A stretch of DNA of 64,000 bases, from contig NZ_CAKKLX010000016.1 in NCBI RefSeq assembly GCF_918698155.1, forward strand, positions 1 through 64,000, read 5' to 3'. The notes beneath the pieces are model-generated. The model worked only from the letters and a program-made list of their open reading frames with translations. It made no database searches and had not been told where the DNA came from. Shown here one piece after another: positions 1 through 64,000 of the stretch. The stretch is from Roseomonas sp. CECT 9278 (lineage in GTDB: Bacteria > Pseudomonadota > Alphaproteobacteria > Acetobacterales > Acetobacteraceae). The position numbers and the translations under genes were made by a program. Positions within the stretch are counted from its first letter, which is position 1; the number at the start of each line of letters is the position of its first letter.

Positions 1-2536
1 GGTCGCGCGCGCCGCAGGCGCGGATGGCCGCCGCGCTCACGCCATGGCAGGCGCAGACCAGCGGCGAGGGCGGCGGGCCGCCCGGCAGGCCGCCGGCCAG
101 CAGCGCGGCACGTTCGGCGGCGCCGAGCGGCGCGGCCCCGTCCATCAAGGCGACCAGCCAGGCCCGCGGCGGCAGCACGGCATCCGGGCCCAGCACCACC
201 GCGCCGACCAACCGGCCATCGCGCAGCGCCGCGGCGCGGAACACGCCCGCCGCATCGTCCTGCAACACCTGCCAGGCGGCATCGGGCGGCGCGACGCGCG
301 CGCGCAGCTGCGCGAAGGCCGCCGCCGCCGTGCCCCCGCCGGCGAGTTCGTGCCGCCAGCCGCCCTCGAACGGGATCGCCGCGCACCACGGTGCGATGTC
401 GGTGGGCAGCCGGTCCGCCGACAGCACGAAGGCGTGCCAGGTTGCTGCGAAGGGCACGACGTGGATCGCCGCGTTCTTGAGCTCCGGCTGGAAGGAAATC
501 GGATCGGCATGCGGCGCCACCAGCACGTTCACGCGCGCCGCCGGGGCGAACTGCGCGGTCCAGTGCATCGGGGCGAAGGCGGTGCCGCGCCGCTGGCCCT
601 CGTCGATCGCCAGGCGGAACGCCGCCCGGCCGCGCGGCGAGCGGGCCTCGACCAGCGTGCCGGGCAGCAGGCCCTCGGCATCCGACGGATTCAGCGTCAG
701 CAGCGGTTCCGGCGCATGGGCCATCAGCCGGGGCAGCGTGCCGGTGCGCGTCATGCTGTGCCACTGGTCGCGCAACCGCCCGGTCAGCAGGCGCAACGGG
801 AAGTCGGGGCAGACATCCTCGACCGGCGCGCGGAAGGGCGTCGGCACCAGGCGGGCGCGCGGCGCCAGCGTGCCGCCCTCCGCGAAGAAGCGGTCCGGCG
901 CGCTGCCTTGCGCGGGCACCGGCCAACGCGTCGGCGGCAGCGTGTCATAGGCGGCAGCGTCGAGCCCCGCCAGGCCGGAGATGTCGAAGGCGCGCGCGGC
1001 AGGCCGTGCCAGCCCGGTCACCGCCGCGTGTTCGCGGAAGATCGCGGCAGGCCCGCTCCAGTCGAGGCGGGTGCCCAGCCGTGCCGCCACCTGCACGATG
1101 GCCCACCAGTCGGGCCGCGCCTCGCCGGGCCAGGGCAGGAAGGCGCGCTGGCGGCTGATGACGCGCTCGCTGTTGGTCACCGTGCCGGACTTCTCGCCCC
1201 AGGCCAGCGCGGGCAGGCGCACATGGGCGAAGGCGGCGGTGTCCGATCGCCGCGTGACGTCGGACGTCACCAGGAAGGGCGCGCGGGCCAGCGCCGCGCG
1301 CACCGCATCGCCATCGGGCAGCGACATCGCGGGGTTGGTCGCCATGATCCACAGCGCGCTGATGTCGCCCGCGGCCAGCGCGGCGAAAAGCTGCGTCGCC
1401 TTGAGGCCCGGCGCGCGCGGCAGCGCCGGTGCATTCCAAAAGGCGGCCAGCGCCGCATGTTCGGCCGGCACGTCGAAGCGCAGGTGGCCGGCCAGCATCG
1501 TCGCGAGCGCCCCGGTCTCGCGGCCGCCCATCGCGTTCGGCTGGCCGGTGACGCTGAAGGGGCCCGCGCCGGGCCGGCCGATACGCCCGGTCAGCAGGTG
1601 GCAGTTGATGATCGCGTTGGCCTTGTCGGTGCCCGCGCTCGACTGGTTCACGCCCTGGCTCCAGAGCGTGACGGTGCGCGGGCTGGCCGCCCAGGCGCCG
1701 CAGAAGCGCGCAACCAGCGCGGGGTCGAGCCCGGTCAGCTCGGCGGCGCGCGGCGCGATGGCACGCGCGGCTGCCAACGCCTCGACCGCGCCCTCGGCAT
1801 GCGCGTCGAGCCACGCGCGATCCGCCAGGCCATGGTCGTCGAGATGCGCCAGCAGCCCGGCGAACAGCGCGACATCGCTGCCCGGCAGCAGCGGCAGGTG
1901 CAGGTCGGCGCCCGCGCAGGTGGCGGTGCGGCGCGGGTCCACCACGATGACCTGCATCGAAGGGCGCGCCGCCTTCGCCGCCGTCACGCGCTGGAACAGC
2001 ACCGGGTGGCACCAGGCGAGATTGCTGCCGACCAGCACGATGGTGTCGGCCAGTTCCAGATCGGCGTAGATGCCCGGCACCACATCCTCGCCGAAGGCGC
2101 GGGTATGGGCGGCGACCGCGCTCGCCATGCACAGGCGCGAGTTGCTGTCGATATTGGCGGTGCCCAGCACGCCCTTCGCGAAGCGGTTGGCGGCGTAGTA
2201 GTCCTCGGTCAGCAATTGGCCCGAGACATAGAGCGCGACGCCGTCGGGCCCGCGCTGCGCGAGACCGCGGCGGAAGCCTTCGGCCACCGCATCCAACGCG
2301 GCATCCCACGACGCGCGCTTGCCATTCACCTCGGGCTGCAGCAGGCGGTCGTCGAGCGAGAGCGTCTCGCCGAGCGCCGTGCCCTTGCTGCACAGGCGCC
2401 CGGCATTGGCCGGATGGTCGGCATCGCCGGCGATGGCGGCGCCGCCGCGACCATCCGGTGTCGCGACCACGCCGCAGCCGACACCGCAATACGGGCAGGT
2501 CGTGCGGACCGCGCGCGGACCCAGGCTGCCATCCAT
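1..2536 (-). CDS. nasA: Assimilatory nitrate reductase catalytic subunit (3' end cut by window)
   Basis: This cytoplasmic enzyme reduces nitrate to nitrite using a bis-MGD molybdenum centre and Fe-S clusters. The minus-strand frame opens at 2536 and stays open to base 1, giving about 845 residues with the C-terminus missing. The N-terminus holds the [4Fe-4S] signature CPYCGVGC with Cys14, Cys17 and Cys21. A molybdopterin oxidoreductase body follows, with LWSQGVNQS and TGQPNAMGGRE. The last visible residues read VCACHGVSAAAIR, the start of a BFD-type [2Fe-2S] domain typical of NasA rather than of periplasmic NapA. There is no Tat signal. Its start overlaps the upstream stop as TGATG, so the two are translationally coupled. 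It is the last gene of the nitrate unit. Identification is secure; only the missing end is unknown. Confidence 0.95.
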   Translation of the reverse strand, partial: MDGSLGPRAVRTTCPYCGVGCGVVATPDGRGGAAIAGDADHPANAGRLCSKGTALGETLSLDDRLLQPEVNGKRASWDAALDAVAEGFRRGLAQRGPDGVALYVSGQLLTEDYYAANRFAKGVLGTANIDSNSRLCMASAVAAHTRAFGEDVVPGIYADLELADTIVLVGSNLAWCHPVLFQRVTAAKAARPSMQVIVVDPRRTATCAGADLHLPLLPGSDVALFAGLLAHLDDHGLADRAWLDAHAEGAVEALAAARAIAPRAAELTGLDPALVARFCGAWAASPRTVTLWSQGVNQSSAGTDKANAIINCHLLTGRIGRPGAGPFSVTGQPNAMGGRETGALATMLAGHLRFDVPAEHAALAAFWNAPALPRAPGLKATQLFAALAAGDISALWIMATNPAMSLPDGDAVRAALARAPFLVTSDVTRRSDTAAFAHVRLPALAWGEKSGTVTNSERVISRQRAFLPWPGEARPDWWAIVQVAARLGTRLDWSGPAAIFREHAAVTGLARPAARAFDISGLAGLDAAAYDTLPPTRWPVPAQGSAPDRFFAEGGTLAPRARLVPTPFRAPVEDVCPDFPLRLLTGRLRDQWHSMTRTGTLPRLMAHAPEPLLTLNPSDAEGLLPGTLVEARSPRGRAAFRLAIDEGQRRGTAFAPMHWTAQFAPAARVNVLVAPHADPISFQPELKNAAIHVVPFAATWHAFVLSADRLPTDIAPWCAAIPFEGGWRHELAGGGTAAAAFAQLRARVAPPDAAWQVLQDDAAGVFRAAALRDGRLVGAVVLGPDAVLPPRAWLVALMDGAAPLGAAERAALLAGGLPGGPPPSPLVCACHGVSAAAIRACGARD

Positions 2537-4062
2537 CAGTACACGTCCCGCTGGTAGCGGCCCTGGCGGGCCAGGGAGACGATCCAGTCGCGCGCCTGGT
2601 CGGCGGACATGCCGCCCTCCGATTGCGCGATGCCGCGCAGTGCCGCATCGACATCCTTCGCCATGCGCAGGGCATCGCCGCAGACATAGAAATGCGCGCC
2701 ATCCTGCAGCCAGCGCCACAGGTCGGCGGCGGCCTCCGTCATGCGATGCTGGACATAGACCTTCTTCGCACCATCACGGCTCCAGGCCAGCGAGAGTTGC
2801 GACAGCACGCCCTTGCCCTGCCATGCCGCGATCTCCTCGCCGAACAGGAAGTCCGTCGCGCTGCGCTGGTCACCGAAGAACAGCCAGGCGCGGCCTTTCG
2901 CAGCGGTCTGTTCGCGATGCTGGAGGAAGGCACGGAACGGCGCGATGCCGGTGCCGGGGCCGACCATGATGACCGGCGTCGCGGCATCGGCCGGCAGGCG
3001 GAAATGGCTGGTCTGCACATGTCCGGTCAGCGGCGTTTCGGCATCCGCGCGGAACGCCAGGTGGCAGGAGGCGACGCCGTCGCGCAGCCGCCCGCGCCGG
3101 TCCGCGCGCACCACGCCGACGCACAGCTCCACGCGCCCCGGGCAGGCGAGCGGCGACGAAGCGATGGAATACAGCCGCGGCTTCAGCGTCGGCAGCGAAG
3201 CCATCAGGTCGGCGACCGGCGGCCGCGCGGAGGGAAACGCCGTGAGCAGGTCGAGCAGGTCGGCATCGGCGGGCTCGGCGCCGTCATCGCCATCCGCCAG
3301 CGCGCGCAGCGCCTTGGCATGCGGCGCATGCTTCGCGGCGCCGGCCAGCAGGTCGAACGTGCGGTCCAGCGGACGGGCGATGTCGCGCCGGTGCAGCAGT
3401 TCCTCGCGCAGCGCGACGTCATCGCCGCCCCCCAGCGCGGCGACCACGGCGTCCACCAGCGCCGGATCATTCGGCGTCGCGACCGACAGGCTGTCGCCCG
3501 GCTCGTAGCTGAGGCCGCTGCCGGCCAGGTCGAGCACGACATGGCGCACATCCTTGGCCGACCCCGCACCCGTGAGGCGATGCGCCGCGACGAAGCGGAC
3601 CGGCCGGCCGGCGGGCACGGACGCCGCCGCCGCCGCGGGCTTCGGCGCCGCGGCCGGTGCATCGGCGAGCAGCGCCTTCAGCGCCTTCTGCGTCGCCTTC
3701 GCGCCCGGCACGCAGAGCGCGGCGGAGGTCTCCGCGCCGCTCGCCAACGCCTCGGCATAGGTCTGGCAGAGGTAGCCGCATTGCCCGCAATCAAGCTGCG
3801 CCATGCAGGCCATCAGGCGCCGGCTGAGCGGGCGGCCCTCGGCCATCGCGATGCGTTCGTCGAGTTCCAGGCCCGGGTCGTGCCAGGGGAAGTCCTCGGC
3901 CGGCGGTGGCGCGGCGGAGGCGTTGCCGGCACCCGCCGCACCGCCATAGAGCCCCGCCAGGAAACCGTTCAGCCAGGCCCGCTGCGCGGCGCTGAAGGGC
4001 GCGGAATCCGGGATCAGCGGCACGGCCGCGGGCGGCAGGCCGGGGGGCAGGATGGCGTTCAT
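2536..4062 (-). CDS. FNR-type flavoprotein reductase with Fe-S motif, CysJ-like without flavodoxin domain
   Basis: This 508-residue protein probably feeds electrons from NAD(P)H to the neighbouring nitrite or nitrate reductase. The order is a short N-terminal peptide with QRAWLNGFLAG (27-37), a Cys motif C92-x2-C95-x3-C99 with C117 that resembles a four-cysteine Fe-S domain, an FAD-binding barrel with RLYSIASSP, and an NAD(P) domain with GPGTGIAPFRAFLQ and FYVCGDALRMAKDV. It ends in RDVY, as CysJ/P450-reductase proteins do. The flavodoxin (FMN) domain of true CysJ is absent. Databases usually call such proteins sulfite reductase subunit alpha. Its position between nirA and nasA, with overlaps on both sides (4059-4062 and 2536-2538), argues for a role in nitrate assimilation instead. 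That role is inference. Confidence 0.85.
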   Translation of the reverse strand: MNAILPPGLPPAAVPLIPDSAPFSAAQRAWLNGFLAGLYGGAAGAGNASAAPPPAEDFPWHDPGLELDERIAMAEGRPLSRRLMACMAQLDCGQCGYLCQTYAEALASGAETSAALCVPGAKATQKALKALLADAPAAAPKPAAAAASVPAGRPVRFVAAHRLTGAGSAKDVRHVVLDLAGSGLSYEPGDSLSVATPNDPALVDAVVAALGGGDDVALREELLHRRDIARPLDRTFDLLAGAAKHAPHAKALRALADGDDGAEPADADLLDLLTAFPSARPPVADLMASLPTLKPRLYSIASSPLACPGRVELCVGVVRADRRGRLRDGVASCHLAFRADAETPLTGHVQTSHFRLPADAATPVIMVGPGTGIAPFRAFLQHREQTAAKGRAWLFFGDQRSATDFLFGEEIAAWQGKGVLSQLSLAWSRDGAKKVYVQHRMTEAAADLWRWLQDGAHFYVCGDALRMAKDVDAALRGIAQSEGGMSADQARDWIVSLARQGRYQRDVY

Positions 4063-5789
4063 GCGGGGGCGTGCTCCGCCTGCGCGATGGCGGCCAGCGC
4101 CGCGTCGTCATGGCGCGCGGTGAAGGCCTGGAAGGTTTCGTCCGGCGCGCGGTCGCGCATCCAGGCGGACAGCAGCGCGAGCACGGTCGGACCGAGCACA
4201 TCCGCCGCAACCTTAGGCCGGATCATGCGGCCGATCTTCTGTTCCGGCCCGGCACCGCCGCCGACATGCAGGTCGTAGCCTTCCACCAGGTCGTCGCCGC
4301 GCTCGACCTTGGCGCCGAGCAGCCCGATATCGGCGACATAGTGCTGCGCGCAGGAATGATGGCAGCCGGTCAGGTGGATGTTCACCGGCGCATCGACGGC
4401 GATCCGCGCATCCAGGAAGTCGGCCAGCTGCGCCGCGTGCTGCTTGGTGTGGCTGGCGGCGAACTTGCAGCCCGCCGCACCGGTGCAGGCCACCAGGCCG
4501 CCCCGGATGTTCGACGCCTGCCAACCGAGGCCGAGTGCTTCGATGGCCGCGCAGGCATCCGCCACCGCGCTGTCGGGCACATCGCTGACGATCAGGTTCT
4601 GCCACACCGTCAGCCGGATGGTGCCGCTGCCGAAGCGTCGCGCCAGGTTCGCGATGCCGTGCAACTGCGCGACATCCAGCCGCCCGACCGGCGTGACGAT
4701 GCCGATGTAGCGCAAGCCGTCCTGCTTCTGCGCGTGGATGCCCAGATGCCCGTGCTTGGCGGGTGCCGGCGCGTGCTGCAACGCGGCGTCGTCGATGCGT
4801 TCCAGCGCGGTGCCGAGGCGCTGCTCGATCAGCGCCAGGAAGCCGTCCAGGCCAAGCCGGTCCAGGACGTATTTCAGCCGCGCCGTCTTGCGGTCGGTGC
4901 GGTCGCCCTCGGCGATGAAAACGCGCAGGACGGCGTCGCAGACGCGCACCGCGTCGTCCGGCTTCACCACCACGCCGGTCGGGCGCGCGAAGTCGCGATG
5001 CCCGGTGATGCCGCCCAGCGTCAGGCGATAGCGCAGCCCGTCCGGCGTGCCCACGGCGCGCAGCGCGATGTCGTTGGTTTCCTCCAGCACCTCCACCGCG
5101 CCGCCGCCGGCCACCGAGATGTTGAACTTGCGCGGCAGCCCGAACAGGTCGCGGGTGTTGAGGATGTGGTGGTGCAGCGCGCGCACCAGCGGGCGCGTAT
5201 CGACCAGCTCCTGCGGGTCGATCCCGGCGGTCGGGCTGGCGGTGATGTTGCGGATGTTGTCCGCACCCGTGCCCTTCGGGATGATGCCGAGTTCGGCCAG
5301 GCGCGCGACGACCTCGACACCCTTCGCCGCCGGGATCTCGCGCAGTTGCAGGTTGGCGCGCGTGGTGACGTCGGCATAGGGGCCGGCGCAGTCCTGCGCG
5401 ATGTCGGCAATGCCCTCCAGCTGGTGCGCCGAGAGGATGCCACCCGGAATCCGCAGCCGGCACATGAAGGCATTCTGCGCGGGGCCGACGAAGAACAGCC
5501 CGTGGTAGCGGCCGATGAAATCGTCGATGGGCTTGGGGAAGGTGTCGGCATCCGCGCGCGCCGTCATTTCGTCCCAGCGGTCGAGCGGATGCTTCGCGCG
5601 CTTCGCGTCCTCCTGCGCCACCAGCTTGCCGCCGCGCGCGAGGGTCGCGTCCTGTGCGGCGCGCAGCGCGTCGGGCGGCGCGCCGCCTTCGCCGCCGCCG
5701 GGCAGCAGCGTGCCGCGCCGCGCCTCGACACCGGCCATGAAGCCCTTGAGGTATTCCTGCTGTTCGCCGGTGAAGCCTGGGTCGGTCAT
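4059..5789 (-). CDS. nirA: Siroheme/[4Fe-4S] nitrite (or sulfite) reductase
   Basis: This 576-residue hemoprotein reduces nitrite to ammonia in the cytoplasm. It shows the two-fold pseudo-repeat of the nitrite/sulfite reductase family, with PGGILSAHQL in the first half and GIVTPVGRLDVAQL in the second. The siroheme/Fe-S cysteines lie in CTGAAGCKFAASHTK and TGCHHSCAQHY. The frame stays open further upstream, but ATG 5789 is chosen because it forms TGATG with the stop of the preceding gene and gives the expected start MTDPGFTGEQQEYLKGF. The N-terminal QQEYLKGFMAG peptide echoes one in the next gene. Operon context favours nitrite over sulfite as substrate. Residues alone do not separate the two. 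Confidence 0.9.
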   Translation of the reverse strand: MTDPGFTGEQQEYLKGFMAGVEARRGTLLPGGGEGGAPPDALRAAQDATLARGGKLVAQEDAKRAKHPLDRWDEMTARADADTFPKPIDDFIGRYHGLFFVGPAQNAFMCRLRIPGGILSAHQLEGIADIAQDCAGPYADVTTRANLQLREIPAAKGVEVVARLAELGIIPKGTGADNIRNITASPTAGIDPQELVDTRPLVRALHHHILNTRDLFGLPRKFNISVAGGGAVEVLEETNDIALRAVGTPDGLRYRLTLGGITGHRDFARPTGVVVKPDDAVRVCDAVLRVFIAEGDRTDRKTARLKYVLDRLGLDGFLALIEQRLGTALERIDDAALQHAPAPAKHGHLGIHAQKQDGLRYIGIVTPVGRLDVAQLHGIANLARRFGSGTIRLTVWQNLIVSDVPDSAVADACAAIEALGLGWQASNIRGGLVACTGAAGCKFAASHTKQHAAQLADFLDARIAVDAPVNIHLTGCHHSCAQHYVADIGLLGAKVERGDDLVEGYDLHVGGGAGPEQKIGRMIRPKVAADVLGPTVLALLSAWMRDRAPDETFQAFTARHDDAALAAIAQAEHAPA

Positions 5790-6982
5790 CACGCGGCCTC
5801 CGCGAAGGCGGCGCCGAAAGCCAGGCGCGCGCGGAACGGCGCGACCGCGCGGCCGCTCGCCAGCAGATCGAGGTAGAAGGGCGCATCCGCCGTGTCGCCA
5901 TACAGCACGGCACCCACCAGCCTGCCGCCGCGCAGCCACAGGCGCCGGTACAGCCCGGCCTGCTCGTCGGACAGCGTGATGGCCTCGGCGTCGGCGGGCG
6001 CGATCTCGCCCGCCGACCAGACCGCGATGCCCGAGACCTTCAACGCCGCGGTGTCCGGCCGCGCGGCATAGGCGCGGCTTTCGCCCAGCAGCGTGGCGGT
6101 GGCGGCCTCGGCCATCGCCAGCGCGGGTGCCACCAGGCCGCAGACCTGGCCGCGATGCTCGGCGCATTCGCCGATCGCGAGGATGCGCGCATCGCTGCTG
6201 CGCATCGCATCATCCACCACGATGCCGCGGTTCACCTCCAGCCCGGCTTCGCGCGCCAGCGCGACGGCAGGACGGATGCCGACCGCCATCACCACCAGGT
6301 CGCAGGCGATGCGCGTGCCATCGGCCAGGCGCAGGGCGCGGACATGCTGGTCGCCCTCGATACCCTCGGTCTTCGCCGGCATCACGAAGCGCAGGCGGCG
6401 CTTGGCGCCGAGTTCGCGCGCCAGCAGCGCGCCCGCGGCGGGGTCGAGCTGCCGTTCCATCGGCCAGCCCGGCGCATGCACGACCGTCACGCGCGCGCCG
6501 GCCACCGACAGCGCGGCCGCGGCTTCCAGCCCCAGCAGCCCGCCACCGATCACGACGGCCCGCCCGCCGCCCGCCGCGGCGCGGCGCATCGCCTGCACAT
6601 CGGCGATGCTGCGATAGACGAACACGCCCGGCAGGTCCGCGCCCGGCAGCGGCAGGCGCACCGCGTCCGATCCGGTGGCGAAGACCGCGCGGTCCCAGGC
6701 GATGGTCTCGCCGCGCGCCGTGGTGGCGCGGCCGGTCGCGCGGTCCAGCGCGGCAATGCGCGTCGCCGCGCGGAACCGGATGCCAAGGCCGCGCAGCCGC
6801 GCCGCGTCATGGGTGATGAGCGCGGCCACCTCCGCCTCGCCCGACAGCACGCGCCCCAGCGCGACACGGTCGTAGGGCAGGGCGGGCTCCGCACCCGCCA
6901 GCGTGACGTCGGCGCCGCGTTCGGCCAACCGCTCGGCGCAGCGCGCACCGGCCGGGCCGGCGCCGATCACCAGGACACGCAT
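5789..6982 (-). CDS. FAD-dependent NAD(P)H oxidoreductase, NasB/NirB-like N-terminal type
   Basis: This 397-residue pyridine-nucleotide-disulfide-type flavoprotein probably donates electrons to NasA or NirA. It starts with the FAD dinucleotide-binding fold VLVIGAGPAGARCAERL, has a second NAD-binding fold AVVIGGGLLGLEAAAAL near residue 140, and has a late FAD motif ARILAIGECAEHRGQ. The C-terminal third matches the small domain of NirB/rubredoxin-reductase relatives. It lacks the Fe-S and siroheme parts of full-length NirB, so it is a stand-alone reductase. Start 6982 lies 2 bases after the ABC ATPase stop, and its stop overlaps the nirA start. The operon therefore carries two candidate reductases, and I cannot tell which serves which enzyme. 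Confidence 0.85.
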   Translation of the reverse strand: MRVLVIGAGPAGARCAERLAERGADVTLAGAEPALPYDRVALGRVLSGEAEVAALITHDAARLRGLGIRFRAATRIAALDRATGRATTARGETIAWDRAVFATGSDAVRLPLPGADLPGVFVYRSIADVQAMRRAAAGGGRAVVIGGGLLGLEAAAALSVAGARVTVVHAPGWPMERQLDPAAGALLARELGAKRRLRFVMPAKTEGIEGDQHVRALRLADGTRIACDLVVMAVGIRPAVALAREAGLEVNRGIVVDDAMRSSDARILAIGECAEHRGQVCGLVAPALAMAEAATATLLGESRAYAARPDTAALKVSGIAVWSAGEIAPADAEAITLSDEQAGLYRRLWLRGGRLVGAVLYGDTADAPFYLDLLASGRAVAPFRARLAFGAAFAEAA

Positions 6983-6984
6983 CG

Positions 6985-7776
6985 TCACGCCGCGGCCGGC
7001 AGGGCGTGGCGTTCGTGCAGGAAGCGCAGCACAGCCTCGCGCGCCGCCAGGAAGCGCGTGTCGGAGGCCAGCGCCAGGCGGTCGCGCGGGCGCGGCAGGT
7101 CGACCTCCAGGATTTCGCCGATGGTGGCGTTCGGCCCGTTGGTCATCATCACGATGCGGTCGGACAGCAGCACCGCCTCGTCCACGTCGTGGGTGATCAT
7201 CATCACGGTGGTGCCGAGGTCGGCATGGATCGCCATGACCTGGTCCTGCAGGTGCGCGCGCGTCAGCGCATCCAGCGCGCCGAAGGGTTCGTCCAGCAGC
7301 AGCACCTTCGGCTTCATCGCCAGCGCGCGGGCGATGCCAACGCGCTGCTTCATGCCGCCCGAGATCTCGTGCGGGCGCTTCTGGGCATGGCCGTCCATCC
7401 GCACCAGCGCGAGGTTGCGCAGGGTCCAGTCGTGGCGCTCGGCGCGCGACATGCCACGCCCGGCGGTGCGGTCCACCGCCAGCCTGACGTTCTCGTAGCA
7501 GGTCAGCCAGGGCAGCAGGCTGTGGTTCTGGAACACCACGGCGCGGTCGGGGCCGGGTTCGCTCACCTCCCGGCCTTCCAGGATCACGCCGCCCTGCGTC
7601 GTGTCCAGCAGGCCCGCCACCACGTTCAGCAGGGTGGACTTGCCGCAGCCCGAATGGCCGATCACGGCGACGTATTCGCCGCGGCGGATCTTGAGGTCGA
7701 TGCCGTTCAGCACCAGCGGCGCGCCGGCGCCGAAGCGCACCGACACGCGCGAGATATCGAGGAAGTCGCGTTCCAT
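6985..7776 (-). CDS. nrtD: Nitrate ABC transporter ATP-binding protein
   Basis: This 263-residue ATPase powers nitrate/nitrite import with the NrtB permease. It shows Walker A GHSGCGKST, a Q-loop in VVFQNHSLLPW, signature HEISGGMKQRVGIARAL, Walker B VLLLDEPFGALD and the H-loop MITHDVDEA. The DEPFGALDALTR stretch and the C-terminal PRPRDR segment are typical of the nitrate/sulfonate/taurine (NrtD/SsuB/TauB) class, and the neighbours decide for nitrate. Start ATG 7776 lies 11 bases after the permease stop. It has no C-terminal sensor domain of the NrtC kind. Confidence 0.93.
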   Translation of the reverse strand: MERDFLDISRVSVRFGAGAPLVLNGIDLKIRRGEYVAVIGHSGCGKSTLLNVVAGLLDTTQGGVILEGREVSEPGPDRAVVFQNHSLLPWLTCYENVRLAVDRTAGRGMSRAERHDWTLRNLALVRMDGHAQKRPHEISGGMKQRVGIARALAMKPKVLLLDEPFGALDALTRAHLQDQVMAIHADLGTTVMMITHDVDEAVLLSDRIVMMTNGPNATIGEILEVDLPRPRDRLALASDTRFLAAREAVLRFLHERHALPAAA

Positions 7777-7787
7777 GGCCGGCCCCT

Positions 7788-8669
7788 TCACTGTTCGGAG
7801 GTGCCGCGCGTGACGGCGCGGCCAACCAGCGCCATCGCGCGGTCGAGCACGAAGCCGACCACCCCGATATAGACCAGCGCCACGATGATGTCGGACAGGT
7901 TCGACGAGTTCCACGCATCCCAGACGAAGAAGCCGATCCCCACGCCGCCGATCAGCATCTCGGCCGCGATGATCGCGAGCCACGACAGCCCGACGCCGAT
8001 CCGCAGCCCGGTGAAGATGTAGGGCGCGGCCGCCGGCACCACGATGCGCAGGAACCAGTCGAAGGACGACAGCCGGATCACCCGCGCGACGTTGCGGTAG
8101 TCGGCGGGGACATTCCGCACGCCGACCGCGGTATTGATGATGATCGGCCAGACCGCGGTGATGAAGATGACAAAGATCGCGGAAGGCTGCGCCTCGCGGA
8201 ACGCCGCCAGCGACAGCGGCAGCCAGGCCAGCGGCGGCACCGTGCGCAGCACCTGGAACAGCGGGTCGAGTGCCCGCATCGCCAGGCGCGACGAGCCCAC
8301 CAGCATGCCGAGCGCCACACCCACCACGGCCGAGATCGCGAAGCCCACCGCCACGCGCTGCAGGCTGGCGAACAGGTGCAGCCCCAGCCCCTTGTCGAGC
8401 CCGCCGCGATCGTAGAACGGGTTCAGGATCAGCTCCTGCGCATCGCTCCATACGCGCGAGGGCGGCGGCAGCGAGGCCGTCGGGCCGGAGGACGCCCATT
8501 CCCACACCGCCACCAGCAGCGCGACCAGCAGCATCGGCGGGATGATGACCGCGAGCGCATGCTGCACATGCGGGCGCATCCGGTCGGTCAGTGTCGGCGC
8601 GGGGCGCACCGGCGCGGCGGTCGAGGCAGCGAGGTCGGCCGGCGGTGCCGGCGGGGCGATCGCGTTCAT
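7788..8669 (-). CDS. nrtB: Nitrate ABC transporter permease
   Basis: This 293-residue inner-membrane permease belongs to the SsuC/TauC/NrtB class. A proline/alanine-rich cytoplasmic N-terminus of about 35 residues precedes a first membrane segment (HALAVIIPPMLLVALLVAVW). Further segments follow, along with the BPD permease core that contacts the ATPase, here DYRNVARVIRLSSFDWF, followed by IVVPAAAPYIFTGLRIGVG. NrtB-like features are AEMLIGGVGIGFFVWDAWN near the end and a short C-terminal tail. Its start at 8669 sits 4 bases after the nrtA stop. The permease, ATPase and binding protein are contiguous, as in complete NrtABD systems. Confidence 0.93.
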   Translation of the reverse strand: MNAIAPPAPPADLAASTAAPVRPAPTLTDRMRPHVQHALAVIIPPMLLVALLVAVWEWASSGPTASLPPPSRVWSDAQELILNPFYDRGGLDKGLGLHLFASLQRVAVGFAISAVVGVALGMLVGSSRLAMRALDPLFQVLRTVPPLAWLPLSLAAFREAQPSAIFVIFITAVWPIIINTAVGVRNVPADYRNVARVIRLSSFDWFLRIVVPAAAPYIFTGLRIGVGLSWLAIIAAEMLIGGVGIGFFVWDAWNSSNLSDIIVALVYIGVVGFVLDRAMALVGRAVTRGTSEQ

Positions 8670-8673
8670 CGGA

Positions 8674-9948
8674 TCAGGCCGCCGACAGCTTCTTGATGGA
8701 CAGGCTGTCCAGGTAGGCGCGCGGGTTCTCCGGGTCGAAGACCTTGCCGTCGAAGAAGGTCTCGCGCCCGCGCGACGTGCCGGCGGGTACCTCGGCGTTC
8801 GGCACGCCGGCGCGCGCGGCGGCGGCGCGCCAGATGTCCTCGCGGTTGACCTCGTTGATCAGCTTCGCGGTGTCGGTGCCCTCGGGCAGCACGCCCCAGC
8901 GGATGTCCTCGGTCAGGAACCACAGGTCGTGGCTGCGGAACGGATAGGACGCGTGGTCGCGCCAGAACTTCATGGCGATGTTCGGGTCGGTCACGCGCCG
9001 CCCGTCGCCGAAGTCGAAGATGCCCTGGATGCGGCCCTGGATGTCGTTGGGCGGCACGTTGAACCAGGCGCGGCGGCCCAGGATCTGCGCCAGCTCGACA
9101 TGGTTCGCCGGCGTGTCGCACCAGCGCGCGGCCTCGATGGCGGCGGCGGTCATCGCCTCGGTGGCGCGGGGGTTCTGCTGCACGAAGGCGGCGCGCAGGC
9201 CGAAGGCCTTCTCCGGATGGTCCTGCCACAGCTGCCCCGTCACCAGCGCGGAATAGCCCAGCCGCTGGTTGATCAGCTGCGCGTTCCACGGTTCGCCCAC
9301 GCAGAAGGCGTCCATCGTGCCGACGCGCATGTTCGCCACCATCTGCGGCGGCGGCACCACGATGGTCTGCACGTCGCGGTCGGGGTCGATGCCGCCGGCC
9401 GCCAGCCAGTAGCGGATCCACAGGTCATGCGTGCCGCCGCGGAAGGTCATGGCGAACTTGCTGTCGGCATTCAGCACCGGGCGCAGCGCCGCGGCATCGA
9501 GCCGCGTCCCCAGTGCCTTGTGCTTCTCCGCCACGCTGATCGCCTGGCCATTGGTGTTGAGCCGCGCGACGATCATCATCGGCACCGGCTGGCTGTTCTG
9601 CGTGACCCGCCCGGTGTGCATCAGGTAGGGCATGGGCGTGAGGATATGCGCGCCGTCGATGCCGCCGCGCTCGCCGCCCAGCACCAGGTTGTCGCGCGTC
9701 GCACCCCAGGATGCCTGCTTCGCGACATCGACATCGGGCATGCCGTGCTTCGCGAAGAAGCCCTTTTCCTTCGCGATGATCAGCGGCGCGGCATCGGTCA
9801 GCGCGATGTAGCCGAGCGTCGCGCGGCGGACCTCCGGCGCGGTGCTGCCCTGCGCGAAGGCGCCGCGCGGCGTGGTGGCGCGCGCGGCAGCCAGCAGCGC
9901 GGCGGTGGCGGCGATGGCTTGGCGACGGGTCGCGGGGATGCCGGTCAT
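8674..9948 (-). CDS. nrtA: Nitrate ABC transporter substrate-binding protein
   Basis: This 424-residue nitrate-binding protein has a Tat-type export signal: the N-terminus MTGIPATRRQAIAATAALL is followed by an AFAQ cleavage site near residue 33. The mature protein starts with the NrtA/CmpA pattern RRATLGYIALTDAAPLIIAKEKG. It carries the family signatures FRGGTHDLWIRYWLAAGG, FCVGEPWNAQ and DHPEKAFGLR, and a C-terminal segment with SHDLWFLTEDIRWG. Length fits the family (about 420-450). Start 9948 overlaps the nasS stop as ATGA. It is clearly related to the upstream nasS product, which lacks the signal and the C-terminal extension, so the pair illustrates the split between transport and sensing. 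Confidence 0.94.
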   Translation of the reverse strand: MTGIPATRRQAIAATAALLAAARATTPRGAFAQGSTAPEVRRATLGYIALTDAAPLIIAKEKGFFAKHGMPDVDVAKQASWGATRDNLVLGGERGGIDGAHILTPMPYLMHTGRVTQNSQPVPMMIVARLNTNGQAISVAEKHKALGTRLDAAALRPVLNADSKFAMTFRGGTHDLWIRYWLAAGGIDPDRDVQTIVVPPPQMVANMRVGTMDAFCVGEPWNAQLINQRLGYSALVTGQLWQDHPEKAFGLRAAFVQQNPRATEAMTAAAIEAARWCDTPANHVELAQILGRRAWFNVPPNDIQGRIQGIFDFGDGRRVTDPNIAMKFWRDHASYPFRSHDLWFLTEDIRWGVLPEGTDTAKLINEVNREDIWRAAAARAGVPNAEVPAGTSRGRETFFDGKVFDPENPRAYLDSLSIKKLSAA

Positions 9949-10979
9949 GCGAGGGGCTCCTGGACGGTGGGAATGATGCGGGCGCGCGCGGACGCGCGCT
10001 GCCAGAGGTCGGCGCGCCAGCAGGCGCGCGCGTCGTCGACCGATGCCGTGGCGGGCAGGTGGTCCCAGCGCCGCATGGCGTCGAACCAACGGGTGGCGGT
10101 CTCGGCGCAGGGCGGGGTGTCGGGGTCGAAGGCGATGGTCGGCGCGCCGGGCCGGGCCTCCAGCGCCGCGGCGATGCTCGTCGGCGCCACGCCGGGTAAG
10201 GCGCGCTCGGCGAGCAGCGCGACGGCGGCGGCACGGTTCGCCGGATCCACCAGCCAGCGCTGCGCCGCGATGACGGCGGCGGTGGCGGCGACAGCGGCGT
10301 CGGGCGCGCGCTCCGCCAGGCCCTCGGCGAAGGCCAGCACCTTCTCGGGATGGTCGGGCCAGATGTCGCCGGTGGACAGCGCGTAGCGGCCCACGCCCTG
10401 CGCCACCGCGTGGCTGCCCCAGGGTTCGCCGGCGCAGAATCCTTCGATGGCGCCCTCGGCCAGGGCACGCGCGGCCTGCGGCGGCGGCACCACCACCAGG
10501 CGGACGTCGTGGTCCGGATCAAGCCCGCCCGAGGCAAGCCAATGGCGCAGCAGGTAGTTGTGGGAGGAAAAGGGGAACACCACCGCGAGCGTCGGCGGCG
10601 GCATGCCATCCTCCGCGCGGGCATGGAGCGCGGCGGCGAAGGCCGCGGCCGGCAGCGGTGCGGCGAAGCCCGCGACCGCATGCGCCAGGGCGTGGGACAG
10701 CACGACGCCATTGCCGTTCCGCCCCAACCGCGCCGTGACATCGACCCGCCGTGTCACGCCGCCGGCGCCGAGCGCCAGCCCCACCGCCATCGGCCCCAGC
10801 AGATGCGCCGCGTCCAACGCGCCGAAGCACAGCTTGTCGCGCAGGGTCGCCCAGGCGCGTTCCTGCGACAGCACGACCCGCACGCCCGCGGCCGCGAAGA
10901 AACCGAGCGAATCCGCCACCACCAGCGGCGCCGCGTCGGTCAGGGGCACATAGCCGATGCGCAGTGTGGGCAGCGCCAT
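9945..10979 (-). CDS. nasS: Cytoplasmic nitrate sensor of the NasS/NasT pair
   Basis: This 344-residue protein resembles NrtA throughout (LRIGYVPLTDAAPLVVADSLG at the start; FCAGEPWGSHAV and WPDHPEKVLAFAEG in the middle) but has no signal peptide. That is the hallmark of NasS. In known systems NasS binds nitrate in the cytoplasm and, without nitrate, holds the ANTAR protein NasT inactive. The nasT gene is directly upstream, separated by 231 bases. A strong hairpin (10985-11022) ends 5 bases before the ATG at 10979 and may mask the ribosome-binding site. The 3' end overlaps nrtA, so nitrate sensing and import are made from one message. Confidence 0.9.
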   Translation of the reverse strand: MALPTLRIGYVPLTDAAPLVVADSLGFFAAAGVRVVLSQERAWATLRDKLCFGALDAAHLLGPMAVGLALGAGGVTRRVDVTARLGRNGNGVVLSHALAHAVAGFAAPLPAAAFAAALHARAEDGMPPPTLAVVFPFSSHNYLLRHWLASGGLDPDHDVRLVVVPPPQAARALAEGAIEGFCAGEPWGSHAVAQGVGRYALSTGDIWPDHPEKVLAFAEGLAERAPDAAVAATAAVIAAQRWLVDPANRAAAVALLAERALPGVAPTSIAAALEARPGAPTIAFDPDTPPCAETATRWFDAMRRWDHLPATASVDDARACWRADLWQRASARARIIPTVQEPLA

Positions 10980-10984
10980 GCCGA

Positions 10985-11022
10985 GCGGTTCCGCGACGCC
11001 TTGCGTCTGGATCGCGAACCGC
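10985..11022 (-). promoter_or_regulatory. RBS-proximal hairpin in the nasT-nasS leader
   Basis: On the minus strand the arm GCGGTTCGCGA pairs with TCGCGGAACCGC, giving 11 pairs with one bulged G. A second, mutually exclusive small hairpin GACGC-AAG-GCGTC lies inside it. The structure ends 5 bases before the nasS start codon. It has no U-run, so it is unlikely to be a simple terminator. Translational control of nasS or a platform for NasT are possible readings. Confidence 0.5.
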
Positions 11023-11169
11023 CATTGGCGCGCGGATGATGCCGGTGGAGCTTCGCCAGCCTGTCACGCCGTTGCGACGGGCCGCGGCCGCATATGATGC
11101 GACGCAGCATTCAGACCACGGGTCGCGGGTGGGTGGAAACCGAAAAGCGCCGCTGATACGCGCAGAATC

Positions 11170-11193
11170 GAGCATTCCAAACCAAGAATGCTC
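11170..11193 (-). promoter_or_regulatory. Perfect hairpin 17 bases after the nasT stop
   Basis: On the minus strand GAGCATTC and GAATGCTC form a perfect 8-bp stem around an 8-base loop, extendable by a T-G pair to leave the six-base loop TGGTTT. It opens the 231-base leader between nasT and nasS. The loop does not show the A1/G4 pattern reported for ANTAR target hairpins, and no T-run follows. Leader structure or mRNA stabiliser is as far as I can go. Confidence 0.5.
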
Positions 11194-11210
11194 ACGAAAG
11201 GTTCAGATGC

Positions 11211-11798
11211 CTACATATCGCGCAGAAACTGCTGCGCGACACGGGCGAGTTTCTCGCCACGATCCATCGCCCAGCGGCGCAGCATCCGATAGGCATCTTC
11301 CTCCGACAACCGCCGGCGCTGCATCAGCATGCCCTTGGCGCGCTCGATCACCACGCGGTCGGCCAGCGTCGCCTGCGCTTCCTCCAGCCGCGCGCAGAGC
11401 GCCTGGTGGGCGCGGAAGCGGCGGATCGCCACCTCGATGACCGGCCGCACGCGCGTCGGCGACAGGCCCTCGACCACATAGGCCGCGACACCGGCCTCCA
11501 GCGCGGCCTCGATCTGGTCGGGTTCGCCCCGTGCGGCGAAGACCACGACCGGGCGCGGTTCGTCGCGGTTCAGGGCGCGCATGCTCTCAAGGGCGTCGCG
11601 CCCCGGATCGTCGAGGTCACAGACGATCACATCCGCCTGCGCGTCGCGGACGCGCCGCGTCAGGTCGCCGGCATCCGGCGCCACCGCCACCACCAGGCAA
11701 CCGGCCGCTTCAAGCCCGGCCTTGACCGCGCTTGCCCGCTCCGCTTCGCCATCGATCAACAGGACGCGCAAGGCTGCTCCCGCACTGCAGGTCGCCAT
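11211..11798 (-). CDS. nasT: ANTAR-domain antiterminator of nitrate assimilation
   Basis: This 195-residue response-regulator-like protein has a pseudo-receiver domain (RVLLIDGEAERASAV, DVIVCDLDDPGRDALESM) followed by a C-terminal ANTAR RNA-binding domain with ADRVVIERAKGMLMQRRRLS and EEDAYRMLRRWAMDRG. NasT proteins bind leader RNA and prevent termination when released from NasS. Start ATG 11798 gives a normal family length; the frame is open further upstream but turns arginine-rich there. It is the first gene of the nitrate unit and is read from its own upstream region (11799-12054), which holds a 14-bp perfect palindrome. Confidence 0.93.
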   Translation of the reverse strand: MATCSAGAALRVLLIDGEAERASAVKAGLEAAGCLVVAVAPDAGDLTRRVRDAQADVIVCDLDDPGRDALESMRALNRDEPRPVVVFAARGEPDQIEAALEAGVAAYVVEGLSPTRVRPVIEVAIRRFRAHQALCARLEEAQATLADRVVIERAKGMLMQRRRLSEEDAYRMLRRWAMDRGEKLARVAQQFLRDM

Positions 11799-11956
11799 GC
11801 ACCGGATTTGCCTCCGCCCACATGATGCCCCGGATGGCGGCCGCGGAAAAGCCGCGCGTTGCGACCGGCCCCGCGACGCAGGCCGCCAGGCGCCGCGCCG
11901 CGATGTCGTGGTGGCTTCCGTGCGCCGGTCCGTCGGGCCGGATGCGTCCGTCGCGG

Positions 11957-11970
11957 TCCCGGATCCGGGA
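11957..11970. promoter_or_regulatory. Perfect 14-bp palindrome upstream of nasT
   Basis: TCCCGGATCCGGGA is a perfect palindrome about 160 bases upstream of the nasT start, in the 256-base gap between nasT and the L,D-transpeptidase gene. It could be a protein-binding site, but in DNA this GC-rich such palindromes also arise by chance. I saw no convincing sigma-54 element in the gap. Confidence 0.25.
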
Positions 11971-12015
11971 ACGCCGCGCCGCGATGGCTCTCGCCCCGTG
12001 CAGGTCGCCCGCAGC

Positions 12016-12050
12016 GGCGCCCGATCGGATGGGTCGATCCGATCGGCGCC
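12016..12050 (-). terminator. Hairpin terminator after the L,D-transpeptidase gene
   Basis: Arms GGCGCC plus GATCGGAT and ATCCGATC plus GGCGCC form a 14-bp stem with a single bulged C and the loop GGGTCG. It starts 4 bases after the stop of the minus-strand gene at 12055. There is no clear T-run, so it would act as an imperfect intrinsic terminator or as 3'-end protection. Confidence 0.55.
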
Positions 12051-12054
12051 TGGT

Positions 12055-13518
12055 CTATGCCGCCGGCTGCCGGCGCAGCCGCCGCCATACGGTCGGGTCG
12101 CGGTCGTAGAAATCCGCCCGGAACTGCATCGCGCCCTCAAGGTCGACGAAGGCGGTGCGGTAGGTCAGGAAGACCGGCACCGGCGCCGGCAGCCGGGCGC
12201 GGCTGGTGGTGCCGGTCGCGATCCGGCGGTCGATCTCCTCGATCGATTCCTCCATCAGCAGCGCGGCGAGCTGGCGGGGATCCTGCACGCGGATGCAGCC
12301 GCGGCTCATGCGGCGGTTGCTGCGGCTGAAGACGAAGCGGTCGGGCGTGTCGTGCAGGTACACGTCGAAGCGGTTGGGCATGTCGAACAGCAGGAAGCCG
12401 AGGCCGGCCTCGGGCCCGGCGGATTGCTCGACCTCGCCATTCGCGCGCATCACCATGTTGTTGCGCGCAAGATATTCTGGGTCGCGTTCCAGCCGCGGCA
12501 GGATTTCCGCGGTGACGATGTCGCGCGGGATCACCCAGGGCGGATTGAAGAAGCTGGCTTCGATCAGCGCGTGGAATTCCGGCGTCTGGTTGCGCTCGGC
12601 GTTGTCGCCAACGACGACCGCGGTGGTGAAGACCGGCTGGTGGTCGCGGTAGAGCACCAGCTGCTGGTCCGGCACGTTCACCCAGACGCGATCCGCCGGC
12701 AGCTCGCGCGGCAGCCAGCGTTCGCGCTCGAGGTTGGCCTCGATGCTGCGCTGGCGCTGGGCGGCCGCCAGCGCGGCCGTGGCGGCGCGCCCGCGTGGCT
12801 GGGCGGCCAGGCGCGGCAGGCGCTGCAGGTGCGGCCCGCCGCCGCGCATGGCCAGGCGCAGGCCCAGATAGGTGGGGGTCTGCGGCGCCAGCGCCTCCAG
12901 CGCGCCGGCGGGATTGTCGCTGGCGATCGCGGCCTCCAGCGCGGCGGCCAGGTCGACGGTCGCGGGCGCCATCGCCTCGGCGCTGGTCCGCTTGTCGGCC
13001 GGCACGGCGCCATGCGCCAGAGCACCGGCATAGGCCATGAAGGCGTCGGTCAGCAGCACGTCGCGGTGCAGCGGGGCGATGGTGTCCTGGCGCCGCAGCA
13101 GGCCGGCGTGGAACATCTCGGGGTCCAGACCGTGGTCGCCGGCGCGCAGCACCATGGCCACCAGGTCATCGGCCTGGCCTTCGCGCGTGGCCCAGACCGG
13201 CTGGAACTGGCGCGGCGCGTAGAATTGCCGCAGTGCGGCGGCGTCGAGCGTCTCGCCGCCGACCACGGGGCCGGACCCAGCCGCCAGCATGCGGGCGAGC
13301 GGCGTGAGCTGCGGCGGCGATGCGACCGGCGGTGGCGGCGGCCGCGACGCACAGGCGCCCAGGCCGCCGGCCGTCAGCATCGCCGCGGTGCCGCGGGCCA
13401 GGACCATGCGCCGGGTCGGTGCGGGGCGCGCGATCGGCTGGCGCGCCTGGTCGACCTCGGATGGTCTGCTCGAATCCACGTCCGCTCCTGGTGCCGGCAG
13501 AGCCGATCGATACGACAT
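12055..13518 (-). CDS. L,D-transpeptidase, YcbB/LdtD family, lipoprotein
   Basis: This 487-residue cell-wall enzyme would form 3-3 cross-links in peptidoglycan. A leader with TRRMVLARG (35-43) and a lipobox LGAC (Cys56) suggests a twin-arginine-like, lipid-anchored precursor. An N-terminal YcbB-type scaffold domain follows (FYAPRQFQPVW, RAGDHGLDPEMFH). The YkuD catalytic domain contains VNVPDQQLVLYRDHQPVF, FFNPPWVIPRDIV and the active-site motif NRRMSRGCIRVQDP with the nucleophilic Cys and the preceding LHDTPD histidine. The peptidoglycan-binding domain between the two is short. It is transcribed away from the small lipoprotein gene at 13588, with only about 70 bases between the starts. An internal start near residue 38 is possible. 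Confidence 0.88.
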   Translation of the reverse strand: MSYRSALPAPGADVDSSRPSEVDQARQPIARPAPTRRMVLARGTAAMLTAGGLGACASRPPPPPVASPPQLTPLARMLAAGSGPVVGGETLDAAALRQFYAPRQFQPVWATREGQADDLVAMVLRAGDHGLDPEMFHAGLLRRQDTIAPLHRDVLLTDAFMAYAGALAHGAVPADKRTSAEAMAPATVDLAAALEAAIASDNPAGALEALAPQTPTYLGLRLAMRGGGPHLQRLPRLAAQPRGRAATAALAAAQRQRSIEANLERERWLPRELPADRVWVNVPDQQLVLYRDHQPVFTTAVVVGDNAERNQTPEFHALIEASFFNPPWVIPRDIVTAEILPRLERDPEYLARNNMVMRANGEVEQSAGPEAGLGFLLFDMPNRFDVYLHDTPDRFVFSRSNRRMSRGCIRVQDPRQLAALLMEESIEEIDRRIATGTTSRARLPAPVPVFLTYRTAFVDLEGAMQFRADFYDRDPTVWRRLRRQPAA

Positions 13519-13587
13519 TTGACTCCGTCCCGAGACTTGCCATTCAATTCAGCGCTGTCCAAGCGCCATTCGATGAAGGGAATACAG

Positions 13588-13755
13588 ATGATGGTTGTTT
13601 TCAATAAGGTGGCTCGCCACGCTTTCCGTCGTTCGGCGCTGCTGGCCCTGCTGGCCCCCGTGCTGTTCGTCGCCGCCTGCGCCCAGCAGCCGCCGCCGCC
13701 CCCGCCGGTGCAGGTTGCCCCGCCGCCGGCGCCGGTTCCGGCCGCCCGCGGCTGA
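13588..13755 (+). CDS. Small proline-rich lipoprotein
   Basis: This 55-residue protein has a basic start (VVFNKVARHAFRRS), a hydrophobic segment ALLALLAPVLFVAA and a lipobox VAAC followed by QQ. The mature tail of about 22 residues is nearly all proline, valine and alanine (PPPPPPVQVAPPPAPVP). The Shine-Dalgarno-like AAGGGA at 13576-13581 lies 6 bases before ATG 13588; an ATG at 13573 is in frame but has no such site. A strong hairpin follows the stop. The shape recalls short lipoproteins that tether or space the outer membrane, and the divergent neighbour is a peptidoglycan enzyme. No function can be assigned from sequence. Confidence 0.65.
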   Translation: MMVVFNKVARHAFRRSALLALLAPVLFVAACAQQPPPPPPVQVAPPPAPVPAARG

Positions 13756-14129
13756 TCGGCCGGGCACGGCAAGTCAGGCCTTGCCGTGCCCTCCGCCGCG
13801 CCTGCGCGGCTGCGACCCCGGTTGCGGCGTCACCGCGCCGGGCCTTTCCCGTGCGCGCGCCGCCGAATGCCGGCGCCGCGCCGTCAGGGGGCAGGGGCCC
13901 CGCCTGCAGGGCGACCTGTCCCGCCATGATCGCGGGGTCTTCGCAAGCGCCGAAGCGATCGCGCGCGCGGCGGTGTGTGCCGAAGGCTCCGGCGATGCCG
14001 GTCACGTCCGCGGTGCCATGCCGGCGCGGGGCCGCCGGCACCGTTGACCAGCCGGGCGCGTCGTGGAGGCCTCGGTTGCGCGCGGCCGCAAACCGTACCA
14101 CATAAGTCGGGATTTCACCGCCATCCCGG
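13756..14129. other. 374-base non-coding gap
   Basis: Between the small lipoprotein and the Nfu gene I see the hairpin at 13762-13791 and nothing else. Open frames crossing it are arginine/proline-rich shadows without start signals. The promoter of the Nfu gene should lie at its right end, but no clear -35/-10 pair can be read. Confidence 0.6.
13762..13791 (+). terminator. Strong hairpin after the small lipoprotein gene
   Basis: GGGCACGGCAAG and CTTGCCGTGCCC form a perfect 12-bp stem with the loop TCAGGC, starting 6 bases after the stop codon. No T-run follows, which is common for terminator-like hairpins in very GC-rich genomes. Confidence 0.7.
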
Positions 14130-14705
14130 ATGACCGCCATGTTCATCGAGACCGAAGCCACCCCGAACCCGGCCACGCTGAAGTTCCTGCCCGGACGCGA
14201 TGTGCTGGGCGGCCGCGGCACCGCCGACTTCACCGCCGCCGCCGAGGCCGCCGGCCGGTCCCCGCTGGCCGAACGCGTGTTCCAGGTGGGCGATGTGGCG
14301 CGGGTCTTCCTCGGCGCCGACTTCGTCACCGTGACCAAGGCGGATGACGCCGACTGGGCGCTGCTGCGGCCGCGCGTGCTCGGCGCCATCATGGAGCACT
14401 ACCTGTCCGGCATGCCGATCCTGGAAGGCACGGCCGAGGGCGAGCACGGCGAGGATTTCGACGCCGCCGACACCGAGGTGGTGGCGCAGATCAAGGAACT
14501 GCTCGACACCCGCGTGCGCCCGGCGGTGGCCGGCGATGGCGGCGACATCACCTTCCACGGCTTCCGCGACGGCATCGTGAAGCTGCGGATGCAGGGGGCC
14601 TGCTCGGGGTGCCCGTCCTCGCGCGCCACGCTCAAGCACGGGGTCGAGAACATGCTGCGCCACTATGTCCCCGAGGTGGTGGCGGTGGAGCAGGTCGAGG
14701 CCTGA
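14130..14705 (+). CDS. Nfu-type Fe-S cluster carrier (NifU C-terminal domain)
   Basis: This 191-residue Fe-S cluster carrier has the two-domain architecture of mitochondrial and alphaproteobacterial Nfu. The N-terminal Nfu domain (MFIETEATPNPATLKFLPG) is followed by a NifU-like domain (RPAVAGDGGDITFHGF) with the cluster-binding CxxC in GACSGCPSSRATLKHGVENM. It would pass [4Fe-4S] clusters to apo-enzymes in the cytoplasm. ATG 14130 gives three extra residues over an in-frame ATG at 14139, and either could be used. It stands alone, with 116 bases before the next gene. Confidence 0.93.
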   Translation: MTAMFIETEATPNPATLKFLPGRDVLGGRGTADFTAAAEAAGRSPLAERVFQVGDVARVFLGADFVTVTKADDADWALLRPRVLGAIMEHYLSGMPILEGTAEGEHGEDFDAADTEVVAQIKELLDTRVRPAVAGDGGDITFHGFRDGIVKLRMQGACSGCPSSRATLKHGVENMLRHYVPEVVAVEQVEA

Positions 14706-14821
14706 CCGGCGGCGCCCGTCATTGGCGGTGGTGATCGCGGCCATTCGGCCGCGCCCATGGCCGCCGACCGGCCAGCGGCCATATCCCTGCGCAGCGACCC
14801 CACCACCACCAGGATACCGAC

Positions 14822-15430
14822 ATGGACGCGAACATGGCCCCCGAGACGATCGACGAGCGCGCGCTGGACCAACTGTTCCGCACCGCGCGCACGCAGAACG
14901 CCTGGACCGACCGGCCGGTGCCCGAGGCCAAGCTGCACGAGCTGTACGACCTGATGAAGATGGCGCCGACCAGCGCCAATGCCTCGCCGGGCCGCTTCGT
15001 GTTTGTCCGCACGCCGGAAGGCAAGGCCAAGCTGAAGCCGGCGCTGTCGGCCGGCAACCTCGAGAAGACGATGAACGCGCCGGTCACCGTGATCGTGGCG
15101 CATGACCTGCACTTCTACGACCACCTGCCGAAGCTGTTCCCGCACGCCCCGGATGCCAGGAACTGGTTCACCGGGTCGTATTCCTTCGCCGAGCAGACCG
15201 CCTTCCGCAACGGCTCGCTGCAGGGTGCCTACCTGATCCTGGCGGCGCGCGCGGTCGGCCTGGATGCCGGCCCGATGAGCGGCTTCGACGCCGCCAAGGT
15301 GGACGAGGCCTTCTTCGCCGGCACGCAGTGGAAGACCAACTTCCTGGTCAATCTGGGCTATGGCGACCCGTCCGGCCTGTTCCCGCGCGGCCCGCGGCTG
15401 GACTTCGAGGAAGCCGCGCGCTTCGAGTGA
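14822..15430 (+). CDS. Nitroreductase-family NADH/FMN oxidoreductase, RutE/HadB-like
   Basis: This 202-residue flavoprotein matches malonic-semialdehyde reductase (RutE) and the HadB/nitroreductase group. Diagnostic stretches are [41 protein letters not shown] (FMN-binding), [25 protein letters not shown] and [10 protein letters not shown]. In the RutE pathway it reduces malonic semialdehyde to 3-hydroxypropionate during pyrimidine breakdown. No other rut gene is nearby, so here it may be a general quinone or nitro reductase. A perfect 12-bp hairpin follows the stop. Confidence 0.88.
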
Positions 15431-15438
15431 CGCCGCCG

Positions 15439-15474
15439 CCCGCGGAGCCCCCCCCCGGCGGCGGGCTCCGCGGG
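15439..15474 (+). terminator. Hairpin after the nitroreductase gene
   Basis: CCCGCGGAGCCC and GGGCTCCGCGGG form a perfect 12-bp stem with a 12-base C/G loop, starting 8 bases after the stop. No T-run follows. It probably ends the upstream transcript. Confidence 0.65.
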
Positions 15475-15651
15475 TGCGTGCTGCCGGGAATCCGCCTGAC
15501 AGGGCGCCGTTCGGCGCATGCCGCGGCGGGCCGGAGCGCCGGCATGCCCAAACGGCATCTGAACCGTTTCACGCCGCATGGCGCGCCGTGCTTGACTCGC
15601 GCCCGTACAGACTGGAATTGCTGGCGGCAGACGCAGCACGGATGAGCGACC

Positions 15652-16512
15652 ATGCATCGGCTTTCCTTGCGACACCTCCTGGCCCTGGCCCTGGCCATCG
15701 CGCCGGGCATGGCCCACGCCCAGAAGGCTGGCCCCGAGAGCCGCGCCGCGGTGATGCCCTTCGGCACCATCGGGAATGACGGCCAGGCCGCGATCGGCGC
15801 CGGGCTGCGGCTGTTTCCCACGCAAGGTGCCGCGCCGGTCGTGGCACCCCTGCCCACGCCCGCCCCGGCGGCGGTGCCGGCCCCCTTCGTCAAGCCGGGC
15901 GCGGCCATGGCGGGCGCGCCCGTTTCCGGCGGGCTGGGCAAGCCCGCCGCGCTGCCGCCGACCGGCGTCGTGGCCACGCCCGCGCGCGGCGCCACCGCCT
16001 TCACCACCCATCCTTCGGTGAGCGCCCGGGTGCGCCAGCAGGTGCTGGCCGGCGCGCTGCCCACCAGCCCCAACCCGCAGCGCCTTCGCCAGGCGGTGGA
16101 GTCGGGCGCGCCCTGGCAGGAATTCGACCGGCTGCTGGCGCAGCATGGCTACGACAACCGTGACCTCTCGGACGTCGTGGCAGCCTTCTACCTGATCGCC
16201 TGGGAGGTCGCGACCGGTGGCGACGCCACCCGCCAGCCGGCCGGTATCGCGGCGGTGCGCGGCCAGGCCCGGCAGATGCTGGCGGGCATGCCGAACGTGG
16301 CGGCGATGGGCGACGCCGAGCGCCAGGCGACCGCCGAGACGCTCGCCTTCCACGCCATGGCCATGATGGCGCGCCACCACGACCTGCAGGCGGCGGGCGG
16401 CGTGACCGCCCTCACTGCGTACCGGACCGAGGTGGCGCAGGCGGTGGCGCAGCACCAGGGGATCGATGTGCGGCGCTTCGCCCTGACGCCGGCGGGCTTC
16501 CAGCCGCGCTGA
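15652..16512 (+). CDS. Exported protein of unknown function (DUF6683-like helical C-terminal half)
   Basis: This 286-residue protein has a signal peptide (MHRLSLRHLLALALAIAPGMAHAQ, cleavage near residue 24) and a proline/alanine-rich linker to about residue 115. The C-terminal half looks helical, with VSARVRQQVLAGALP, DLSDVVAAFYLIAWEVATGGD, RGQARQMLAGMP and TAETLAFHAMAMMARH. The segment FYLIAWEVATG resembles the core of DUF6683 proteins; I offer that from memory and with low certainty. It would act in the periplasm or outside the cell. The gene converges with the cyclodeaminase-like gene with 33 bases between stops. Confidence 0.75.
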   Translation: MHRLSLRHLLALALAIAPGMAHAQKAGPESRAAVMPFGTIGNDGQAAIGAGLRLFPTQGAAPVVAPLPTPAPAAVPAPFVKPGAAMAGAPVSGGLGKPAALPPTGVVATPARGATAFTTHPSVSARVRQQVLAGALPTSPNPQRLRQAVESGAPWQEFDRLLAQHGYDNRDLSDVVAAFYLIAWEVATGGDATRQPAGIAAVRGQARQMLAGMPNVAAMGDAERQATAETLAFHAMAMMARHHDLQAAGGVTALTAYRTEVAQAVAQHQGIDVRRFALTPAGFQPR

Positions 16513-16545
16513 CGGCGCGGCGGCGGGCATCGTCCGGCGCCGCGA

Positions 16546-17496
16546 TCAGCGGCCCTGTGCGGTCCCGGCATGCCTGCCACAGGCGAGGACCGCCGCCGCC
16601 AGGTCCTCGCCGGCCCAGCCGACCGACTTGAAGACCGTCACTTCCTCCGCGTCGCGGCGGCCCGGATGCGTGCCGCGGCACAGTTCCGCCAGGTCGGCGG
16701 CGATGCGGTCCGCGCCGATCGCGCCCTCGGCGATGGCCTGCACGATGTCGCCGGCCTCGGCCAGGGCGCCGGCGCGCGTGTCCACCACCAGCGTGGCGCG
16801 CGCCAGCAGCGCGCCGTCGCTCTCGCGCATGTCGCGGCGATAGGCGCCGACCAGGTCGACATGCGTTCCCGGCGCGACATCGGCCCCGCGGACCAGCGGA
16901 ACGGCTGACAGCGTGGCGGCAGAGACGATGTCCGCCGCCGCCGGGTCGGGCCGGTCGACCGCGCGGGCGGGCAGGCCCTCATCCGCCAGGGAGGCCGCCA
17001 GGCGGGCCGCGTTGCGCGCCGTGGGCGACCAGATGGCGATGTCGGTCAGCGGGAAGCGCGCCGCATAGCCCTCGGCCAGGGCGCGGGCCACCTTGCCGCT
17101 GCCCAGCAGCAGCAGGCGCCGGCTGTCCGGCCGCGCCAGGAATCGCGCCGCCAGCAGGCTGGCCGCGGCGGTGCGCCGGTCGGTCAGTTCGCCGCCATCC
17201 AGCAATGCCAGCGGCGCGCCGGTCGCGGCATCGGACAGCAGGTAGGCGGCATGGACCGCGGGTTCGCCACGTGCCGCATTGCCGGGTGCCACATGCACGA
17301 TCTTCACCCCGGTATGCCCGCCGGCGCGCCAGGCGGGCATCAGCAGCAGGGTGTTCTCGGCGCCGCCGGCGCCGGGCATGGCATGGCGGTGGCGCAGCGG
17401 CGCCTCGCAGCCCTCCCGGAACATCGCCGCCAGCGCATCGACCAGCGCATCCCAGGGCAGGGCGGCACGCAGCGCGGCGCGGTCGAGATGGAGCAT
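16546..17496 (-). CDS. Ornithine cyclodeaminase/mu-crystallin family NAD(P)-dependent enzyme
   Basis: This 316-residue cytoplasmic enzyme belongs to the OCD/alanine-dehydrogenase/mu-crystallin family. Members convert ornithine to proline or interconvert imino and amino acids. It shows GVKIVHVAPGN near residue 70, LLDGGELTDRRTAAASLLAARFL (substrate and cofactor contacts), the Rossmann motif LLLLGSGKVARALAEGY, THVDLVGAYRRDMRE and the C-terminal DAEEVTVFKSVGWAGEDLA. Start ATG 17496 is used; the frame is open further upstream but turns non-protein-like. The neighbouring divergent aap importer would fit a role in amino-acid use. The exact substrate cannot be read. Confidence 0.88.
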   Translation of the reverse strand: MLHLDRAALRAALPWDALVDALAAMFREGCEAPLRHRHAMPGAGGAENTLLLMPAWRAGGHTGVKIVHVAPGNAARGEPAVHAAYLLSDAATGAPLALLDGGELTDRRTAAASLLAARFLARPDSRRLLLLGSGKVARALAEGYAARFPLTDIAIWSPTARNAARLAASLADEGLPARAVDRPDPAAADIVSAATLSAVPLVRGADVAPGTHVDLVGAYRRDMRESDGALLARATLVVDTRAGALAEAGDIVQAIAEGAIGADRIAADLAELCRGTHPGRRDAEEVTVFKSVGWAGEDLAAAVLACGRHAGTAQGR

Positions 17497-17698
17497 GCCT
17501 GGCGTTCCCCGACGGATGGGTGCCCAGGTTTGCCTGTCCGGCCCGGGCTTTGCTAGGCCCTTCCCCCCGGATGGCCTGCGCCTGCGGGCAGGGCGGATGG
17601 GAATGCGTTGATCCCCGCCCTGCCGTGGCGCAGCATGGTCGCCGGGATCAAGGAACGCCCCCGGGCCGGCCGGCCGGGGTGCCAATGGGAGAGATGCA

Positions 17699-18751
17699 GT
17701 GACTGCAACATCACGGTTCAATTTCCTGCGCCTGGCGGGGGCCGCCGCGGTCGCGGCGGTGGTTTCGCTGCCGGCCCTCGCGCAGCAGCCGGCGGCGCCG
17801 AGCGGCACGACGATCGATGCCATCCGCGCGCGCGGCACGCTGATCTGCGGCGTGAACACCGGCCTGGCGGGCTTTGCCCAGCCGGACAGCCAGGGCGTGT
17901 GGCGCGGCTTCGATGCCGACTATTGCCGCGCCGTCGCGATCGCGCTGTTCAACGACGCGAACCGCGTGCGCTTCGTGCCCACCACCGCGCAGAACCGCTT
18001 CACCGCGCTGCAGTCGGGCGAAGTGGACATGCTGTCGCGCAACACGACCTGGACGCTGTCGCGCGACACCTCGCTCGGCTTCGATTTCACCGGCATCAAC
18101 TTCTATGACGGCCAGGGCTTCATGGTGAAGCGCTCGCTGGGCGTGAATGCCGCGCGCGACCTGAACGGCGCGACCATCTGCGTGCAGCCCGGCACCACCA
18201 CCGAGCAGAACCTGACCGACTGGGCGCGCGCCAACCGCGTGCAGTTCCAGCCGGTGGTGATCGAACGGCTCGAGGAAGTGGTCGCCGCCTATGTCGCGGG
18301 CCGCTGCGATGCCTTTACCACCGACGTGTCCGGCCTGGCCGCCACGCGGTCGGCCCAGCCGCGCCCGGCCGACCACGTCATCCTGCCCGACGTGATCAGC
18401 AAGGAGCCGCTGGGGCCGCTCGTGCGCCACGGCGACCAGCGCTTCGCGGACCTGGTGCGCTGGGTGCATTTCGGCCTGGTCGGCGCCGAGGAATTCGGCA
18501 TCACCGCGGCCAATGTCGAGGAAGCCGCGCGCACCGACGCCCGCCCGGAAGTCCAGCGCATGCTGGGCCGCAACGGAGATCTCGGGCAGATGCTGGGCGT
18601 CGACAATGCCTGGATGGCGCGCATCATCCGCGGCCTGGGCAATTACGGCGAGATCTATGCGCGCAACCTGGAGCCGATCGGCATTCCGCGTGGGCGCAAT
18701 GCGCTCTGGACCGCGGCCGGCGGCCTGCAGTACGCGCCGCCCTTCCGCTGA
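17699..18751 (+). CDS. aapJ: General L-amino-acid ABC transporter, periplasmic binding protein
   Basis: This 350-residue binding protein has a signal peptide ending in LPALAQ (about residue 29). The AapJ pattern is clear: AIRARGTLICGVNTGLAGFAQPD, WRGFDADYCRAVAIALF, MLSRNTTWTLSRDTSLGFDF, GQGFMVKRSLGV and YGEIYARNLEPIGIPRG. The start is GTG 17699, with GGGAGA at 17688-17693 as ribosome-binding site. In rhizobia Aap takes up a wide range of L-amino acids. It heads the four-gene importer. A 15-bp hairpin right after its stop separates it from the permeases and probably keeps the binding protein in excess. Confidence 0.95.
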   Translation: MTATSRFNFLRLAGAAAVAAVVSLPALAQQPAAPSGTTIDAIRARGTLICGVNTGLAGFAQPDSQGVWRGFDADYCRAVAIALFNDANRVRFVPTTAQNRFTALQSGEVDMLSRNTTWTLSRDTSLGFDFTGINFYDGQGFMVKRSLGVNAARDLNGATICVQPGTTTEQNLTDWARANRVQFQPVVIERLEEVVAAYVAGRCDAFTTDVSGLAATRSAQPRPADHVILPDVISKEPLGPLVRHGDQRFADLVRWVHFGLVGAEEFGITAANVEEAARTDARPEVQRMLGRNGDLGQMLGVDNAWMARIIRGLGNYGEIYARNLEPIGIPRGRNALWTAAGGLQYAPPFR

Positions 18752-18760
18752 GATGACGAC

Positions 18761-18794
18761 CCGCGGGGCAGGGGCGCAGGCCCTTGTCCCGCGG
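18761..18794 (+). promoter_or_regulatory. Intercistronic 15-bp hairpin between aapJ and aapQ
   Basis: CCGCGGGGCAGGGGC pairs with GCCCTTGTCCCGCGG over 15 positions (two G-U wobbles) with the loop GCAG, starting 9 bases after the aapJ stop. Its place after the binding-protein gene fits the known mRNA-stabiliser or partial-terminator role in ABC operons. Confidence 0.65.
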
Positions 18795-18842
18795 CACTTT
18801 CCCGCATCGGGCGGGCAACAGGACAGGTGAGGCAAACAAAAC

Positions 18843-20045
18843 ATGTCCGACGCAAGCGTCGATCCGCGATTCCGGCGCAAACCGCCGCGTCGCCCGCTCC
18901 GGCTTTCATGGTCGGACGAACGGGTGCGCGGGATCGTGTACCAGGTGCTGGTGGTCGCGCTGATCGGGTCGGTGATCTACTGGCTGTGGTCGAACACCGT
19001 CCACAACCTGGAAGTCCGGCGGATCGCGACCGGCTTCGGCTTCCTCAACCGCGAGGCCGGGCTGCCGATCGCCGAGCACCTGATCCCCTACGACCCCACC
19101 GACACCTACCTGCGCGCGCTGACCGTGGGCGTGCTGAACACGCTGAAGGTCGCGGTGGTGGGCATCGTGCTCGCCACCATCCTGGGCACCATCATCGGCA
19201 TCGCGCGGCTGTCGAAGAACTTCCTGGTCTCGAAGATCGCCGCCTTCTATGTCGAGGTGATCCGCGACCTGCCGCTGCTGCTGCAGTTGCTGTTCTGGTA
19301 CACCATCATGCAGGGCCTGCCCGGGCCGCGGCAGGCGCTGCATCCGGTCGAGGGCGTGTTCCTGTCCAACCGCGGGCTGAAGCTGCCGGCGCTGGTGTGG
19401 GAAGGGGCGCATAGCGCGGCGCTGGTCGCGTGCATCGCCGGCATCGTGCTGACCTGGCTCTATGCGCGCAGCGCACGCGCGAAGCAGATGGCCGACGGCC
19501 AGCCGCGCAAGGTCTGGCCGGCGGCGGTCGCGTTGGTGATCGGCCTGCCGCTGCTGGTGTGGCAGGCCATGGGCGCGCCCTGGACGATCGACTGGCCGGC
19601 GCTGCGCGGCTTCAACTTCCAGGGCGGCCTGAATGTCAGCCCGGAATTCGCCGCGCTGCTGATCGGCCTGGTCACCTATACCGCCGGCTTCATCGCCGAG
19701 GTGGTGCGCGCGGGCATCCTGTCGGTCAATCACGGGCAGTGGGAGGCGGCGCAGGCGCTGGGCCTGCGGCACGGGTCGGTGCTGCGGCTGATCGTGATGC
19801 CGCAGGCGCTGCGCGTGATCATCCCGCCGATGACGTCGAACTACCTGAACCTGACGAAGAATTCCTCGCTGGCGGTGGCGATCGGCTACCAGGACATCGT
19901 GTCGATCGCGAACACCACGCTGAACCAGACCGGCCAGGCGATCGAGGGCATCGCCATCATCATGGTGGTCTATCTGACGATCAGCCTGAGCATCAGCCTG
20001 TTCATGAACTGGTACAATGCGCGGATCGCGCTGGTGGAGAGGTGA
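18843..20045 (+). CDS. aapQ: General L-amino-acid ABC transporter permease 1
   Basis: This 400-residue inner-membrane permease is of the His/Glu/Gln type. It has the long AapQ N-terminus with a first TM (IVYQVLVVALIGSVIYWLW), the periplasmic segment RRIATGFGFLNREAGLPI and the BPD core AGILSVNHGQWEAAQALGL followed by IVMPQALRVIIPPMTSNYLNLTKNSSLAVAIGY. The extra-long loop between early TMs is typical of AapQ/BztB and not of ordinary HisQ. It pairs with AapM. Its stop is 4 bases before the aapM ATG. Confidence 0.94.
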   Translation: MSDASVDPRFRRKPPRRPLRLSWSDERVRGIVYQVLVVALIGSVIYWLWSNTVHNLEVRRIATGFGFLNREAGLPIAEHLIPYDPTDTYLRALTVGVLNTLKVAVVGIVLATILGTIIGIARLSKNFLVSKIAAFYVEVIRDLPLLLQLLFWYTIMQGLPGPRQALHPVEGVFLSNRGLKLPALVWEGAHSAALVACIAGIVLTWLYARSARAKQMADGQPRKVWPAAVALVIGLPLLVWQAMGAPWTIDWPALRGFNFQGGLNVSPEFAALLIGLVTYTAGFIAEVVRAGILSVNHGQWEAAQALGLRHGSVLRLIVMPQALRVIIPPMTSNYLNLTKNSSLAVAIGYQDIVSIANTTLNQTGQAIEGIAIIMVVYLTISLSISLFMNWYNARIALVER

Positions 20046-20049
20046 CACC

Positions 20050-21195
20050 ATGAGCGACATCACGCTGAACGCCGCCACCGCGAACCCCGAGGCCGCGCCG
20101 CGCTCCGCGCCGCTGACCGCGGTGGGGCCGATCGCCTGGGCGCGGGCCAACCTGTTCTCGGGCTGGCTGTCCACCGCGGTCACGCTGGTCTGCGCCTACC
20201 TCATCATCCGCGCGGTGATGGGCTTCGTGGACTGGGCCTTCATCAACGCCATCTGGTCGGTGCCGGTGGCGCCGAACGGCGTGGCGCAGACCCAGGCCTG
20301 CCGGGACCTGCACGGCACCGGCGCCTGCTGGGCGGTGGTGACCGAAAAGCACCGCTTCATGCTGTTCGGCACCTACCCGTATGAACAGCACTGGCGCCCG
20401 GCGCTGGTCTGCATCCTGTTCGTGGCGCTGTACATCGTGTCGTCGATGCGCCGCTTCTGGACCATCATGCTGGTGCCGATCTGGATCGGCACGCTCACCG
20501 CGATCGGCATCCTGATGTGGGGCGGCGTGCTGGGCCTGCCCTATGTGCCGCAGGAGCGCTGGGGCGGGCTGCCGATCACGCTCATCCTCGCCACCTTCGG
20601 GCTCGCCTTCGCCTTCCCGCTGTCGATCCTGGTCGCACTCGGGCGGCGGTCGAACCTGCCGGCGATCAAGGTGCTGTGCGTGCTGTATGTCGAACTGATC
20701 CGCGGCGTGCCGCTGATCAGCCTGCTGTTCATGGCCTCCGTCATGTTCCCGCTGTTCCTCCCGGAAGGGATGAACATCGACAAGCTGCTGCGCGCGCAGA
20801 TCGCCATCATCCTGTTCGCGGGCGCGTACCTCGCGGAGGTGGTGCGCGCGGGGCTGCAATCCCTGCCCAAGGGCCAGTACGAGGCCGCCGACGCCATGGG
20901 CCTGTCCTATTGGCAGAAGACCGGCTTCATCATCCTGCCGCAGGCGCTGCGCACGGTGATCCCGCCGCTGGTCAACACCTTCATCGGCTTCTTCAAGGAC
21001 ACGTCGCTGGTGCTGATCATCGGCATCTTCGACCTGCTGACCGCCGGCAAGACCGCCATCGTCGAACCCGCCTGGCAAGGCTTCGGGATCGAGGTCTATG
21101 TCTTCGTCGGCGCGATCTACCTGGTGTTCTGCTTCGCGATGTCGAAATACAGCGCGGGGCTGGAATCCGACCTCAACAAGCACCGCCGAAGGTGA
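20050..21195 (+). CDS. aapM: General L-amino-acid ABC transporter permease 2
   Basis: This 381-residue partner permease has early TMs, a periplasmic loop ([18 protein letters not shown]) and the BPD core [19 protein letters not shown] followed by [32 protein letters not shown], the AapM/BztC signature. ATG 20050 ([10 protein letters not shown]) is preferred over frame extensions to the left, which run into the aapQ 3' end. A short perfect hairpin (21204-21225) follows before the ATPase gene. Confidence 0.94.
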
Positions 21196-21203
21196 TGTCC
21201 GAT

Positions 21204-21225
21204 CGGCACCGGCCTGCCGGTGCCG
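21204..21225 (+). promoter_or_regulatory. Perfect hairpin between aapM and aapP
   Basis: CGGCACCGGC and GCCGGTGCCG are perfect 10-base arms separated by two bases, so the effective stem is 8-9 bp. It begins 8 bases after the aapM stop. It is the second strong hairpin inside this operon and probably tunes expression or stability between cistrons. Confidence 0.55.
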
Positions 21226-21269
21226 ACACTGCGAACGCCTCATCAACGACCTGGGACACGAGAGACAAC

Positions 21270-22064
<795 letters not shown>

Positions 22065-22119
22065 CGGGGCGGGCGCGCCGGACGCCATAGCCATCGCCAT
22101 GGCCCCGGCCATGCGCGGG

Positions 22120-22141
22120 CCGCAATACGGCAGCATTGCGG
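22120..22141 (+). terminator. Hairpin between aapP and kup
   Basis: CCGCAAT and ATTGCGG make a perfect 7-bp stem around an 8-base loop, about 55 bases after the aapP stop. No T-run is present. It is weak evidence for a terminator of the aap operon or a leader structure of kup. Confidence 0.35.
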
Positions 22142-22196
22142 CAGGGGGCGTCGCGGGCCTATGCCTTGCGGCCGTGATGCACTGCAGCGAGGCCCC

Positions 22197-24077
22197 GTGA
22201 CCGCCACCGACGCCAAGACCCGCGCCCTGACGCCCGCCCTCGTGCTCGGGGTACTGGGCGTCGTCTATGGGGATATCGGCACATCGCCGCTCTATGCGCT
22301 GCGCGCCGCGCTGGTGCATTTCACCAGCGGCGGGCTCGAACGCTGGGAGATCCTGGGCATCCTCAGCCTGATCGTCTGGGCGCTGATCCTGACGGTGACG
22401 GTGAAGTACGTCGTGTTCATCCTGCGCGCCGACAACCGTGGCGAGGGCGGGATCCTCGCGCTGATGGCACTGGCCCAGCGCGGGGTCGAGAACGAACGTG
22501 CGCGCTGGACCATCGCGCTGATCGGCATCGTCGGCGCCTGCCTGTTCTTCGGCGACGGCATCATCACGCCGGCCATCTCGGTGCTCTCGGCGGTCGAGGG
22601 CCTGAAGGTCGTCTCGCCGCATTTCGAGGAAGCGGTGATCCCGATCGCGCTGGTCATCCTGCTGGCGCTGTTCCTCGTGCAGTTCACCGGCACCGGGCGG
22701 ATGGGCGCGATCTTCGGGCCCATCTGCGCTGCCTGGTTCGGCGCGCTGGCGCTGCTGGGCTTGTGGGAGGTGGTGCTGCACCCCTCCGTGCTGCTGGCGC
22801 TGTCGCCGCACTACGCCATCCAGTTCTGCCTGGAATACCGCCTGGCCGCCTTCATCGCCTTCGGCTCGGTGGTGCTGGCGGTGACCGGGGCCGAGGCGCT
22901 GTACGCCGACATGGGCCATTTCGGCCGCCACCCGATCCGCTGGGCCTGGCTGTGGCTGGTGCTGCCGGCCCTGACGCTGAACTATCTGGGCCAGGGCGCG
23001 CTGCTGCTGCGCGACCCGAGCGCGATCGAAAACCCCTTCTTCCTGCTCGCCCCCGAATGGTTCCGGCTGCCGCTGGTGTTCCTGGCCACCGCCGCGACCA
23101 TCATCGCCAGCCAGGCGATGATCTCGGGTGCCTACACCATCGCGCGGCAATGCGTGCAACTCGGCTTCATCCCGCGGCTGGAGGTCAAGCACACCAGCGA
23201 GACCGAGGAGGGGCAGATCTACATGCCCCAGGTCAACCTTCTGCTGCTCATCGGCGTTGTCATCCTGGTGCTGTCCTTCCACACCTCGGACAACCTGGCG
23301 GCGGCCTATGGCATCGCGGTGACGGGCACCTTCGTGTGCACGTCGATCCTCGCGATCATTGTCTTCCAGCGGCATTTCGGCTGGGCCTGGGCGGCGTCAG
23401 TCGGCGTGTTCGGGCCGCTGCTGCTGATCGACGTGCTGTTCTTCGCGTCCAACGTGCTCAAGATCCCGCAGGGCGGCTACGTGCCGCTGGTGCTGGGCGC
23501 GGCGCTGTTCGCGATGATGACGACCTGGCATCGCGGGCGGGAATTGCTGTTCGCGCGCTTCCGCCAGGACGGGCTGCCGCTGAAGTCGTTCATCGCGCGC
23601 CTGCCGCAGTCGCGCACGATCCGCGTGCCAGGCACCGCGGTGTTCATGACCAGCCAGGCGGATTTCCTGCCGGGCGCGCTGCTCCATAACCTCAAGCACA
23701 ACAAGGTGCTGCACGAGCGCGTGCTGTTCGTGACCGTGACGAATGAAGGCATTCCCGTGGTCGACCCCGATCGCCGCCGCGTGGTCGAGCAACTGGCCCC
23801 CGACATCCACCGCATCGGCCTGCACTACGGCTTCCAGGAAAGCCCGAACATTCCGAAGGAGCTGGAGGCGCTGCGCGACCTCGGCATCCCCTTCGAACCG
23901 ATGCAGACATCGTACTTCCTGGGCCGCGAGACGGTGGTCGCGGCCGCCGTGCCCAAGATGTCGCGCTGGCGGCAGTGGCTGTTCACGATCATGTCGCGCA
24001 ACGCCGTGCCCGCCACGGAGTTCTTCCGCATACCATCCGACCGCGTGGTCGAATTGGGAGTAAGGGTCGCGATCTGA
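22197..24077 (+). CDS. kup: Low-affinity potassium transporter Kup
   Basis: This K+/H+ symporter of about 626 residues has some twelve membrane segments and a cytoplasmic C-terminal domain. The N-terminus shows the family signature [17 protein letters not shown]. Other landmarks are [69 protein letters not shown] and [30 protein letters not shown] in the C-domain. I prefer GTG 22197, preceded by AGCGAGG; an in-frame ATG at 22161 would add 12 residues. The stop is 2 bases before the next small gene. Confidence 0.94.
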
Positions 24078-24079
24078 CG

Positions 24080-24451
24080 ATGGGCACATTTGGCATCACG
24101 CTCGTGCTGGCGGCCGGGCCCGGCTCTGCCGACGGCCATCCCGCGCGCCGCTACGAGATCGACCTGGCGCTCGATGCCGCAGGACGACCGGATGCGGCGG
24201 CCTGGGCGGCGGATCCGCGGCCCTGGCGCGCCCGCCGCATCGACCCCGGCGCCGAACCCCTGCAGGGGGACGTGCAGCACGACCCCGACCATGGCTGGTC
24301 GATCCGCTTCTTCGGCACGGCCTCCGAGGGGCCCGACGCGCCCGAGACGCATTTCGACTGCGGCCCCGACCCCGTCCGACCCGGCGAATACGCCACCGTC
24401 GTCGAACCCGACGGGGCGGCCTTCAGCTATCGCGTCGTGGCGGTCGGCTGA
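24080..24451 (+). CDS. Small cytoplasmic protein of unknown function
   Basis: This 123-residue acidic protein starts at ATG 24080, two bases after the kup stop, so it is probably co-transcribed with kup. It reads as compact beta-rich sequence: ITLVLAAGPGSADGHPARRYEIDL, the tract RPDAAAWAADPRPWRARRI, then DVQHDPDHGWSIRFFG, and FSYRVVAVG at the end. There is no signal peptide, membrane segment or recognisable motif. Normal amino-acid balance and the tight spacing support that it is real. I do not recognise a family. Confidence 0.6.
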   Translation: MGTFGITLVLAAGPGSADGHPARRYEIDLALDAAGRPDAAAWAADPRPWRARRIDPGAEPLQGDVQHDPDHGWSIRFFGTASEGPDAPETHFDCGPDPVRPGEYATVVEPDGAAFSYRVVAVG

Positions 24452-24616
24452 ACCGCGCCGCGCGCCGGCCCGGCGCGCGATCGACGACCGCGCGGCTCGC
24501 GCGTCGCGCTGCGCTGCGGCGCGATTAAGGGTTCCAAAACCCGACCTCTGGTGAAGTGCGGTTGTGGCGATGGCGAAGGCCCTCGCTGCCCTCCGACCGC
24601 ATGGATCGAGAACGAC

Positions 24617-25393
24617 GTGAGCACCGGCGACCACATCGCTCCGCAGCCCATCGCCGCGCCGTCGCGCCCGCGGCGCCGCGCCATCATCGGCATCGGCGTC
24701 GGGCTTGCGGCACTCGGCATCGTCGCGGGCATCGGGGCGTTGCGCGGCGGGTCGGCCAGCGCCAGCGCGGCAGCCGACCCGCTGGCGGCGCGTGTCGCGC
24801 GGCTCGAAGCCACGATCGCCGCCGCGCGCGACGAACCGCGCCCGGCCCCGGCGCCGGTCGCCGCCGCCCAGCGCGCCGACCGCTTCATCGCCGCCGCCTT
24901 GCTGCTGCAATCCGCGATCGCCACGCCGCGCCCGTGGCTGCGCGAATACCAGGTCATGGTGGCGCTCGCGCCGACCGGCGCGCTGCCGGCGCCGCTGGCC
25001 GAGGTGCTGCTGAGCCACGCCGGCCGCGGCCTGCCCACCGAAGCCGAACTCCGCGAGCGTTTCGTCAGCCTGGCGCCGCAACTTGCCGCACGCGCGCCGC
25101 GCCAGGGCGATGCGATCGACCAGACCTTCTCGGCGCTGCGCGGCGCCGTCGCCGGCATCGGCCTCGCCGCCCCGCCCGCGCCGTCCGACCAGGAACAGGC
25201 CATCGCCGGCGTCGTGCAGCAGCTGCGCCGGGGCAACCTGGCGGCGGCTGTGGCCGATGCATCCGCGCTGGCACCGTCGCTGCAGCCCCTGCTGGTCGGC
25301 TGGCTGGCCCAGGCCAGCGCGCGACTCGCTGTCGAGCAGGCGGTCCAGGAAACCCTGCTGCGCGCCCTGATGTCCCAGGCGCCGCCGGCATGA
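24617..25393 (+). CDS. Single-TM periplasmic protein, mitofilin/COG4223-like helical domain
   Basis: This protein of about 258 residues has a cytoplasmic start (STGDHIAPQPIAAPSRPRRR), one membrane anchor (AIIGIGVGLAALGIVAGIGAL) and a helical periplasmic domain, including the coiled-coil-like LAARVARLEATIAAAR. The C-terminal part (FIAAALLLQSAIATPRPW, LRRGNLAAAVADASALAPSLQPLL, GWLAQASARLAVEQAV) resembles the alphaproteobacterial mitofilin-like COG4223 proteins. It also resembles the protein encoded at 30533-31276. I chose GTG 24617 because it begins just before the basic segment; a GTG at 24551 would add 22 residues. Its stop overlaps the frame of the next gene (ATGA). Confidence 0.7.
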   Translation: MSTGDHIAPQPIAAPSRPRRRAIIGIGVGLAALGIVAGIGALRGGSASASAAADPLAARVARLEATIAAARDEPRPAPAPVAAAQRADRFIAAALLLQSAIATPRPWLREYQVMVALAPTGALPAPLAEVLLSHAGRGLPTEAELRERFVSLAPQLAARAPRQGDAIDQTFSALRGAVAGIGLAAPPAPSDQEQAIAGVVQQLRRGNLAAAVADASALAPSLQPLLVGWLAQASARLAVEQAVQETLLRALMSQAPPA

Positions 25394-25422
25394 CCCGCCC
25401 CCCATCCAGAACGGAGACTGCC

Positions 25423-26481
25423 TTGCGCCACCTCGTCCTTGGCCTTGCCGCCGGACTTCTCCTGTTCGGCGGTGGTCCCGCCGCCGCACAGGGCACGATG
25501 ACGCTGCGCGACCGCCTCATGATCGTCACCTCCTCCGCCACCATCGGGCTCGGCGAACTGCTGTCCCGCAGCTTCGCCGAACGCTTCGAGGGCGTGGTGC
25601 CGCCGCAGGCGACGCGGCTCGGTTCGGTGCGCGCGATGGAGGCCTTCTGCGCCGGCATCGGCCCGCAGACGCCGGACCTCCTGCTGCTCACGCGCCGGCT
25701 GCCGCGCGCGGTGGTGGAGACCTGCGCCGCCAACGGCGTGCGCGACATCATCGAAGTCCAGCTCGGCCTGGGCGCCGTGGTGCTGGCGGCGCGGCGCGGG
25801 GAGGCGATGCCCGGCCTCACCACCCGCCAGGTCTTCGAGGCGCTCGCCGCCGAGCGCCCGGTCGACGAGGAATTCGTCCCGAACCCGTCGCGCGTCTGGT
25901 CGGATCTCGGCCCCGGGCTGCCGCGCAACGAGATCCGCGTGATCCTTCCCGCCGCCGGCTCCGGCCCGCGCGCCCTGTTCGACGACCTGGTGATGGAGGC
26001 CGGCTGCCGCTACGTGCGCGACATCCGCCTGCTGTTCGAAGCAGCGTATCGCCGCGCCAAGTGCATCACCGCGCGCAACGACGGGCGCGTGGTGAACGTG
26101 CCGTACAACCAGCTGGCGGCGGCGCTGCTCGCGGCACCGCCGGGCACGCTGGGCGCCGTCAGCTTCGAACAGCTGACCGCCAGCGGCGGCAACCTGGTGC
26201 CGGTCGCGCTGGACAGCGTCACGCCGACCATCGCCGCCATCGGCAGCCTGGACTACGAGCAGGCGCGCACCTTCTTCGTCTATGCGAAGCGCCAGCACAG
26301 CCGGAACCAGCAGGGCGTGGGCGTGGTGCGCGGCATCCGCGAGTTCCTGATCGAAAGCGTCAGCGAACATGCCGGCGGCCCCGGCGGCTACCTGGCGGTG
26401 GCCGGACTGGTGCCCCTGGCCCCGGCCGATCGCGCGGCGCAGCGCCGCATCGCCGACGAAGCCCGCCTGATGTCCCGCTGA
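25423..26481 (+). CDS. PstS-like substrate-binding protein without partner transporter
   Basis: This exported protein of about 352 residues has a signal peptide RHLVLGLAAGLLLFGGGPAAAQ. The mature part follows the PBP-like fold of phosphate-binding proteins: LMIVTSSATIGLGELLSRSFAERFEG, TPDLLLLTRRLPRAVVETC, LGLGAVVLAARRGEAMPGLTTRQVFEAL, RVILPAAGSGPRALF and LGAVSFEQLTASGGNLVPVALD. The phosphate-binding residues of true PstS are not obvious. TTG 25423 has ACGGAGA 5 bases upstream; ATG 25390, overlapping the previous stop, is the alternative. No pstCAB genes are near, so it is probably a sensor or structural binding protein of this cluster rather than part of an importer. Confidence 0.75.
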   Translation: MRHLVLGLAAGLLLFGGGPAAAQGTMTLRDRLMIVTSSATIGLGELLSRSFAERFEGVVPPQATRLGSVRAMEAFCAGIGPQTPDLLLLTRRLPRAVVETCAANGVRDIIEVQLGLGAVVLAARRGEAMPGLTTRQVFEALAAERPVDEEFVPNPSRVWSDLGPGLPRNEIRVILPAAGSGPRALFDDLVMEAGCRYVRDIRLLFEAAYRRAKCITARNDGRVVNVPYNQLAAALLAAPPGTLGAVSFEQLTASGGNLVPVALDSVTPTIAAIGSLDYEQARTFFVYAKRQHSRNQQGVGVVRGIREFLIESVSEHAGGPGGYLAVAGLVPLAPADRAAQRRIADEARLMSR

Positions 26482-26505
26482 CCCGCCGCGAAACGGAACC
26501 CCCCC

Positions 26506-27219
26506 ATGCTCGCCAAGGCCATCGCCGTCTCCGCTTTGCTCGCGCTGCCCTGCATCGCATTCGCCCAGCCCGCGCCGCCGGCGCTGATCCCCGCGCCGTT
26601 GCAGGACCTGCCGTCGGATGACGGGGTGATGGCCCGCGCCGAGCGGCTCTGGAGCGGGCTGATGGACAGCTTCGGGATCGGCTTCGGCACCGGCAGCTCG
26701 CTGGCCCGCGGCCACGCCATGGCCAATGCCCATCAGCAGGCGCGCAGCGACTTCGCCTGGCTGATGGACATCGCCGGCTACAAGCTGAAGGAGATCGAAT
26801 CCTCGATCAGCCTGCTGCCCAGCCTGTCGCTCACCTTCGGCCAGGCGCGCGAGCTCACGGAAGCCGACCGCGACTACGTCGAGCGCATGCTCGAACGCCA
26901 TGCGCGGCGCAATCCGGGCCCGATCTCGGCGCTCCAGCGCACCATCGTGCGCGGCGTGATGGATGCGGGCGAGCTCGGCGGCTTCGCGGTCGACAAGGTG
27001 GAGGTCGACCTGTTCCCGCTGCCGCGCGTGAAGTTCCAGCTCTCGCCCGCCGATGCGCCGCTCGGCGTCGAGGCGAGCCGCATCCTGCGTGCGATCGACC
27101 GGCTCAATCACCGCGTGCAGGCCATGGCGCGCCAACAGGCTCCGGGCGGTCGCCAGACGCTGGAACTGCCCGGTTCCACGCCGGCGCCGCTGCTGCCGGC
27201 GCTTTCCATCCAGCACTGA
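26506..27219 (+). CDS. Exported protein of unknown function
   Basis: This 237-residue protein has a clear signal peptide (MLAKAIAVSALLALPCIAFAQP). The mature sequence is helical and amphipathic: VMARAERLWSGLMDSFGIG, MANAHQQARSDFAWLMDIAGYKLKEIESS, RELTEADRDYVERMLERHARR and EASRILRAIDRLNHRVQAMARQ. It has no cysteine pair and no membrane segment, so it is probably soluble in the periplasm. It is co-oriented with the PstS-like gene (24 bases between them) and the small helical gene after it. I do not recognise the family. Confidence 0.7.
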   Translation: MLAKAIAVSALLALPCIAFAQPAPPALIPAPLQDLPSDDGVMARAERLWSGLMDSFGIGFGTGSSLARGHAMANAHQQARSDFAWLMDIAGYKLKEIESSISLLPSLSLTFGQARELTEADRDYVERMLERHARRNPGPISALQRTIVRGVMDAGELGGFAVDKVEVDLFPLPRVKFQLSPADAPLGVEASRILRAIDRLNHRVQAMARQQAPGGRQTLELPGSTPAPLLPALSIQH

Positions 27220-27274
27220 TCCCGAATTCCCGACCGCGCCAGGACGGCGCAGACCGCGAAAGGCAGAAGGCCCG

Positions 27275-27709
27275 ATGACCGCGACGGACACGCCGCCCCG
27301 GCAACGCTTTGGGGAATTGGTGAAGCTGCAGCTCCAGGGCCGCCGCTTCCTGGACCGCGACCAGGAACGCCGCCTCCTCGAGGACGGCATCACCCGCTAC
27401 GGCCTCAGCCTCGACCAGGCGAGCGGCCTGCTGCGCGGGGCAGCGCAGGAGGATTCGATCGCGCTGGAAGGCGAGCTCGGCGCCTCCTCGCGCGAGTTGC
27501 TGCGCACCCTGGCGGACCGCCGCGACCGCATCGCGCGGGACGATTTCCGCCGCGCGGTCGCCTTCTACCGCGCCCGCGCCGGCGGCGGCGTGACCGAGGC
27601 CGAGGCGCAGAAGCGCGTGAAGCGGCTGATGGAGGAACTCAACCTGCAGCCGCGCCCGACCGGGCGGATCATCCGGTCGCGGCGCTGGTACCGCGCGATC
27701 GAAGCATGA
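27275..27709 (+). CDS. Stand-alone helical domain protein (same module as C-terminus of the carbonic-anhydrase-like protein)
   Basis: This 144-residue cytoplasmic protein is all-helical, highly charged and has no membrane segment. Residues 36-144 (beginning EDGITRYGLSLDQASGLL, with a middle DDFRRAVAFYRARAGGGVTE and an end RSRRWYRAIEA) align almost without gaps to residues 206-314 of the protein encoded at 31686-32630. I count about 40 identities over about 109 positions by hand. The conserved core is Y-R-x(7)-TEAEA-x2-RV-x2-L. ATG 27275 follows GGCAGAAGG. Its overlap with the next start (ATGA at 27706) places it in the cluster transcript. The family function is unknown to me. Confidence 0.72.
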   Translation: MTATDTPPRQRFGELVKLQLQGRRFLDRDQERRLLEDGITRYGLSLDQASGLLRGAAQEDSIALEGELGASSRELLRTLADRRDRIARDDFRRAVAFYRARAGGGVTEAEAQKRVKRLMEELNLQPRPTGRIIRSRRWYRAIEA

Positions 27710-27723
27710 CCGGGAGCGCCACC

Positions 27724-28020
27724 ATGACCCGCATCCTCGCCTTACTCGCGCTGATCCTGCTGGCCGCGCCGGCCGCCGCCCAGGCGCCCGCCGCCGCGCT
27801 GCCGCCACCGGTTCCGGCCGCGACCCGCACGGCGACCGCACCCGCGATGCCGCAGATCTCGGCCGGCCATGCCGCGGCGCTCGGCGCCGGCATGTTCATC
27901 GGCGCGCTGGCGGGCTCGGCGCTGATCCATGGCGGCGCGCTGGCCGCGCTGATCGGCGCCGCCGCCGGGGTCACGGTCAGCCACTGGTACTGGACCGAGC
28001 ACCACGACGACGCCGACTGA
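27724..28020 (+). CDS. Small membrane protein with glycine-zipper-like segment
   Basis: This 98-residue protein has a signal peptide or first TM (MTRILALLALILLAAPAAAQ), an alanine/proline linker and a long glycine/alanine-rich hydrophobic stretch (HAAALGAGMFIGALAGSALIHGG, then ALAALIGAAAGVTVSHWYW). It ends in the charged tail TEHHDDAD. The GxxxG spacing recalls glycine-zipper membrane peptides. ATG 27724 has GGGAG 7 bases upstream; an ATG at 27706 overlaps the previous stop but lacks such a site. It sits inside the uncharacterised envelope cluster. Confidence 0.65.
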   Translation: MTRILALLALILLAAPAAAQAPAAALPPPVPAATRTATAPAMPQISAGHAAALGAGMFIGALAGSALIHGGALAALIGAAAGVTVSHWYWTEHHDDAD

Positions 28021-28089
28021 CACGCGCCCGGCGGTGCAGGACGCGCCGCCGCTTCACGACCACCCGCTGCGCCGCGGAGGATCCCGGCC

Positions 28090-28890
28090 TTGGACATCCT
28101 GCTGCCCCATGGGCTTGCCTCGTTGCCGGCCTGGTTCGGCATGGCCATCACCATCGCCGTGCCGGTGGCGATCGCGCTGCTGCTGGGGCGCGTCATGTAC
28201 GCCATCTTCACGCCAGCCGAATTCCAGGCCAATGCGGTGGTCGGCGCGGTCAAGTACGGCTTCGTGGTCGAGATCTACGCGGTGGTCGCCGCCCTCACGC
28301 TGGTCGGCGCCTGGGACACCTTCCAGACCGCGCGCGACACGCTGCAGAAGGAAGCCTCGGGCCTGTACATGCTGGCCCAGGCGATTGAGACCTATGACGG
28401 CGCCGAGCTCGCCGCCACCCGGGCCGAGATGCGCGGCGCGATCCGCGGCTATGCCGGCGCCGTGGTGGCGCAGGACTGGCCGGCCATGCAGGCGGGCCAT
28501 GCCTCGGCCGGGTCCGATGCCGCGTTCCAACGCATGACGCGCGCCTTCCTTGATGTCGAGGGCCGACGCGCGGCGCAGCATGCCTTGCAGCAGAACACCG
28601 CGGGGTGGCTCGGCCAGGTGGCGGAGGCGCGCATCGCGCGGCTGTCCGTGCAGTCGCGCACGCTGTCGGGGCTGATCTGGATGCTTGTGCTGACCGTCTC
28701 GGTCGCCGTCATCGCCTTCCAGTGGTTCTTCGGCGGCGCATCGGCGGCGATGCATTACGCGATGGCGGCGGTCATCGCGGTGATCGTGGGGTCGGTGCTG
28801 CTGGTGTCGGTCAAGCTCGCCTTTCCCTATGTCGGCGATCCGGCGCTGCTCACGCCCGCGCCCTTCCTCGCGATGATGGATCTGCGCTGA
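28090..28890 (+). CDS. DUF4239-type membrane protein
   Basis: This 266-residue inner-membrane protein has two N-terminal hydrophobic segments (WFGMAITIAVPVAIALLLG and YGFVVEIYAVVAALTLVGAW), a helical soluble middle part rich in Ala/Gln (residues about 75-190) and two C-terminal TMs (SGLIWMLVLTVSVAVIAFQWF and AVIAVIVGSVLLVSVKLAF). The TM pair, long helical insert, TM pair layout is that of DUF4239 (bestrophin-like) proteins. The start is TTG 28090 with GGAGG 9 bases upstream. It is the last plus-strand gene before the minus-strand insert at 28905. Confidence 0.72.
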   Translation: MDILLPHGLASLPAWFGMAITIAVPVAIALLLGRVMYAIFTPAEFQANAVVGAVKYGFVVEIYAVVAALTLVGAWDTFQTARDTLQKEASGLYMLAQAIETYDGAELAATRAEMRGAIRGYAGAVVAQDWPAMQAGHASAGSDAAFQRMTRAFLDVEGRRAAQHALQQNTAGWLGQVAEARIARLSVQSRTLSGLIWMLVLTVSVAVIAFQWFFGGASAAMHYAMAAVIAVIVGSVLLVSVKLAFPYVGDPALLTPAPFLAMMDLR

Positions 28891-28904
28891 TGACGGACCG
28901 CCAC

Positions 28905-29504
28905 TCAGTGCGCCGCGCGCACCCGGTATCGCCAGTGCTGGAAACCCAGCAGCGCGACGGCGAACAGCCAGGGGCCGAGCTGCGCGGCGAACCAGCCGAG
29001 CAGGTAGGCCGAGTAGTGCAGCAGCAGCGTGATGTGCAGCGCCAGCATCAGGAAGGCGCAGAAGGCGCGCAGCCGCGCCGTGCCGTACCACAGCCGCAGC
29101 GCGGTCAGGCTGCCGTACAGGAAGCCCAGCAGCGCCAGCCAGGTCACGAAGGCGGCGGCGAAGCCGTCCCCGCGCAGCGCATCGGGCAAGGCGGCGACGG
29201 CTTCGGCGCGCGGCAGGCCGTGGCTGCCGAGCATCGCCAGCAGGCTGGCACCCCAGGGCCCTTCGCCGCCCAGCACATGGCCCGGCAGGAACATCGCGCG
29301 GTCGGGCGCGGCCAGGATCAGCGCCAGGCCGAGGGCGCCGCCGGTGCAGACCGCCAGCAGGCGCAGCAGCGGCACCGCCTCGGCATCATGCGGCGCGGCG
29401 ATGGCGAAGGCCGCGTGCGCGATCCGCGCCAGCGCGACCGCGAGGCCCAGCGCCAGCAACGCCGCCGCAAGCCCGCCCAGGATGTCGCCAAGACCGCTCT
29501 CCAT
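28905..29504 (-). CDS. Membrane protein of unknown function, antisense to the surrounding cluster
   Basis: This 199-residue protein has about five hydrophobic segments, for example LAAALLALGLAVALARIAHAA, LLAVCTGGALGLALILAA, FVTWLALLGFLYGSLTALRLW, FCAFLMLALHITLLLHYSAY and LGPWLFAVALLGFQHW. A loop with GHVLGGEGPWGASLLAMLGSHG recalls membrane proteins with an extracytoplasmic loop. Composition is normal on this strand, while the opposite strand reads as an arginine/glutamine shadow, so the minus-strand call is firm. Its stop is 14 bases from the DUF4239 stop and its start only 24 bases from the next plus-strand start. AGGAGG lies just 1 base before the ATG, which is unusually close. Confidence 0.72.
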   Translation of the reverse strand: MESGLGDILGGLAAALLALGLAVALARIAHAAFAIAAPHDAEAVPLLRLLAVCTGGALGLALILAAPDRAMFLPGHVLGGEGPWGASLLAMLGSHGLPRAEAVAALPDALRGDGFAAAFVTWLALLGFLYGSLTALRLWYGTARLRAFCAFLMLALHITLLLHYSAYLLGWFAAQLGPWLFAVALLGFQHWRYRVRAAH

Positions 29505-29528
29505 GCCTCCTGCATAGGCCGCCGTGGG

Positions 29529-30542
29529 TTGACGCTTGCTTGCCTGTGGCTGGCGCTGCTCCTGCTGGCCGTGCCGCTGCGCGCCGAGACCATCGCCATC
29601 GCCCCGCCCGGCGGCGGCGCCTGCCGTATCCACGCCGCCCCGCCCGGCACCCACGCCGCAGAACGCGCGGCACTGGAGACCGAGGCCACGCGCATCGCCG
29701 CCTTCGCCGCGCGGCTGCTGGCCGATGCGGCGGCGATGCGCCTCGGCCCCGCGCGGGAGGGCGTGCCCGGCTTCGGCGACTGGGCCTATGGCTGGGTGCA
29801 GAGCTACGTCACCTCCTATCGCATCCTGCTGCGCGGCATGACCGGCCTGGCACGATCCGTCACCACCGAGGACGAGGCGCCACTCACCACCCGCATCGCC
29901 GAGGAAATGGCCGAACCCCTGCGCGCAGAATTCCGCGCCCGCGTGCTGGCGCCGGCGCTGGATGGGGGCAGCTTCGCGGCCGACCTCGCGCATGTCGGCG
30001 CGGCGGTCGATGCCGCCTGGACGACGGCGCTCGCCGCCAGCGCGGCGCGCATCGCCGCCCTGCCGCACGGTGCCGGCGTGCCGTCGCACCGGCTGGACCT
30101 GGATGCCGCGGGCGCGGCGCTGACCCCGGGCATCCTGGCAACCGCGCCAGCCGATCCGATGGCCCTGCTGGCCGAGGATGGCGCCGATGGCAGCACCGTG
30201 TTCCTGCGATCCATGCGCCCGATGGCCGCGCGGCTCGGCGCGGTGGCGGTGCGGCTGAGCGAGGCCGGGTCGCTGGTCGCGGCCGGTGGCGGGCTCGGCT
30301 TCGCGATGGCGGGCGTGCCGGGCACGCTGATCGGCCTGACCGGCGGCATCGGCGCCTCCTGGGCGATCGACTGGCTGCTCAATCGCCTGGACGCCTCGCT
30401 CAATCGTGCCGCCTTCGAAAGCCAGGCGATCGAGGCGATCGGTCGCGCCGAACGGCATCTCGCGCAGGGCGCGGCCGCCGTCGTGGAGGCTGCGCTGCGG
30501 CGCCGCCTGGAGGTTCTCGGGACGGAGATCGAATGCCGATGA
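29529..30542 (+). CDS. Exported helical protein of unknown function
   Basis: This protein of about 337 residues has a signal sequence (LTLACLWLALLLLAVPLRAE) starting at TTG 29529, the only plausible start before it. The mature part has many alanine-rich helices (ERAALETEATRIAAFAARLLADAAAM), a region with WAYGWVQSYVTSYRILLRG and a glycine-rich hydrophobic segment (SLVAAGGGLGFAMAGVPGTLIG then LTGGIGASWAIDWLLNRLD) that could insert in a membrane. The end (AIGRAERHLAQGAAAVVEAALRRRLEVLG) is helical. Its 3' end overlaps the start of the next gene by 10 bases. I do not recognise the family. Confidence 0.65.
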   Translation: MTLACLWLALLLLAVPLRAETIAIAPPGGGACRIHAAPPGTHAAERAALETEATRIAAFAARLLADAAAMRLGPAREGVPGFGDWAYGWVQSYVTSYRILLRGMTGLARSVTTEDEAPLTTRIAEEMAEPLRAEFRARVLAPALDGGSFAADLAHVGAAVDAAWTTALAASAARIAALPHGAGVPSHRLDLDAAGAALTPGILATAPADPMALLAEDGADGSTVFLRSMRPMAARLGAVAVRLSEAGSLVAAGGGLGFAMAGVPGTLIGLTGGIGASWAIDWLLNRLDASLNRAAFESQAIEAIGRAERHLAQGAAAVVEAALRRRLEVLGTEIECR

Positions 30543-31276
30543 GCGACGCCACGCAGGAAACTCCCGCCACGCGGGTCGCGCCCGGCGACTGGACGGCGCT
30601 CCTCACGCTCTGCCTCGCCGCGCTGTCCGGGCTGTTCTCGGTGCTGGCGCTGGTGGTCGCGCTGCATGGCGCGCCACCGATGGTCACCACTGCGGCGCAT
30701 GCCGCGGCGCCGCCCTGGGGCACCGAGGCACGGGTGGAACCGCCGCTCGCCGGCGATGCGCCGCGGCTGTTGGTGGCGATCGAATTGCTGATGCCGCATT
30801 TGCCGCGCGGCGCGCCCTTCCCGCGCGCCTTCGCGGTGGCGGTGGCGCTGGCGGCCGGCGATGCCGAAGCGACGCGCCTGCTGCTGCCGCTCGCCCCCGC
30901 CGCGGCCGAGGGCGCCCCCACGCTGCGGCGCCTGGCCGAGGAGTTCGACGCCGCCGCCGATGCCGCTGTGCTGGCCGAGATGGGCTTCGGCCCCGATGCC
31001 GGCTGGCTGGCGCGCCGCGTCGCCGCGACGATGCGCCTCGGCGCCACGGTCGGCGCCGCCGGCACGCCGGGGCTGGCGGCCCTGCGGGAGACCGCGGCGC
31101 TGCTCGCGGCCGGCGATGCGCCGGCGGCGGAGGCGATGCTCGCGACCCTGGCGCCGGGCACCGGGGCGGCGCTGGGCGGTTGGCGCGCGGGGCTGCGCCG
31201 GCGCATTGCCCTCGATCACGCGCAGGCACGCCTGTCGGCGCTGGCGCTGGAACGCGCGCAGGCGGTCGCACCATGA
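30533..31276 (+). CDS. Single-TM periplasmic protein, related to the product of 24617-25393
   Basis: This 247-residue protein has a short cytoplasmic N-terminus, one TM (LTLCLAALSGLFSVLALVVAL) and a helical periplasmic domain. The domain follows the order seen in the protein at 24617: PRLLVAIELLMPHLPRGAPF, PTLRRLAEEFDAAADAAV, LLAAGDAPAAEAMLATLAPG and GGWRAGLRRRIALDHAQARL. The match is weaker than for the other paralogous pair but is co-linear. COG4223/mitofilin-like is the best guess. GGAG lies 5 bases before ATG 30533. It overlaps the gene before it and, as ATGA at 31273, the gene after it. Confidence 0.68.
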   Translation: MPMSDATQETPATRVAPGDWTALLTLCLAALSGLFSVLALVVALHGAPPMVTTAAHAAAPPWGTEARVEPPLAGDAPRLLVAIELLMPHLPRGAPFPRAFAVAVALAAGDAEATRLLLPLAPAAAEGAPTLRRLAEEFDAAADAAVLAEMGFGPDAGWLARRVAATMRLGATVGAAGTPGLAALRETAALLAAGDAPAAEAMLATLAPGTGAALGGWRAGLRRRIALDHAQARLSALALERAQAVAP

Positions 31277-31689
31277 GCGCGGCGCGCTTCGACTGGCGCG
31301 GCGTGGTGTCGCGCGCGTTGTTCTGCCTGTTCATCGTCTTCGCGATCTACAACCCGTCGGGCACATCCTTCCTGCATTGGGTGCTGTCGGGGTTCGACTG
31401 GTTCTGGGTGAAGCTCGCGACGGGCGCGGCGCTGGTCGCGATCTGCATGGTCATGTGGCGCACCACGATCGGCGTGCTGGGCCTGCGCGGCGTCGTGCTG
31501 GTGATCGCCTTCTGCATCGGCATGGGCATGACCGGGCTGCACCTGACCGGCAGCCGCCTGCTGGCGGGCGACACGCTGCTGGTGGGCGTGCTGGCGTCGC
31601 TCGCGGGCGTGTTCACCGCGGGGCTCTGCTACTCGCACCTGCATCATCGCCTGGGCGGGATCTCGCATACGGAGGATCTGAACAAGTGA
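31273..31689 (+). CDS. Small four-TM membrane protein, DUF6524-like
   Basis: This 138-residue protein has four predicted membrane segments: ALFCLFIVFAIYNPSG, KLATGAALVAICMVMW, GVVLVIAFCIGMGMTGLHL and LLVGVLASLAGVFTAGLCYSH. The start (RFDWRGVVSRALFCLF) with YNPSGTSFLHWV matches my memory of DUF6524 proteins, which carry an NPTG-x-SYxHW motif; that is a recollection and not a search. It ends in the soluble tail HHRLGGISHTEDLNK. Both neighbours overlap it, so the three proteins are made together. Confidence 0.72.
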   Translation: MSAARFDWRGVVSRALFCLFIVFAIYNPSGTSFLHWVLSGFDWFWVKLATGAALVAICMVMWRTTIGVLGLRGVVLVIAFCIGMGMTGLHLTGSRLLAGDTLLVGVLASLAGVFTAGLCYSHLHHRLGGISHTEDLNK

Positions 31690-32630
31690 CCGCTGCCGCC
31701 GACACCACGACGCCGCGCAAGGCCGATGCCTTCCTGGTCAGCTGCATCGACCCGCGGCTGACCGACGACACCACCTTCCTGATGGCCGCGCTGGGGCGCA
31801 CCGACCGCTACAGCGAGATGCGCATCGCCGGCGCGGCGCTTGCCGCGGTGGATCCCGCGCGCCCGGCCTGGAACACGGCGCTGTGGGAGAACCTGGCGGC
31901 ATCGCGCCAGCTGCATGGCGTGCGCGAGGTGATCTTCGTGAACCACCGCGATTGCGGCGCCATGCATGGCTGGGCCGGGCGCCGCCTGTCCGACGATCCG
32001 GCCGATGAACTGCGCCAGCATCACGGCGTGCTGGAACGCGCCGCCGCCGCGGTGCGCGCGCGCCATCCCGACCTGGGCGTGACCATCAAGCTGATGGAGC
32101 TGGATGGCAGCGCGCGGGTGCTGCCCTGTGCCGCCTGCGGCCCGGCGGGCGGGCTGCGGGCGGAGGCGGTCGATCCGGCCGGTGGGCCGGGCGACCCGGC
32201 CGTGCTCCCGGTCCGCCCCGGCGCGGCGGCCTTCGCCGACCTGGTCCGCCTGCGCGCGGGCGGCGGCCTCACGGACCCCGATGCCGAGCTGGCGCTGCTG
32301 ACCGACGGTGTCGTGCAGCATGGTCTGACCGCGGCGGAGGCCCGCGCCGTGCTGCTGGCGGAGGCCCGTCGCAGCGGCACCGCCAGCGGGAGCGCCGCGG
32401 CCGCCGAGGCCCGCGCCTTCCTGCGCGCACAGGCCGATCCGCGCGGGCGCGTGGCGCGCACCGATGCGTTGCATGCCGCCGCGCTCTACCGCCGCGTCAC
32501 CGGCCGGCAGGCCACCGAGGCCGAGGCCACCCGCCGCGTGGCGACGCTGATCGAGGCAGAGGGGCTGGCGCCGCGTCCAGATGGCGTGCTGCGCTCCACC
32601 ACCTGGTTCCGCCGCATGGCGCAGGCCTGA
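31686..32630 (+). CDS. Beta-carbonic-anhydrase-like domain fused to a helical module
   Basis: This 314-residue cytoplasmic protein starts at GTG 31686, overlapping the previous stop. Residues 15-145 form a compact beta-carbonic-anhydrase-like domain. Cys20-Ile-Asp22-Pro-Arg24 supplies the first zinc ligand and the Asp/Arg dyad, and His87-x-x-Cys90 (NHRDCGAMHGW) supplies the other ligands. All key residues of the family are therefore present, though the domain is shorter than usual. Residues about 150-205 are a glycine/proline-rich linker. Residues 206-314 match the stand-alone protein of 27275-27709. It ends the plus-strand cluster and converges with the exonuclease gene. CO2/bicarbonate chemistry or sensing is a reasonable inference; activity is unproven. 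Confidence 0.75.
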   Translation: MTAAADTTTPRKADAFLVSCIDPRLTDDTTFLMAALGRTDRYSEMRIAGAALAAVDPARPAWNTALWENLAASRQLHGVREVIFVNHRDCGAMHGWAGRRLSDDPADELRQHHGVLERAAAAVRARHPDLGVTIKLMELDGSARVLPCAACGPAGGLRAEAVDPAGGPGDPAVLPVRPGAAAFADLVRLRAGGGLTDPDAELALLTDGVVQHGLTAAEARAVLLAEARRSGTASGSAAAAEARAFLRAQADPRGRVARTDALHAAALYRRVTGRQATEAEATRRVATLIEAEGLAPRPDGVLRSTTWFRRMAQA

Positions 32631-32643
32631 GGCCGGCGCGCCG

Positions 32644-33447
32644 CTACTCGCCCAGCCGGGCCGCGACCTCGGCGTGTTCCGCGAAGTCCGGCTCGGCGCG
32701 ATGTTCCTCGAGGAACGCCGCGAAGGCGCGGAAGGACCCGCGCGCGGCCTCCGGCGGCAAGGCACCCATCGCCTGCCAGAAGCGCAGCAGCACCATCCAG
32801 GTGGCGCAGACATCGGTTTCGCAATAGGTCGCGACCTCGGCCCCGCGGCCCGCCGCCATCGCGGGCTCCACCTGCGCGCCATGCATGCCGGCCTTGGCGG
32901 TGAGGCCGATCAGCGCCGCGGCCTCGGTCAGCGATGGCATGGGCGAGGCGCGGAAGCCCGAGAGCCGATCGGCCAGGTCGATATGGTCCGTGCCATACCG
33001 GTATCCGTAGTTGCGCCCGTTCGCCCCATGCAGGGCCGGCATCGCGACGCCGCATGCCATGGCGCGGTAGCGCAGCACCGGCAGGTCGAAGCCGGAGGTG
33101 TTGAACCCGGCCAGCACCGGCGCCGGGCGGCCCGCCAGCGTGCGTTCGAACAGCGCCAGGATCTCCGCCTCCGGCGTATCGCCGATGTGGCGCGAGGCGA
33201 GGCGGCGCACGCGCCAGGGGTCCTCGGCGCTGTCGCGGTCCGCCACCAGCAGCGCCAGGCACGCGACGGCGTGCAGCGGGACCTTCAGGAAGGCGGTGGC
33301 GGCGACCTGCCCCTCGCGCATGTAGCGGGCGCCCAGGGCTTCGCGCAGCGCCGCGTCGTCCATGCGTTCAGCCGCCTCGCCCATCAGGGCGCGGCCGGCC
33401 ACGAGGTCGGGGACGGTCTCGATATCGAAGACGACGACGCGGTCCAT
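32644..33447 (-). CDS. PolB-type 3'-5' exonuclease (DnaQ-like superfamily)
   Basis: This 267-residue nuclease matches the predicted exonucleases related to the PolB proofreading domain. Exo I is VVVFDIETVPD with acidic Asp and Glu, Exo II is VLAGFNTSGFDLPVLRYRAM, and Exo III is EVATYCETDVCATWMVLLRFW. There is also the family stretch LKVPLHAVACLALLVADRD. All four metal-binding acids seem present, so it should be active on DNA ends. It is free-standing, with no polymerase nearby. Its stop is 13 bases from the stop of the carbonic-anhydrase-like gene. Confidence 0.9.
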   Translation of the reverse strand: MDRVVVFDIETVPDLVAGRALMGEAAERMDDAALREALGARYMREGQVAATAFLKVPLHAVACLALLVADRDSAEDPWRVRRLASRHIGDTPEAEILALFERTLAGRPAPVLAGFNTSGFDLPVLRYRAMACGVAMPALHGANGRNYGYRYGTDHIDLADRLSGFRASPMPSLTEAAALIGLTAKAGMHGAQVEPAMAAGRGAEVATYCETDVCATWMVLLRFWQAMGALPPEAARGSFRAFAAFLEEHRAEPDFAEHAEVAARLGE

Positions 33448-33603
33448 GCGGTGGCGATGTTCCTTGGGCGGCGGGCATCATGCGCGGGGACGTGCGCCGC
33501 CGCCACCGGCCTGCGCGCGGTGCCGCCGCCGGTGCGCCCCCGTCATGGCGGCGTGTCCGCCGTCGTGCCACGCGCACAGCAGGCTGCGGCGTCCGACCGG
33601 GCG

Positions 33604-34749
33604 CTACGCCGCCGGCCGCGCGAGCCGCAGGCCGAGCAGCGCGCAGACCGCCACCAGCATGGCCCAGAAGCCGCCCAGCGCCGGCCCCGCGCCGACCGCG
33701 TCCACCGCCAGCCCGGTCAGCAGCGGCGGCACGCAGAAGCCGAGATGCGCCACCAGGAACACGCCGGCGGCAGCGCGCGCACGGTCCGCGCCGGAGGCAG
33801 CCTCGCTGGCGCCGGCCAGCGCGCCGACGAACAGGAAGCCATAGGCGGCGCTGCCGACCAGCGCGCCGCCCGCCAGCAGCAGCGGCAGCGACACCGTGAG
33901 CGTGCCCAGGATCACCAGCCCCGCCCCCGCCACCAGCACCGGCAGGCCGATCAGCGACAGGGTGCGCGCGGGCAGCCGCCCGATCGCCTGCTGCACCGCC
34001 GTGCCCGCCAGGATCATGAAGCAAACCGCGATCGGGCCCAGGCGCGGATGCCCGGCCATCGCCAGCGCGCTCGGCACCGAGGTGATGGTCACGCCTGTCA
34101 CCCCCCAGGCGGCGAACATCCCGAAGGACCCCGCGACGGTGCCGCGCGGGAAGGCCGGCACGCGCAGCCAGGCCACGCGTTCCTGCGGCCGCGGGTCGGG
34201 CAGGCGCGCCACCACCACGGCCAGCACCGCGACCGCGGCCAGGTGGGCCCAGAAGGTGACGGGCGGTTCGGCATCGCCCAGCAGCCACAGCGCGCCGAGT
34301 GTCGCGAGCGCGCCCGCGCCGTAGGAGCCTGCGGTGGCAAACGCCGTCACGCGCGCCGCCTGGCGCCCGGCCTCCGGCCCGCCGGCGAGCTCCGCGGCCC
34401 AGGCGGTCGCGCCGCCCGCGACCAGGCCGATCGCAAGCCCCTGCAGCAGCCGCGCGACACCCAGGGCCACCAAGCCAGGCGCCAGCACCAGGCACAAGGT
34501 GGACAGCCCGGCCAGCAGCAGCGCCGCCAGCACGCAGGGCCGCCGCCCGATCCGGTCCGACAGCCCGCCCAGCAGCGGCGCGGTGACGATCAGCGTCGCC
34601 GCATAGACGATGAAGGCGGCGGCCAGCCCCGATGCGCCGCCGCCGTCGCGCGCCGCATAGGTGGTGAACAACGGCATCGCGAGGGTGGTGGAGATGCCGA
34701 TCGCGAAAACCGCGCCGCCGATCGCGATCACGCCAGGGTTCAGGGACAC
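33604..34749 (-). CDS. MFS transporter
   Basis: This protein of about 381 residues has twelve likely membrane segments. The motif GGLSDRIGRRPCVLAALLL between TM2 and TM3 is the MFS loop signature, and LARLLQGLAIGLVAGGATAW is TM4. The second half repeats the pattern (FCVPPLLTGLAVDAVGAGPALGG near the end). Start GTG 34749 is chosen because protein-like sequence begins there (SLNPGVIAIGGAVFAIGIS); the open frame extends left with arginine-rich non-protein sequence. The substrate is unknown. The divergent neighbour is the BKACE gene, 205 bases away. Confidence 0.85.
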   Translation of the reverse strand: MSLNPGVIAIGGAVFAIGISTTLAMPLFTTYAARDGGGASGLAAAFIVYAATLIVTAPLLGGLSDRIGRRPCVLAALLLAGLSTLCLVLAPGLVALGVARLLQGLAIGLVAGGATAWAAELAGGPEAGRQAARVTAFATAGSYGAGALATLGALWLLGDAEPPVTFWAHLAAVAVLAVVVARLPDPRPQERVAWLRVPAFPRGTVAGSFGMFAAWGVTGVTITSVPSALAMAGHPRLGPIAVCFMILAGTAVQQAIGRLPARTLSLIGLPVLVAGAGLVILGTLTVSLPLLLAGGALVGSAAYGFLFVGALAGASEAASGADRARAAAGVFLVAHLGFCVPPLLTGLAVDAVGAGPALGGFWAMLVAVCALLGLRLARPAA

Positions 34750-34954
34750 GGCAACAGGATCGGGCCGCGCGCGGGTGCCGTCAACGCGGGGGGTTCCGGC
34801 GCGCAGCCGCGCGGGGCAGGATCGCCGCGGCATCGATGTCGCGCGCAGCGGCCACGTCAGGTTCCATCGCGGCGAAACGCGATGGACGCCCGCCAACCCT
34901 GCGCGCATGCCGGTCGCCCCGGAAGGTCGCCGGCATCAGCGCGGAGGAAGCAAC

Positions 34955-35881
34955 ATGTCCAAGGTCATCATCACCTGTGCCGTCACCGGCGCGATCCACA
35001 CGCCGTCCATGTCGGAGCACCTGCCGATCACGCCGCAGCAGATCGCCGAGCAGTCGATCGCGGCCGCCGAGGCCGGCGCGTCCATCATCCACCTGCATGC
35101 GCGCGACCCGATCGACGGCCGGCCCACGCCGGACCCGGCGGTGTTCATGCAGTTCCTGCCGGTGATCAAGCAGTCGACCGACGCGGTCATCAACATCACG
35201 ACCGGCGGTGGCCTGGGCATGACGCTCGATGAGCGCCTGGCCGCGCCGCTGCTGGCCAAGCCCGAGATGTGCAGCCTCAACATGGGCAGCATGAACTTCA
35301 ACATCGCGCCGTCCGCCGCGCGGGTGAAGCAGTTCAAGCACGACTGGGAAAAGCCGTATCTGGAAGGCACCACCAACTACATCTTCCGCAACACCTTCCA
35401 GGACATCGAGCAGGTGGTGGAACGGCTCGGCAAGGGCCACGGCACGCGCTTCGAATTCGAGTGCTACGACGTGGGCCACCTGTACAACCTCGCACACATG
35501 CTCGACCGCAAGGTGGTGGAGCCGCCGCTGTTCACCCAGACCATCTTCGGCATCCTGGGCGGCATCGGCGCCGAGCACCGCAACCTGATGTTCATGAAGG
35601 AGACCGCGGACCGGCTGTTCGGCGATGCCTATGTCTGGTCGGTGCTGGCGGCCGGGCGGCACCAGATGCCCTTCGTGACCATGGCGGCGATGATGGGCGG
35701 GAATGTGCGCGTGGGGCTCGAGGACAGCCTGTGGATCGGCAAGGGCCAGGCGGCCACGTCGAACGCGCAGCAGGTGGCGAAGATCCGCCGCATCATCGAG
35801 GACCTGTCGATGGAGGTCGCGACACCGGCGGAAGCGCGGGCGATGCTGAAATTGAAGGGCGGCGACCTGGTGGGGTTCTGA
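34955..35881 (+). CDS. Beta-keto acid cleavage enzyme (BKACE, DUF849 family)
   Basis: This 308-residue zinc enzyme belongs to the family that condenses a beta-keto acid with acetyl-CoA and splits it to acetoacetate and a CoA ester, as in 3-keto-5-aminohexanoate cleavage. The zinc-binding motif is IIHLHARDP (about residues 45-53), with TGGGLGMTLDERLA, CSLNMGSMNF, EFECYDVGHLYNL, GGNVRVGLEDSLWIGKGQ and the late NAQQVAKIRRI. Length is typical. ATG 34955 has GGAGGAA upstream. The native substrate is not deducible. A small membrane-peptide gene starts 6 bases after its stop. Confidence 0.92.
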   Translation: MSKVIITCAVTGAIHTPSMSEHLPITPQQIAEQSIAAAEAGASIIHLHARDPIDGRPTPDPAVFMQFLPVIKQSTDAVINITTGGGLGMTLDERLAAPLLAKPEMCSLNMGSMNFNIAPSAARVKQFKHDWEKPYLEGTTNYIFRNTFQDIEQVVERLGKGHGTRFEFECYDVGHLYNLAHMLDRKVVEPPLFTQTIFGILGGIGAEHRNLMFMKETADRLFGDAYVWSVLAAGRHQMPFVTMAAMMGGNVRVGLEDSLWIGKGQAATSNAQQVAKIRRIIEDLSMEVATPAEARAMLKLKGGDLVGF

Positions 35882-35887
35882 CGCGAC

Positions 35888-36067
35888 ATGTCGGACCCGG
35901 ATCGCGGACAACGCCCCACCTTCGAGCCCGGCCAGGGGCCTGGACTCGGCCGCAAGAACGAAATTCCGTACGGCCTGACCAAGACGCAGTTCGTCGTCGG
36001 CCTGGTCGTGCTCATCCTGCTGTTCTTCGTTGCCTTCGGCCTCGCGATGTCGTGGCAGGGCGAGTGA
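35888..36067 (+). CDS. 59-residue single-TM protein
   Basis: This short gene follows the BKACE stop by 6 bases. The product has a hydrophilic N-terminal half (SDPDRGQRPTFEPGQGPG, then LGRKNEIPYGLTKTQ) and one C-terminal membrane segment (FVVGLVVLILLFFVAFGLAM) ending in SWQGE. Positively charged residues before the TM suggest N-in, C-out topology. Coding is supported by the clean amino-acid pattern, the TM and the close spacing. I do not recognise the family; small tail-anchored membrane peptides of this kind often regulate or bind larger membrane proteins. Confidence 0.7.
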   Translation: MSDPDRGQRPTFEPGQGPGLGRKNEIPYGLTKTQFVVGLVVLILLFFVAFGLAMSWQGE

Positions 36068-36099
36068 CGGCGCAATCGCCGCCCGCGGTGCGAGGCCCG

Positions 36100-36579
36100 T
36101 CAGGATGACCGCTCCACCCGCGTGAGCCAGCAGCCCGGCCGCGCGGTGTGGATGTTCACATAGGCCACGCGCGGGTCGTCGATCCGTGTGCGCAGTGCCG
36201 CCTCCGCCTCCTCGCCCGGCACCACCACGCCGAGGTCGTACAGGCACATCCCCGCCGCATCGTAGTGACGCAGGCTGACGATGGCGTTGCGCGCGACCGT
36301 CTCCGGCAGCGCATCCTCGACCGGCGCGCCGCCGCAATCCTGCGCATGCAGGAACACCGGGGAGGGCGCCCAGTACGGCCCTTGCGGCAGCGGCAGATCC
36401 CAGGACGCGAGCAGCATCGTCTCGCCTGGCCGGCCCAGCCGCAGGCAGGCGCGGCAAGGAAATCCAGGCCCATCGACCGGGCGGACATGCACCGCCCCGC
36501 CGCGATCATCGCGATGCGTGGCACGGAAGCGGGTGGCGGAATCGGCATCCATCGGGATGCAGCGGAAGCGTGTGCTCAT
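36100..36579 (-). CDS. DUF1203 family protein
   Basis: This 159-residue cytoplasmic protein matches DUF1203. It begins FRCIPMDADSATRFR, has the Cys-containing core GFPCRACLRLGRPGETMLLASWD, then YWAPSPVFLHAQDC, and ends AYVNIHTARPGCWLTRVER. The conserved cysteines (PCRAC) and His-rich pattern are typical of the family, whose function is unknown. ATG 36579 matches the family start. It lies alone on the minus strand between the small membrane peptide and a pair of hairpins. Confidence 0.88.
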   Translation of the reverse strand: MSTRFRCIPMDADSATRFRATHRDDRGGAVHVRPVDGPGFPCRACLRLGRPGETMLLASWDLPLPQGPYWAPSPVFLHAQDCGGAPVEDALPETVARNAIVSLRHYDAAGMCLYDLGVVVPGEEAEAALRTRIDDPRVAYVNIHTARPGCWLTRVERSS

Positions 36580-36642
36580 GGCGCGATCCTGGCGCGTCGC
36601 GCGCGCCCGCGCCTTCCGCCTGTTGCGCCCGCATGCGGCACC

Positions 36643-36670
36643 GCGCCCGCATCGCGATGGATGCGGGCGC
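36643..36670 (-). terminator. Hairpin downstream of the DUF4394 gene
   Basis: GCGCCCGCAT and ATGCGGGCGC form a perfect 10-bp stem with an 8-base loop, about 80 bases after the DUF4394 stop. A second GC-rich inverted repeat (GGCGC...GCGCC, near 36677-36700) lies closer. Together they probably end the DUF4394 transcript. Confidence 0.5.
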
Positions 36671-36752
36671 GGGCCGGCGCTTTCCCCCGGGAGGGCGCCG
36701 CGGCAGGGGGCACTGGCCGCGGGGGGTTGTGCCCGCCGGGGGCGCGCAGGGG

Positions 36753-37538
36753 TCACCGCATCGCGGCGATGTCGATCACCTCGGCCGCGGGCAGACCCGC
36801 CACCGCACCGGTCGCGGTGGCCGCGCCGGTCTCGAGGTTCACCATGTGCAGCGTCCCGCCGGCCAGCAGGAAGCCCATGTTGGCCCCGCCCTCGCCGGCC
36901 AGGATGTCGAAGGCGACACCCGGCGGCAGCGTGGCGGCGACCTGGCCGCGCGGCTGCTGCACCCCGTCATTGGGCGGCGCCTGCAGGTTGAAGGTGCGGG
37001 TCAGCGTGTCGATGGTGTACAGCGCCGTCGCGGTCGCGCCCGCCATGCTGTTGGTATAGGCGCCGGCGGTGACGCGCGGCGCCTGTTCGGCGAAGGGCGT
37101 GCCGGCGGCGAACTTCAGCTGGCCGTCGCGCGCGGCCTCGCCGGTCTCGACATTCACGCGCAGATTGATGCCGTTCATGCCCATCACGCGCAGGCGATTG
37201 GCGACCGGGTTGAAATCCACCACCGCACGGCCGCCGGGCTGGAATTCGCCGCTGATGCGGCTGACCTGCGCGGCGCGGCCATTGGCGGGGTCGATGGTCA
37301 CGATCTGGCCGCGCTCGGTCACGCCATAGATGCGGCCATCCTGCGGGCGCTGGTCGATGCCCATGACGCGGCCATCGGCGCCGGTGATGCGCACGGGCGC
37401 GCTCGCACGGCGCGTCTCGCTGTCGATGCGCACCAGCGCGTTGTCGGCGGTCAGGCCCAGCAGCGTGGCGGCCTGCAGCGGCGCGGCAGCCGCGACCATG
37501 CCGAAGGCGGCGAGCGTCAGGCGCAGGGGAGTCGTCAT
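36753..37538 (-). CDS. Exported DUF4394 protein (beta-propeller-like)
   Basis: This 261-residue secreted protein has a signal peptide (TTPLRLTLAAFGMVAAAAPLQAAT). Repeated short blades follow the DUF4394 pattern: LLGLTADNALVRIDSETRR, IDQRPQDGRIYGVTERGQIVTIDP, VVDFNPVANRLRVMG-x-NG, ATALYTIDTLTRTFNLQAPP and GFLLAGGTLHMVNLETG. Members are extracellular or periplasmic proteins of unknown role. ATG 37538 has GGAGAG upstream. The next gene, 37651-38073, lies upstream on the same strand with a 112-base gap. Confidence 0.88.
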   Translation of the reverse strand: MTTPLRLTLAAFGMVAAAAPLQAATLLGLTADNALVRIDSETRRASAPVRITGADGRVMGIDQRPQDGRIYGVTERGQIVTIDPANGRAAQVSRISGEFQPGGRAVVDFNPVANRLRVMGMNGINLRVNVETGEAARDGQLKFAAGTPFAEQAPRVTAGAYTNSMAGATATALYTIDTLTRTFNLQAPPNDGVQQPRGQVAATLPPGVAFDILAGEGGANMGFLLAGGTLHMVNLETGAATATGAVAGLPAAEVIDIAAMR

Positions 37539-37650
37539 GGCGGTCTCTCCATGGGTTGGAACGAGGCCGCCATCGGCCCCGCTGACCGCCTTACGGAGGC
37601 CCTCCACGGATGGATGCAGTCGCGCGATCACGAAATCGCGCGCCGCGCGG

Positions 37651-38073
37651 TCAGGGTGCCGGCAGCACCACGATGGTGACAGTGCGGGAGGGCGGTTCGG
37701 CCGCGCGCACGCGCGGGCTGAACTGCGCGCTGCGGGCCTCGGCGCGCAGCCGGTCGCGCTCGATGCCGCGGCTGGACAGCGCCAGCGCCACGGCGCGCGC
37801 GCGTTCGGCCGCCAGGCGGATCGAGGTGGTCGCCCCGCCCTCCTGGCCCGCATGGCCCAGCAGGCAGGCAACGCGGCTGGGGTTCTGCCGCAGCAGTTCC
37901 TCGGCCGCTGCGAGCGGCGTGCGCGCGGCATCCGTCACCCGCGCATTGCCGCGGGCGAAGGGGACGGAGAAGACGTCGTCCTCCACCTGCTCGGCGCCGA
38001 CGCAGTTGAACGGGCGGATCTGCGCGGTGGCCGGTGCGGCCAGCAGCGCGAAGGCGAGGACCAGGCGGATCAT
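37651..38073 (-). CDS. Exported OmpA-like domain protein
   Basis: This 140-residue protein has a signal peptide (IRLVLAFALLAAPATAQ) and a small domain with the OmpA/MotB-like order VPFARGNARVTDAARTPLAAAEELLRQNP, VACLLGHAGQEG and IRLAAERARAVALALSSRGI. The usual peptidoglycan-contact pattern is only partly kept: GHAG replaces GHTD, so a divergent OmpA-like fold is the most I claim. Its 5' end overlaps the 3' end of the JmjC-type gene by 4 bases, so it is the second gene of a two-gene unit. Confidence 0.75.
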   Translation of the reverse strand: MIRLVLAFALLAAPATAQIRPFNCVGAEQVEDDVFSVPFARGNARVTDAARTPLAAAEELLRQNPSRVACLLGHAGQEGGATTSIRLAAERARAVALALSSRGIERDRLRAEARSAQFSPRVRAAEPPSRTVTIVVLPAP

Positions 38074-39269
38074 GCGGCGAGCACGCCGGCCTCGCGCAGC
38101 CGCGCGATCAGCGCCGGCGCGTCGCAGCCGGGATGGGCGCCGCGCAACTCGGCCTCGGTCACCGCGGGGCGGGCGACGATCCAGGCGGCGGCCTCGACCT
38201 CGGGCAGGGTCATGGCGACGATGCCCGTGGGCGTGCGCAGGCCGAACTCGGTGCCGCGCCTGACCGGCCTGGCCTCCGCGACCACGCGGAAGGACGGCGC
38301 AGCGGGCGTGCCGGCGGCGCCGTCGCGCGCCGCGAGCAGGTCGTAGCCACCGCGCTGGAAGCGGTAGTCGCGCACGAAGGCGGCCAGCACGTCCTGCACC
38401 TTCGCATCGCGCGCCAGCGCGGCCAGGCGGTCGCCGAGCAGCGCCGTGCGCGCCGCCAGCGCGTCGGCCGCCGCGGCGGAGCCATCCTGGCGCGGCAGCG
38501 GCTTGCGGAAGTCGGCGTCATACAGCGCGCGTTCCACCAGAACGTTCAGCACATCCATCCCCAGCGGGGCATGGACGCCATAGGCGACATGGACGGAATT
38601 CGGCGCTTCCGCCAGCGCATCGTGGTACCAGCCGCGCGGCAGGTACAGGATGTCGCCGCGCCTGAGCGTGACCTGGCCGCGCAGCGCGCCCTTGGCCTGG
38701 TCATGGTGGTCCTGCTTCTGGCCGCGGAAGGCAGGGTGCGGGATCGGCCATTCGGCGCGGCCTTCCCAGATGTTCCAGGTCTTCTCGCCCTCCACCTGCA
38801 CCGCCCAGACATCGTGGGTGTCGTAGTGCGAATGGAACGCCTTGTGCGACTGCCACGAGATATAGACGTTGGCCTGCGCCTTGCCGAAGCCTGCGCCTTC
38901 CAGCGCGTCCGACACGGCGGCCAGGCCGGGTGTCAGGCTGTCCACGTCGTTCATCACGACCGACGCACCGCGCCGGACCCAGTCCTGCACCTTGGCCGCC
39001 ACCGGCTGGAGCACCTGCGCGCGATCGCGCGAGACCGCCTTCACGCTGTAGCTGGCCGGCGGCACCGGCGCGCTGTCCAGCACCAGCTTCAGGCTGGTCT
39101 CGGTCCAGGCATGCGTCATGTCGAGCAGCCGGTTGATGCCCGCCCAGTCGAGCACGCCGGCGAACTTGTCCGGGCTGCCCTGGATGTGCAGCGGCGCGCG
39201 GTCGTAGTGGTCGGCCAGGAACCGTTCGGGCGTGACCGGCGACAGCAGGTCCTGCAACGTCATCTTCAT
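38070..39269 (-). CDS. JmjC/cupin-like 2-oxoglutarate oxygenase (RoxA/ribosomal-protein-hydroxylase-like)
   Basis: This 399-residue protein matches the cupin_4/JmjC oxygenases related to YcfD/RoxA. It begins LQDLLSPVTPERFLADHYDRAPLHI. The iron-binding region is HSHYDTHDVWAVQVEGEKTWNIW, followed by LRRGDILYLPRGWYHDALAE and NSVHVAYGVHAP. The C-terminal helical region ends in a winged-helix-like segment (VEAAAWIVARPAVTEAELRG). YcfD-type enzymes hydroxylate ribosomal protein L16; here the target is unknown. ATG 39269 has AGGA upstream; alternatives at 39278 and 39263 differ by a few residues. Confidence 0.88.
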   Translation of the reverse strand: MKMTLQDLLSPVTPERFLADHYDRAPLHIQGSPDKFAGVLDWAGINRLLDMTHAWTETSLKLVLDSAPVPPASYSVKAVSRDRAQVLQPVAAKVQDWVRRGASVVMNDVDSLTPGLAAVSDALEGAGFGKAQANVYISWQSHKAFHSHYDTHDVWAVQVEGEKTWNIWEGRAEWPIPHPAFRGQKQDHHDQAKGALRGQVTLRRGDILYLPRGWYHDALAEAPNSVHVAYGVHAPLGMDVLNVLVERALYDADFRKPLPRQDGSAAAADALAARTALLGDRLAALARDAKVQDVLAAFVRDYRFQRGGYDLLAARDGAAGTPAAPSFRVVAEARPVRRGTEFGLRTPTGIVAMTLPEVEAAAWIVARPAVTEAELRGAHPGCDAPALIARLREAGVLAA

Positions 39270-39371
39270 GCGGCGCATCCTAGCCTGCCCGGCCGCGGTG
39301 CGTCAGGGTCAAGTCTGGACGCGGCAAGGCCCGCCGGCGCAGGCTGGCGCGGCGGCGAAACGGAGGAAACC

Positions 39372-42300
39372 ATGGCGAACGACATGCCGGGCGCGGCGGA
39401 TACCACCCGTGCCGAGGTCCTGCGCGCGGCCGATGAAGCCCTGGCGCGCCTGGCGCCCGCCCTGCCGCCGGACGCCGCCCGCCTGCTGCGCGACCTGCAC
39501 GCCGCGGTGCCGACGCCCGAACTCGCCGCCGAACCGCCCGAGGCGCTGGCCGCCGCCGCCGCGTCCCTGTTTGCCTTCGCGCAGGACCGCAGCCCGGGCG
39601 TCGCCAAGGTCCGCGTGCTGCCGCCCGGCCCGGGCAACGGCCCGCGCCCGGTGGCCGAGGTCGTCACCGACGACATGCCCTTCCTGGTCGATTCGGTGCT
39701 GGCCGCGCTGGCGCTGCATGGGCGCGCGGTCGCGTCCCTGCTGCACCCCATCGTGCGCGTGCAGCGCGATGCGGCAGGGCAATTGGTGGCGATCGACGGC
39801 GCATCCCCGGCGCGCGAGAGCATGATGCGGGTGACCCTGGGTGCCGCCGGCCCCGTGCTGTCCGGCACGCCACCGCGCGGCACCGAGGGGCTCGATGCGC
39901 TGGAAGCCGCGCTGGTGCGTGCCATGGCGGATGTGCGCGCCGCCACCGCGGGCTTCCCGGCCATGCTCGCGCTGCTGCGCGGCGCCGAGGCCGAGGTCGC
40001 CGCCCCGGGCGGGCCCGAGGCCGACGAGGCCGCCGCCTTCCTGCGCTGGCTGGTCGAGGAGAACTTCGTCCTGCTCGGCCATCGTCGCTTCACCGTCGGG
40101 CCGGACGGGGCGATCAGCGTGGTGGCGGCGGAGAATCTGGGCCTGCTGACCGACGCCGCCGTGCCGGTCTTCGACGCCTTGCGCGACCTGTCCGCGATTC
40201 CGCCGGCGGTGCGTGGCGCGCTGGCGAACCCGACGCCGGTGACCGTTGCCAAGGCGAACATGCGCGCGACCGTGCATCGCCCGCAGCATGCCGACGTGGT
40301 GGCGACGCGCATCTTCGACGCCGCCGGCCAGGTGGTGGGCGGGCGGCTGTTCCTCGGCCTGTTCGCGGCGGCGGCGTACAACCGCAATCCGCGGTCGATC
40401 CCGCTGCTGCGGCGCAAATGCGACACCATCCTGGAGATGGCCGGCGTCGAGCCCGACAGCCATGACGGGCGCGCGCTGCGCAACATCCTGGACACCTGGC
40501 CGCGCGACGAGCTGTTCCAGGCGCCGGAGGCGGCGATCCTGGCCGGGGCGCGCCGCGCGCTCGACCTCACCATCCGTCCGCGCGCCGCGCTGATCGTCCG
40601 GCACGACCCGTTCGAACGCTTCGTCTCCGCCATCGCCTGGCTGCCGCGCGACACCTTCGACACGCGCCTGCGCGAACGCGTGGGGCAGACCGTGGCGCGC
40701 GCCTATGACGGGCGGTTGTCAGCCTACTACATCGCGCTCGGCGACGCGCCGCTGGCGCGGGTGCACTACATCGTCGCGACGCGACCCGGCGCGGTGCCCC
40801 ATGTCGATGTCGGCGCGCTGGAAGCCGCCATCGCGCAGGCTGCGCGCGGCTTCGCCGAGCGGCTGTCGGAGGCGCTGTCGGCGACGCGCGGCGAAGCCGA
40901 GGCCGCCGCCGTGCTGGCCCGCTGGCGTGACGCCTTCCCCGGCGCCTATCGCGAGGCGACGACCGCAGCGCAGGGGGTTGCCGACATCCTGCTCGCGGAA
41001 CGCGCGATCGCCGCGGGGGGCGCGCGCGCCGACCTGCAGCGCGCACCTGGCGCCGGGCCGCGGTCGCTGACGCTGCGCCTGGCCAATCCAGCCGCGCCGT
41101 TGGCGCTGGCGGATGCGCTGCCGCTGTTCGAAAGCCTCGACCTGCGGGCGATCGAGGAGCAGCCCTACCTGCTGGCGCCCGTGCAGGCGCCGCAGGTCGT
41201 GCTGCATGTCTATCGGCTGGAGGCCGGCGCCGATTGCCCCGAGGATCGGTTCGACGAAATCCTCGGTGCCCTGGGCGCGCTGCTGGAGGGCTCGGCGGAA
41301 GCCGATGGCTTCAACCGCCTGGTGCTGCGGGCCGGGCTCGACTGGCGCGAATGCTGGCTGCTGCGCGCAATGTTCCGCTGGGCCAAGCAGGTCGGTTTTC
41401 CCTTCGCGCAGGCCTCGGTGGAGGCGGCGTTGTCCGCGCATCCTGAGGCCGCGCGGCTGCTGGTCGAGATCTTCCACCGCCGCTTCGACCCCGCCGCGAC
41501 GGATCGCGACACGTCCAAGGCCGAGGCCGCCTGGGCGATGCTGCTCGATGCCGTCGAGAACCCCGACGAGGACCGCATCCTGACGCGCCTGCGCGTCACG
41601 CTCGACGCGATGCTGCGGACCAATTTCTTCCAGGGCAAGGACTACCTGGCCTTCAAGCTGGACAGCGCGCTGGCCGGCGAGATGCCGGCACCGCGCCCCT
41701 GGCGCGAGATCTTCGTGCATTCCCCGCGCATGGAAGGCTGCCACCTGCGCGCCGGCCCGGTGGCGCGCGGCGGCATCCGCTGGTCCGACCGGCGGGAGGA
41801 TTTCCGCACCGAGATCCTCGGCCTGATGAAGGCGCAGCGGCTCAAGAACGTCATCATCGTGCCGACCGGGGCGAAGGGCGGCTTCGTGCTGAAGCACCCG
41901 CCGCCGATGACCGACCGCGAGGCGTTCCAGGCCGAGGGCATCGCCTGCTACCGCACGCTGGTGCGCTCCATGCTGGACCTGGCGGACAACTACCAGGGCA
42001 CGGCGGTGGTGACGCCGCCGGGCATCGTGCGGCGCGATGGCGACGACCCCTATATCGTCGCCGCCGCCGACAAGGGCACCGCGACCTTCAGCGACATCGC
42101 GAACGGGCTGTCGGCTGAATATGGCTTCTGGCTCGGCGATGCCTTCGCGAGCGGTGGTTCCGCCGGCTACGACCACAAGGGCATGGGCATCACCGCGCGC
42201 GGCGCCTGGGTGATGATCGACCGGCATTTCCAGGAAGTGCTCGGTCGTTCCGTGCAGGATGCGCCCTTCGACATGGTGGGCGTCGGCGACATGTCGGGCG

Positions 42301-44042
42301 ACGTGTTCGGCAATGGGCTGCTGGTGTCGCGCCAGACGCGGCTGCGCGCGGCCTTCGACCATCGCCACATCTTCCTCGATCCCTCGCCCGATCCCGCGGT
42401 GTCGTTTGCCGAGCGCGAGCGGCTGTTCCGCCTGCCGCGGTCCTCCTGGGCGGATTACGAGGCGCGGCTGATCAGCGAGGGCGGCGGGGTCTTCGCGCGC
42501 ACTGCGAAGTCATTGCCGCTGAGCGCGCAGGCGCAGGCCATGCTGGGCATCGCCGCGGACCGCGCGGAACCCGCCGCCATCATGCAGGCGATCCTGCGGA
42601 TGGAAGCGGACCTGCTCTATTTCGGCGGCATCGGCACCTATGTGAAGGCCGCCACCGAGACGCAGGCCGATGCCGGCGACCGCGCCAACGACGCCATCCG
42701 CATCGACGGCGCGCAGATCCGCGCGCGCATCGTCGGCGAGGGGGCGAATCTCGGCGTGACGCAGGCCGGCCGCATCGAGGCGGCGCGTCTGGGCATCCGC
42801 ATCAACACCGATGCGCTCGACAATTCCGCCGGTGTCTCGACCTCGGACCACGAGGTGAACATCAAGATCCTGCTCGCGGATGCCGAGGCCGATGGCGTGC
42901 TGACGCGGCGCAACCGCGACGAATTGCTGCGCGAGATGACCGACGAGGTCGCCGCCCTGGTGCTGCGCGACAACGCCCAGCAATCCATCGCCGTCACGCT
43001 GGAAGCGATGGGCGGCGCGGAGGACCTGCCCGCCCAGGCGGTGCTGATGGAGCGGCTGGAACAGGCCGGGCTGCTCGACCGCGCGGTGGCGGGGCTGCCC
43101 GATGCGGCCGGCATGGCGCGGCGCATCGGTGCCGGCGATGCGCTGACCCGCCCCGAGATTGCGGCGCTGCTGCCCTTCGCGAAGCTGTGGCTGACCGATG
43201 CGCTGGCGGAGTCCACCCTGCCCGACGAACCGGCGCTGCTGCCCGCGCTGATGGCGTATTTCCCGCGGCCCTTGCAGGAAGGCTATGCGCGCTTCGCCGA
43301 ACGCCATCGGCTGCGCCGCGACCTGGTGGCGACCATCGTGGCGAATGCGGTGGCCAACCGGCTGGGCTGCGCGGCGCTGGCGCGGCTGACCATGGCGGCC
43401 GACCCGGTCGCGGCCTGCCGCGCCGCGCTGCTGGCGGCCGAGGCCTTCGGCCTGGAAGCCGCCTGCGATGCGATCGACGCGGCCGATGCGCCGGCCGACA
43501 CGCGGCTTGCCGCGCTGCTGTCGCTGCGGCGCCTGCAGGAAGCGGCGGCGCAGGACCTGCTTGCTGCTCCCGCGCAGCCGCTGGAGGAAGCCTTGGCCGC
43601 ACTGCGGCCGGGGATTGCCGCGCTGGCGGCGGCCGCTGCCGCACATGCCGCACCGGCGCCGGGGCTGCCGGCGGATGCCGGGCTGCTGGCGGCGGCCGCG
43701 CCTCGGCTGGCGGCCGCACCCGCGGTGGTGCGCCTGGCCGGGCGGGCCGGGGTGGATGCGGCGGCGGCGGCGGCGGCCTGGGGCGAGGTGGAATCCCGCT
43801 TCGCGCTCGATACCCTGCGCGGTGCGATCGCCGCGGCGCCCGCACCCGGCGCCTTCGGCCCGCGCGCGCGCGCCGCGCTGGCCGAGGAAGTCGGCGCCAG
43901 CCAGGCCCACCTGGCGGCCCTGCATCTGCGCGGCCAGGCGCCGGAGGCGGCGCATGTCGCCGCACTGGTGCGCGATGCGGCGGGGGCGCGGGACCTGGCA
44001 GCGGTGACGGTGGCGGTGCGGGCGCTGGCGCGGGTCGGCTAG
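39372..44042 (+). CDS. gdh: NAD-specific glutamate dehydrogenase, large bacterial type
   Basis: This 1,556-residue enzyme oxidises glutamate to 2-oxoglutarate and ammonia with NAD+. Its length fits the about 1,600-residue GDH class. N-terminal ACT-like regulatory regions include [21 protein letters not shown] and [19 protein letters not shown]. The catalytic part carries [45 protein letters not shown] with the catalytic Lys, and [12 protein letters not shown]. The C-terminal third is helical and alanine-rich. ATG 39372 follows GGAGGAAA. The long frame to its left is an antisense shadow of the JmjC gene. A copy of the 3' repeat element follows at once. Confidence 0.95.
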   Translation: [1556 protein letters not shown]

Positions 44043-44048
44043 AACAGA

Positions 44049-44099
44049 CCCCGATCGGGTGGAATCACACGATCGGGTGAAGAGGCTCGCGAAACGGCG
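44049..44099 (-). repeat. 3' repeat element, copy A (short)
   Basis: Copy A fills the gap between the gdh stop and the GMC-oxidoreductase stop, touching the latter. On the plus strand arms CCCGATCG (44050-44057) and CGATCGGG (44070-44077) flank a core with GGAATCA. GTGAAGAGGCTCGC follows, then GGCGCTA, which covers the TAG stop of the minus-strand gene. It matches copies at 45725 and 61168 in order and orientation relative to the upstream gene, but lacks the middle part of copy B. Confidence 0.7.
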
Positions 44100-45689
44100 C
44101 TACGCGGCGTCCTCGCGGATCATCGCCGCACCCTTCTCGCCGATCATGATGGTCGGCGCATTGGTGTTGCCGGTGGTCAGCGTCGGCATCACCGAGGCGT
44201 CGATCACCCGCAGCCCGTCGAAGCCGCGCAGGCGCAGGCGGCTGTCCACCACGGCGTCCGGCCCCTCGCCCATGCGGCAGGTGCCCACCGGGTGGTAGAT
44301 CGTGGTGCCGTATTGGCGGTTGAAGGCGAGCAATTCGTCATCCGACGCCACGCCCGGCCCGGGCAGGATTTCCTGCACGCTGTGCCGCGCGATGGCGGGC
44401 TGCGCAAAGATGTCGCGCACCATGCGGATGCCGGCCGCCAGCAACGCCTGGTCGGATCGCGCCGAGAGGTAGTTCGGCCGGATCGCCGGCTTCTCGAACG
44501 GATCGGCCGAGCGCGCCAGCACCGACCCGCGGCTGTCCGGCTTCACCGGGCAGATGGCGCAGGTCATGCCGGGTTCCTTCTCCAGCACGCCGAAGGTGCC
44601 GAGCGCGTAGGAGGCCGGCGTGAACAGCAATTGCAGGTCGGGGCTTTCCAGCCCCTCGCGCGACCGCGCAAACACCTGCGCGGTGGTGACGCCGAAGGTC
44701 AGCGCGCCAGTGCCGCGCAGGACGAAGCGCGCGACCTCGCCGGCCAGCCGGAGGCCACGCGCGAGCTGGTTGGTGCTGAGCCCGTCCTTCACGCGATGCT
44801 GCACGCGGGAGACGAAGTGGTCCTGGAGGTTCGCGCCGACCGCCGGCATGTCCGCCAGCACATCGATGCCCAGCGCGCGCAGGTGGTCGGCCGGGCCGAT
44901 GCCCGAGACCTGCAGCACATGCGGCGAATTCACCGCGCCGCCGGACAGGATGGTCTCGCGCGCCGCGAAGATGCGGTGCAGCGCGCCGCCCTGGCGGTAT
45001 TCCGCACCGATGCAGCGGCGCCCGTCGAACAGCAGGCGACTGACCTGGGCTTCGGTGATGACCCGCACGCGGTCGCCGGCGCCACGCAGGTAGGTGCGCG
45101 CGGTCGACCCACGCCAGCGGCCGACGCGCGTCATCTGCGAATAGCCCGCGCCCTCCTGGTCCTCGCCGTTCAGGTCGGCGCGGAAGGGGTGGCCGGCCTG
45201 CTGCGCGGCCTCGATGAAGCGGTGGGTCAACGGCAGGATGGTGCGGTAGTCCTCGACCTGGAGCGGGCCGTCGGTGCCGCGGATCGCGGGGTCGCCGCCG
45301 TTGCGGTAGGTCTCGGACTGGCGGAAATGCGGCAGCACGTCCTGCCATGACCAGCCGCGGCAGCCCATCTGCGCCCAGATGTCGAAATCCGCCGGATTGC
45401 CGCGGACGTACAGCATGCCGTTGATCGACGACGTGCCGCCCAGCGTGCGCCCGCGCGGCCAGCGGATCTCGCGGCCGTTCACCGCCTGGTCGGGTTCCGC
45501 GACATAGCCCCAGTTCATCAGCGACTGGTTCTGCAGCAGCTTCAGCATCCCCGCGGGGATGTGGATCCAGGGGTGGCGGTCACGCGGCCCGGCTTCGAGC
45601 AGCGTGACCCGCGCGCCGGTCTCGGACAGTCGCGCCGCAACGACGCAGCCGGCCGATCCGGCACCGATGACAAGGTAGTCGGTGTCCAT
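44100..45689 (-). CDS. GMC-family FAD oxidoreductase (choline/alcohol dehydrogenase type)
   Basis: This 529-residue flavoprotein of the glucose-methanol-choline family oxidises an alcohol. FAD binding is seen in YLVIGAGSAGCVVAARLSE. Signature 1 is PRGRTLGGTSSINGMLYVRG and signature 2 is SGGAVNSPHVLQVSGIGPA. The C-terminal catalytic HPVGTCRMG and NTNAPTIMIGEKGA regions are present. Database names would be choline dehydrogenase or alcohol dehydrogenase, and the substrate is not readable. ATG 45689 gives the canonical N-terminus. It is bracketed by two copies of the repeat element, A at its stop and B upstream of its start. Confidence 0.93.
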   Translation of the reverse strand: MDTDYLVIGAGSAGCVVAARLSETGARVTLLEAGPRDRHPWIHIPAGMLKLLQNQSLMNWGYVAEPDQAVNGREIRWPRGRTLGGTSSINGMLYVRGNPADFDIWAQMGCRGWSWQDVLPHFRQSETYRNGGDPAIRGTDGPLQVEDYRTILPLTHRFIEAAQQAGHPFRADLNGEDQEGAGYSQMTRVGRWRGSTARTYLRGAGDRVRVITEAQVSRLLFDGRRCIGAEYRQGGALHRIFAARETILSGGAVNSPHVLQVSGIGPADHLRALGIDVLADMPAVGANLQDHFVSRVQHRVKDGLSTNQLARGLRLAGEVARFVLRGTGALTFGVTTAQVFARSREGLESPDLQLLFTPASYALGTFGVLEKEPGMTCAICPVKPDSRGSVLARSADPFEKPAIRPNYLSARSDQALLAAGIRMVRDIFAQPAIARHSVQEILPGPGVASDDELLAFNRQYGTTIYHPVGTCRMGEGPDAVVDSRLRLRGFDGLRVIDASVMPTLTTGNTNAPTIMIGEKGAAMIREDAA

Positions 45690-45724
45690 CCCATGGCCTC
45701 CGGGGCCTGCGACCGAGGGCAGGT

Positions 45725-45817
45725 CCCGATCAGAGGGAATCATCTGACCGGGTGAAGATGCTCGCAAGAGCATAGGACTAGAGACGTTGCAGCGAGCGAA
45801 GGCGAGCGGAAGCGGCG
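45725..45817 (-). repeat. 3' repeat element, copy B (full)
   Basis: Copy B begins at the stop of the thioesterase gene (GGCGCTA includes its TAG) and extends 93 bases downstream of it on the minus strand. Arms CCCGATCAGA (45725-45734) and TCTGACCGGG (45743-45752) pair with one mismatch around GGGAATCA, followed by GTGAAGATGCTCGCAAGAG. The stretch CGAGCGAAGGCGAGCG near the stop is shared in part with copy C. Confidence 0.7.
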
Positions 45818-46279
45818 CTAGGCGTTGAAATCGACGCCTTCGAAGCGGCCGAGGGCGTCGCGCATGCCGGCCGGGATCGGGATCGGGCGGCGTGTCGCCT
45901 GGTCGGTCAGCACCCAGACGATCTCGCCGGTGGCGAGCAGCGTGTCCGCGCCCTTCGGGAAGATGGCGGGCTGGAACGCCACGGATGACCGCCCGATGCG
46001 CGTGCAGCGCGCGCCGATGTCGATCTCGGCGCGCCGGCCCACCGCCACCTTGTATTCGACCAGGCCGCGGACGACGTGGAAATCGGCGCCTGGCACGCGC
46101 ATGTCGTCGCCGTAGCCGGCGGCGCGGATGTAGTCCGACACCGCCTCGTCGTACCAGGTCAGGTAATGCGCGTTGAACACGATGCCCTGGGTGTCGAGCT
46201 CGACGTAGCGGACCTTGTGTTCGTAGAAGAAGCGGAAGTCGGCGCGGGTGGGCAGACCCGCGCCCGCGCCGTCCCGCAT
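45818..46279 (-). CDS. Hotdog-fold acyl-CoA thioesterase, YbgC/4-hydroxybenzoyl-CoA type
   Basis: This 153-residue cytoplasmic thioesterase contains the YbgC/4HBT active-site segment VRYVELDTQGIVFNAHYLTWYDEA, with the catalytic Asp. Further core strands are HVVRGLVEYKVAVGRRAEIDI and RIGRSSVAFQPAIF. Start ATG 46279 forms TGATG with the stop of the aldolase gene, so the two are translationally coupled. A frame extension to 46321 inside the aldolase gene is unlikely. Joint expression suggests that the pair handles acyl-CoA or pyruvate-derived products, which is an inference. Repeat copy B follows its stop directly. Confidence 0.88.
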   Translation of the reverse strand: MRDGAGAGLPTRADFRFFYEHKVRYVELDTQGIVFNAHYLTWYDEAVSDYIRAAGYGDDMRVPGADFHVVRGLVEYKVAVGRRAEIDIGARCTRIGRSSVAFQPAIFPKGADTLLATGEIVWVLTDQATRRPIPIPAGMRDALGRFEGVDFNA

Positions 46280-47037
46280 CAGCCCCGCGCCGCCTTCACC
46301 GCCGCCGTCGCGGCCTGGCACATCAGCCCGACCTCATTGGCGATGGTGACCAGCTTGAAGCCCTTCTTGATCATCTTGTTGGCATAGGCCGGGCTGCCGT
46401 TGTGCAGGCCGGCAGCGATGCCGCGCTTGGCGGTCTCGGCCAGCAGCTTGTCGTAGATGCCCAGGATGAACGGGTCCTCGACATCGAGCTTGGGTTCGAG
46501 GCCGTAGGAGAAGGACAGGTCCGACGGGCCGACATAGATGCCGTCGATGCCGGGCACGTCGAGGATCTTCTCGATGTTCTCGATCGCGGTCTTGGTCTCG
46601 ATCATCGGGATGACCAGGATCTCGTCATTGGCGGTCTTCTGGTAGCCGCCCGAGGAACCATAAGCGCCCGCACGGATCGGGCCGTTGGAGCGCGTGCCGG
46701 CCGGCGGGTACTTGCAGTACTGCACCAGGGCGCGGGCCTCTTCCTCGGTGTTCACCATCGGGCAGATCACGCCGTAGGCGCCGGCGTCGAGCACCTTGCC
46801 CACGATGCCGGGTTCGTTCCACGGCACGCGCACCATCGGCACCGCGCCGGAGGGCTGGATGCCCTGGAAACAGGCGACGCAGGACAGGTAGTCCTGCACG
46901 CCGTGCTGCATGTCGACGGTGACGGAATCCCAGCCGCACTTGGAATACATCTCGGCGCTGAACGCGTTCGGGATGGCGAGCCACCCGTTCACCACGGCCT
47001 TGCCGGCCTTCCACGCTTCCTTGACCGCATTCGCCAT
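46279..47037 (-). CDS. HpcH/HpaI-family aldolase
   Basis: This 252-residue metal-dependent class II pyruvate aldolase has landmarks VNGWLAIPNAFSAEMYSKCGWDSVTVD, DMQHGVQDY (the metal and substrate region normally reads DxEH), MVRVPWNEPGIVGKVLDAGAYGVICPMV, KYPPAGTRSNGPIRAG, IPMIETKTAIENIEKIL and GIDGIYVGPSDLSFSYG. It would cleave or form 4-hydroxy-2-oxo acids. It opens a two-gene unit with the thioesterase and is divergent from the DDAH-like gene, with 110 bases between starts. Confidence 0.92.
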   Translation of the reverse strand: MANAVKEAWKAGKAVVNGWLAIPNAFSAEMYSKCGWDSVTVDMQHGVQDYLSCVACFQGIQPSGAVPMVRVPWNEPGIVGKVLDAGAYGVICPMVNTEEEARALVQYCKYPPAGTRSNGPIRAGAYGSSGGYQKTANDEILVIPMIETKTAIENIEKILDVPGIDGIYVGPSDLSFSYGLEPKLDVEDPFILGIYDKLLAETAKRGIAAGLHNGSPAYANKMIKKGFKLVTIANEVGLMCQAATAAVKAARG

Positions 47038-47147
47038 GGCGCCGTTTCCTCTGTGCTGGCTGCTATGGCGCGGACGCTAGGACGGGGTCCGGGGCGCGTC
47101 AAACGCGCGGCTGGACGGTCAGTCCTGCGCGCGGCAGGGTGCGCGGC

Positions 47148-48104
47148 ATGGCCGACTGGACCGTCTCCTCCGAGACCGGCGTGCTGACCGATGTGCTGGT
47201 CTGCCCGCCCGATCACTACCGCTGGATCCCGACCAACAGCATCGTGCGTCGCACGCTTGCGGGCGCCGATCAGACGCGCACGCTTGCGGGCGCTGATCAG
47301 ACGCGCACGCTTGCGGGCGCCGATCAGACGCGCACGCTTGCGGGCGCCGATCAGACGCGCACGCTTGCGGAGGCGCAGCAGCCTTCCGCGCTGGCGCTGG
47401 CCGCGCAGCATGCGGAGCTGGTCGCTGCGCTGCGCCAGGGTGGCGCGCGGGTGCATGTGCTGCCGCCGGAGCCGCACCTCCCCTACATGGTCTATACGCG
47501 GGATTCCGCGGTGGTCACGCCCTGGGGCGCGGTGCTGTGCCAGCTCGAACGCCCGCAGCGGCGCGGCGAATATGCGGGCGTGATCGATTTCCACGGCGGC
47601 ACCTTGTGGCGGAAGTCGTCCGCCGGCACGCTGGAAGGCGGCGACATCCACATCCTGAAGCCGGGTGTCGCGGTGGTGGGCGCTTCGGGCGGCCGCACCG
47701 ACCTGGCGGGCGCCGAGCAATTCGCCGCCTGGCTGCGCGCCGAAGGCTGGGAGGTCCGCATCGAGAGCTTCGACGAACACTTCCTGCACCTGGATGTGCT
47801 GTTCTGCCTGGCCGCACCCGGCCTGGCGGTGGCGTGCCTCGATGTGCTGGACCCGGATTTCGTCGCCTGGCTGGCGGCACACGGCATCCGTTGCATCGAC
47901 GTGGCCTATCGCGACGCAATGGCGCTGGGGTGCAACATCCTCGCGCTCGGCCGCGGGCGCGTGGTGTCGGCGCGCGGATCAGCCGCGCTGAACGCCGCGC
48001 TGCGTGCGGAGGGGCTGGACGTACTCGACCCCGACCTGTCGCTGTTCACCGCGGGTGGCGGCGGCCCGCATTGCCTGACCGGCCCGCTGCGGCGGGAGGA
48101 GTGA
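47148..48104 (+). CDS. DDAH/amidinotransferase-family hydrolase with an in-frame minisatellite
   Basis: This 318-residue member of the dimethylargininase/arginine-deiminase superfamily begins VLTDVLVCPPDHYRWIPTNSIV and has the core MVYTRDSAVVTPWGAVL, GTLEGGDIHIL, FDEHFLHLDVLFCL (His) and MALGCNILALG (nucleophilic Cys). Residues 35-70 are four exact RTLAGADQT repeats encoded by 27-base units, followed by a partial fifth. Relatives, as I recall them, have only one short helix here. The catalytic residues are intact, so activity may survive the insertion. ATG 47148 is chosen over GTG 47139. The stop is 5 bases before the next ATG. Confidence 0.85.
   Translation: MADWTVSSETGVLTDVLVCPPDHYRWIPTNSIVRRTLAGADQTRTLAGADQTRTLAGADQTRTLAGADQTRTLAEAQQPSALALAAQHAELVAALRQGGARVHVLPPEPHLPYMVYTRDSAVVTPWGAVLCQLERPQRRGEYAGVIDFHGGTLWRKSSAGTLEGGDIHILKPGVAVVGASGGRTDLAGAEQFAAWLRAEGWEVRIESFDEHFLHLDVLFCLAAPGLAVACLDVLDPDFVAWLAAHGIRCIDVAYRDAMALGCNILALGRGRVVSARGSAALNAALRAEGLDVLDPDLSLFTAGGGGPHCLTGPLRREE
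47250..47370 (+). repeat. In-frame tandem repeat, 27-base unit, about 4.5 copies
   Basis: Units start at 47250, 47277, 47304 and 47331, with a 13-base partial copy from 47358. Units 1, 3 and 4 are identical and unit 2 has one silent C-to-T change (GCC to GCT). Each unit contains CGCACGCTTGCGGGCGC then CGATCAGACG and encodes RTLAGADQT. Because 27 is a multiple of 3, copy-number change by slippage would keep the frame. Confidence 0.95.
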
Positions 48105-48109
48105 CCACC

Positions 48110-49492
48110 ATGACCACCCCGGCCGATACCGTCATTGCCGCCGCGCGCGCCATCCTCGGCGAGCGCCTCAGCACCAATGCCAGCGTGCGCGAACAGCATT
48201 CGCGCGGCGAGGACACCACCACGCCGACCCTGCCCGACGCCGTCGCCTTCGTGGAGACGACCGAGGAGGTCAGCCGCATCCTGGCGCTGTGCCACCAGCA
48301 TGGCGTGGCGGTGACGCCGTTTGGTGCCGGCACGTCGCTGGAAGGGCATGTGAACCCGGTGCGCGCGGGCGTCTCGCTCGACCTGTCGCGCATGAAGGCG
48401 GTGCTGGAGTTGAACGAGGAGGACATGGATGTCCTCATCGAACCGGGCGTGACGCGGCAGGAGCTGAACGCCTTCCTGCGCGACAAGGGCCTGTTCTTCC
48501 CGGTCGATCCCGGCAGTCATGCCAGCATCGGCGGCATGTGCGCCACACGCGCGTCGGGCACCAATGCGGTGCGCTACGGCACCATCCGGGAGAATGTGCT
48601 GGGCCTCGAAGTCGTGCTGGCCGATGGCCGCGTGATCGAGACCGGCGGGCGCACGCGCAAGGCATCGAACGGCTACGACCTGACCAGGCTGTTCATCGGC
48701 TCCGAGGGGACGCTCGGCGTCATCACCAAGATTCGCCTGCGCCTGCATGGCATCCCGGAGGCGATGTCCGCCGCGGTGTGCCAGTTCCCCACCCTGGCCG
48801 CGGCGGTCGAGACAGTCATCACCGTCATGCAGGCCGGCATTCCGGTGGCACGCATCGAATTGCTCGATGCGGACCAGATGGAGGCCTGCATCCGCTATTC
48901 GAAGCTCACGGGCTTCACGCCGCTGACCACGCTGTTCCTGGAATTCCACGGCACCGATGCGTCGGTGAAGGAACAGGCGGAATCGGTCGAGGCGATCGCC
49001 ACCGACTTCGGCGCGCAGGGCTTCGCCTGGGCGACGGATGCCGAGAGCCGCAACCGGCTCTGGCAGGCGCGCCACGATGCCTATTGGGCGGCGGTGGCGC
49101 TGAAGCCCGGGCATCGCGGCATCACCACCGATGTCTGCGTACCCATCTCGCGCCTGGCGGAAGCGGTGGTGCAGGCGAAGGAAACGGCGCTGGCCTCGGG
49201 CCTGACATCCTGCATCGTCGGCCATGTGGGCGATGGCAATTTCCACTGCCTGATCCTGTTTCCGGAAGGCGACCAGCAGGGGCTGGAACGCGCCTGGGCG
49301 CTCGATCGCGCCATCGTCGCGCAGGGGTTGGCGCTGGGCGGGACGTGTTCGGGCGAGCACGGCATCGGCATGGGCAAGCGCGAATTCCTCGAACAGGAAC
49401 ACGGGCCGGAAGCGCTCGCGGTGATGCGCAGCGTGAAGGTCGCGCTCGATCCGCGCGGCATCATGAATCCCGGCAAGATGTTCCGGAACTGA
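48110..49492 (+). CDS. FAD-linked 2-hydroxyacid dehydrogenase, GlcD/D-lactate dehydrogenase type
   Basis: This 460-residue flavoprotein of the VAO/PCMH family oxidises D-lactate, glycolate or a similar 2-hydroxyacid. FAD binding is in VAVTPFGAGTSLEGHVNPVRAG and DPGSHASIGGMCATRASGTNAVRYG. The oxidase C-domain has ARIELLDADQMEAC, SCIVGHVGDGNFHCLILFP (metal and active-site His residues) and the end CSGEHGIGMGKREFLEQEHG and PRGIMNPGKMF. Length and layout match D-lactate dehydrogenase (cytochrome) and GlcD. ATG 48110 follows GGGAGGAG. The next MFS gene begins 4 bases after its stop and may carry its substrate. Confidence 0.93.
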   Translation: MTTPADTVIAAARAILGERLSTNASVREQHSRGEDTTTPTLPDAVAFVETTEEVSRILALCHQHGVAVTPFGAGTSLEGHVNPVRAGVSLDLSRMKAVLELNEEDMDVLIEPGVTRQELNAFLRDKGLFFPVDPGSHASIGGMCATRASGTNAVRYGTIRENVLGLEVVLADGRVIETGGRTRKASNGYDLTRLFIGSEGTLGVITKIRLRLHGIPEAMSAAVCQFPTLAAAVETVITVMQAGIPVARIELLDADQMEACIRYSKLTGFTPLTTLFLEFHGTDASVKEQAESVEAIATDFGAQGFAWATDAESRNRLWQARHDAYWAAVALKPGHRGITTDVCVPISRLAEAVVQAKETALASGLTSCIVGHVGDGNFHCLILFPEGDQQGLERAWALDRAIVAQGLALGGTCSGEHGIGMGKREFLEQEHGPEALAVMRSVKVALDPRGIMNPGKMFRN

Positions 49493-49496
49493 CGGG

Positions 49497-50678
49497 TTGG
49501 ACCTGCTCGGGCTGTCCGTCCTGGCGCTCGCGCTCGGCCATGTCTTCTCCAACGCGGTGCGCACGGTGCCGGCGATGGCGGCGGATGTGCTGCAGCGCGA
49601 CCTCGGCCTGTCCGCGGAGGGGCTCGGCGCGCTGACCGGCGCGTTTCCGGCGGCCTTCGCGCTGGCCATGCTGCCGGTGGGCGTGGCGCTCGATCGCTAC
49701 GGCGTGAAGCGCACGGCGCTGGCGCTGATGGGAGTCTCGGCGGTGGGGTCGCTGCTGGCGGCGGTGGCGACCGGCCCGTGGTCGATGCTGGCGGCGCAGG
49801 CGGTGCTGGGCATCGGGTGTTCGGGGATGCTGATGTGCCCCATCACCTATGCGGCGAAGAACCTGCCGCCGCAGAAATTCGGTCTGTGGGGCGGTGTCAT
49901 CCAGGCCTTCGGCAATACCGGGATGCTGCTGTCGGCCAGCCCCCTTGCGCTGCTGGTGGACCATGCCGGCTGGCGCGCGGGCTATGTGGCCTGCGCGCTG
50001 CTCGCGCTCGGCGCGATGGCGGCGGTGGCGGCCATCGTGCGCGAAAGCGTCGCGCCTGCACAGGCACGGCGGTCGGTCGCGGAGGATGCGCGCGACGTCG
50101 TCACACTCGCGCTGTCGCGCGACATCCGCGGCCCGGTGGTGATCGCCTTCGCCTCCTTCGCCGCGGTGCTGGGCGTGCGCGGGCTGTGGGGCGGGCCCTG
50201 GCTGATGGAGGTGAAGGGGCTGCCGCGCCTCGAAGCCGGCCATGTGCTGCTCGCCTGCACCGTCGCGCTGATCATCGGCCCGGCGGTGGCAGGGCTGCTG
50301 GAACGGCGTTTCCAGGCGCATCGGCGCGCCCTGCTGGTGGTCGGGCATCTCGGCGGTGCGGCGATGATCGGGCTGCTGGTGCTGGGCGGCGCGCTGGGCT
50401 GGGGCGCGGGCGCGGATGCGGTGGTGCTGGCGGGATTCGGGCTGCTGATTTCCCTGCAGGTGATCTGCTTCGCGCTGGTGCGCGCGGCGGTGCCGCCCGA
50501 ACGCGTGGGGCGTGCGCTGTCGGCGATGAACATGTCGTTCTTCGGCGGCGCGGCGGTGCTGCAGGCGGCATCCGGCGCGGCAGCCGCGGCAGGCGGCGTG
50601 GGCGCGGCGCTGCTGGTCTTCGCGGTGGCGCTGGTGGCCTGCACGCTCGCCTTCCTGCGCCTGCCCGGGCCGCGCTGA
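49497..50678 (+). CDS. MFS transporter
   Basis: This 393-residue carrier has twelve likely TMs. The N-terminus (LLGLSVLALALGHVFSNAVRTVPAMAAD) and the loop VGVALDRYGVKRTALALMG are typical of small MFS carriers for organic acids or nitrate/nitrite-like groups. TM4 has QAVLGIGCSGMLMCPITYAAKNLP. The start is TTG 49497, 4 bases after the stop of the hydroxyacid dehydrogenase, which suggests co-expression and perhaps uptake of that enzyme's substrate. The substrate is not deducible. Confidence 0.85.
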   Translation: MDLLGLSVLALALGHVFSNAVRTVPAMAADVLQRDLGLSAEGLGALTGAFPAAFALAMLPVGVALDRYGVKRTALALMGVSAVGSLLAAVATGPWSMLAAQAVLGIGCSGMLMCPITYAAKNLPPQKFGLWGGVIQAFGNTGMLLSASPLALLVDHAGWRAGYVACALLALGAMAAVAAIVRESVAPAQARRSVAEDARDVVTLALSRDIRGPVVIAFASFAAVLGVRGLWGGPWLMEVKGLPRLEAGHVLLACTVALIIGPAVAGLLERRFQAHRRALLVVGHLGGAAMIGLLVLGGALGWGAGADAVVLAGFGLLISLQVICFALVRAAVPPERVGRALSAMNMSFFGGAAVLQAASGAAAAAGGVGAALLVFAVALVACTLAFLRLPGPR

Positions 50679-50798
50679 ACGGACGGCCGCGCGGCTTGTC
50701 CGCACCAGCGCGCGACGTCACGGCTTCTTCATCGGTCCGTCATCCCGTCATCGCAGACGCCATGGCACGCGCTGCGGGCCAAAGACCGGGAGCCCGCC

Positions 50799-51710
50799 AT
50801 GATTCTCCGCCGCACCGCCCTTGCCCTGCCTGCGCTCGGCCTGCTGCCGCGCGCCGCCGCCGCCCAGGCCGATTGGCGCGCCAGCCTGCGCGAAGTGCGC
50901 TACGGCATGATCTCGGTCGAGAACGAACGCGACGCCATCGCGCGCCTGCAAGGCCTGTCGGGCTACATGGCGCAATCGCTGGGCGTGCCCTTTCGCGTGT
51001 TCCGCGGGTCCGACTACGCCGCGGTGGTCGAGGCGATGCGCTCGGGCCATGCCGAACTCGCCTATCTTGGCCCGGCCTCCTACGGGCTGGCGCGTCGCGT
51101 GATGGGCGAACGGGTCGCGCCGATCTTCCGCTACATCGACAATGCCGGGCTCGATGGCTACCACTCGGTGATGATCGTGAAGGCCGACAGCCCGGTGCAG
51201 CGGCTGGAAGACCTGCGCGGCAAGACGCTCGGCTTCAGCGATCCGAACTCGACCTCCGGCTTCCAGGTGCCGGGCTGGTTCCTGCGCCGCCAGGGCATGG
51301 ACCCCGCCACATACTTCTCGCGCACCGGCTTCGCCGGCAGCCACGAGCAGAACGTCATCGCCGTGATCAACGGTACCTACGATGCCGCCGTGGTTGCCTA
51401 TTCCAACGAGGACCGCAACACCTTCCAGCGCATGGTCGAGAAGGGCATGATCCCGGCCAATGCCGTGCGCGTGATCTGGCGTTCGCCGCTCATTCCGAAC
51501 AGCCCGATCGTGGTCCGCATGGACCTGCCGGAAGCCTTCCGCCGCGACGTCACGGCCGCCTTCGCCGCGATGCCGGAACGCGAACCGCAGGCGTTCCGCG
51601 AGATGTCGTCCAATGCCCGCGGCCTGGCGCCCGCGAAGCACGAGGACTACCTCGACATCATGGCGATCCTCGAGGAGAACGCGCAGCGGCGCCGCGAACG
51701 GCGCAGCTGA
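50799..51710 (+). CDS. phnD: Phosphate/phosphonate-type ABC substrate-binding protein
   Basis: This 303-residue exported protein has a signal peptide (ILRRTALALPALGLLPRAAAAQ). The PhnD pattern is clear: YGMISVENERDAIARLQGLSGYMAQSLGVPF, SGHAELAYLGPASYGLARR, LRGKTLGFSDPNSTSGFQVPGWFL, FSRTGFAGSHEQNVIAVINGTYDAAVVAYS and IPNSPIVVRMDLP. It would bind phosphonates, phosphite or phosphate esters in the periplasm. The two permease genes follow at once, but no PhnC ATPase gene is next to them. Confidence 0.9.
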   Translation: MILRRTALALPALGLLPRAAAAQADWRASLREVRYGMISVENERDAIARLQGLSGYMAQSLGVPFRVFRGSDYAAVVEAMRSGHAELAYLGPASYGLARRVMGERVAPIFRYIDNAGLDGYHSVMIVKADSPVQRLEDLRGKTLGFSDPNSTSGFQVPGWFLRRQGMDPATYFSRTGFAGSHEQNVIAVINGTYDAAVVAYSNEDRNTFQRMVEKGMIPANAVRVIWRSPLIPNSPIVVRMDLPEAFRRDVTAAFAAMPEREPQAFREMSSNARGLAPAKHEDYLDIMAILEENAQRRRERRS

Positions 51711-51712
51711 GC

Positions 51713-52570
51713 GTGACCGCCGGCGCCGTCCTCGCGGTCGAGGGGCGCTGGCGCGCCGCGCGGACGCGGCAGCGCTGGCGCCTTGCGCTGGCCGCCGCCG
51801 CCTTCGCCGCCGCGGTGCTGGGGTCGGCCTGGATCGGCGAGGTCAGCGTCACGCGCCTGGTGCGCGGTGTTCCGCTGGCCTGGGACTACATCTACCGCAC
51901 GCTGCCCGACATCGCGTGGTCCACCGCGGGCACCGACATCGCCTATTGGATGTGGGGCTTTCGCGACTGGGTCGCCTTGCTCGGTGACACGCTGCTGATG
52001 GCCTATGTCGGCACCGTGCTGGGGGGTGGCGTGGCGCTGCTGCTGTCCTTCCCGGCGGCCGCCACGTTGGCGCCCGGGCCGGTCGTGCAGTTGGTGCGGC
52101 GCGTGCTGGAATTCATGCGGACCGTGCCCACGCTGGTGCTCGCGCTGGTGTTTGTCTACGCCTTCGGCCTGGGCGCCTTCGCCGGCGTGCTGGCGATCGC
52201 GGTGCATACCGCCGGCGCGCTGGGCAAGCTGTTCGCCGAGGAACACGAGAATGTCGCGCTCGGTCCGGTCGAGGGCGTGCGCGCCGCCGGCGGGTCCTGG
52301 CCCGCGCAGATGCGCTATGGCGTGCTGCCGCAGTCGCTGCCCGGCGTGCTGTCCTATGGCCTGCTGCGCTTCGAGATCAATGTGCGTGAAGCCAGCGTGC
52401 TCGGCATCGTCGGCGCCGGCGGCATTGGGGAGGAGCTGTACCTCGCGGTGCGGCAATTCGAATACCAGGACATCTCGGCGATCCTGGTGCTGATCCTGCT
52501 GACCGTGACCGCCATCGACCTGCTGTGCGGTCGGCTGCGCGCCCGCGTGCTGGGCGCGCGCGCGGCATGA
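51713..52570 (+). CDS. phnE: Phosphonate ABC transporter permease 1
   Basis: This 285-residue inner-membrane permease has a first TM LALAAAAFAAAVLGSAWIG, further TMs (TLLMAYVGTVLGGGVALLLSFPAA, VLALVFVYAFGLGAFAGVLAI) and the BPD core GPVEGVRAAGGSWPAQMRYGVLPQSLPGVLSYGLLRFE. The PhnE end NVREASVLGIVGAGGIGEELYLAVRQFEYQD is diagnostic. The start is GTG 51713, 2 bases after the phnD stop. It overlaps the second permease by ATGA. Confidence 0.9.
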   Translation: MTAGAVLAVEGRWRAARTRQRWRLALAAAAFAAAVLGSAWIGEVSVTRLVRGVPLAWDYIYRTLPDIAWSTAGTDIAYWMWGFRDWVALLGDTLLMAYVGTVLGGGVALLLSFPAAATLAPGPVVQLVRRVLEFMRTVPTLVLALVFVYAFGLGAFAGVLAIAVHTAGALGKLFAEEHENVALGPVEGVRAAGGSWPAQMRYGVLPQSLPGVLSYGLLRFEINVREASVLGIVGAGGIGEELYLAVRQFEYQDISAILVLILLTVTAIDLLCGRLRARVLGARAA

Positions 52571-53334
52571 GGCGGCTGGGCGCGACACCGCTGATCTTCG
52601 CGCTCGGCTTCGTGCTGCTGCTGGCCGGGCTGTGGCGCATCGACGCGTCGCCCGAGCGCATCTGGGCGGGGCTGTCGCGGCTCGGCTGGCTGGTCGCGCT
52701 GATGTGGCCGCCCACGGCGGGTGGCGCCTTCCCCGACCTGCTGCACGGGCTGGCCGAAAGCCTGGCCATGGCCTTCCTGGGCACGGTGCTGGCGGTGGTG
52801 GCGGCGCTGCCGCTGGCGCTGCTGGGCGCCGGCAACGTGGTGGGCAGCGCGCTGCTGCGGTTCTCGGTGCGGCGCGTCTATGACGGGCTGCGCGGCATCG
52901 ACACGCTGATCTGGGCGCTGATCTTCGTCTCGGCGGTCGGGCTGGGCCCCTTCGCCGGCATCCTGGCGCTGGCGGTGCCCGATACCGGCACGCTGGCCAA
53001 GCTGTTCAGCGAGGCGCTGGAGAGCGCCGACCGCCGCCAGGTGGAGGCGGTGCGCGCGGCCGGCGCGGGACGCCTGCTGGCGGTGCGGATCGGCCTGCTG
53101 CCGCAGGTCGCGCCGGTGATGCTGGCGCAGGTGCTCTACACGCTGGAATCCAATGCGCGGTCCTCGACCGTGCTTGGCATCGTGGGGGCGGGCGGGATCG
53201 GCCTGGCACTGTCCGACCGCATCCGCATCAACAACTGGGACGAGGCCGCCTTCATCGTGCTGATGATCCTGGTGATGGTCGCCGCCATCGACCTGGCGAG
53301 CCGGACCCTCCGGCTGCGGCTGATCCGCGCCTGA
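52567..53334 (+). CDS. phnE: Phosphonate ABC transporter permease 2
   Basis: This 255-residue second PhnE-type permease has TMs including PLIFALGFVLLLAGLWRI, LAMAFLGTVLAVVAALPLALLGAG and DTLIWALIFVSAVGLGPFAGILALAV. The BPD core is QVEAVRAAGAGRLLAVRIGLLPQVAPVMLAQVLYTLE and the end is SSTVLGIVGAGGIGLALSDRIRI. The start overlaps the first permease stop (ATGA). Two adjacent PhnE genes are common in phnCDEE clusters. Here the ATPase gene is missing and a universal-stress gene follows 36 bases later. Confidence 0.9.
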   Translation: MRRLGATPLIFALGFVLLLAGLWRIDASPERIWAGLSRLGWLVALMWPPTAGGAFPDLLHGLAESLAMAFLGTVLAVVAALPLALLGAGNVVGSALLRFSVRRVYDGLRGIDTLIWALIFVSAVGLGPFAGILALAVPDTGTLAKLFSEALESADRRQVEAVRAAGAGRLLAVRIGLLPQVAPVMLAQVLYTLESNARSSTVLGIVGAGGIGLALSDRIRINNWDEAAFIVLMILVMVAAIDLASRTLRLRLIRA

Positions 53335-53370
53335 CTTCCGCGGTCGGGGGGAACCGTTGTAAAAGCGGGA

Positions 53371-54204
53371 ATGATCCGTTCGATCCTGGTCGCGTTGGAC
53401 GACACCGATGGTGCGCGGCGTGCCCGCGACCTTGCCATCGACCTCGCGCACCGCACCGGCGCGTCGCTGACCGCCGCCACCGTGCTCGACTGGCCGCATG
53501 TGCGCGACGCGCATGAGGCGGTGCCCGCCGGCGCCGCCGCCTTCAAGGAGCGCCGCGACGCCGCCCGCACCAGGCGCGCCGAGGAAGAGGCCGAGGCCGC
53601 CTTCGCCGCTTGCACCGCCGCGGCCGGCGACATGCGCTTCACCCGCCTGCGCCTGACCGACGCGCCGGAACCCGCGCTGCTCGCCGCCGGCGTGTCGCAC
53701 GACCTGATCGTGATCGGCCGCGACTCGACCCTCGGGCTCGAGGACTGCCCCGACGGCCTGGCGCCGGTGATCGAGGCCCTGCTGCATGACGGCGCGCGCC
53801 CGTTGCTGGTGGTGCCGCCCGGCCCGCCGGTGACGGCCGGCGGCGTGCTGGTCGGCTATGACGGCTCCATCCCGGCGATGCGCGCGATCCAGTTGTTCGC
53901 GCTGCTGGGGCTGGCCGGGGACCTGCCGGTGACGGTGCTGTCGGTCGCGGAGACCCGGGCCGAGGCCACGCGCCTGGCCGAGGAGGCCGCGGGCTACCTG
54001 CGCGCCCATGGCATGGCGGCGCAGCCCTTGGCGCTGGACGGCGCGCGCCCGGTGGATGCCCTGCTGACCGAGGCCGCCGCCATGCCGGCCCGCCTGCTGG
54101 TGATGGGGTCCTTCGAGACCAGCGGGCTGCGCGCGCTGTTCACCGGTTCGGCCACGCGGCGCCTGCTGCATGCGGCGCCATGCCCGGTTTTCGTCGCCCA
54201 TTGA
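53371..54204 (+). CDS. Tandem universal stress protein (UspA family)
   Basis: This 277-residue cytoplasmic protein has two Usp domains. The first begins IRSILVALDDTDGARRARDLAIDLA. The second begins about residue 155 with GGVLVGYDGSIPAMRAIQLFAL and ends with the ATP-loop-like segment LVMGSFETSGLRALFTGSATRRLLHAAPCPVFV (G-x2-G-x9-G-S/T family pattern). Usp proteins help cells survive starvation and stress; the target is unknown. It lies between the phosphonate permeases and the RND pump genes, with no shared-overlap evidence for an operon. Confidence 0.88.
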   Translation: MIRSILVALDDTDGARRARDLAIDLAHRTGASLTAATVLDWPHVRDAHEAVPAGAAAFKERRDAARTRRAEEEAEAAFAACTAAAGDMRFTRLRLTDAPEPALLAAGVSHDLIVIGRDSTLGLEDCPDGLAPVIEALLHDGARPLLVVPPGPPVTAGGVLVGYDGSIPAMRAIQLFALLGLAGDLPVTVLSVAETRAEATRLAEEAAGYLRAHGMAAQPLALDGARPVDALLTEAAAMPARLLVMGSFETSGLRALFTGSATRRLLHAAPCPVFVAH

Positions 54205-54284
54205 AGCGCGCCGGACCGGCCGCCCGGCATGGTTCATCGTAACGCGGCTTGACGCGGCATGCTGCAACGCGACATGACCAAGGG

Positions 54285-55478
54285 ATGATCCCGAACGTCA
54301 CCCTGCGTTCCCTGGCTGGTGCCTTCGCGCTGCTGCTGGCCGCGAGCCTTCCCGCCGCCGCCCAGTTCGGCCCCCAGGGCCCGCCGGCAGTGGGCGTGCA
54401 GGTGGCCGAGCGCCGGCCGATCACCGAGACCATCGAATTCGTCGGCCGGGTCGAGGCGACCGACCGCGTCAATATCCGCGCCCGCGTCACCGGCTTCCTG
54501 CAGGAGCGCCTGTTCCGCGAGGGCGGCGACGTGACCGAGGGCGAGGTGCTCTACCGGCTCGAACGCGCGCCCTTCCAGGCGCAGGTCGAGCAGGCCCAGG
54601 CCAACCTGGCGGGCGCCAATGCGACGCTGGAGAATACCCGTGTCGCGCTGTCCCGCGCGCGGGAACTGCGCCAGACCGGCACCGGCACGCAGGTGGCGCT
54701 GGACAATGCGCTGGCGCTGGAACGCACCGCCGCGGCCAATGTGCTCGCGGCCGAGGCCGCCGTGCGGGTGGCGCAGATCAACCTGGGCTATACCGAGATC
54801 ACGGCGCCGATCGCCGGGCAGATCGGCCGGTCGGTGCTGGCGGTGGGCAATGTGGTGGGGCCGGATGCCGGCACGCTGTCCACCATCGTCAGCCAGGATC
54901 CGATGCGCGTGGCCTTCGCGGTGAGCCAGCGCACCGCGCTCGAACTGCGCAACCGCTTCGAGGGGCGCGGCGGGCCGACCGCCGTGCTGGTGCGCATCCG
55001 CACCACCGATGGGCGGAACTTCCCCGAGACCGGTCGGATCGACTTCGTGGACAACCAGATCGACCGCAACACCGACACCATCCTGGTGCGCGCGCTGATC
55101 CCCAACCCGATCCGCCAGGTGGGTGGCCAGGCCTCCAGCGTCTCGCCGCGCGAATTGGTGGACGGGCAGTTCGTCAGTGTCACCGTGGAAGGCGCCGAGC
55201 CGGTCATGGCCATCACGCTGCCGCGCGCCGCCGTGCTGCAGGACCAGCAAGGCGCCTTCGTCTTCGTGGTGGGCCAGGGCAATGTCGCAACGCGGCGCAA
55301 CGTGACGCTCGGGCGTTCCACGCCGGAGCGCGCGGTGATCGAGGGCGGGCTGCAGGGCGGCGAGACGGTGGTGGTCGAGGGGCTCCAGCGCGTGCGCCCC
55401 GGCCAGCCGGTCAACCCCGCGCCGGTCGATGCACCACCGCCGCCGCGCCCGACGCCGCAGCCCCCGGCGCGGGGCTGA
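54285..55478 (+). CDS. RND efflux pump periplasmic adaptor (membrane fusion protein)
   Basis: This 397-residue adaptor has a signal peptide (LRSLAGAFALLLAASLPAAAQ), lipoyl/hairpin parts (TETIEFVGRVEATDRVNIRARVTGFL, FREGGDVTEGEVLYRLERAPFQAQV, AEAAVRVAQINLGYTEITAPIAGQIGRS) and a beta-barrel domain (LVDGQFVSVTVEGAEPV, VVEGLQRVRPGQPVNP). The C-terminal tail is proline-rich. It lacks a lipobox Cys, unlike AcrA. ATG 54285 is preferred over TTG 54249. The pump gene follows 6 bases after the stop. Confidence 0.92.
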   Translation: MIPNVTLRSLAGAFALLLAASLPAAAQFGPQGPPAVGVQVAERRPITETIEFVGRVEATDRVNIRARVTGFLQERLFREGGDVTEGEVLYRLERAPFQAQVEQAQANLAGANATLENTRVALSRARELRQTGTGTQVALDNALALERTAAANVLAAEAAVRVAQINLGYTEITAPIAGQIGRSVLAVGNVVGPDAGTLSTIVSQDPMRVAFAVSQRTALELRNRFEGRGGPTAVLVRIRTTDGRNFPETGRIDFVDNQIDRNTDTILVRALIPNPIRQVGGQASSVSPRELVDGQFVSVTVEGAEPVMAITLPRAAVLQDQQGAFVFVVGQGNVATRRNVTLGRSTPERAVIEGGLQGGETVVVEGLQRVRPGQPVNPAPVDAPPPPRPTPQPPARG

Positions 55479-55484
55479 ACGCGC

Positions 55485-58400
55485 GTGCTCTCCGCCGTCT
55501 TTGTCGACCGTCCGCGCTTCGCGATCGTCATCGCCATCGTCACCGCGCTGGCGGGCGCGCTGGCGATGATGCGCATCCCGGTTTCCCAGCTGCCGGACAT
55601 CGTGCCGCCGCAGGTCTCGGTCACCACGCGCTTCCCGGGTGCCTCGGCCACCGTCATCGAGCAGACCGTGGCGCAGGTCATCGAGGCCAGCGTGAATGGC
55701 GTGGACCGCATGATCTACATGCGGTCCAACAGCGCCAATGACGGGTCCTACAGCCTGAATGTGTCCTTTCAGCTGGGCACCAATCCGGACCTCGCGACCG
55801 TCAATGTGAACAATCGCGTGCAGGCCGCGCTGGCGCGCCTGCCGCAGGAGGTGCAACGCCAGGGCGTGACGGTGCGCAAGCAGTCCTCCGCGGTGCTGCA
55901 GTTCATCTTCCTGTATTCGGAAAGCGGCGCGCATACGCCGATCTTCCTGTCGAACTACGCCACCATCAACATCGTGGACCGGCTGGCGCGCGTGCAGGGG
56001 GTGGGGCAGGTCAGCCTGTTCGGCGCGATGGATTATTCCATGCGTATCTGGTTCGAGGTGGACCGGCTGATCAGCCTGAACCTCACGCCATCGGACGTGG
56101 TGGCGGCGATCCAGGCGCAGAACGTGCAGGCGCCGGTCGGGCGGCTGGGCGGGCGGCCGATCCCCGACGACCAGCAGTTCCAGATCAACCTGGAGACCCG
56201 CGGGCGATTGAGCACGCCGGAAGAATTCGGCGAGGTGCTGATCCGCGCCAATGCCGATGGGTCGGTGCTGCGCGTGCGCGACGTGGCGCGCGTGGAACTC
56301 GGCGCCGCCAGCATGGACACCGAGAGCCGCTTCGACGGCAAGCCGGCGGTGACTTTCGGCGTCTACCTCCAGCCCGGCGCCAATGCGGTGACGGCGGCGG
56401 AGAACGTGCGGCGCACGCTGGCCGACATGCGCACGCGCTACCCCGAGGGCGTGAACCACCGTGTCTTCTTCGACACCTCGGACTTCGTGAACGACACGAT
56501 CCACGAGGTCATCAAGACGCTGGTCGAGGCCTTCATCCTGGTGGTGATCGTGGTGTTCCTGTTCCTGGGGAACATGCGCGCCACCATCATCCCGACCGTG
56601 GCGGTACCGGTCAGCCTGATCGGGTCCTTCGTGATCCTGCTGGCACTCGGCTATTCGGCGAACACCATCTCGCTGCTGGCGATGGTGCTCGCCATCGGCA
56701 TCGTGGTGGACGACGCCATCGTGGTGGTCGAGAACGTCGAGCGGGTGATGGAGGAGGAACCCCACCTCACGCCCGCCGAAGCCACCAAGAAGGCGATGGC
56801 GCAGATCACCGCGCCGATCATCGCCATCACGCTGGTGCTGCTGTCGGTCTTCGTGCCGATCGGCTTCATCCCCGGCCTGTCAGGCGAGCTGTTCCGGCAA
56901 TTCGCGGTCACCATCAGCGCGGCCATGGTGATCAGCGCGATCAATGCGCTGACGCTCTCGCCCGCCTTGTGCGCGGTGTTCCTGCGCCCGCACGCCCATG
57001 CGGGCGGGCACCGGCCGGGCATCATGGGGCGCTGGCTGCGCGGCATCGACTGGGTGCGCGACCGCTATGCGGGCGTCGTCACGCGGCTGGTGCGCGTGTC
57101 GATGCTGTCCATCGTGCTGACCGGCGGCTTCTTCTTCGGCATCTGGGAGATGTCGAAGATCACGCCATCGGGCTTCCTGCCGCAGGAGGACCAGGGCGCC
57201 TTCTTCGTGCAGGTGCAGCTGCCGCAGGGCGCTTCCGTGTCCCGCACGCGCGAGGCGGTGATCCAGGTCGAGGAGATTTTGAAGCAGATCCCCTCGGTGC
57301 AGGGCACGCTGGCGATCGTCGGCTTCTCGTTGATCGACGGCGGGGCGCAGTCCAATTCGGCCTTCATGGTGGCGCGGCTGAAGCCCTTCGCCGACCGCAC
57401 CGAAGCATCGATGTCTGTGCAGGCGGCGATCGGTCGGGTGTTCGGCGCCGGGCAGGCGGTGCGCACGGCGAATGTCTTCGCTTTCAACCTGCCGCCGATC
57501 ATCGGCCTGGGCACCGGCGGCGGCTTCGAGTACATCCTGCAGGACTACGAAGGGCGGCCGCCGGCCGAGCTCGGGGCCACCATGCTCGGGCTGATCGTGG
57601 CGGCCAACCAGGACCCGCGGCTCACCGCGGTATTCTCCACCTTCAACGCCACCAACCCGACGCTGTTCCTCGACCTGGACCGCGAGAAGGCGCAGGCGTT
57701 GGGGCTGCGCATATCGGACGTGTTCGCCACGCTGCAGGCGACGCTGGGCGGCTTCTACGTCAACGACTTCAACCTGTTCGGGCGGACCTGGCAGGTGAAC
57801 CTGCAGGCCGAGGCCGCCGACCGGCGCGATATCGAGAGCATCTGGCGCATCCATGTGCGCAACGCGCGCGGGGAGATGGTGCCGCTGCGCGCCGTGGCAG
57901 ACGTGCAGACGCGCATCGGGCCGCAGACCATCTTCCGCTACAACAACTACCGCGCCATCTCGATCAATGGCGCGCCGCGGCCGGGCGTGTCGTCGGGCGA
58001 TGCGCTGGCGGCGATGGAAAGCCTGTCGGCCCGCGTGCTGCCGCCCGGCTACGGGTATGAATGGACCGGCACGGCCTACCAGGAGAAGCTGGCCTCGGGC
58101 CAGACGGCCATCATCCTCGCGCTGGCGGTGATGTTCGCCTACCTGTTCCTGGTCGCGCTGTACGAATCCTGGGTCATTCCGATACCCGTGCTGCTGTCGG
58201 TCGCGGTCGGCGTGCTGTCGGCCTTCGGCGCCCTGTGGGTGGCGAACATGCCGCTGGATATCTACGCGCAGATCGGCCTGGTGGTGCTGATCGCGCTGGC
58301 GGCGAAGAACGGCATCCTGATCGTGGAATTCGCCAAGGAAAAGCGCGAGGAAGGGCTGTCGATCCGCGACGCCGCCATCATGGGCGCGCGGCTGCGCTTC

Positions 58401-58634
58401 CGCGCGGTGATGATGACCTCGATCGCCTTCATCCTGGGCCTGGTGCCGCTGGTCTTTGCCTCGGGTGCGGCGATGCTGTCGCGGCGCGGGGTCGGCACGG
58501 CGGTGTTCGGCGGCATGATCGGCGCGGCGGTGATCGGCGTGTTCGTGATCCCGATGCTCTATGTCGTGTTCCAGTCCATGCGGGAGCGCACGAAGCGGAT
58601 GGTGGGCGGCAAGGCGCCGGCCGAGGGGGCCTGA
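55485..58634 (+). CDS. RND multidrug efflux pump, HAE1/AcrB type
   Basis: This 1,049-residue inner-membrane proton-driven pump has twelve TMs and two large periplasmic loops. N-terminal [20 protein letters not shown] and [22 protein letters not shown] are typical. TM4 has the proton-relay Asp pair in [21 protein letters not shown] and TM10 the Lys in [21 protein letters not shown]. Other marks are [20 protein letters not shown] and [14 protein letters not shown]-like [19 protein letters not shown]. The start is GTG 55485. No outer-membrane TolC-type gene follows, so the pump must use one encoded elsewhere. Drug range cannot be read from sequence. Confidence 0.94.
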
Positions 58635-58833
58635 GACAGCGGAGCCGCCGAAGCGCACGGCGCGGACCGCACCAACGCATGGCGCGAAGGCCAGGCGGCC
58701 GTAACGCCGCCGCCCGCTGCCCGGGGGACGACAAAACACCCAGGGGCGCGGACTTGGCGCGCGCCGCCCCCCTTCCCATACGCGCCCTGCATCGCAGATG
58801 ATGGCAGGCAGCATTCGAAGGGAGACCCAGGGC

Positions 58834-61167
58834 ATGGCGAAGTTCGGCCTCAGCCAATCCATCCGCCGCGTCGAGGACCCGCGCCTGCTCAAGGGCGGCG
58901 GCAGCTACACCGACGACATGGCGGTGCCGGGCCAGGCGCAGGGCCATGTGCTGCGCAGCCCGCACGCGCATGCCCGCATCACCGCCATGGACACCGCCGC
59001 CGCCAAGGCGATGCCAGGCGTGCTCGGCGTCTGGACCGGGGCGGACCTGGCGGCCGCCGGCCTCGGCCACATGCCCTGCCTGGCGCCGGTGAAGTCCGTG
59101 GACGGCAAGCCCTGCTCCGAGACGCCGCGCCGCGCATTGGCCGAAGGCATGGTGCGCCATGTCGGCGACCCGGTCGCCTTCGTGGTGGCCGAGACGATCG
59201 GCCAGGCGCGCGACGCCGCCGAGGCGATCGTCGTCGACTACGACATCCTGCCGGCCGCGACCGACCTGGCCACGGCGACCAACCCCGGCCAGCCGCAGGT
59301 CTGGGATAGCGCGCCCAACAACACCTGCTTCGACTGGCATGTCGGCGACGCCGCCAAGACCGATGCGCTGATCAAGTCCGCCGCGCATGTCACGCGGCTG
59401 CGCGTGGTCAACAACCGCGTTGTGGTGGCCTCGATGGAGGCGCGCGCCGCGCTGGCGGATTACGACGCGGCGAAAAGCCACTGGACGCTGTCCACCAATA
59501 CCCAGGGCTCCTGGCTGGTGCGCAACATCCTGGCGGACGCCATCTTCAAGGTGCCCAAGGACAGCTTCCGCGTGGTCACGCCCGATGTCGGCGGCGGCTT
59601 CGGGATGAAGCTGTTCCTGTACCCCGAGCACGTGCTGACCTGCTTCGCCGCGCGCGAACTGAAGCGCGCGGTGAAATGGGCGTCGGAGCGGACCGAGGCC
59701 TTCCAGTCCGACACCCATGGCCGCGACAACATCACCATCGGCGAATTGGCGCTCGACAAGGATGGCAGGTTCCTCGCGCTGCGCACCAAGAACTGGGCCG
59801 GCATGGGCGCCTACCTGAACACCTTCGCGCCGTTCATCCCGACCGGGGCGGGCACCAAGGTGCTGGCCAGCGTGTATGATTTCCAGGCGATCCACGCGCA
59901 GGTGATCGGCGTGGTGACCAACACCGTGCCGGTCGATGCCTATCGCGGCGCCGGGCGGCCCGAGAGCAACTACCTGGTCGAACGCCTGATCGATACCGCG
60001 GCGCGCGAAGTGGGCATCGACCGCATCGAGATCCGCCGGCGCAACATGGTTCCGTCCAGCGCGATGCCCTACGTCTCCGCGATGGGGCAGCGCTACGATT
60101 CCGGCGAATTCGCCAAGCTGATGGACAGCGCGCTGGCGAACATCGACTGGGCCGGCTTCCCGGCCCGCCGCGCCGAGGCTGCGAAGCGGGGGAAGAAGCG
60201 CGGCATCGGCCTCGCCTACTACCTGGAAGCCACCGGCGGCGGGCCGACCGAGAACGCCGCGGTGAAGTTCACCGATGACGGCTACGTCGATGTCTATGTC
60301 GGCACGCAGTCGACCGGGCAGGGGCACGAGACCGCCTATGCCATGATGACCAGCCACGAGCTTGGCGTGCCGATCGACAAGGTGCGGATCAAGCAGGGCG
60401 ATTCCGACACGCTGCCCGATGGCGGCGGCACCGGCGGCGCACGCAGCCTGTATTCCGAAGGCCAGGCCATCCTGGTGACCACGGCGAGCGTGGTCGAGAA
60501 AGGCAAGCAGGCGGCGTCGGAGCACCTGGAGGCGTCCGTCGCCGACATCGAATTCGCGCCGCGCGCGGGCGGCTTCACCGTCGCCGGCACGGACCGGTCG
60601 GTCGGCATCATGGAACTGGCGGCGGCCCAGCGCAGGCGCGCCGCCGCCGGGATCGAGGCGACGCTGCTCGACGCCCAGGAAACCGCCGAGATCAAGGCGC
60701 ACACCTTCCCCAATGGCTGCCACGTGGCCGAGGTCGAGGTCGACCCCGAGACCGGCATCGTGAACATCCCGCGCTACATCGTGGTGGACGATGTCGGCCA
60801 TGCGCTGAACCCGCTGATCGTGCGCGGCCAGGTGCATGGCGGCGTCACCCAGGGCATCGGCCAGGCGCTGATGGAACGGACCGCCTTCGATGGCGACAGC
60901 GGGCAGCTGCTCTCGGCATCCTTCATGGACTACGCCCTGCCGCGCGCCGACGACCTGCCGTCGATCGACGTCGACCTGATCGAGGTGCTCTGCGAGACCA
61001 ACCCGATGGGCGTGAAGGGCGCGGGCGAGGCCGGCGCGGTGGGGTCGCCGCCCGCCGTGATCAATGCGCTGGTCGATGCGCTGGCCGATGCGGGCGTGGC
61101 CAGCATCGACATGCCGGCGACGCCGGAAACGGTGTGGAAGGCGCTCGCGGCCGCGCGCGCGGCCTAG
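58834..61167 (+). CDS. Molybdenum hydroxylase large subunit, CoxL/CO-dehydrogenase-like (form II type)
   Basis: This 777-residue xanthine-dehydrogenase-family molybdenum subunit begins LSQSIRRVEDPRLLKGGGSYTDD. It carries the cofactor motifs DVGGGFGMK, the active-site loop VDAYRGAGRPESNYLVE (AYRGAGR, the form II pattern, not the AYxCSFR of true CO dehydrogenase), TGQGHETAYAMM, PDGGGTGGARSLYSEG and the catalytic Glu in GVKGAGEAGAVGSPPAV. ATG 58834 has GGGAG upstream; ATG 58798 would add 12 residues. The FAD (CoxM) and Fe-S (CoxS) subunit genes are not adjacent. A repeat element and a bidirectional terminator follow. Confidence 0.92.
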   Translation: MAKFGLSQSIRRVEDPRLLKGGGSYTDDMAVPGQAQGHVLRSPHAHARITAMDTAAAKAMPGVLGVWTGADLAAAGLGHMPCLAPVKSVDGKPCSETPRRALAEGMVRHVGDPVAFVVAETIGQARDAAEAIVVDYDILPAATDLATATNPGQPQVWDSAPNNTCFDWHVGDAAKTDALIKSAAHVTRLRVVNNRVVVASMEARAALADYDAAKSHWTLSTNTQGSWLVRNILADAIFKVPKDSFRVVTPDVGGGFGMKLFLYPEHVLTCFAARELKRAVKWASERTEAFQSDTHGRDNITIGELALDKDGRFLALRTKNWAGMGAYLNTFAPFIPTGAGTKVLASVYDFQAIHAQVIGVVTNTVPVDAYRGAGRPESNYLVERLIDTAAREVGIDRIEIRRRNMVPSSAMPYVSAMGQRYDSGEFAKLMDSALANIDWAGFPARRAEAAKRGKKRGIGLAYYLEATGGGPTENAAVKFTDDGYVDVYVGTQSTGQGHETAYAMMTSHELGVPIDKVRIKQGDSDTLPDGGGTGGARSLYSEGQAILVTTASVVEKGKQAASEHLEASVADIEFAPRAGGFTVAGTDRSVGIMELAAAQRRRAAAGIEATLLDAQETAEIKAHTFPNGCHVAEVEVDPETGIVNIPRYIVVDDVGHALNPLIVRGQVHGGVTQGIGQALMERTAFDGDSGQLLSASFMDYALPRADDLPSIDVDLIEVLCETNPMGVKGAGEAGAVGSPPAVINALVDALADAGVASIDMPATPETVWKALAAARAA

Positions 61168-61262
61168 AGGATGCTGCGTTCGCTCGTGCTCACTTCGCAG
61201 GCTCTTGCCTGTTGTTTTCAGGGCATCTTCACGCGTTCAGATGATTCCATCTGAACGCGATC
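61168..61262 (+). repeat. 3' repeat element, copy C
   Basis: Copy C starts directly after the stop of the CoxL-like gene (CCTAGAGGATGCTGCG). It has CGTTCGCTCGTGCTCACTTCG, GGCTCTTGCC, CATCTTCAC and then perfect 11-bp arms CGCGTTCAGAT (61232-61242) and ATCTGAACGCG (61249-61259) around GATTCC. Read along the upstream gene, the order is the same as in copies A and B: stop codon, CG-rich stretch, CTCTTGC, CATCTTCAC, palindrome. Confidence 0.75.
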
Positions 61263-61288
61263 TGCGCCAAGCCTCCGGGCATGAAAAC

Positions 61289-61317
61289 GGGCGGCTCCCT
61301 CGCGGGGGCCGCCCTTT
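61289..61317. terminator. Bidirectional intrinsic terminator
   Basis: GGGCGGC and GCCGCCC form a 7-bp stem, extendable inside, followed by TTTCT on the plus strand; on the minus strand the stem is followed by GTTTTC. It lies between two converging genes (stops at 61167 and 61335) and should end transcripts from both sides. It is the clearest intrinsic terminator in the window. Confidence 0.8.
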
Positions 61318-61334
61318 CTGCGGCGCGCCGGCGG

Positions 61335-62021
61335 CTACTGCAGCGGCACGGTCACGTTGGTGACCTCGCACAGGTTCACATTGCGGCGTTCCTGCGGCTG
61401 GCCGCTGTCGTAGACGAAGCGGATGTCATACATGCAGGGGCCTTCCGGCAGGCGGATGGCGTAGACAGCGCCGGGCGCCACGGTATCCGCGCCGAGGCGA
61501 TCCGGGCCCCAGTTCTGGTCGGTGGCGAGCGAGGCGAAGACCTGCATCACCGTCTGCCGCCCCTGGTTCACCAGGTTGAAGGACGGGTTGCCGGTCGGCC
61601 CGCCGGCGGACGGCGGCGGACCCTGCGGGCGCTGCTGCGCCTGGGGGGGCTGCTGCGCCCCGCCCTGGCGCGCCTGGCTGCCGTCGAAGGGCAGGTCGGT
61701 CACGTTGCACAGGTTCAGGTTGCGGCGTTCCTCGGCCGGGCCGCCGGCGCGGTCATAGACCACGCGCACGTCGTACATGCATTCGCCCTGCGGCAGGCGG
61801 ACCACGAAGGACCGGCCCGCCGGCACCACGTTGTTGCCGAGCCTGTCCTGGCCCCAATTGCTGTCCGATGAGGGCGAGGCGTAGGCCTCGTAGATCGTGC
61901 GGCTGCTGCGGTTGACCAGGTTGAAGGACGGGTCGCCGGTCTGCGCCTCGGCCGGGGCGGAAAGCCCGCCCAGCGCCAGGAAAGCCGCGGCTGCGGCGGT
62001 GGCCAGGCGTCGCATGAGCAT
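61335..62021 (-). CDS. Exported protein with two copies of a Cys-containing domain
   Basis: This 228-residue protein has a signal peptide (RRLATAAAAAFLALGGLSAPAEAQ). Two similar domains of about 80 residues follow. The first starts DPSFNLVNRSSRTIYEAYAS, the second NPSFNLVNQGRQTVMQVFAS. Both then show NWG-x-DRLG, a V-x-PG turn, VRLPQGECMYDVRVVYD / IRLPEGPCMYDIRFVYD, ERRNLNLCNVTDLPF / ERRNVNLCEVTNVTV. Each copy has two cysteines that could form a disulfide. A Gln/Pro-rich linker joins them. I know single-domain relatives only as uncharacterised exported proteins of alphaproteobacteria. The role is unknown. Confidence 0.85.
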   Translation of the reverse strand: MLMRRLATAAAAAFLALGGLSAPAEAQTGDPSFNLVNRSSRTIYEAYASPSSDSNWGQDRLGNNVVPAGRSFVVRLPQGECMYDVRVVYDRAGGPAEERRNLNLCNVTDLPFDGSQARQGGAQQPPQAQQRPQGPPPSAGGPTGNPSFNLVNQGRQTVMQVFASLATDQNWGPDRLGADTVAPGAVYAIRLPEGPCMYDIRFVYDSGQPQERRNVNLCEVTNVTVPLQ

Positions 62022-62132
62022 GGTGCGCTCCTCCTCGATTGCCGGGCAGGGCGCCCGTCCGTTCCGCCGCTGAGGCTAGCCGAGGCCGGGCATCCGCGCC
62101 AACCGCCCGCGACCGATTCCCTGCGAAGCTCT

Positions 62133-62606
62133 TCAGTCCGGGCCGCCGCCCGCTTCGGCATCCAGCGCGGCGGCGCGGGTGGCGATATGGCGCAACGCTG
62201 CGTCCAGGGCAGCGCGTTGGTCCTCGGGCAGGCCGTCGGCGAGTTCCGCCTCCAGCGCGCGGGCACGAGGCACGATGGCGTCGAAGGTGGCGCGGCCCGA
62301 TGGCGTCAGGGCCAGCGGTTCCAGCCGCCGGTCGCCGCGATGCGCCACCCGCTTCACCAGCCGCCGCGCCAGCAGCCCGGCAACGGCGCGGCTGACCTTC
62401 GCCTTGTCCATGCCCGTGCGCGCGCGCACCGCGACCGCGCTGGCCCTGCCATCCGCCCCCACCACGGCCATCACCCGCCATTCGGCGATGGTCAGGCCGA
62501 ATTCGTCGGCGTAGCGCCGCGCGAACAGCCGCGACACCAGGTTGGAGGTCACCGACAGCCGATACGGCAGGAAGGCATCGAGGTCGAAGCTTGACATTGG
62601 TTCCAT
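62133..62606 (-). CDS. MarR-family transcriptional regulator
   Basis: This 157-residue winged-helix regulator has the dimer helix (FLPYRLSVTSNLVSRLFARRYADEFGLT), the DNA-reading part (IAEWRVMAVVGADGRASAVAVRARTGMDKAKVSRAVAGLLARRLV), the wing DRRLEPLALTPSGRATF and a C-terminal helix. The gene is divergent from the homogentisate-dioxygenase-like gene, with 44 bases between starts. A near-perfect 22-bp palindrome overlaps its own start region, which fits autoregulation and control of the divergent gene. ATG 62606 and ATG 62597 are both possible starts; the second has GGAA upstream. Confidence 0.9.
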   Translation of the reverse strand: MEPMSSFDLDAFLPYRLSVTSNLVSRLFARRYADEFGLTIAEWRVMAVVGADGRASAVAVRARTGMDKAKVSRAVAGLLARRLVKRVAHRGDRRLEPLALTPSGRATFDAIVPRARALEAELADGLPEDQRAALDAALRHIATRAAALDAEAGGGPD

Positions 62607-62619
62607 ATGAAACCAATTT
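62591..62619 (+). promoter_or_regulatory. Putative promoter of the homogentisate-dioxygenase-like gene
   Basis: TTGACA (62591-62596) is a perfect -35 hexamer. A 17-base spacer leads to CAATTT (62614-62619), a weak -10. Transcription would begin about 25 bases before ATG 62651. The MarR-type palindrome covers the whole spacer, so bound regulator would block polymerase. Confidence 0.45.
62596..62617. promoter_or_regulatory. MarR operator palindrome
   Basis: Arms ATTGGTT and AACCAAT flank the self-complementary centre CATATG, with only one mismatched pair over 22 bases. Such AT-richer palindromes are rare in this GC-rich window. It lies between the divergent MarR and dioxygenase genes, overlaps the MarR start codon region and sits between the -35 and -10 of the other gene. 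Confidence 0.65.
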
Positions 62620-62650
62620 GTCGGTCACGTCCAGCGCCGGAGGCCTCGCG

Positions 62651-63799
62651 ATGACGCGGCAATACATCCCCTTCCCCCGCAGCGAGGGGCTGACCTCCCG
62701 CCAGGCCCATGCCGACCTGCCCGACGGCACCTTCGAACGCGAACTGGGCAAGGAAGGCTTCTTCGGCCCGGCGACCCACATGCATCACCGCCACCCGCCG
62801 ACCGGCTGGACCTCGTGGGAGGGTCCGCTGCGCCCGCGCGCCTTCGACCTGGCCAAGGTCAACGCCGAGCACGCATCGCCCTGGGACGCGCCGGACATCC
62901 TGTTCAACGCCTCGGTCCGCCTGCGCCTGTGGCGCGCGCCGGCGCGCATGGACCACCTGGCGCGCAACGGCGACGGCGACGAATTGCTGTTCATCCACCA
63001 AGGTGCCGGCGACATCTTCTGCGACTACGGCCGGCTGCCCTTCCGCACCGGCGACTACGTGGTGCTGCCGCGATCGACCATGTGGCGCATGGAATGCGCC
63101 GCGCCGACGGTCGCGCTGCTGATCGAGGCGACGGGCTCCACCTACCAGCTCCCCGATCGCGGCATGGTCGGCAAGCACGCGGTGTTCGATCCCGCCATCC
63201 TCGCCACGCCGAAGCTGGACGACGCCTTCCGCGACCAGGCGCAGGGCGACTGGGCGGTGCGCATCAAGCGGCGCAACGCGATCTCGACCGTGACCTATCC
63301 GTTCAATCCGCTGGATGCGGTGGGCTGGCATGGCGACCTGTCACCGGTGCGCCTCAATATCGAGGACATCCGCCCGCTGATGTCCCACCGCTATCACCTG
63401 CCGCCGAGCGCCCACACCACCTTCGTGGCGAACCGCTTCGTCATCTGCACCTTCTGCCCGCGTCCGTTCGAGACCGATCCCGGCGCGCTGAAGGTGCCCT
63501 TCTTCCACAACAACGACGACTACGACGAGGTGCTGTTCTACCACGCGGGCGACTTCTTCTCGCGCGACAACATCCATGCGGGCATGATGACGCTGCATCC
63601 CTGCGGCTTCACCCACGGGCCGCACCCCAAGGCGCTGGGCAATGCCTTCACGCCGAAGAAGCCCGCCACCGACGAATACGCCGTGATGCTCGACACGCGC
63701 GATGCGCTCGAGATCGGCGAGGCCGCGCACAGTGTCGAATGGGGCGACTACGCCTATTCCTGGAAGGCCGGCCCGGCGCCCGCCAAGGCGGCGGAGTAG
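62651..63799 (+). CDS. Homogentisate 1,2-dioxygenase-like ring-cleavage enzyme
   Basis: This 382-residue cupin-type iron dioxygenase shows HHRHPPTGWTSWEGPLRPRAFD, FIHQGAGDIFCDYGRLPFRTGDYVVLPRST (first cupin) and the iron site FFHNNDDYDEVLFYHAGDFF with GMMTLHPCGFTHGPHPKAL (His, Glu, His). It would open the ring of homogentisate in tyrosine or phenylacetate breakdown, but it is shorter than the classic 430-440-residue HgmA and could act on a related substrate. ATG 62651 has GGAGG 7 bases upstream. No fumarylacetoacetase gene is adjacent. Control by the divergent MarR is likely. Confidence 0.87.
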   Translation: MTRQYIPFPRSEGLTSRQAHADLPDGTFERELGKEGFFGPATHMHHRHPPTGWTSWEGPLRPRAFDLAKVNAEHASPWDAPDILFNASVRLRLWRAPARMDHLARNGDGDELLFIHQGAGDIFCDYGRLPFRTGDYVVLPRSTMWRMECAAPTVALLIEATGSTYQLPDRGMVGKHAVFDPAILATPKLDDAFRDQAQGDWAVRIKRRNAISTVTYPFNPLDAVGWHGDLSPVRLNIEDIRPLMSHRYHLPPSAHTTFVANRFVICTFCPRPFETDPGALKVPFFHNNDDYDEVLFYHAGDFFSRDNIHAGMMTLHPCGFTHGPHPKALGNAFTPKKPATDEYAVMLDTRDALEIGEAAHSVEWGDYAYSWKAGPAPAKAAE

Positions 63800-63806
63800 C
63801 GCCGCT

Positions 63807-64000
63807 TCAGGTGAAGCGCCGCAGCGCCTGTTCCAGGGAGGACAGCGCGCTGCCCAGCGCCGCGCCCATCGCCTCGGCCGCCTGGTCCGGCGTCGGCGCC
63901 GCCGTGCCGGAGGCCAGCGGCGCCGTGCCGCTGCTCACCATCTGCCCGACCAGCCGGCTGCCGTTGCGCTCATCTACCAGCAGCAGCGTCAGTTCCGCGC
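63807..64000 (-). CDS. C-terminal end of an ABC-type transport auxiliary lipoprotein (PqiC-like), partial
   Basis: The minus-strand frame is open from the right edge to a TGA at 63807-63809, giving the last 63 residues. They read ELTLLLVDERNGSRLVGQMV, then a linker, then TPDQAAEAMGAALGSALSSLEQALRRFT. This is the usual end of the PqiC/YmbA-type auxiliary lipoproteins of Mce/MlaD lipid transporters (a beta strand with VD-x2-SG-like turn, then a long Ala-rich helix). With only the tail visible the family call is tentative. Confidence 0.55.
   Translation of the reverse strand, partial: AELTLLLVDERNGSRLVGQMVSSGTAPLASGTAAPTPDQAAEAMGAALGSALSSLEQALRRFT

Follow-up and report, generated by a model that had tools for sequence, protein, structure and literature searches.

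A run of mostly unnamed genes occupies positions 24617 to 32630 of the window, by which we mean the whole 64,000-nucleotide stretch of Roseomonas sp. CECT 9278 DNA that was analysed. The locus raises the question of whether these genes work together and, if they do, at what. The original prediction described an envelope gene cluster built around a carbonic-anhydrase-like protein and tied to CO2/bicarbonate or to an anion.

Gene content and layout

The block consists of eleven genes, g1 to g11, whose membrane and export calls are based on a simple hydropathy scan and on reading (Table 1). The original prediction had counted nine or ten and missed the minus-strand g7. Its expectation that many products lie in or across the envelope was upheld: g6, g7 and g10 are predicted membrane proteins, g1 and g9 have a single predicted TM segment, and g2, g3 and g8 are predicted to be exported, leaving g4 and g11 as predicted soluble proteins. 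The ATGA overlaps that it had noticed proved to be part of a set of five 4-base overlaps, four of them ATGA (g1/g2, g4/g5, g8/g9 and g9/g10) and one GTGA (g10/g11).

Table 1. Genes of the block, with their positions in the window and predicted properties
Gene	Position	Strand	Description
g1	24617-25393	+	One hydrophobic stretch near N-terminus; helical domain of mitofilin (Mic60 C-terminal) type
g2	25390-26481	+	PstS-like periplasmic binding protein, predicted exported
g3	26506-27219	+	Predicted exported; without family match
g4	27275-27709	+	Predicted soluble domain, equivalent to C-terminal half of g11
g5	27706-28020	+	Short, predicted exported/membrane; glycine-rich stretch, two hydrophobic stretches
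g6	28090-28890	+	Bestrophin-like membrane protein; four hydrophobic stretches
g7	28905-29504	-	Predicted polytopic membrane protein, about five hydrophobic stretches; antisense within the gene row
g8	about 29529-30542	+	Predicted exported, long-helix; glycine-rich stretch; TTG start inferred
g9	30539-31276	+	Mitofilin-type, single TM; paralogue of g1
g10	31273-31689	+	DUF6524 protein; four hydrophobic stretches
g11	31686-32630	+	Predicted beta-carbonic-anhydrase domain fused to g4 domain; no hydrophobic stretch

No credible Pfam family match was obtained for g3, g4, g5, g7, g8 or g9. A promoter and terminator scan was uninformative, with no promoter-like sites and two terminator-like sites against 1.7 expected. 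A role in anti-phage defence was rejected, since ten of the eleven block proteins (g7 left out) matched no described defence protein (PADLOC, 0/10 at E 0.01).

Conservation of the block

Among 31 loci collected with a g3 profile, all eight core genes were observed in the same order in 23; contig ends truncate five of the remaining loci, and the last three, from Stella, consist of g1-g2-g3 or g2-g3 only. The 4-base overlap between g9 and g10 is kept in all 13 loci having both genes and that between g10 and g11 in 19 of 23. g7 is present in 24 of the 31 loci, on the minus strand every time (24/24), while g5 (13/31) and g9 (15/31) are absent from the finds in many carriers. The flanks of the block vary in part among genomes. 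A search of a plasmid collection with g3 gave no match.

These observations support the grouping of the genes as a set, and the scattering among relatives that the original prediction had named as its refutation was not seen. A chance grouping of unrelated envelope genes could appeal to the partly different flanks and to nothing else; synteny refutes it, as order, overlaps and the antisense g7 are kept across genera and the block genes are neighbours in relatives, and we give it practically no credence. It is very likely that g1 to g11 work as one unit. In literature searches, which covered listings and abstract openings only, no description was found of this gene set, consistent with the earlier remark that no named pathway contains it; DUF6524 gave no papers and DUF4239 gave 2. 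The block is a genuine and apparently undescribed cell-envelope system, whose order is kept in many Roseomonas-type bacteria.

Carbonic anhydrase and bestrophin-like proteins

The assignments of g6 and g10 as DUF4239-type and DUF6524-like proteins were confirmed. g6 matches the Bestrophin-like family PF14023, of which DUF4239 is an older name (1.3e-36; 126.8 bits against a cut-off of 32), and g10 matches DUF6524 (PF20134; 5.1e-25). Anion conduction by g6 is putative, and its profile found no credible match among PDB sequences.

The reading of g11 as a beta-carbonic-anhydrase fusion also held. The window protein falls below the cut-offs of both Pro_CA_2 (0.0024; 18.5 bits against a curated 30) and Pro_CA (15.4 bits against 25.7); at E <= 1, Pro_CA_2 was matched by 22 of 22 aligned members, the best at 6.4e-7. 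All five zinc/catalytic residues, namely the Cys/His/Cys zinc ligands and the Asp-Arg pair, are present in the window protein. Over 28 rows, a count that leaves out the truncated g11 of L087 and an unrelated match of L081, C21 is kept in 27, D23 in 28, R25 in 28, H88 in 27 and C91 in 28. The g11 profile had one match among PDB sequences, a mycobacterial beta-carbonic anhydrase at E 0.088. g11 is predicted to be a beta-carbonic anhydrase, with a putative activity in CO2 hydration. Its C-terminal half and g4 are the same domain by sequence comparison (39% identity; hhalign E 9.3e-29 over 135 columns), and g4 gave only scattered weak matches against Pfam and PDB.

These proteins could form a CO2/bicarbonate shuttle that carries CO2/HCO3-/H+ equivalents through the inner membrane, with an exported carbonic anhydrase on one side of bestrophin-like channels and the cytoplasmic g11 on the other. 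The near-complete retention of the g11 residues is in keeping with such a shuttle, as is a module of the window's own genome (G000:C45) that combines a second PF14023 gene with an apparently exported carbonic anhydrase and recurs downstream of the block in G010 and G006. Several carriers have a second bestrophin-like gene adjoining the block, and a few have a second carbonic-anhydrase gene there whose product is apparently exported; this supports the CO2/anion element of the original prediction. There is also a precedent, in that algal bestrophins are reported to take part in CO2 concentration (PMC11142338).

The resemblance to the algal arrangement lies in bestrophin-like proteins accompanied by carbonic anhydrases apparently on both sides of the membrane. 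RuBisCO was unmatched in 10 of 12 carriers; RuBisCO-like scores of 91-94 bits in G002 and G027 exceed the cut-off, whereas the two strong matches in the set reach 419-451 bits, and a link to RuBisCO was not supported; no carrier has a strong match. A link to phototrophy was rejected: 8 of the 12 carriers have photosynthetic reaction-centre (puf-type) genes, as do 20 of the 23 non-carriers (p 0.2, not significant). No more than 7 of 12 carriers gave a second carbonic-anhydrase match, one zinc ligand is substituted in L061 (C21G) and one in L089 (H88Y), distant versions of the system lack the domain where scanned (see below), and the scheme has no place for most of the conserved genes. A role in CO2 alone, through a shuttle of this kind, is a live rival but unlikely, and the same holds for the idea that it would serve pH or carboxylation needs and not carbon fixation.

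The binding protein g2 and its neighbour g3

A PstS-like protein without a transporter had been predicted, and this was corroborated. g2 has a predicted signal peptide and matches PBP_like_2 (2.1e-16), its profile matches the phosphate-binding protein PDB 9jwy at E 4.3e-44, and Pfam revealed no PstC, PstA, PstB or other transporter among the block proteins. Anion binding by g2, as a PstS-like protein, is putative. Unlike PstS, g2 is tied to g1 and g3, and in one genome (G352) it is fused to the g3 domain. The g3 model (pLDDT 69.7) had no convincing fold match, with no Foldseek match at E <= 0.001 and a best VIA-align 2 Z of 6.0 over 58 residues.

It is conceivable that g2 binds a periplasmic anion of the phosphate type and passes a signal on by way of g3 and the membrane proteins. 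Both the PstS likeness and the g2-g3 fusion would suit such a sensor, and a Na/Pi cotransporter gene was observed among the system genes in G352, and Stella vacuolata has a similar gene next to g2-g3. The block, however, has no recognised kinase, regulator or transporter, and eleven genes are many for a sensor; we regard anion sensing as improbable.

Mitofilin-type and long-helix proteins

The single-TM and stand-alone helical proteins of the original prediction are present, but their further identity had been missed: g4 is the g11 C-terminal domain, and g1 and g9 appear to be distant relatives of the mitofilin domain, linked to it through intermediates only. Pfam Mitofilin was matched at E <= 10 by 9 of 11 g1 homologues, the best at 3.7e-4; the window protein, at 0.2, falls below the Pfam cut-off. 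Such a search at E <= 10 also gave matches in 7 of 14 control genomes (above the cut-off in one), so weak mitofilin matches alone mean little. Relatives found with the g1 profile in G352 and Azospirillum B510 (E 1.7e-12 and 1.2e-16) exceed the Pfam cut-off, with 31.1 and 29.9 bits against 27.4; among six g1/g9-type relatives, these two lie above it, two fall just short (26.9) and two are unmatched. g9 aligns with g1 in hhalign (probability 95.4, E 2e-8). Nothing credible was found for g1 members in NCBIfam or for the g1 profile among PDB sequences.

The alphaproteobacterial Mic60 orthologue is located in a heme operon. The window's genome has a second mitofilin-type gene outside the block, at G000:C38, whose flanks read as heme-synthesis genes and which looks like an ordinary Mic60; heme-operon location is a feature of this gene and not of g1/g9. 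Its direct comparison with g1 was weak (E 0.0098, probability 4). Like alphaproteobacterial Mic60, g1 and g9 have an N-terminal TM and a helical domain whose alignment to the mitofilin profile falls at the C-terminal end of that profile; unlike Mic60, they are short, lie in a multi-gene row and are additional to G000:C38.

An alignment of 24 members of g8 revealed an invariant Cys near each end. The g8 model (pLDDT 84.7) matched the bacterial dynamin-like protein 2j69 with a Z of 10.2 and an rmsd of 5.8 over 247 aligned residues, below the trusted level for helical bundles, and offers a hint of resemblance to a dynamin-like stalk. Foldseek gave no match to the g8 model with E <= 0.001. The top Foldseek rows, including alpha-pore-forming toxins, have TM-scores of only about 0.1-0.2, so g8 is not taken for a pore former.

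From these likenesses one might suppose that g1/g9 and g8 bend or tether the inner membrane, in invaginations or contact sites, with the other genes as cargo. The mitofilin relationship and the modelled stalk resemblance of g8 speak for this, as does the reported shaping of membranes by alphaproteobacterial Mic60 (PMC12136173). Since G000:C38 already looks like the ordinary Mic60 of the genome, and the match to 2j69 is no better than helical bundles give, we place little confidence in membrane shaping as the main role.

Association with MlaA and an ABC-MlaE fusion

Within the window's genus, a second, divergent MlaA was found in 9 of 12 carriers of the block against 3 of 23 non-carriers (one-sided Fisher p 4.9e-4), and in 8 of those 9 (8 of the 12 genus carriers) it lies at most 2 kb from the block. 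The window's own genome carries it on a different contig, where its neighbours are a second bestrophin-like gene and a carbonic anhydrase that is apparently exported. Elsewhere among the carriers, MlaA gave no match in G002 and a single match each in G017 and G027. In G020, G021 and G030 the second MlaA is present, but the 19 kb scanned revealed no further gene of the system, and MlaA stands beside the block in only 8 of the 31 g3-profile loci.

In other alphaproteobacterial families, including that of Azospirillum sp. B510, related genes occur with a fusion of an ABC ATPase and an MlaE permease, and often with MlaA. Four distant versions (Azospirillum B510, G352, G414 and G070) keep g4, g7 and g10, with g1/g9-type genes in three of the four. 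Scanning 10-57 kb around them with the g11 profile revealed no beta-carbonic-anhydrase domain; the Azospirillum B510 record has a gamma-class carbonic anhydrase annotated about 17 kb beyond the gene set. The proposal that the cluster is built around a carbonic anhydrase is not supported as stated; what the distant versions carry in its place are genes of the Mla type. The counts leave out a g8-like gene in G352, which was recognised by eye only.

At E<1e-30 the ABC-MlaE fusion was found in 6 of 385 genomes of the class, and every one of the six belongs to the 10 genomes with g3 or g4. As three of the six supplied the profile, this six-of-six is partly circular, and the fair figure, from genomes outside profile building, is 3/3 (p 3.8e-6). 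The cut was set after seeing a gap between 6e-34 and 3e-7; matches of 3e-7 to 1e-4 in eight more genomes were taken as ordinary MlaE and dropped, as was one in the second Stella locus (L174), which reads as an ABC-F protein. The fusion adjoins g1-g2-g3 in G385 and G315, and g4, g7, g10 and g1/g9-type genes in G352, G414 and Azospirillum B510; it also lies beside related genes in G070, and in G085 it and g4 are on different contigs. It was found in none of 59 relatives from the window's genus (a single-sequence query on a set without a positive control) and, with the profile, not in the window's genome, and Pfam detected no MlaE or MlaF in the window block, so the window version would be without such a pump of its own.

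The likeness to the Mla system (MlaA-MlaC-MlaFEDB) consists of the MlaA-family lipoprotein gene beside the block in 8 of the 12 genus carriers, the window's genome not among them, and, in other families, of an ABC ATPase joined to an MlaE permease in a single protein encoded next to related genes. The differences are that neither MlaC nor an MCE-domain MlaD was recognised by Pfam among the scanned proteins, including those of the block, that the exported protein accompanying the fusion in G352 and G414 has no MCE-family match, and that the block has many conserved genes missing from Mla.

A candidate trans-envelope system

Our best explanation, which we hold tentatively, is that the block represents, in its Roseomonas-type form, a trans-envelope system of Alphaproteobacteria that is so far undescribed and has a role in lipid or envelope homeostasis. 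It draws on the kept gene order, which contig ends interrupt in five of the eight remaining loci, and the kept g9/g10 and g10/g11 overlaps; on the enrichment of a second MlaA in carriers, mostly near the block; on the confinement of the fusion to g3/g4 carriers and its position beside related genes; and on the mitofilin relationship and the g2-g3 fusion. By sequence, the system appears linked physically or phyletically to MlaA-type lipoproteins and, in other families, to the ABC ATPase-MlaE fusion. Weighing against a lipid role are the failure to find the fusion in the window's genus, the lack of MCE and MlaC matches among the scanned proteins, the carriers with no second MlaA or with one on a separate contig, the second MlaA that has no system gene within the scanned stretch in three genomes, the split arrangement in G085, the small share of loci with an adjacent MlaA, and the sub-threshold mitofilin match of the window g1.

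If the system does act in lipid homeostasis, its products would assemble into a structure helping to retain or transfer lipid between the outer and inner membranes, with g1/g9 and g8 as periplasmic scaffold parts; movement of phospholipid between the membranes is putative. With less assurance, the carbonic anhydrase, bestrophin-like and PstS-like proteins may act as an input arm at the inner membrane, reading or balancing bicarbonate, protons or another anion. A fuller machine can be imagined, in which g1/g9 scaffolds and g8 span the periplasm and join an outer-membrane MlaA to inner-membrane channels or, in other families, to the ABC-MlaE pump. Paired carbonic anhydrases and bestrophin-like channels would gate it by CO2/bicarbonate, and envelope lipid flow would then follow CO2 or pH; this reading as a whole seems rather improbable to us.

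About a dozen unannotated genes become one testable system; among them are members of DUF6524 and Bestrophin-like, two Pfam families without an assigned role, and several genes that match no family. If the lipid link is true, a second route based on MlaA and containing mitofilin-domain parts would exist in some Alphaproteobacteria, with a bearing on the way Mic60-type proteins functioned before there were mitochondria. If the CO2 arm holds, there would be a bacterial role for carbonic anhydrase and bestrophin-like proteins outside carbon fixation.

Gene content of the block

The block was found to contain eleven genes, g1 to g11. A row of about nine had been proposed in the original prediction; the row is present, but the antisense gene g7 had been overlooked. 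The overlapping junctions that it claimed were also observed, five junctions having four-base overlaps. Family scans placed three products over cut-off, namely g2 (PBP_like_2, 2.1e-16), g6 (Bestrophin-like PF14023, 1.3e-36) and g10 (DUF6524, 5.1e-25). In the same scans g11 was identified under cut-off as a divergent beta-carbonic anhydrase, Pro_CA_2 being matched at E <= 1 by 22 of 22 g11 members, and no credible family was returned for g3, g4, g5, g7, g8 or g9. The g4 protein is the same domain that g11 has as its C-terminal half (E 9.3e-29), and g1 and g9, both single-TM proteins, are paralogues (probability 95.4, E 2e-8). The model of the exported g8 was confident (pLDDT 84.7, pTM 0.76) and consists mostly of long helices. 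It matched nothing at E <= 0.001 in Foldseek; the top match on a second look, the bacterial dynamin-like protein 2j69 (Z 10.2, rmsd 5.8, 247 residues), lies under the tool's trust level for helical bundles. The model of g3 was poor (pLDDT 69.7), with no useful structural match.

Judged by sequence, g1 and g9 appear to belong with mitofilin (background on alphaproteobacterial Mic60 in PMC12136173). Pfam Mitofilin was matched below cut-off by 9/11 g1 proteins (E <= 10, best 3.7e-4). Relatives found with the g1 profile in genome G352 and Azospirillum sp. B510 exceed the cut-off (31.1 and 29.9 bits), the latter being AZL_RS21625, recorded as 'mitofilin family membrane protein'; among six such relatives scanned, two pass, two are just short (26.9 bits) and two have no match. 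Low scores seem to be usual for this lineage, since a further mitofilin-type gene in the window's genome, which we read as sitting between heme-synthesis genes, reaches no more than 18.3 bits when tested in the same way. The Mitofilin search was also weakly positive in half of the control genomes, and direct comparison of g1 with that other gene was weak (E 0.0098, probability 4).

Coordinates and gene content of the block, nearby features and related gene sets (Gnnn, genomes, G000 being the window's own; Lnnn, fetched loci; Cnn, contigs)
Place	Coordinates	Strand	Content
Window	24617-32630	ten genes plus, one minus	g1-g11
Window, g7	28905-29504	minus	polytopic membrane gene
Window	22161-24451		KUP-type potassium transporter gene, then 123-residue unknown gene
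G000:C45 (L073)	about 5.7-8.6 kb		satellite module: u137, second bestrophin-like gene, divergent MlaA, second carbonic-anhydrase gene
G385, contig one			g4-g5-g6-g7-g8-g9-g10-g11
G385, another contig			MlaA, u137 (small protein), ParA-like ATPase, g1, g2, g3, ABC-MlaE fusion
G315			ABC-MlaE, ParA, g1, g2, g3
G352	within about 20 kb		mitofilin-type genes, g4, MlaA, two DUF6524, g7, ParA, g5; Na/Pi cotransporter, g3, g2, g2-g3 fusion, u137, ABC-MlaE
G352:C7 (L129)	12815-14383		g2 and g3 in one reading frame; separate g2, g3 about 2 kb off
G414 and G070			g4, g7, g10, ABC-MlaE
G085			g4, g7, two DUF6524 genes, MlaA together; ABC-MlaE on another contig
G216, second place			g4, g7, g8, g9, g10, g1-type genes
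Azospirillum sp. B510, plasmid pAB510b			g4, g7, two DUF6524, u377, ABC-MlaE, two mitofilin-type genes, MlaA
pAB510b (L211), AZL_RS21580	8002-11373		periplasmic binding, mechanosensitive-channel and cyclic-nucleotide-binding domains in one protein, beside related system
Stella vacuolata (L109)	10468-12135		Na/Pi cotransporter-like gene after second g2-g3 pair

Conservation of the block

We searched 59 relatives, 35 from the window's genus (G000 included) and 24 from other families. The block was present in 12 of the 35 (G000, G001, G002, G006, G010, G011, G012, G014, G017, G027, G028, G032), that of G017 lying on a short contig ending after g7 and those of G006 and G028 being split over two contigs. 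None of the 24 other-family genomes gave a full-length g11 match, G040 matching the carbonic-anhydrase domain only. Stand-alone g2 relatives occur in 14 of these 24 and in G003 within the genus; scanning six such neighbourhoods for the other block genes found none.

When the genomes of 84,980 species were pattern-scanned with the g3 profile, 31 loci were obtained, partly overlapping the 59-relative set. They come from Roseomonas, Neoroseomonas, Falsiroseomonas, Stella and MAGs, several being of pond or lake origin (organism labels as deposited). The neighbourhood check proposed against a chance grouping favoured the block: the genes are neighbours in relatives, and the eight core genes (g1, g2, g3, g4, g6, g8, g10, g11) are complete and in the same order in 23 of the 31 loci, counting L087, where g11 runs into the contig end, and L089, where g1 is in two frames. 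Contig ends cut five others (L079, L081, L082, L098, L103), and three, all Stella (L099, L102, L109), retain only g1-g2-g3 or g2-g3. The g9/g10 four-base overlap is kept in 13/13 loci having both genes and that of g10/g11 in 19/23, the exceptions being gaps of 13, 13 and 14 bases and one start called far upstream. g1-g11 is a conserved unit.

All 24 of these loci in which g7 was found have it antisense; L092, L100 and L101 lack it between g6 and g8, which are there separated by <=74 bases. An antisense gene kept within a row of overlapping genes is unusual in itself, and the nested arrangement could itself be regulatory. The entire block is present twice, as divergent copies, in Falsiroseomonas stagni and in one pond MAG (L084 and L092; L093 and L107). 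In L070 the KUP/123-residue gene pair lies about 4.7 kb from the block, on the opposite (g11) side.

Association with Mla-type genes

Counting MlaA in the 59 relatives revealed a second, divergent MlaA in 12/35 genus genomes, comprising 9/12 carriers of the block and 3/23 non-carriers (one-sided p 4.9e-4). It lies 0.03 to 1.7 kb from the block in eight of these nine carriers; the window's genome has it on contig C45, apart from the block. In G010 and G006 the satellite module of that contig is found immediately downstream of the block. Its second bestrophin-like gene matches PF14023 (9.9e-30 in G000), and its carbonic anhydrase is apparently exported, with an N-terminus that, read by eye, resembles a twin-arginine signal. 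The available flanks of the 31 g3 loci contain MlaA in 8 and u137 in 13. Some genomes speak against the link: G002 carries the block and gave no MlaA match, the carriers G017 and G027 have one MlaA only, and in G020, G021 and G030 a second MlaA is present, the 19 kb scanned showing no further gene of the system.

A wider sample consisted of 385 alphaproteobacterial genomes, which are not all independent of each other (G308 and G385 are one genus). It gave g3 in 6, g4 in 9 and DUF6524 over cut-off in 21, including 7/9 g4 genomes; the remaining two, G101 and G308, have g4 on a short contig. Inspection of neighbourhoods revealed related gene sets in other families, listed in the table. At E<1e-30 the ABC-MlaE permease profile matched 6/385 genomes, each of which belongs to the 10 that have g3 or g4; without the three genomes that built the profile, 3/3 have g3 or g4 (p 3.8e-6). 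Both PF00005 and PF02405 are present in the fusion of G352. By the usual definition the block falls outside the Mla pathway (background in PMC10665443): none of the proteins scanned was recognisable as MlaC or as an MCE protein, and the search of the window's genome gave no ABC-MlaE fusion.

Carbonic anhydrase and the role of the block

The zinc ligands and Asp-Arg pair of g11 are largely kept among 28 rows, two of which are loci fetched twice (C21 27, D23 28, R25 28, H88 27, C91 28), and carbonic-anhydrase activity would be plausible. The ligand replacements, C21G in L061 and H88Y in L089, may reflect errors or inactive copies. A second carbonic-anhydrase match is present in 7/12 carriers, and algal bestrophins offer background (PMC11142338). 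A role in carbon fixation is unlikely, because RuBisCO was unmatched in 10/12 carriers (the scores of G002 and G027, 91 and 94 bits, are RuBisCO-like) and phototrophy genes did not track with the block. Seventeen genus genomes, all 4.2 Mb or less, gave RuBisCO-like matches (E between about 5e-27 and 6e-20), which are confined to the smaller genomes of the genus, G002 and G027 being the two with the block. A purely CO2/bicarbonate role, which the g11 residues would fit, seems rather improbable to us, and less probable than a role in membrane lipid homeostasis.

The eleven genes form part of an envelope gene set whose order is conserved and whose junctions overlap; it recurs in several families and is linked to MlaA and ABC-MlaE genes. 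The lipid reading is weakened slightly by the sparser adjacency of MlaA in loci from outside the genus; we suggest, tentatively, that the set may take part in outer/inner membrane lipid homeostasis and may include a CO2 or anion arm.
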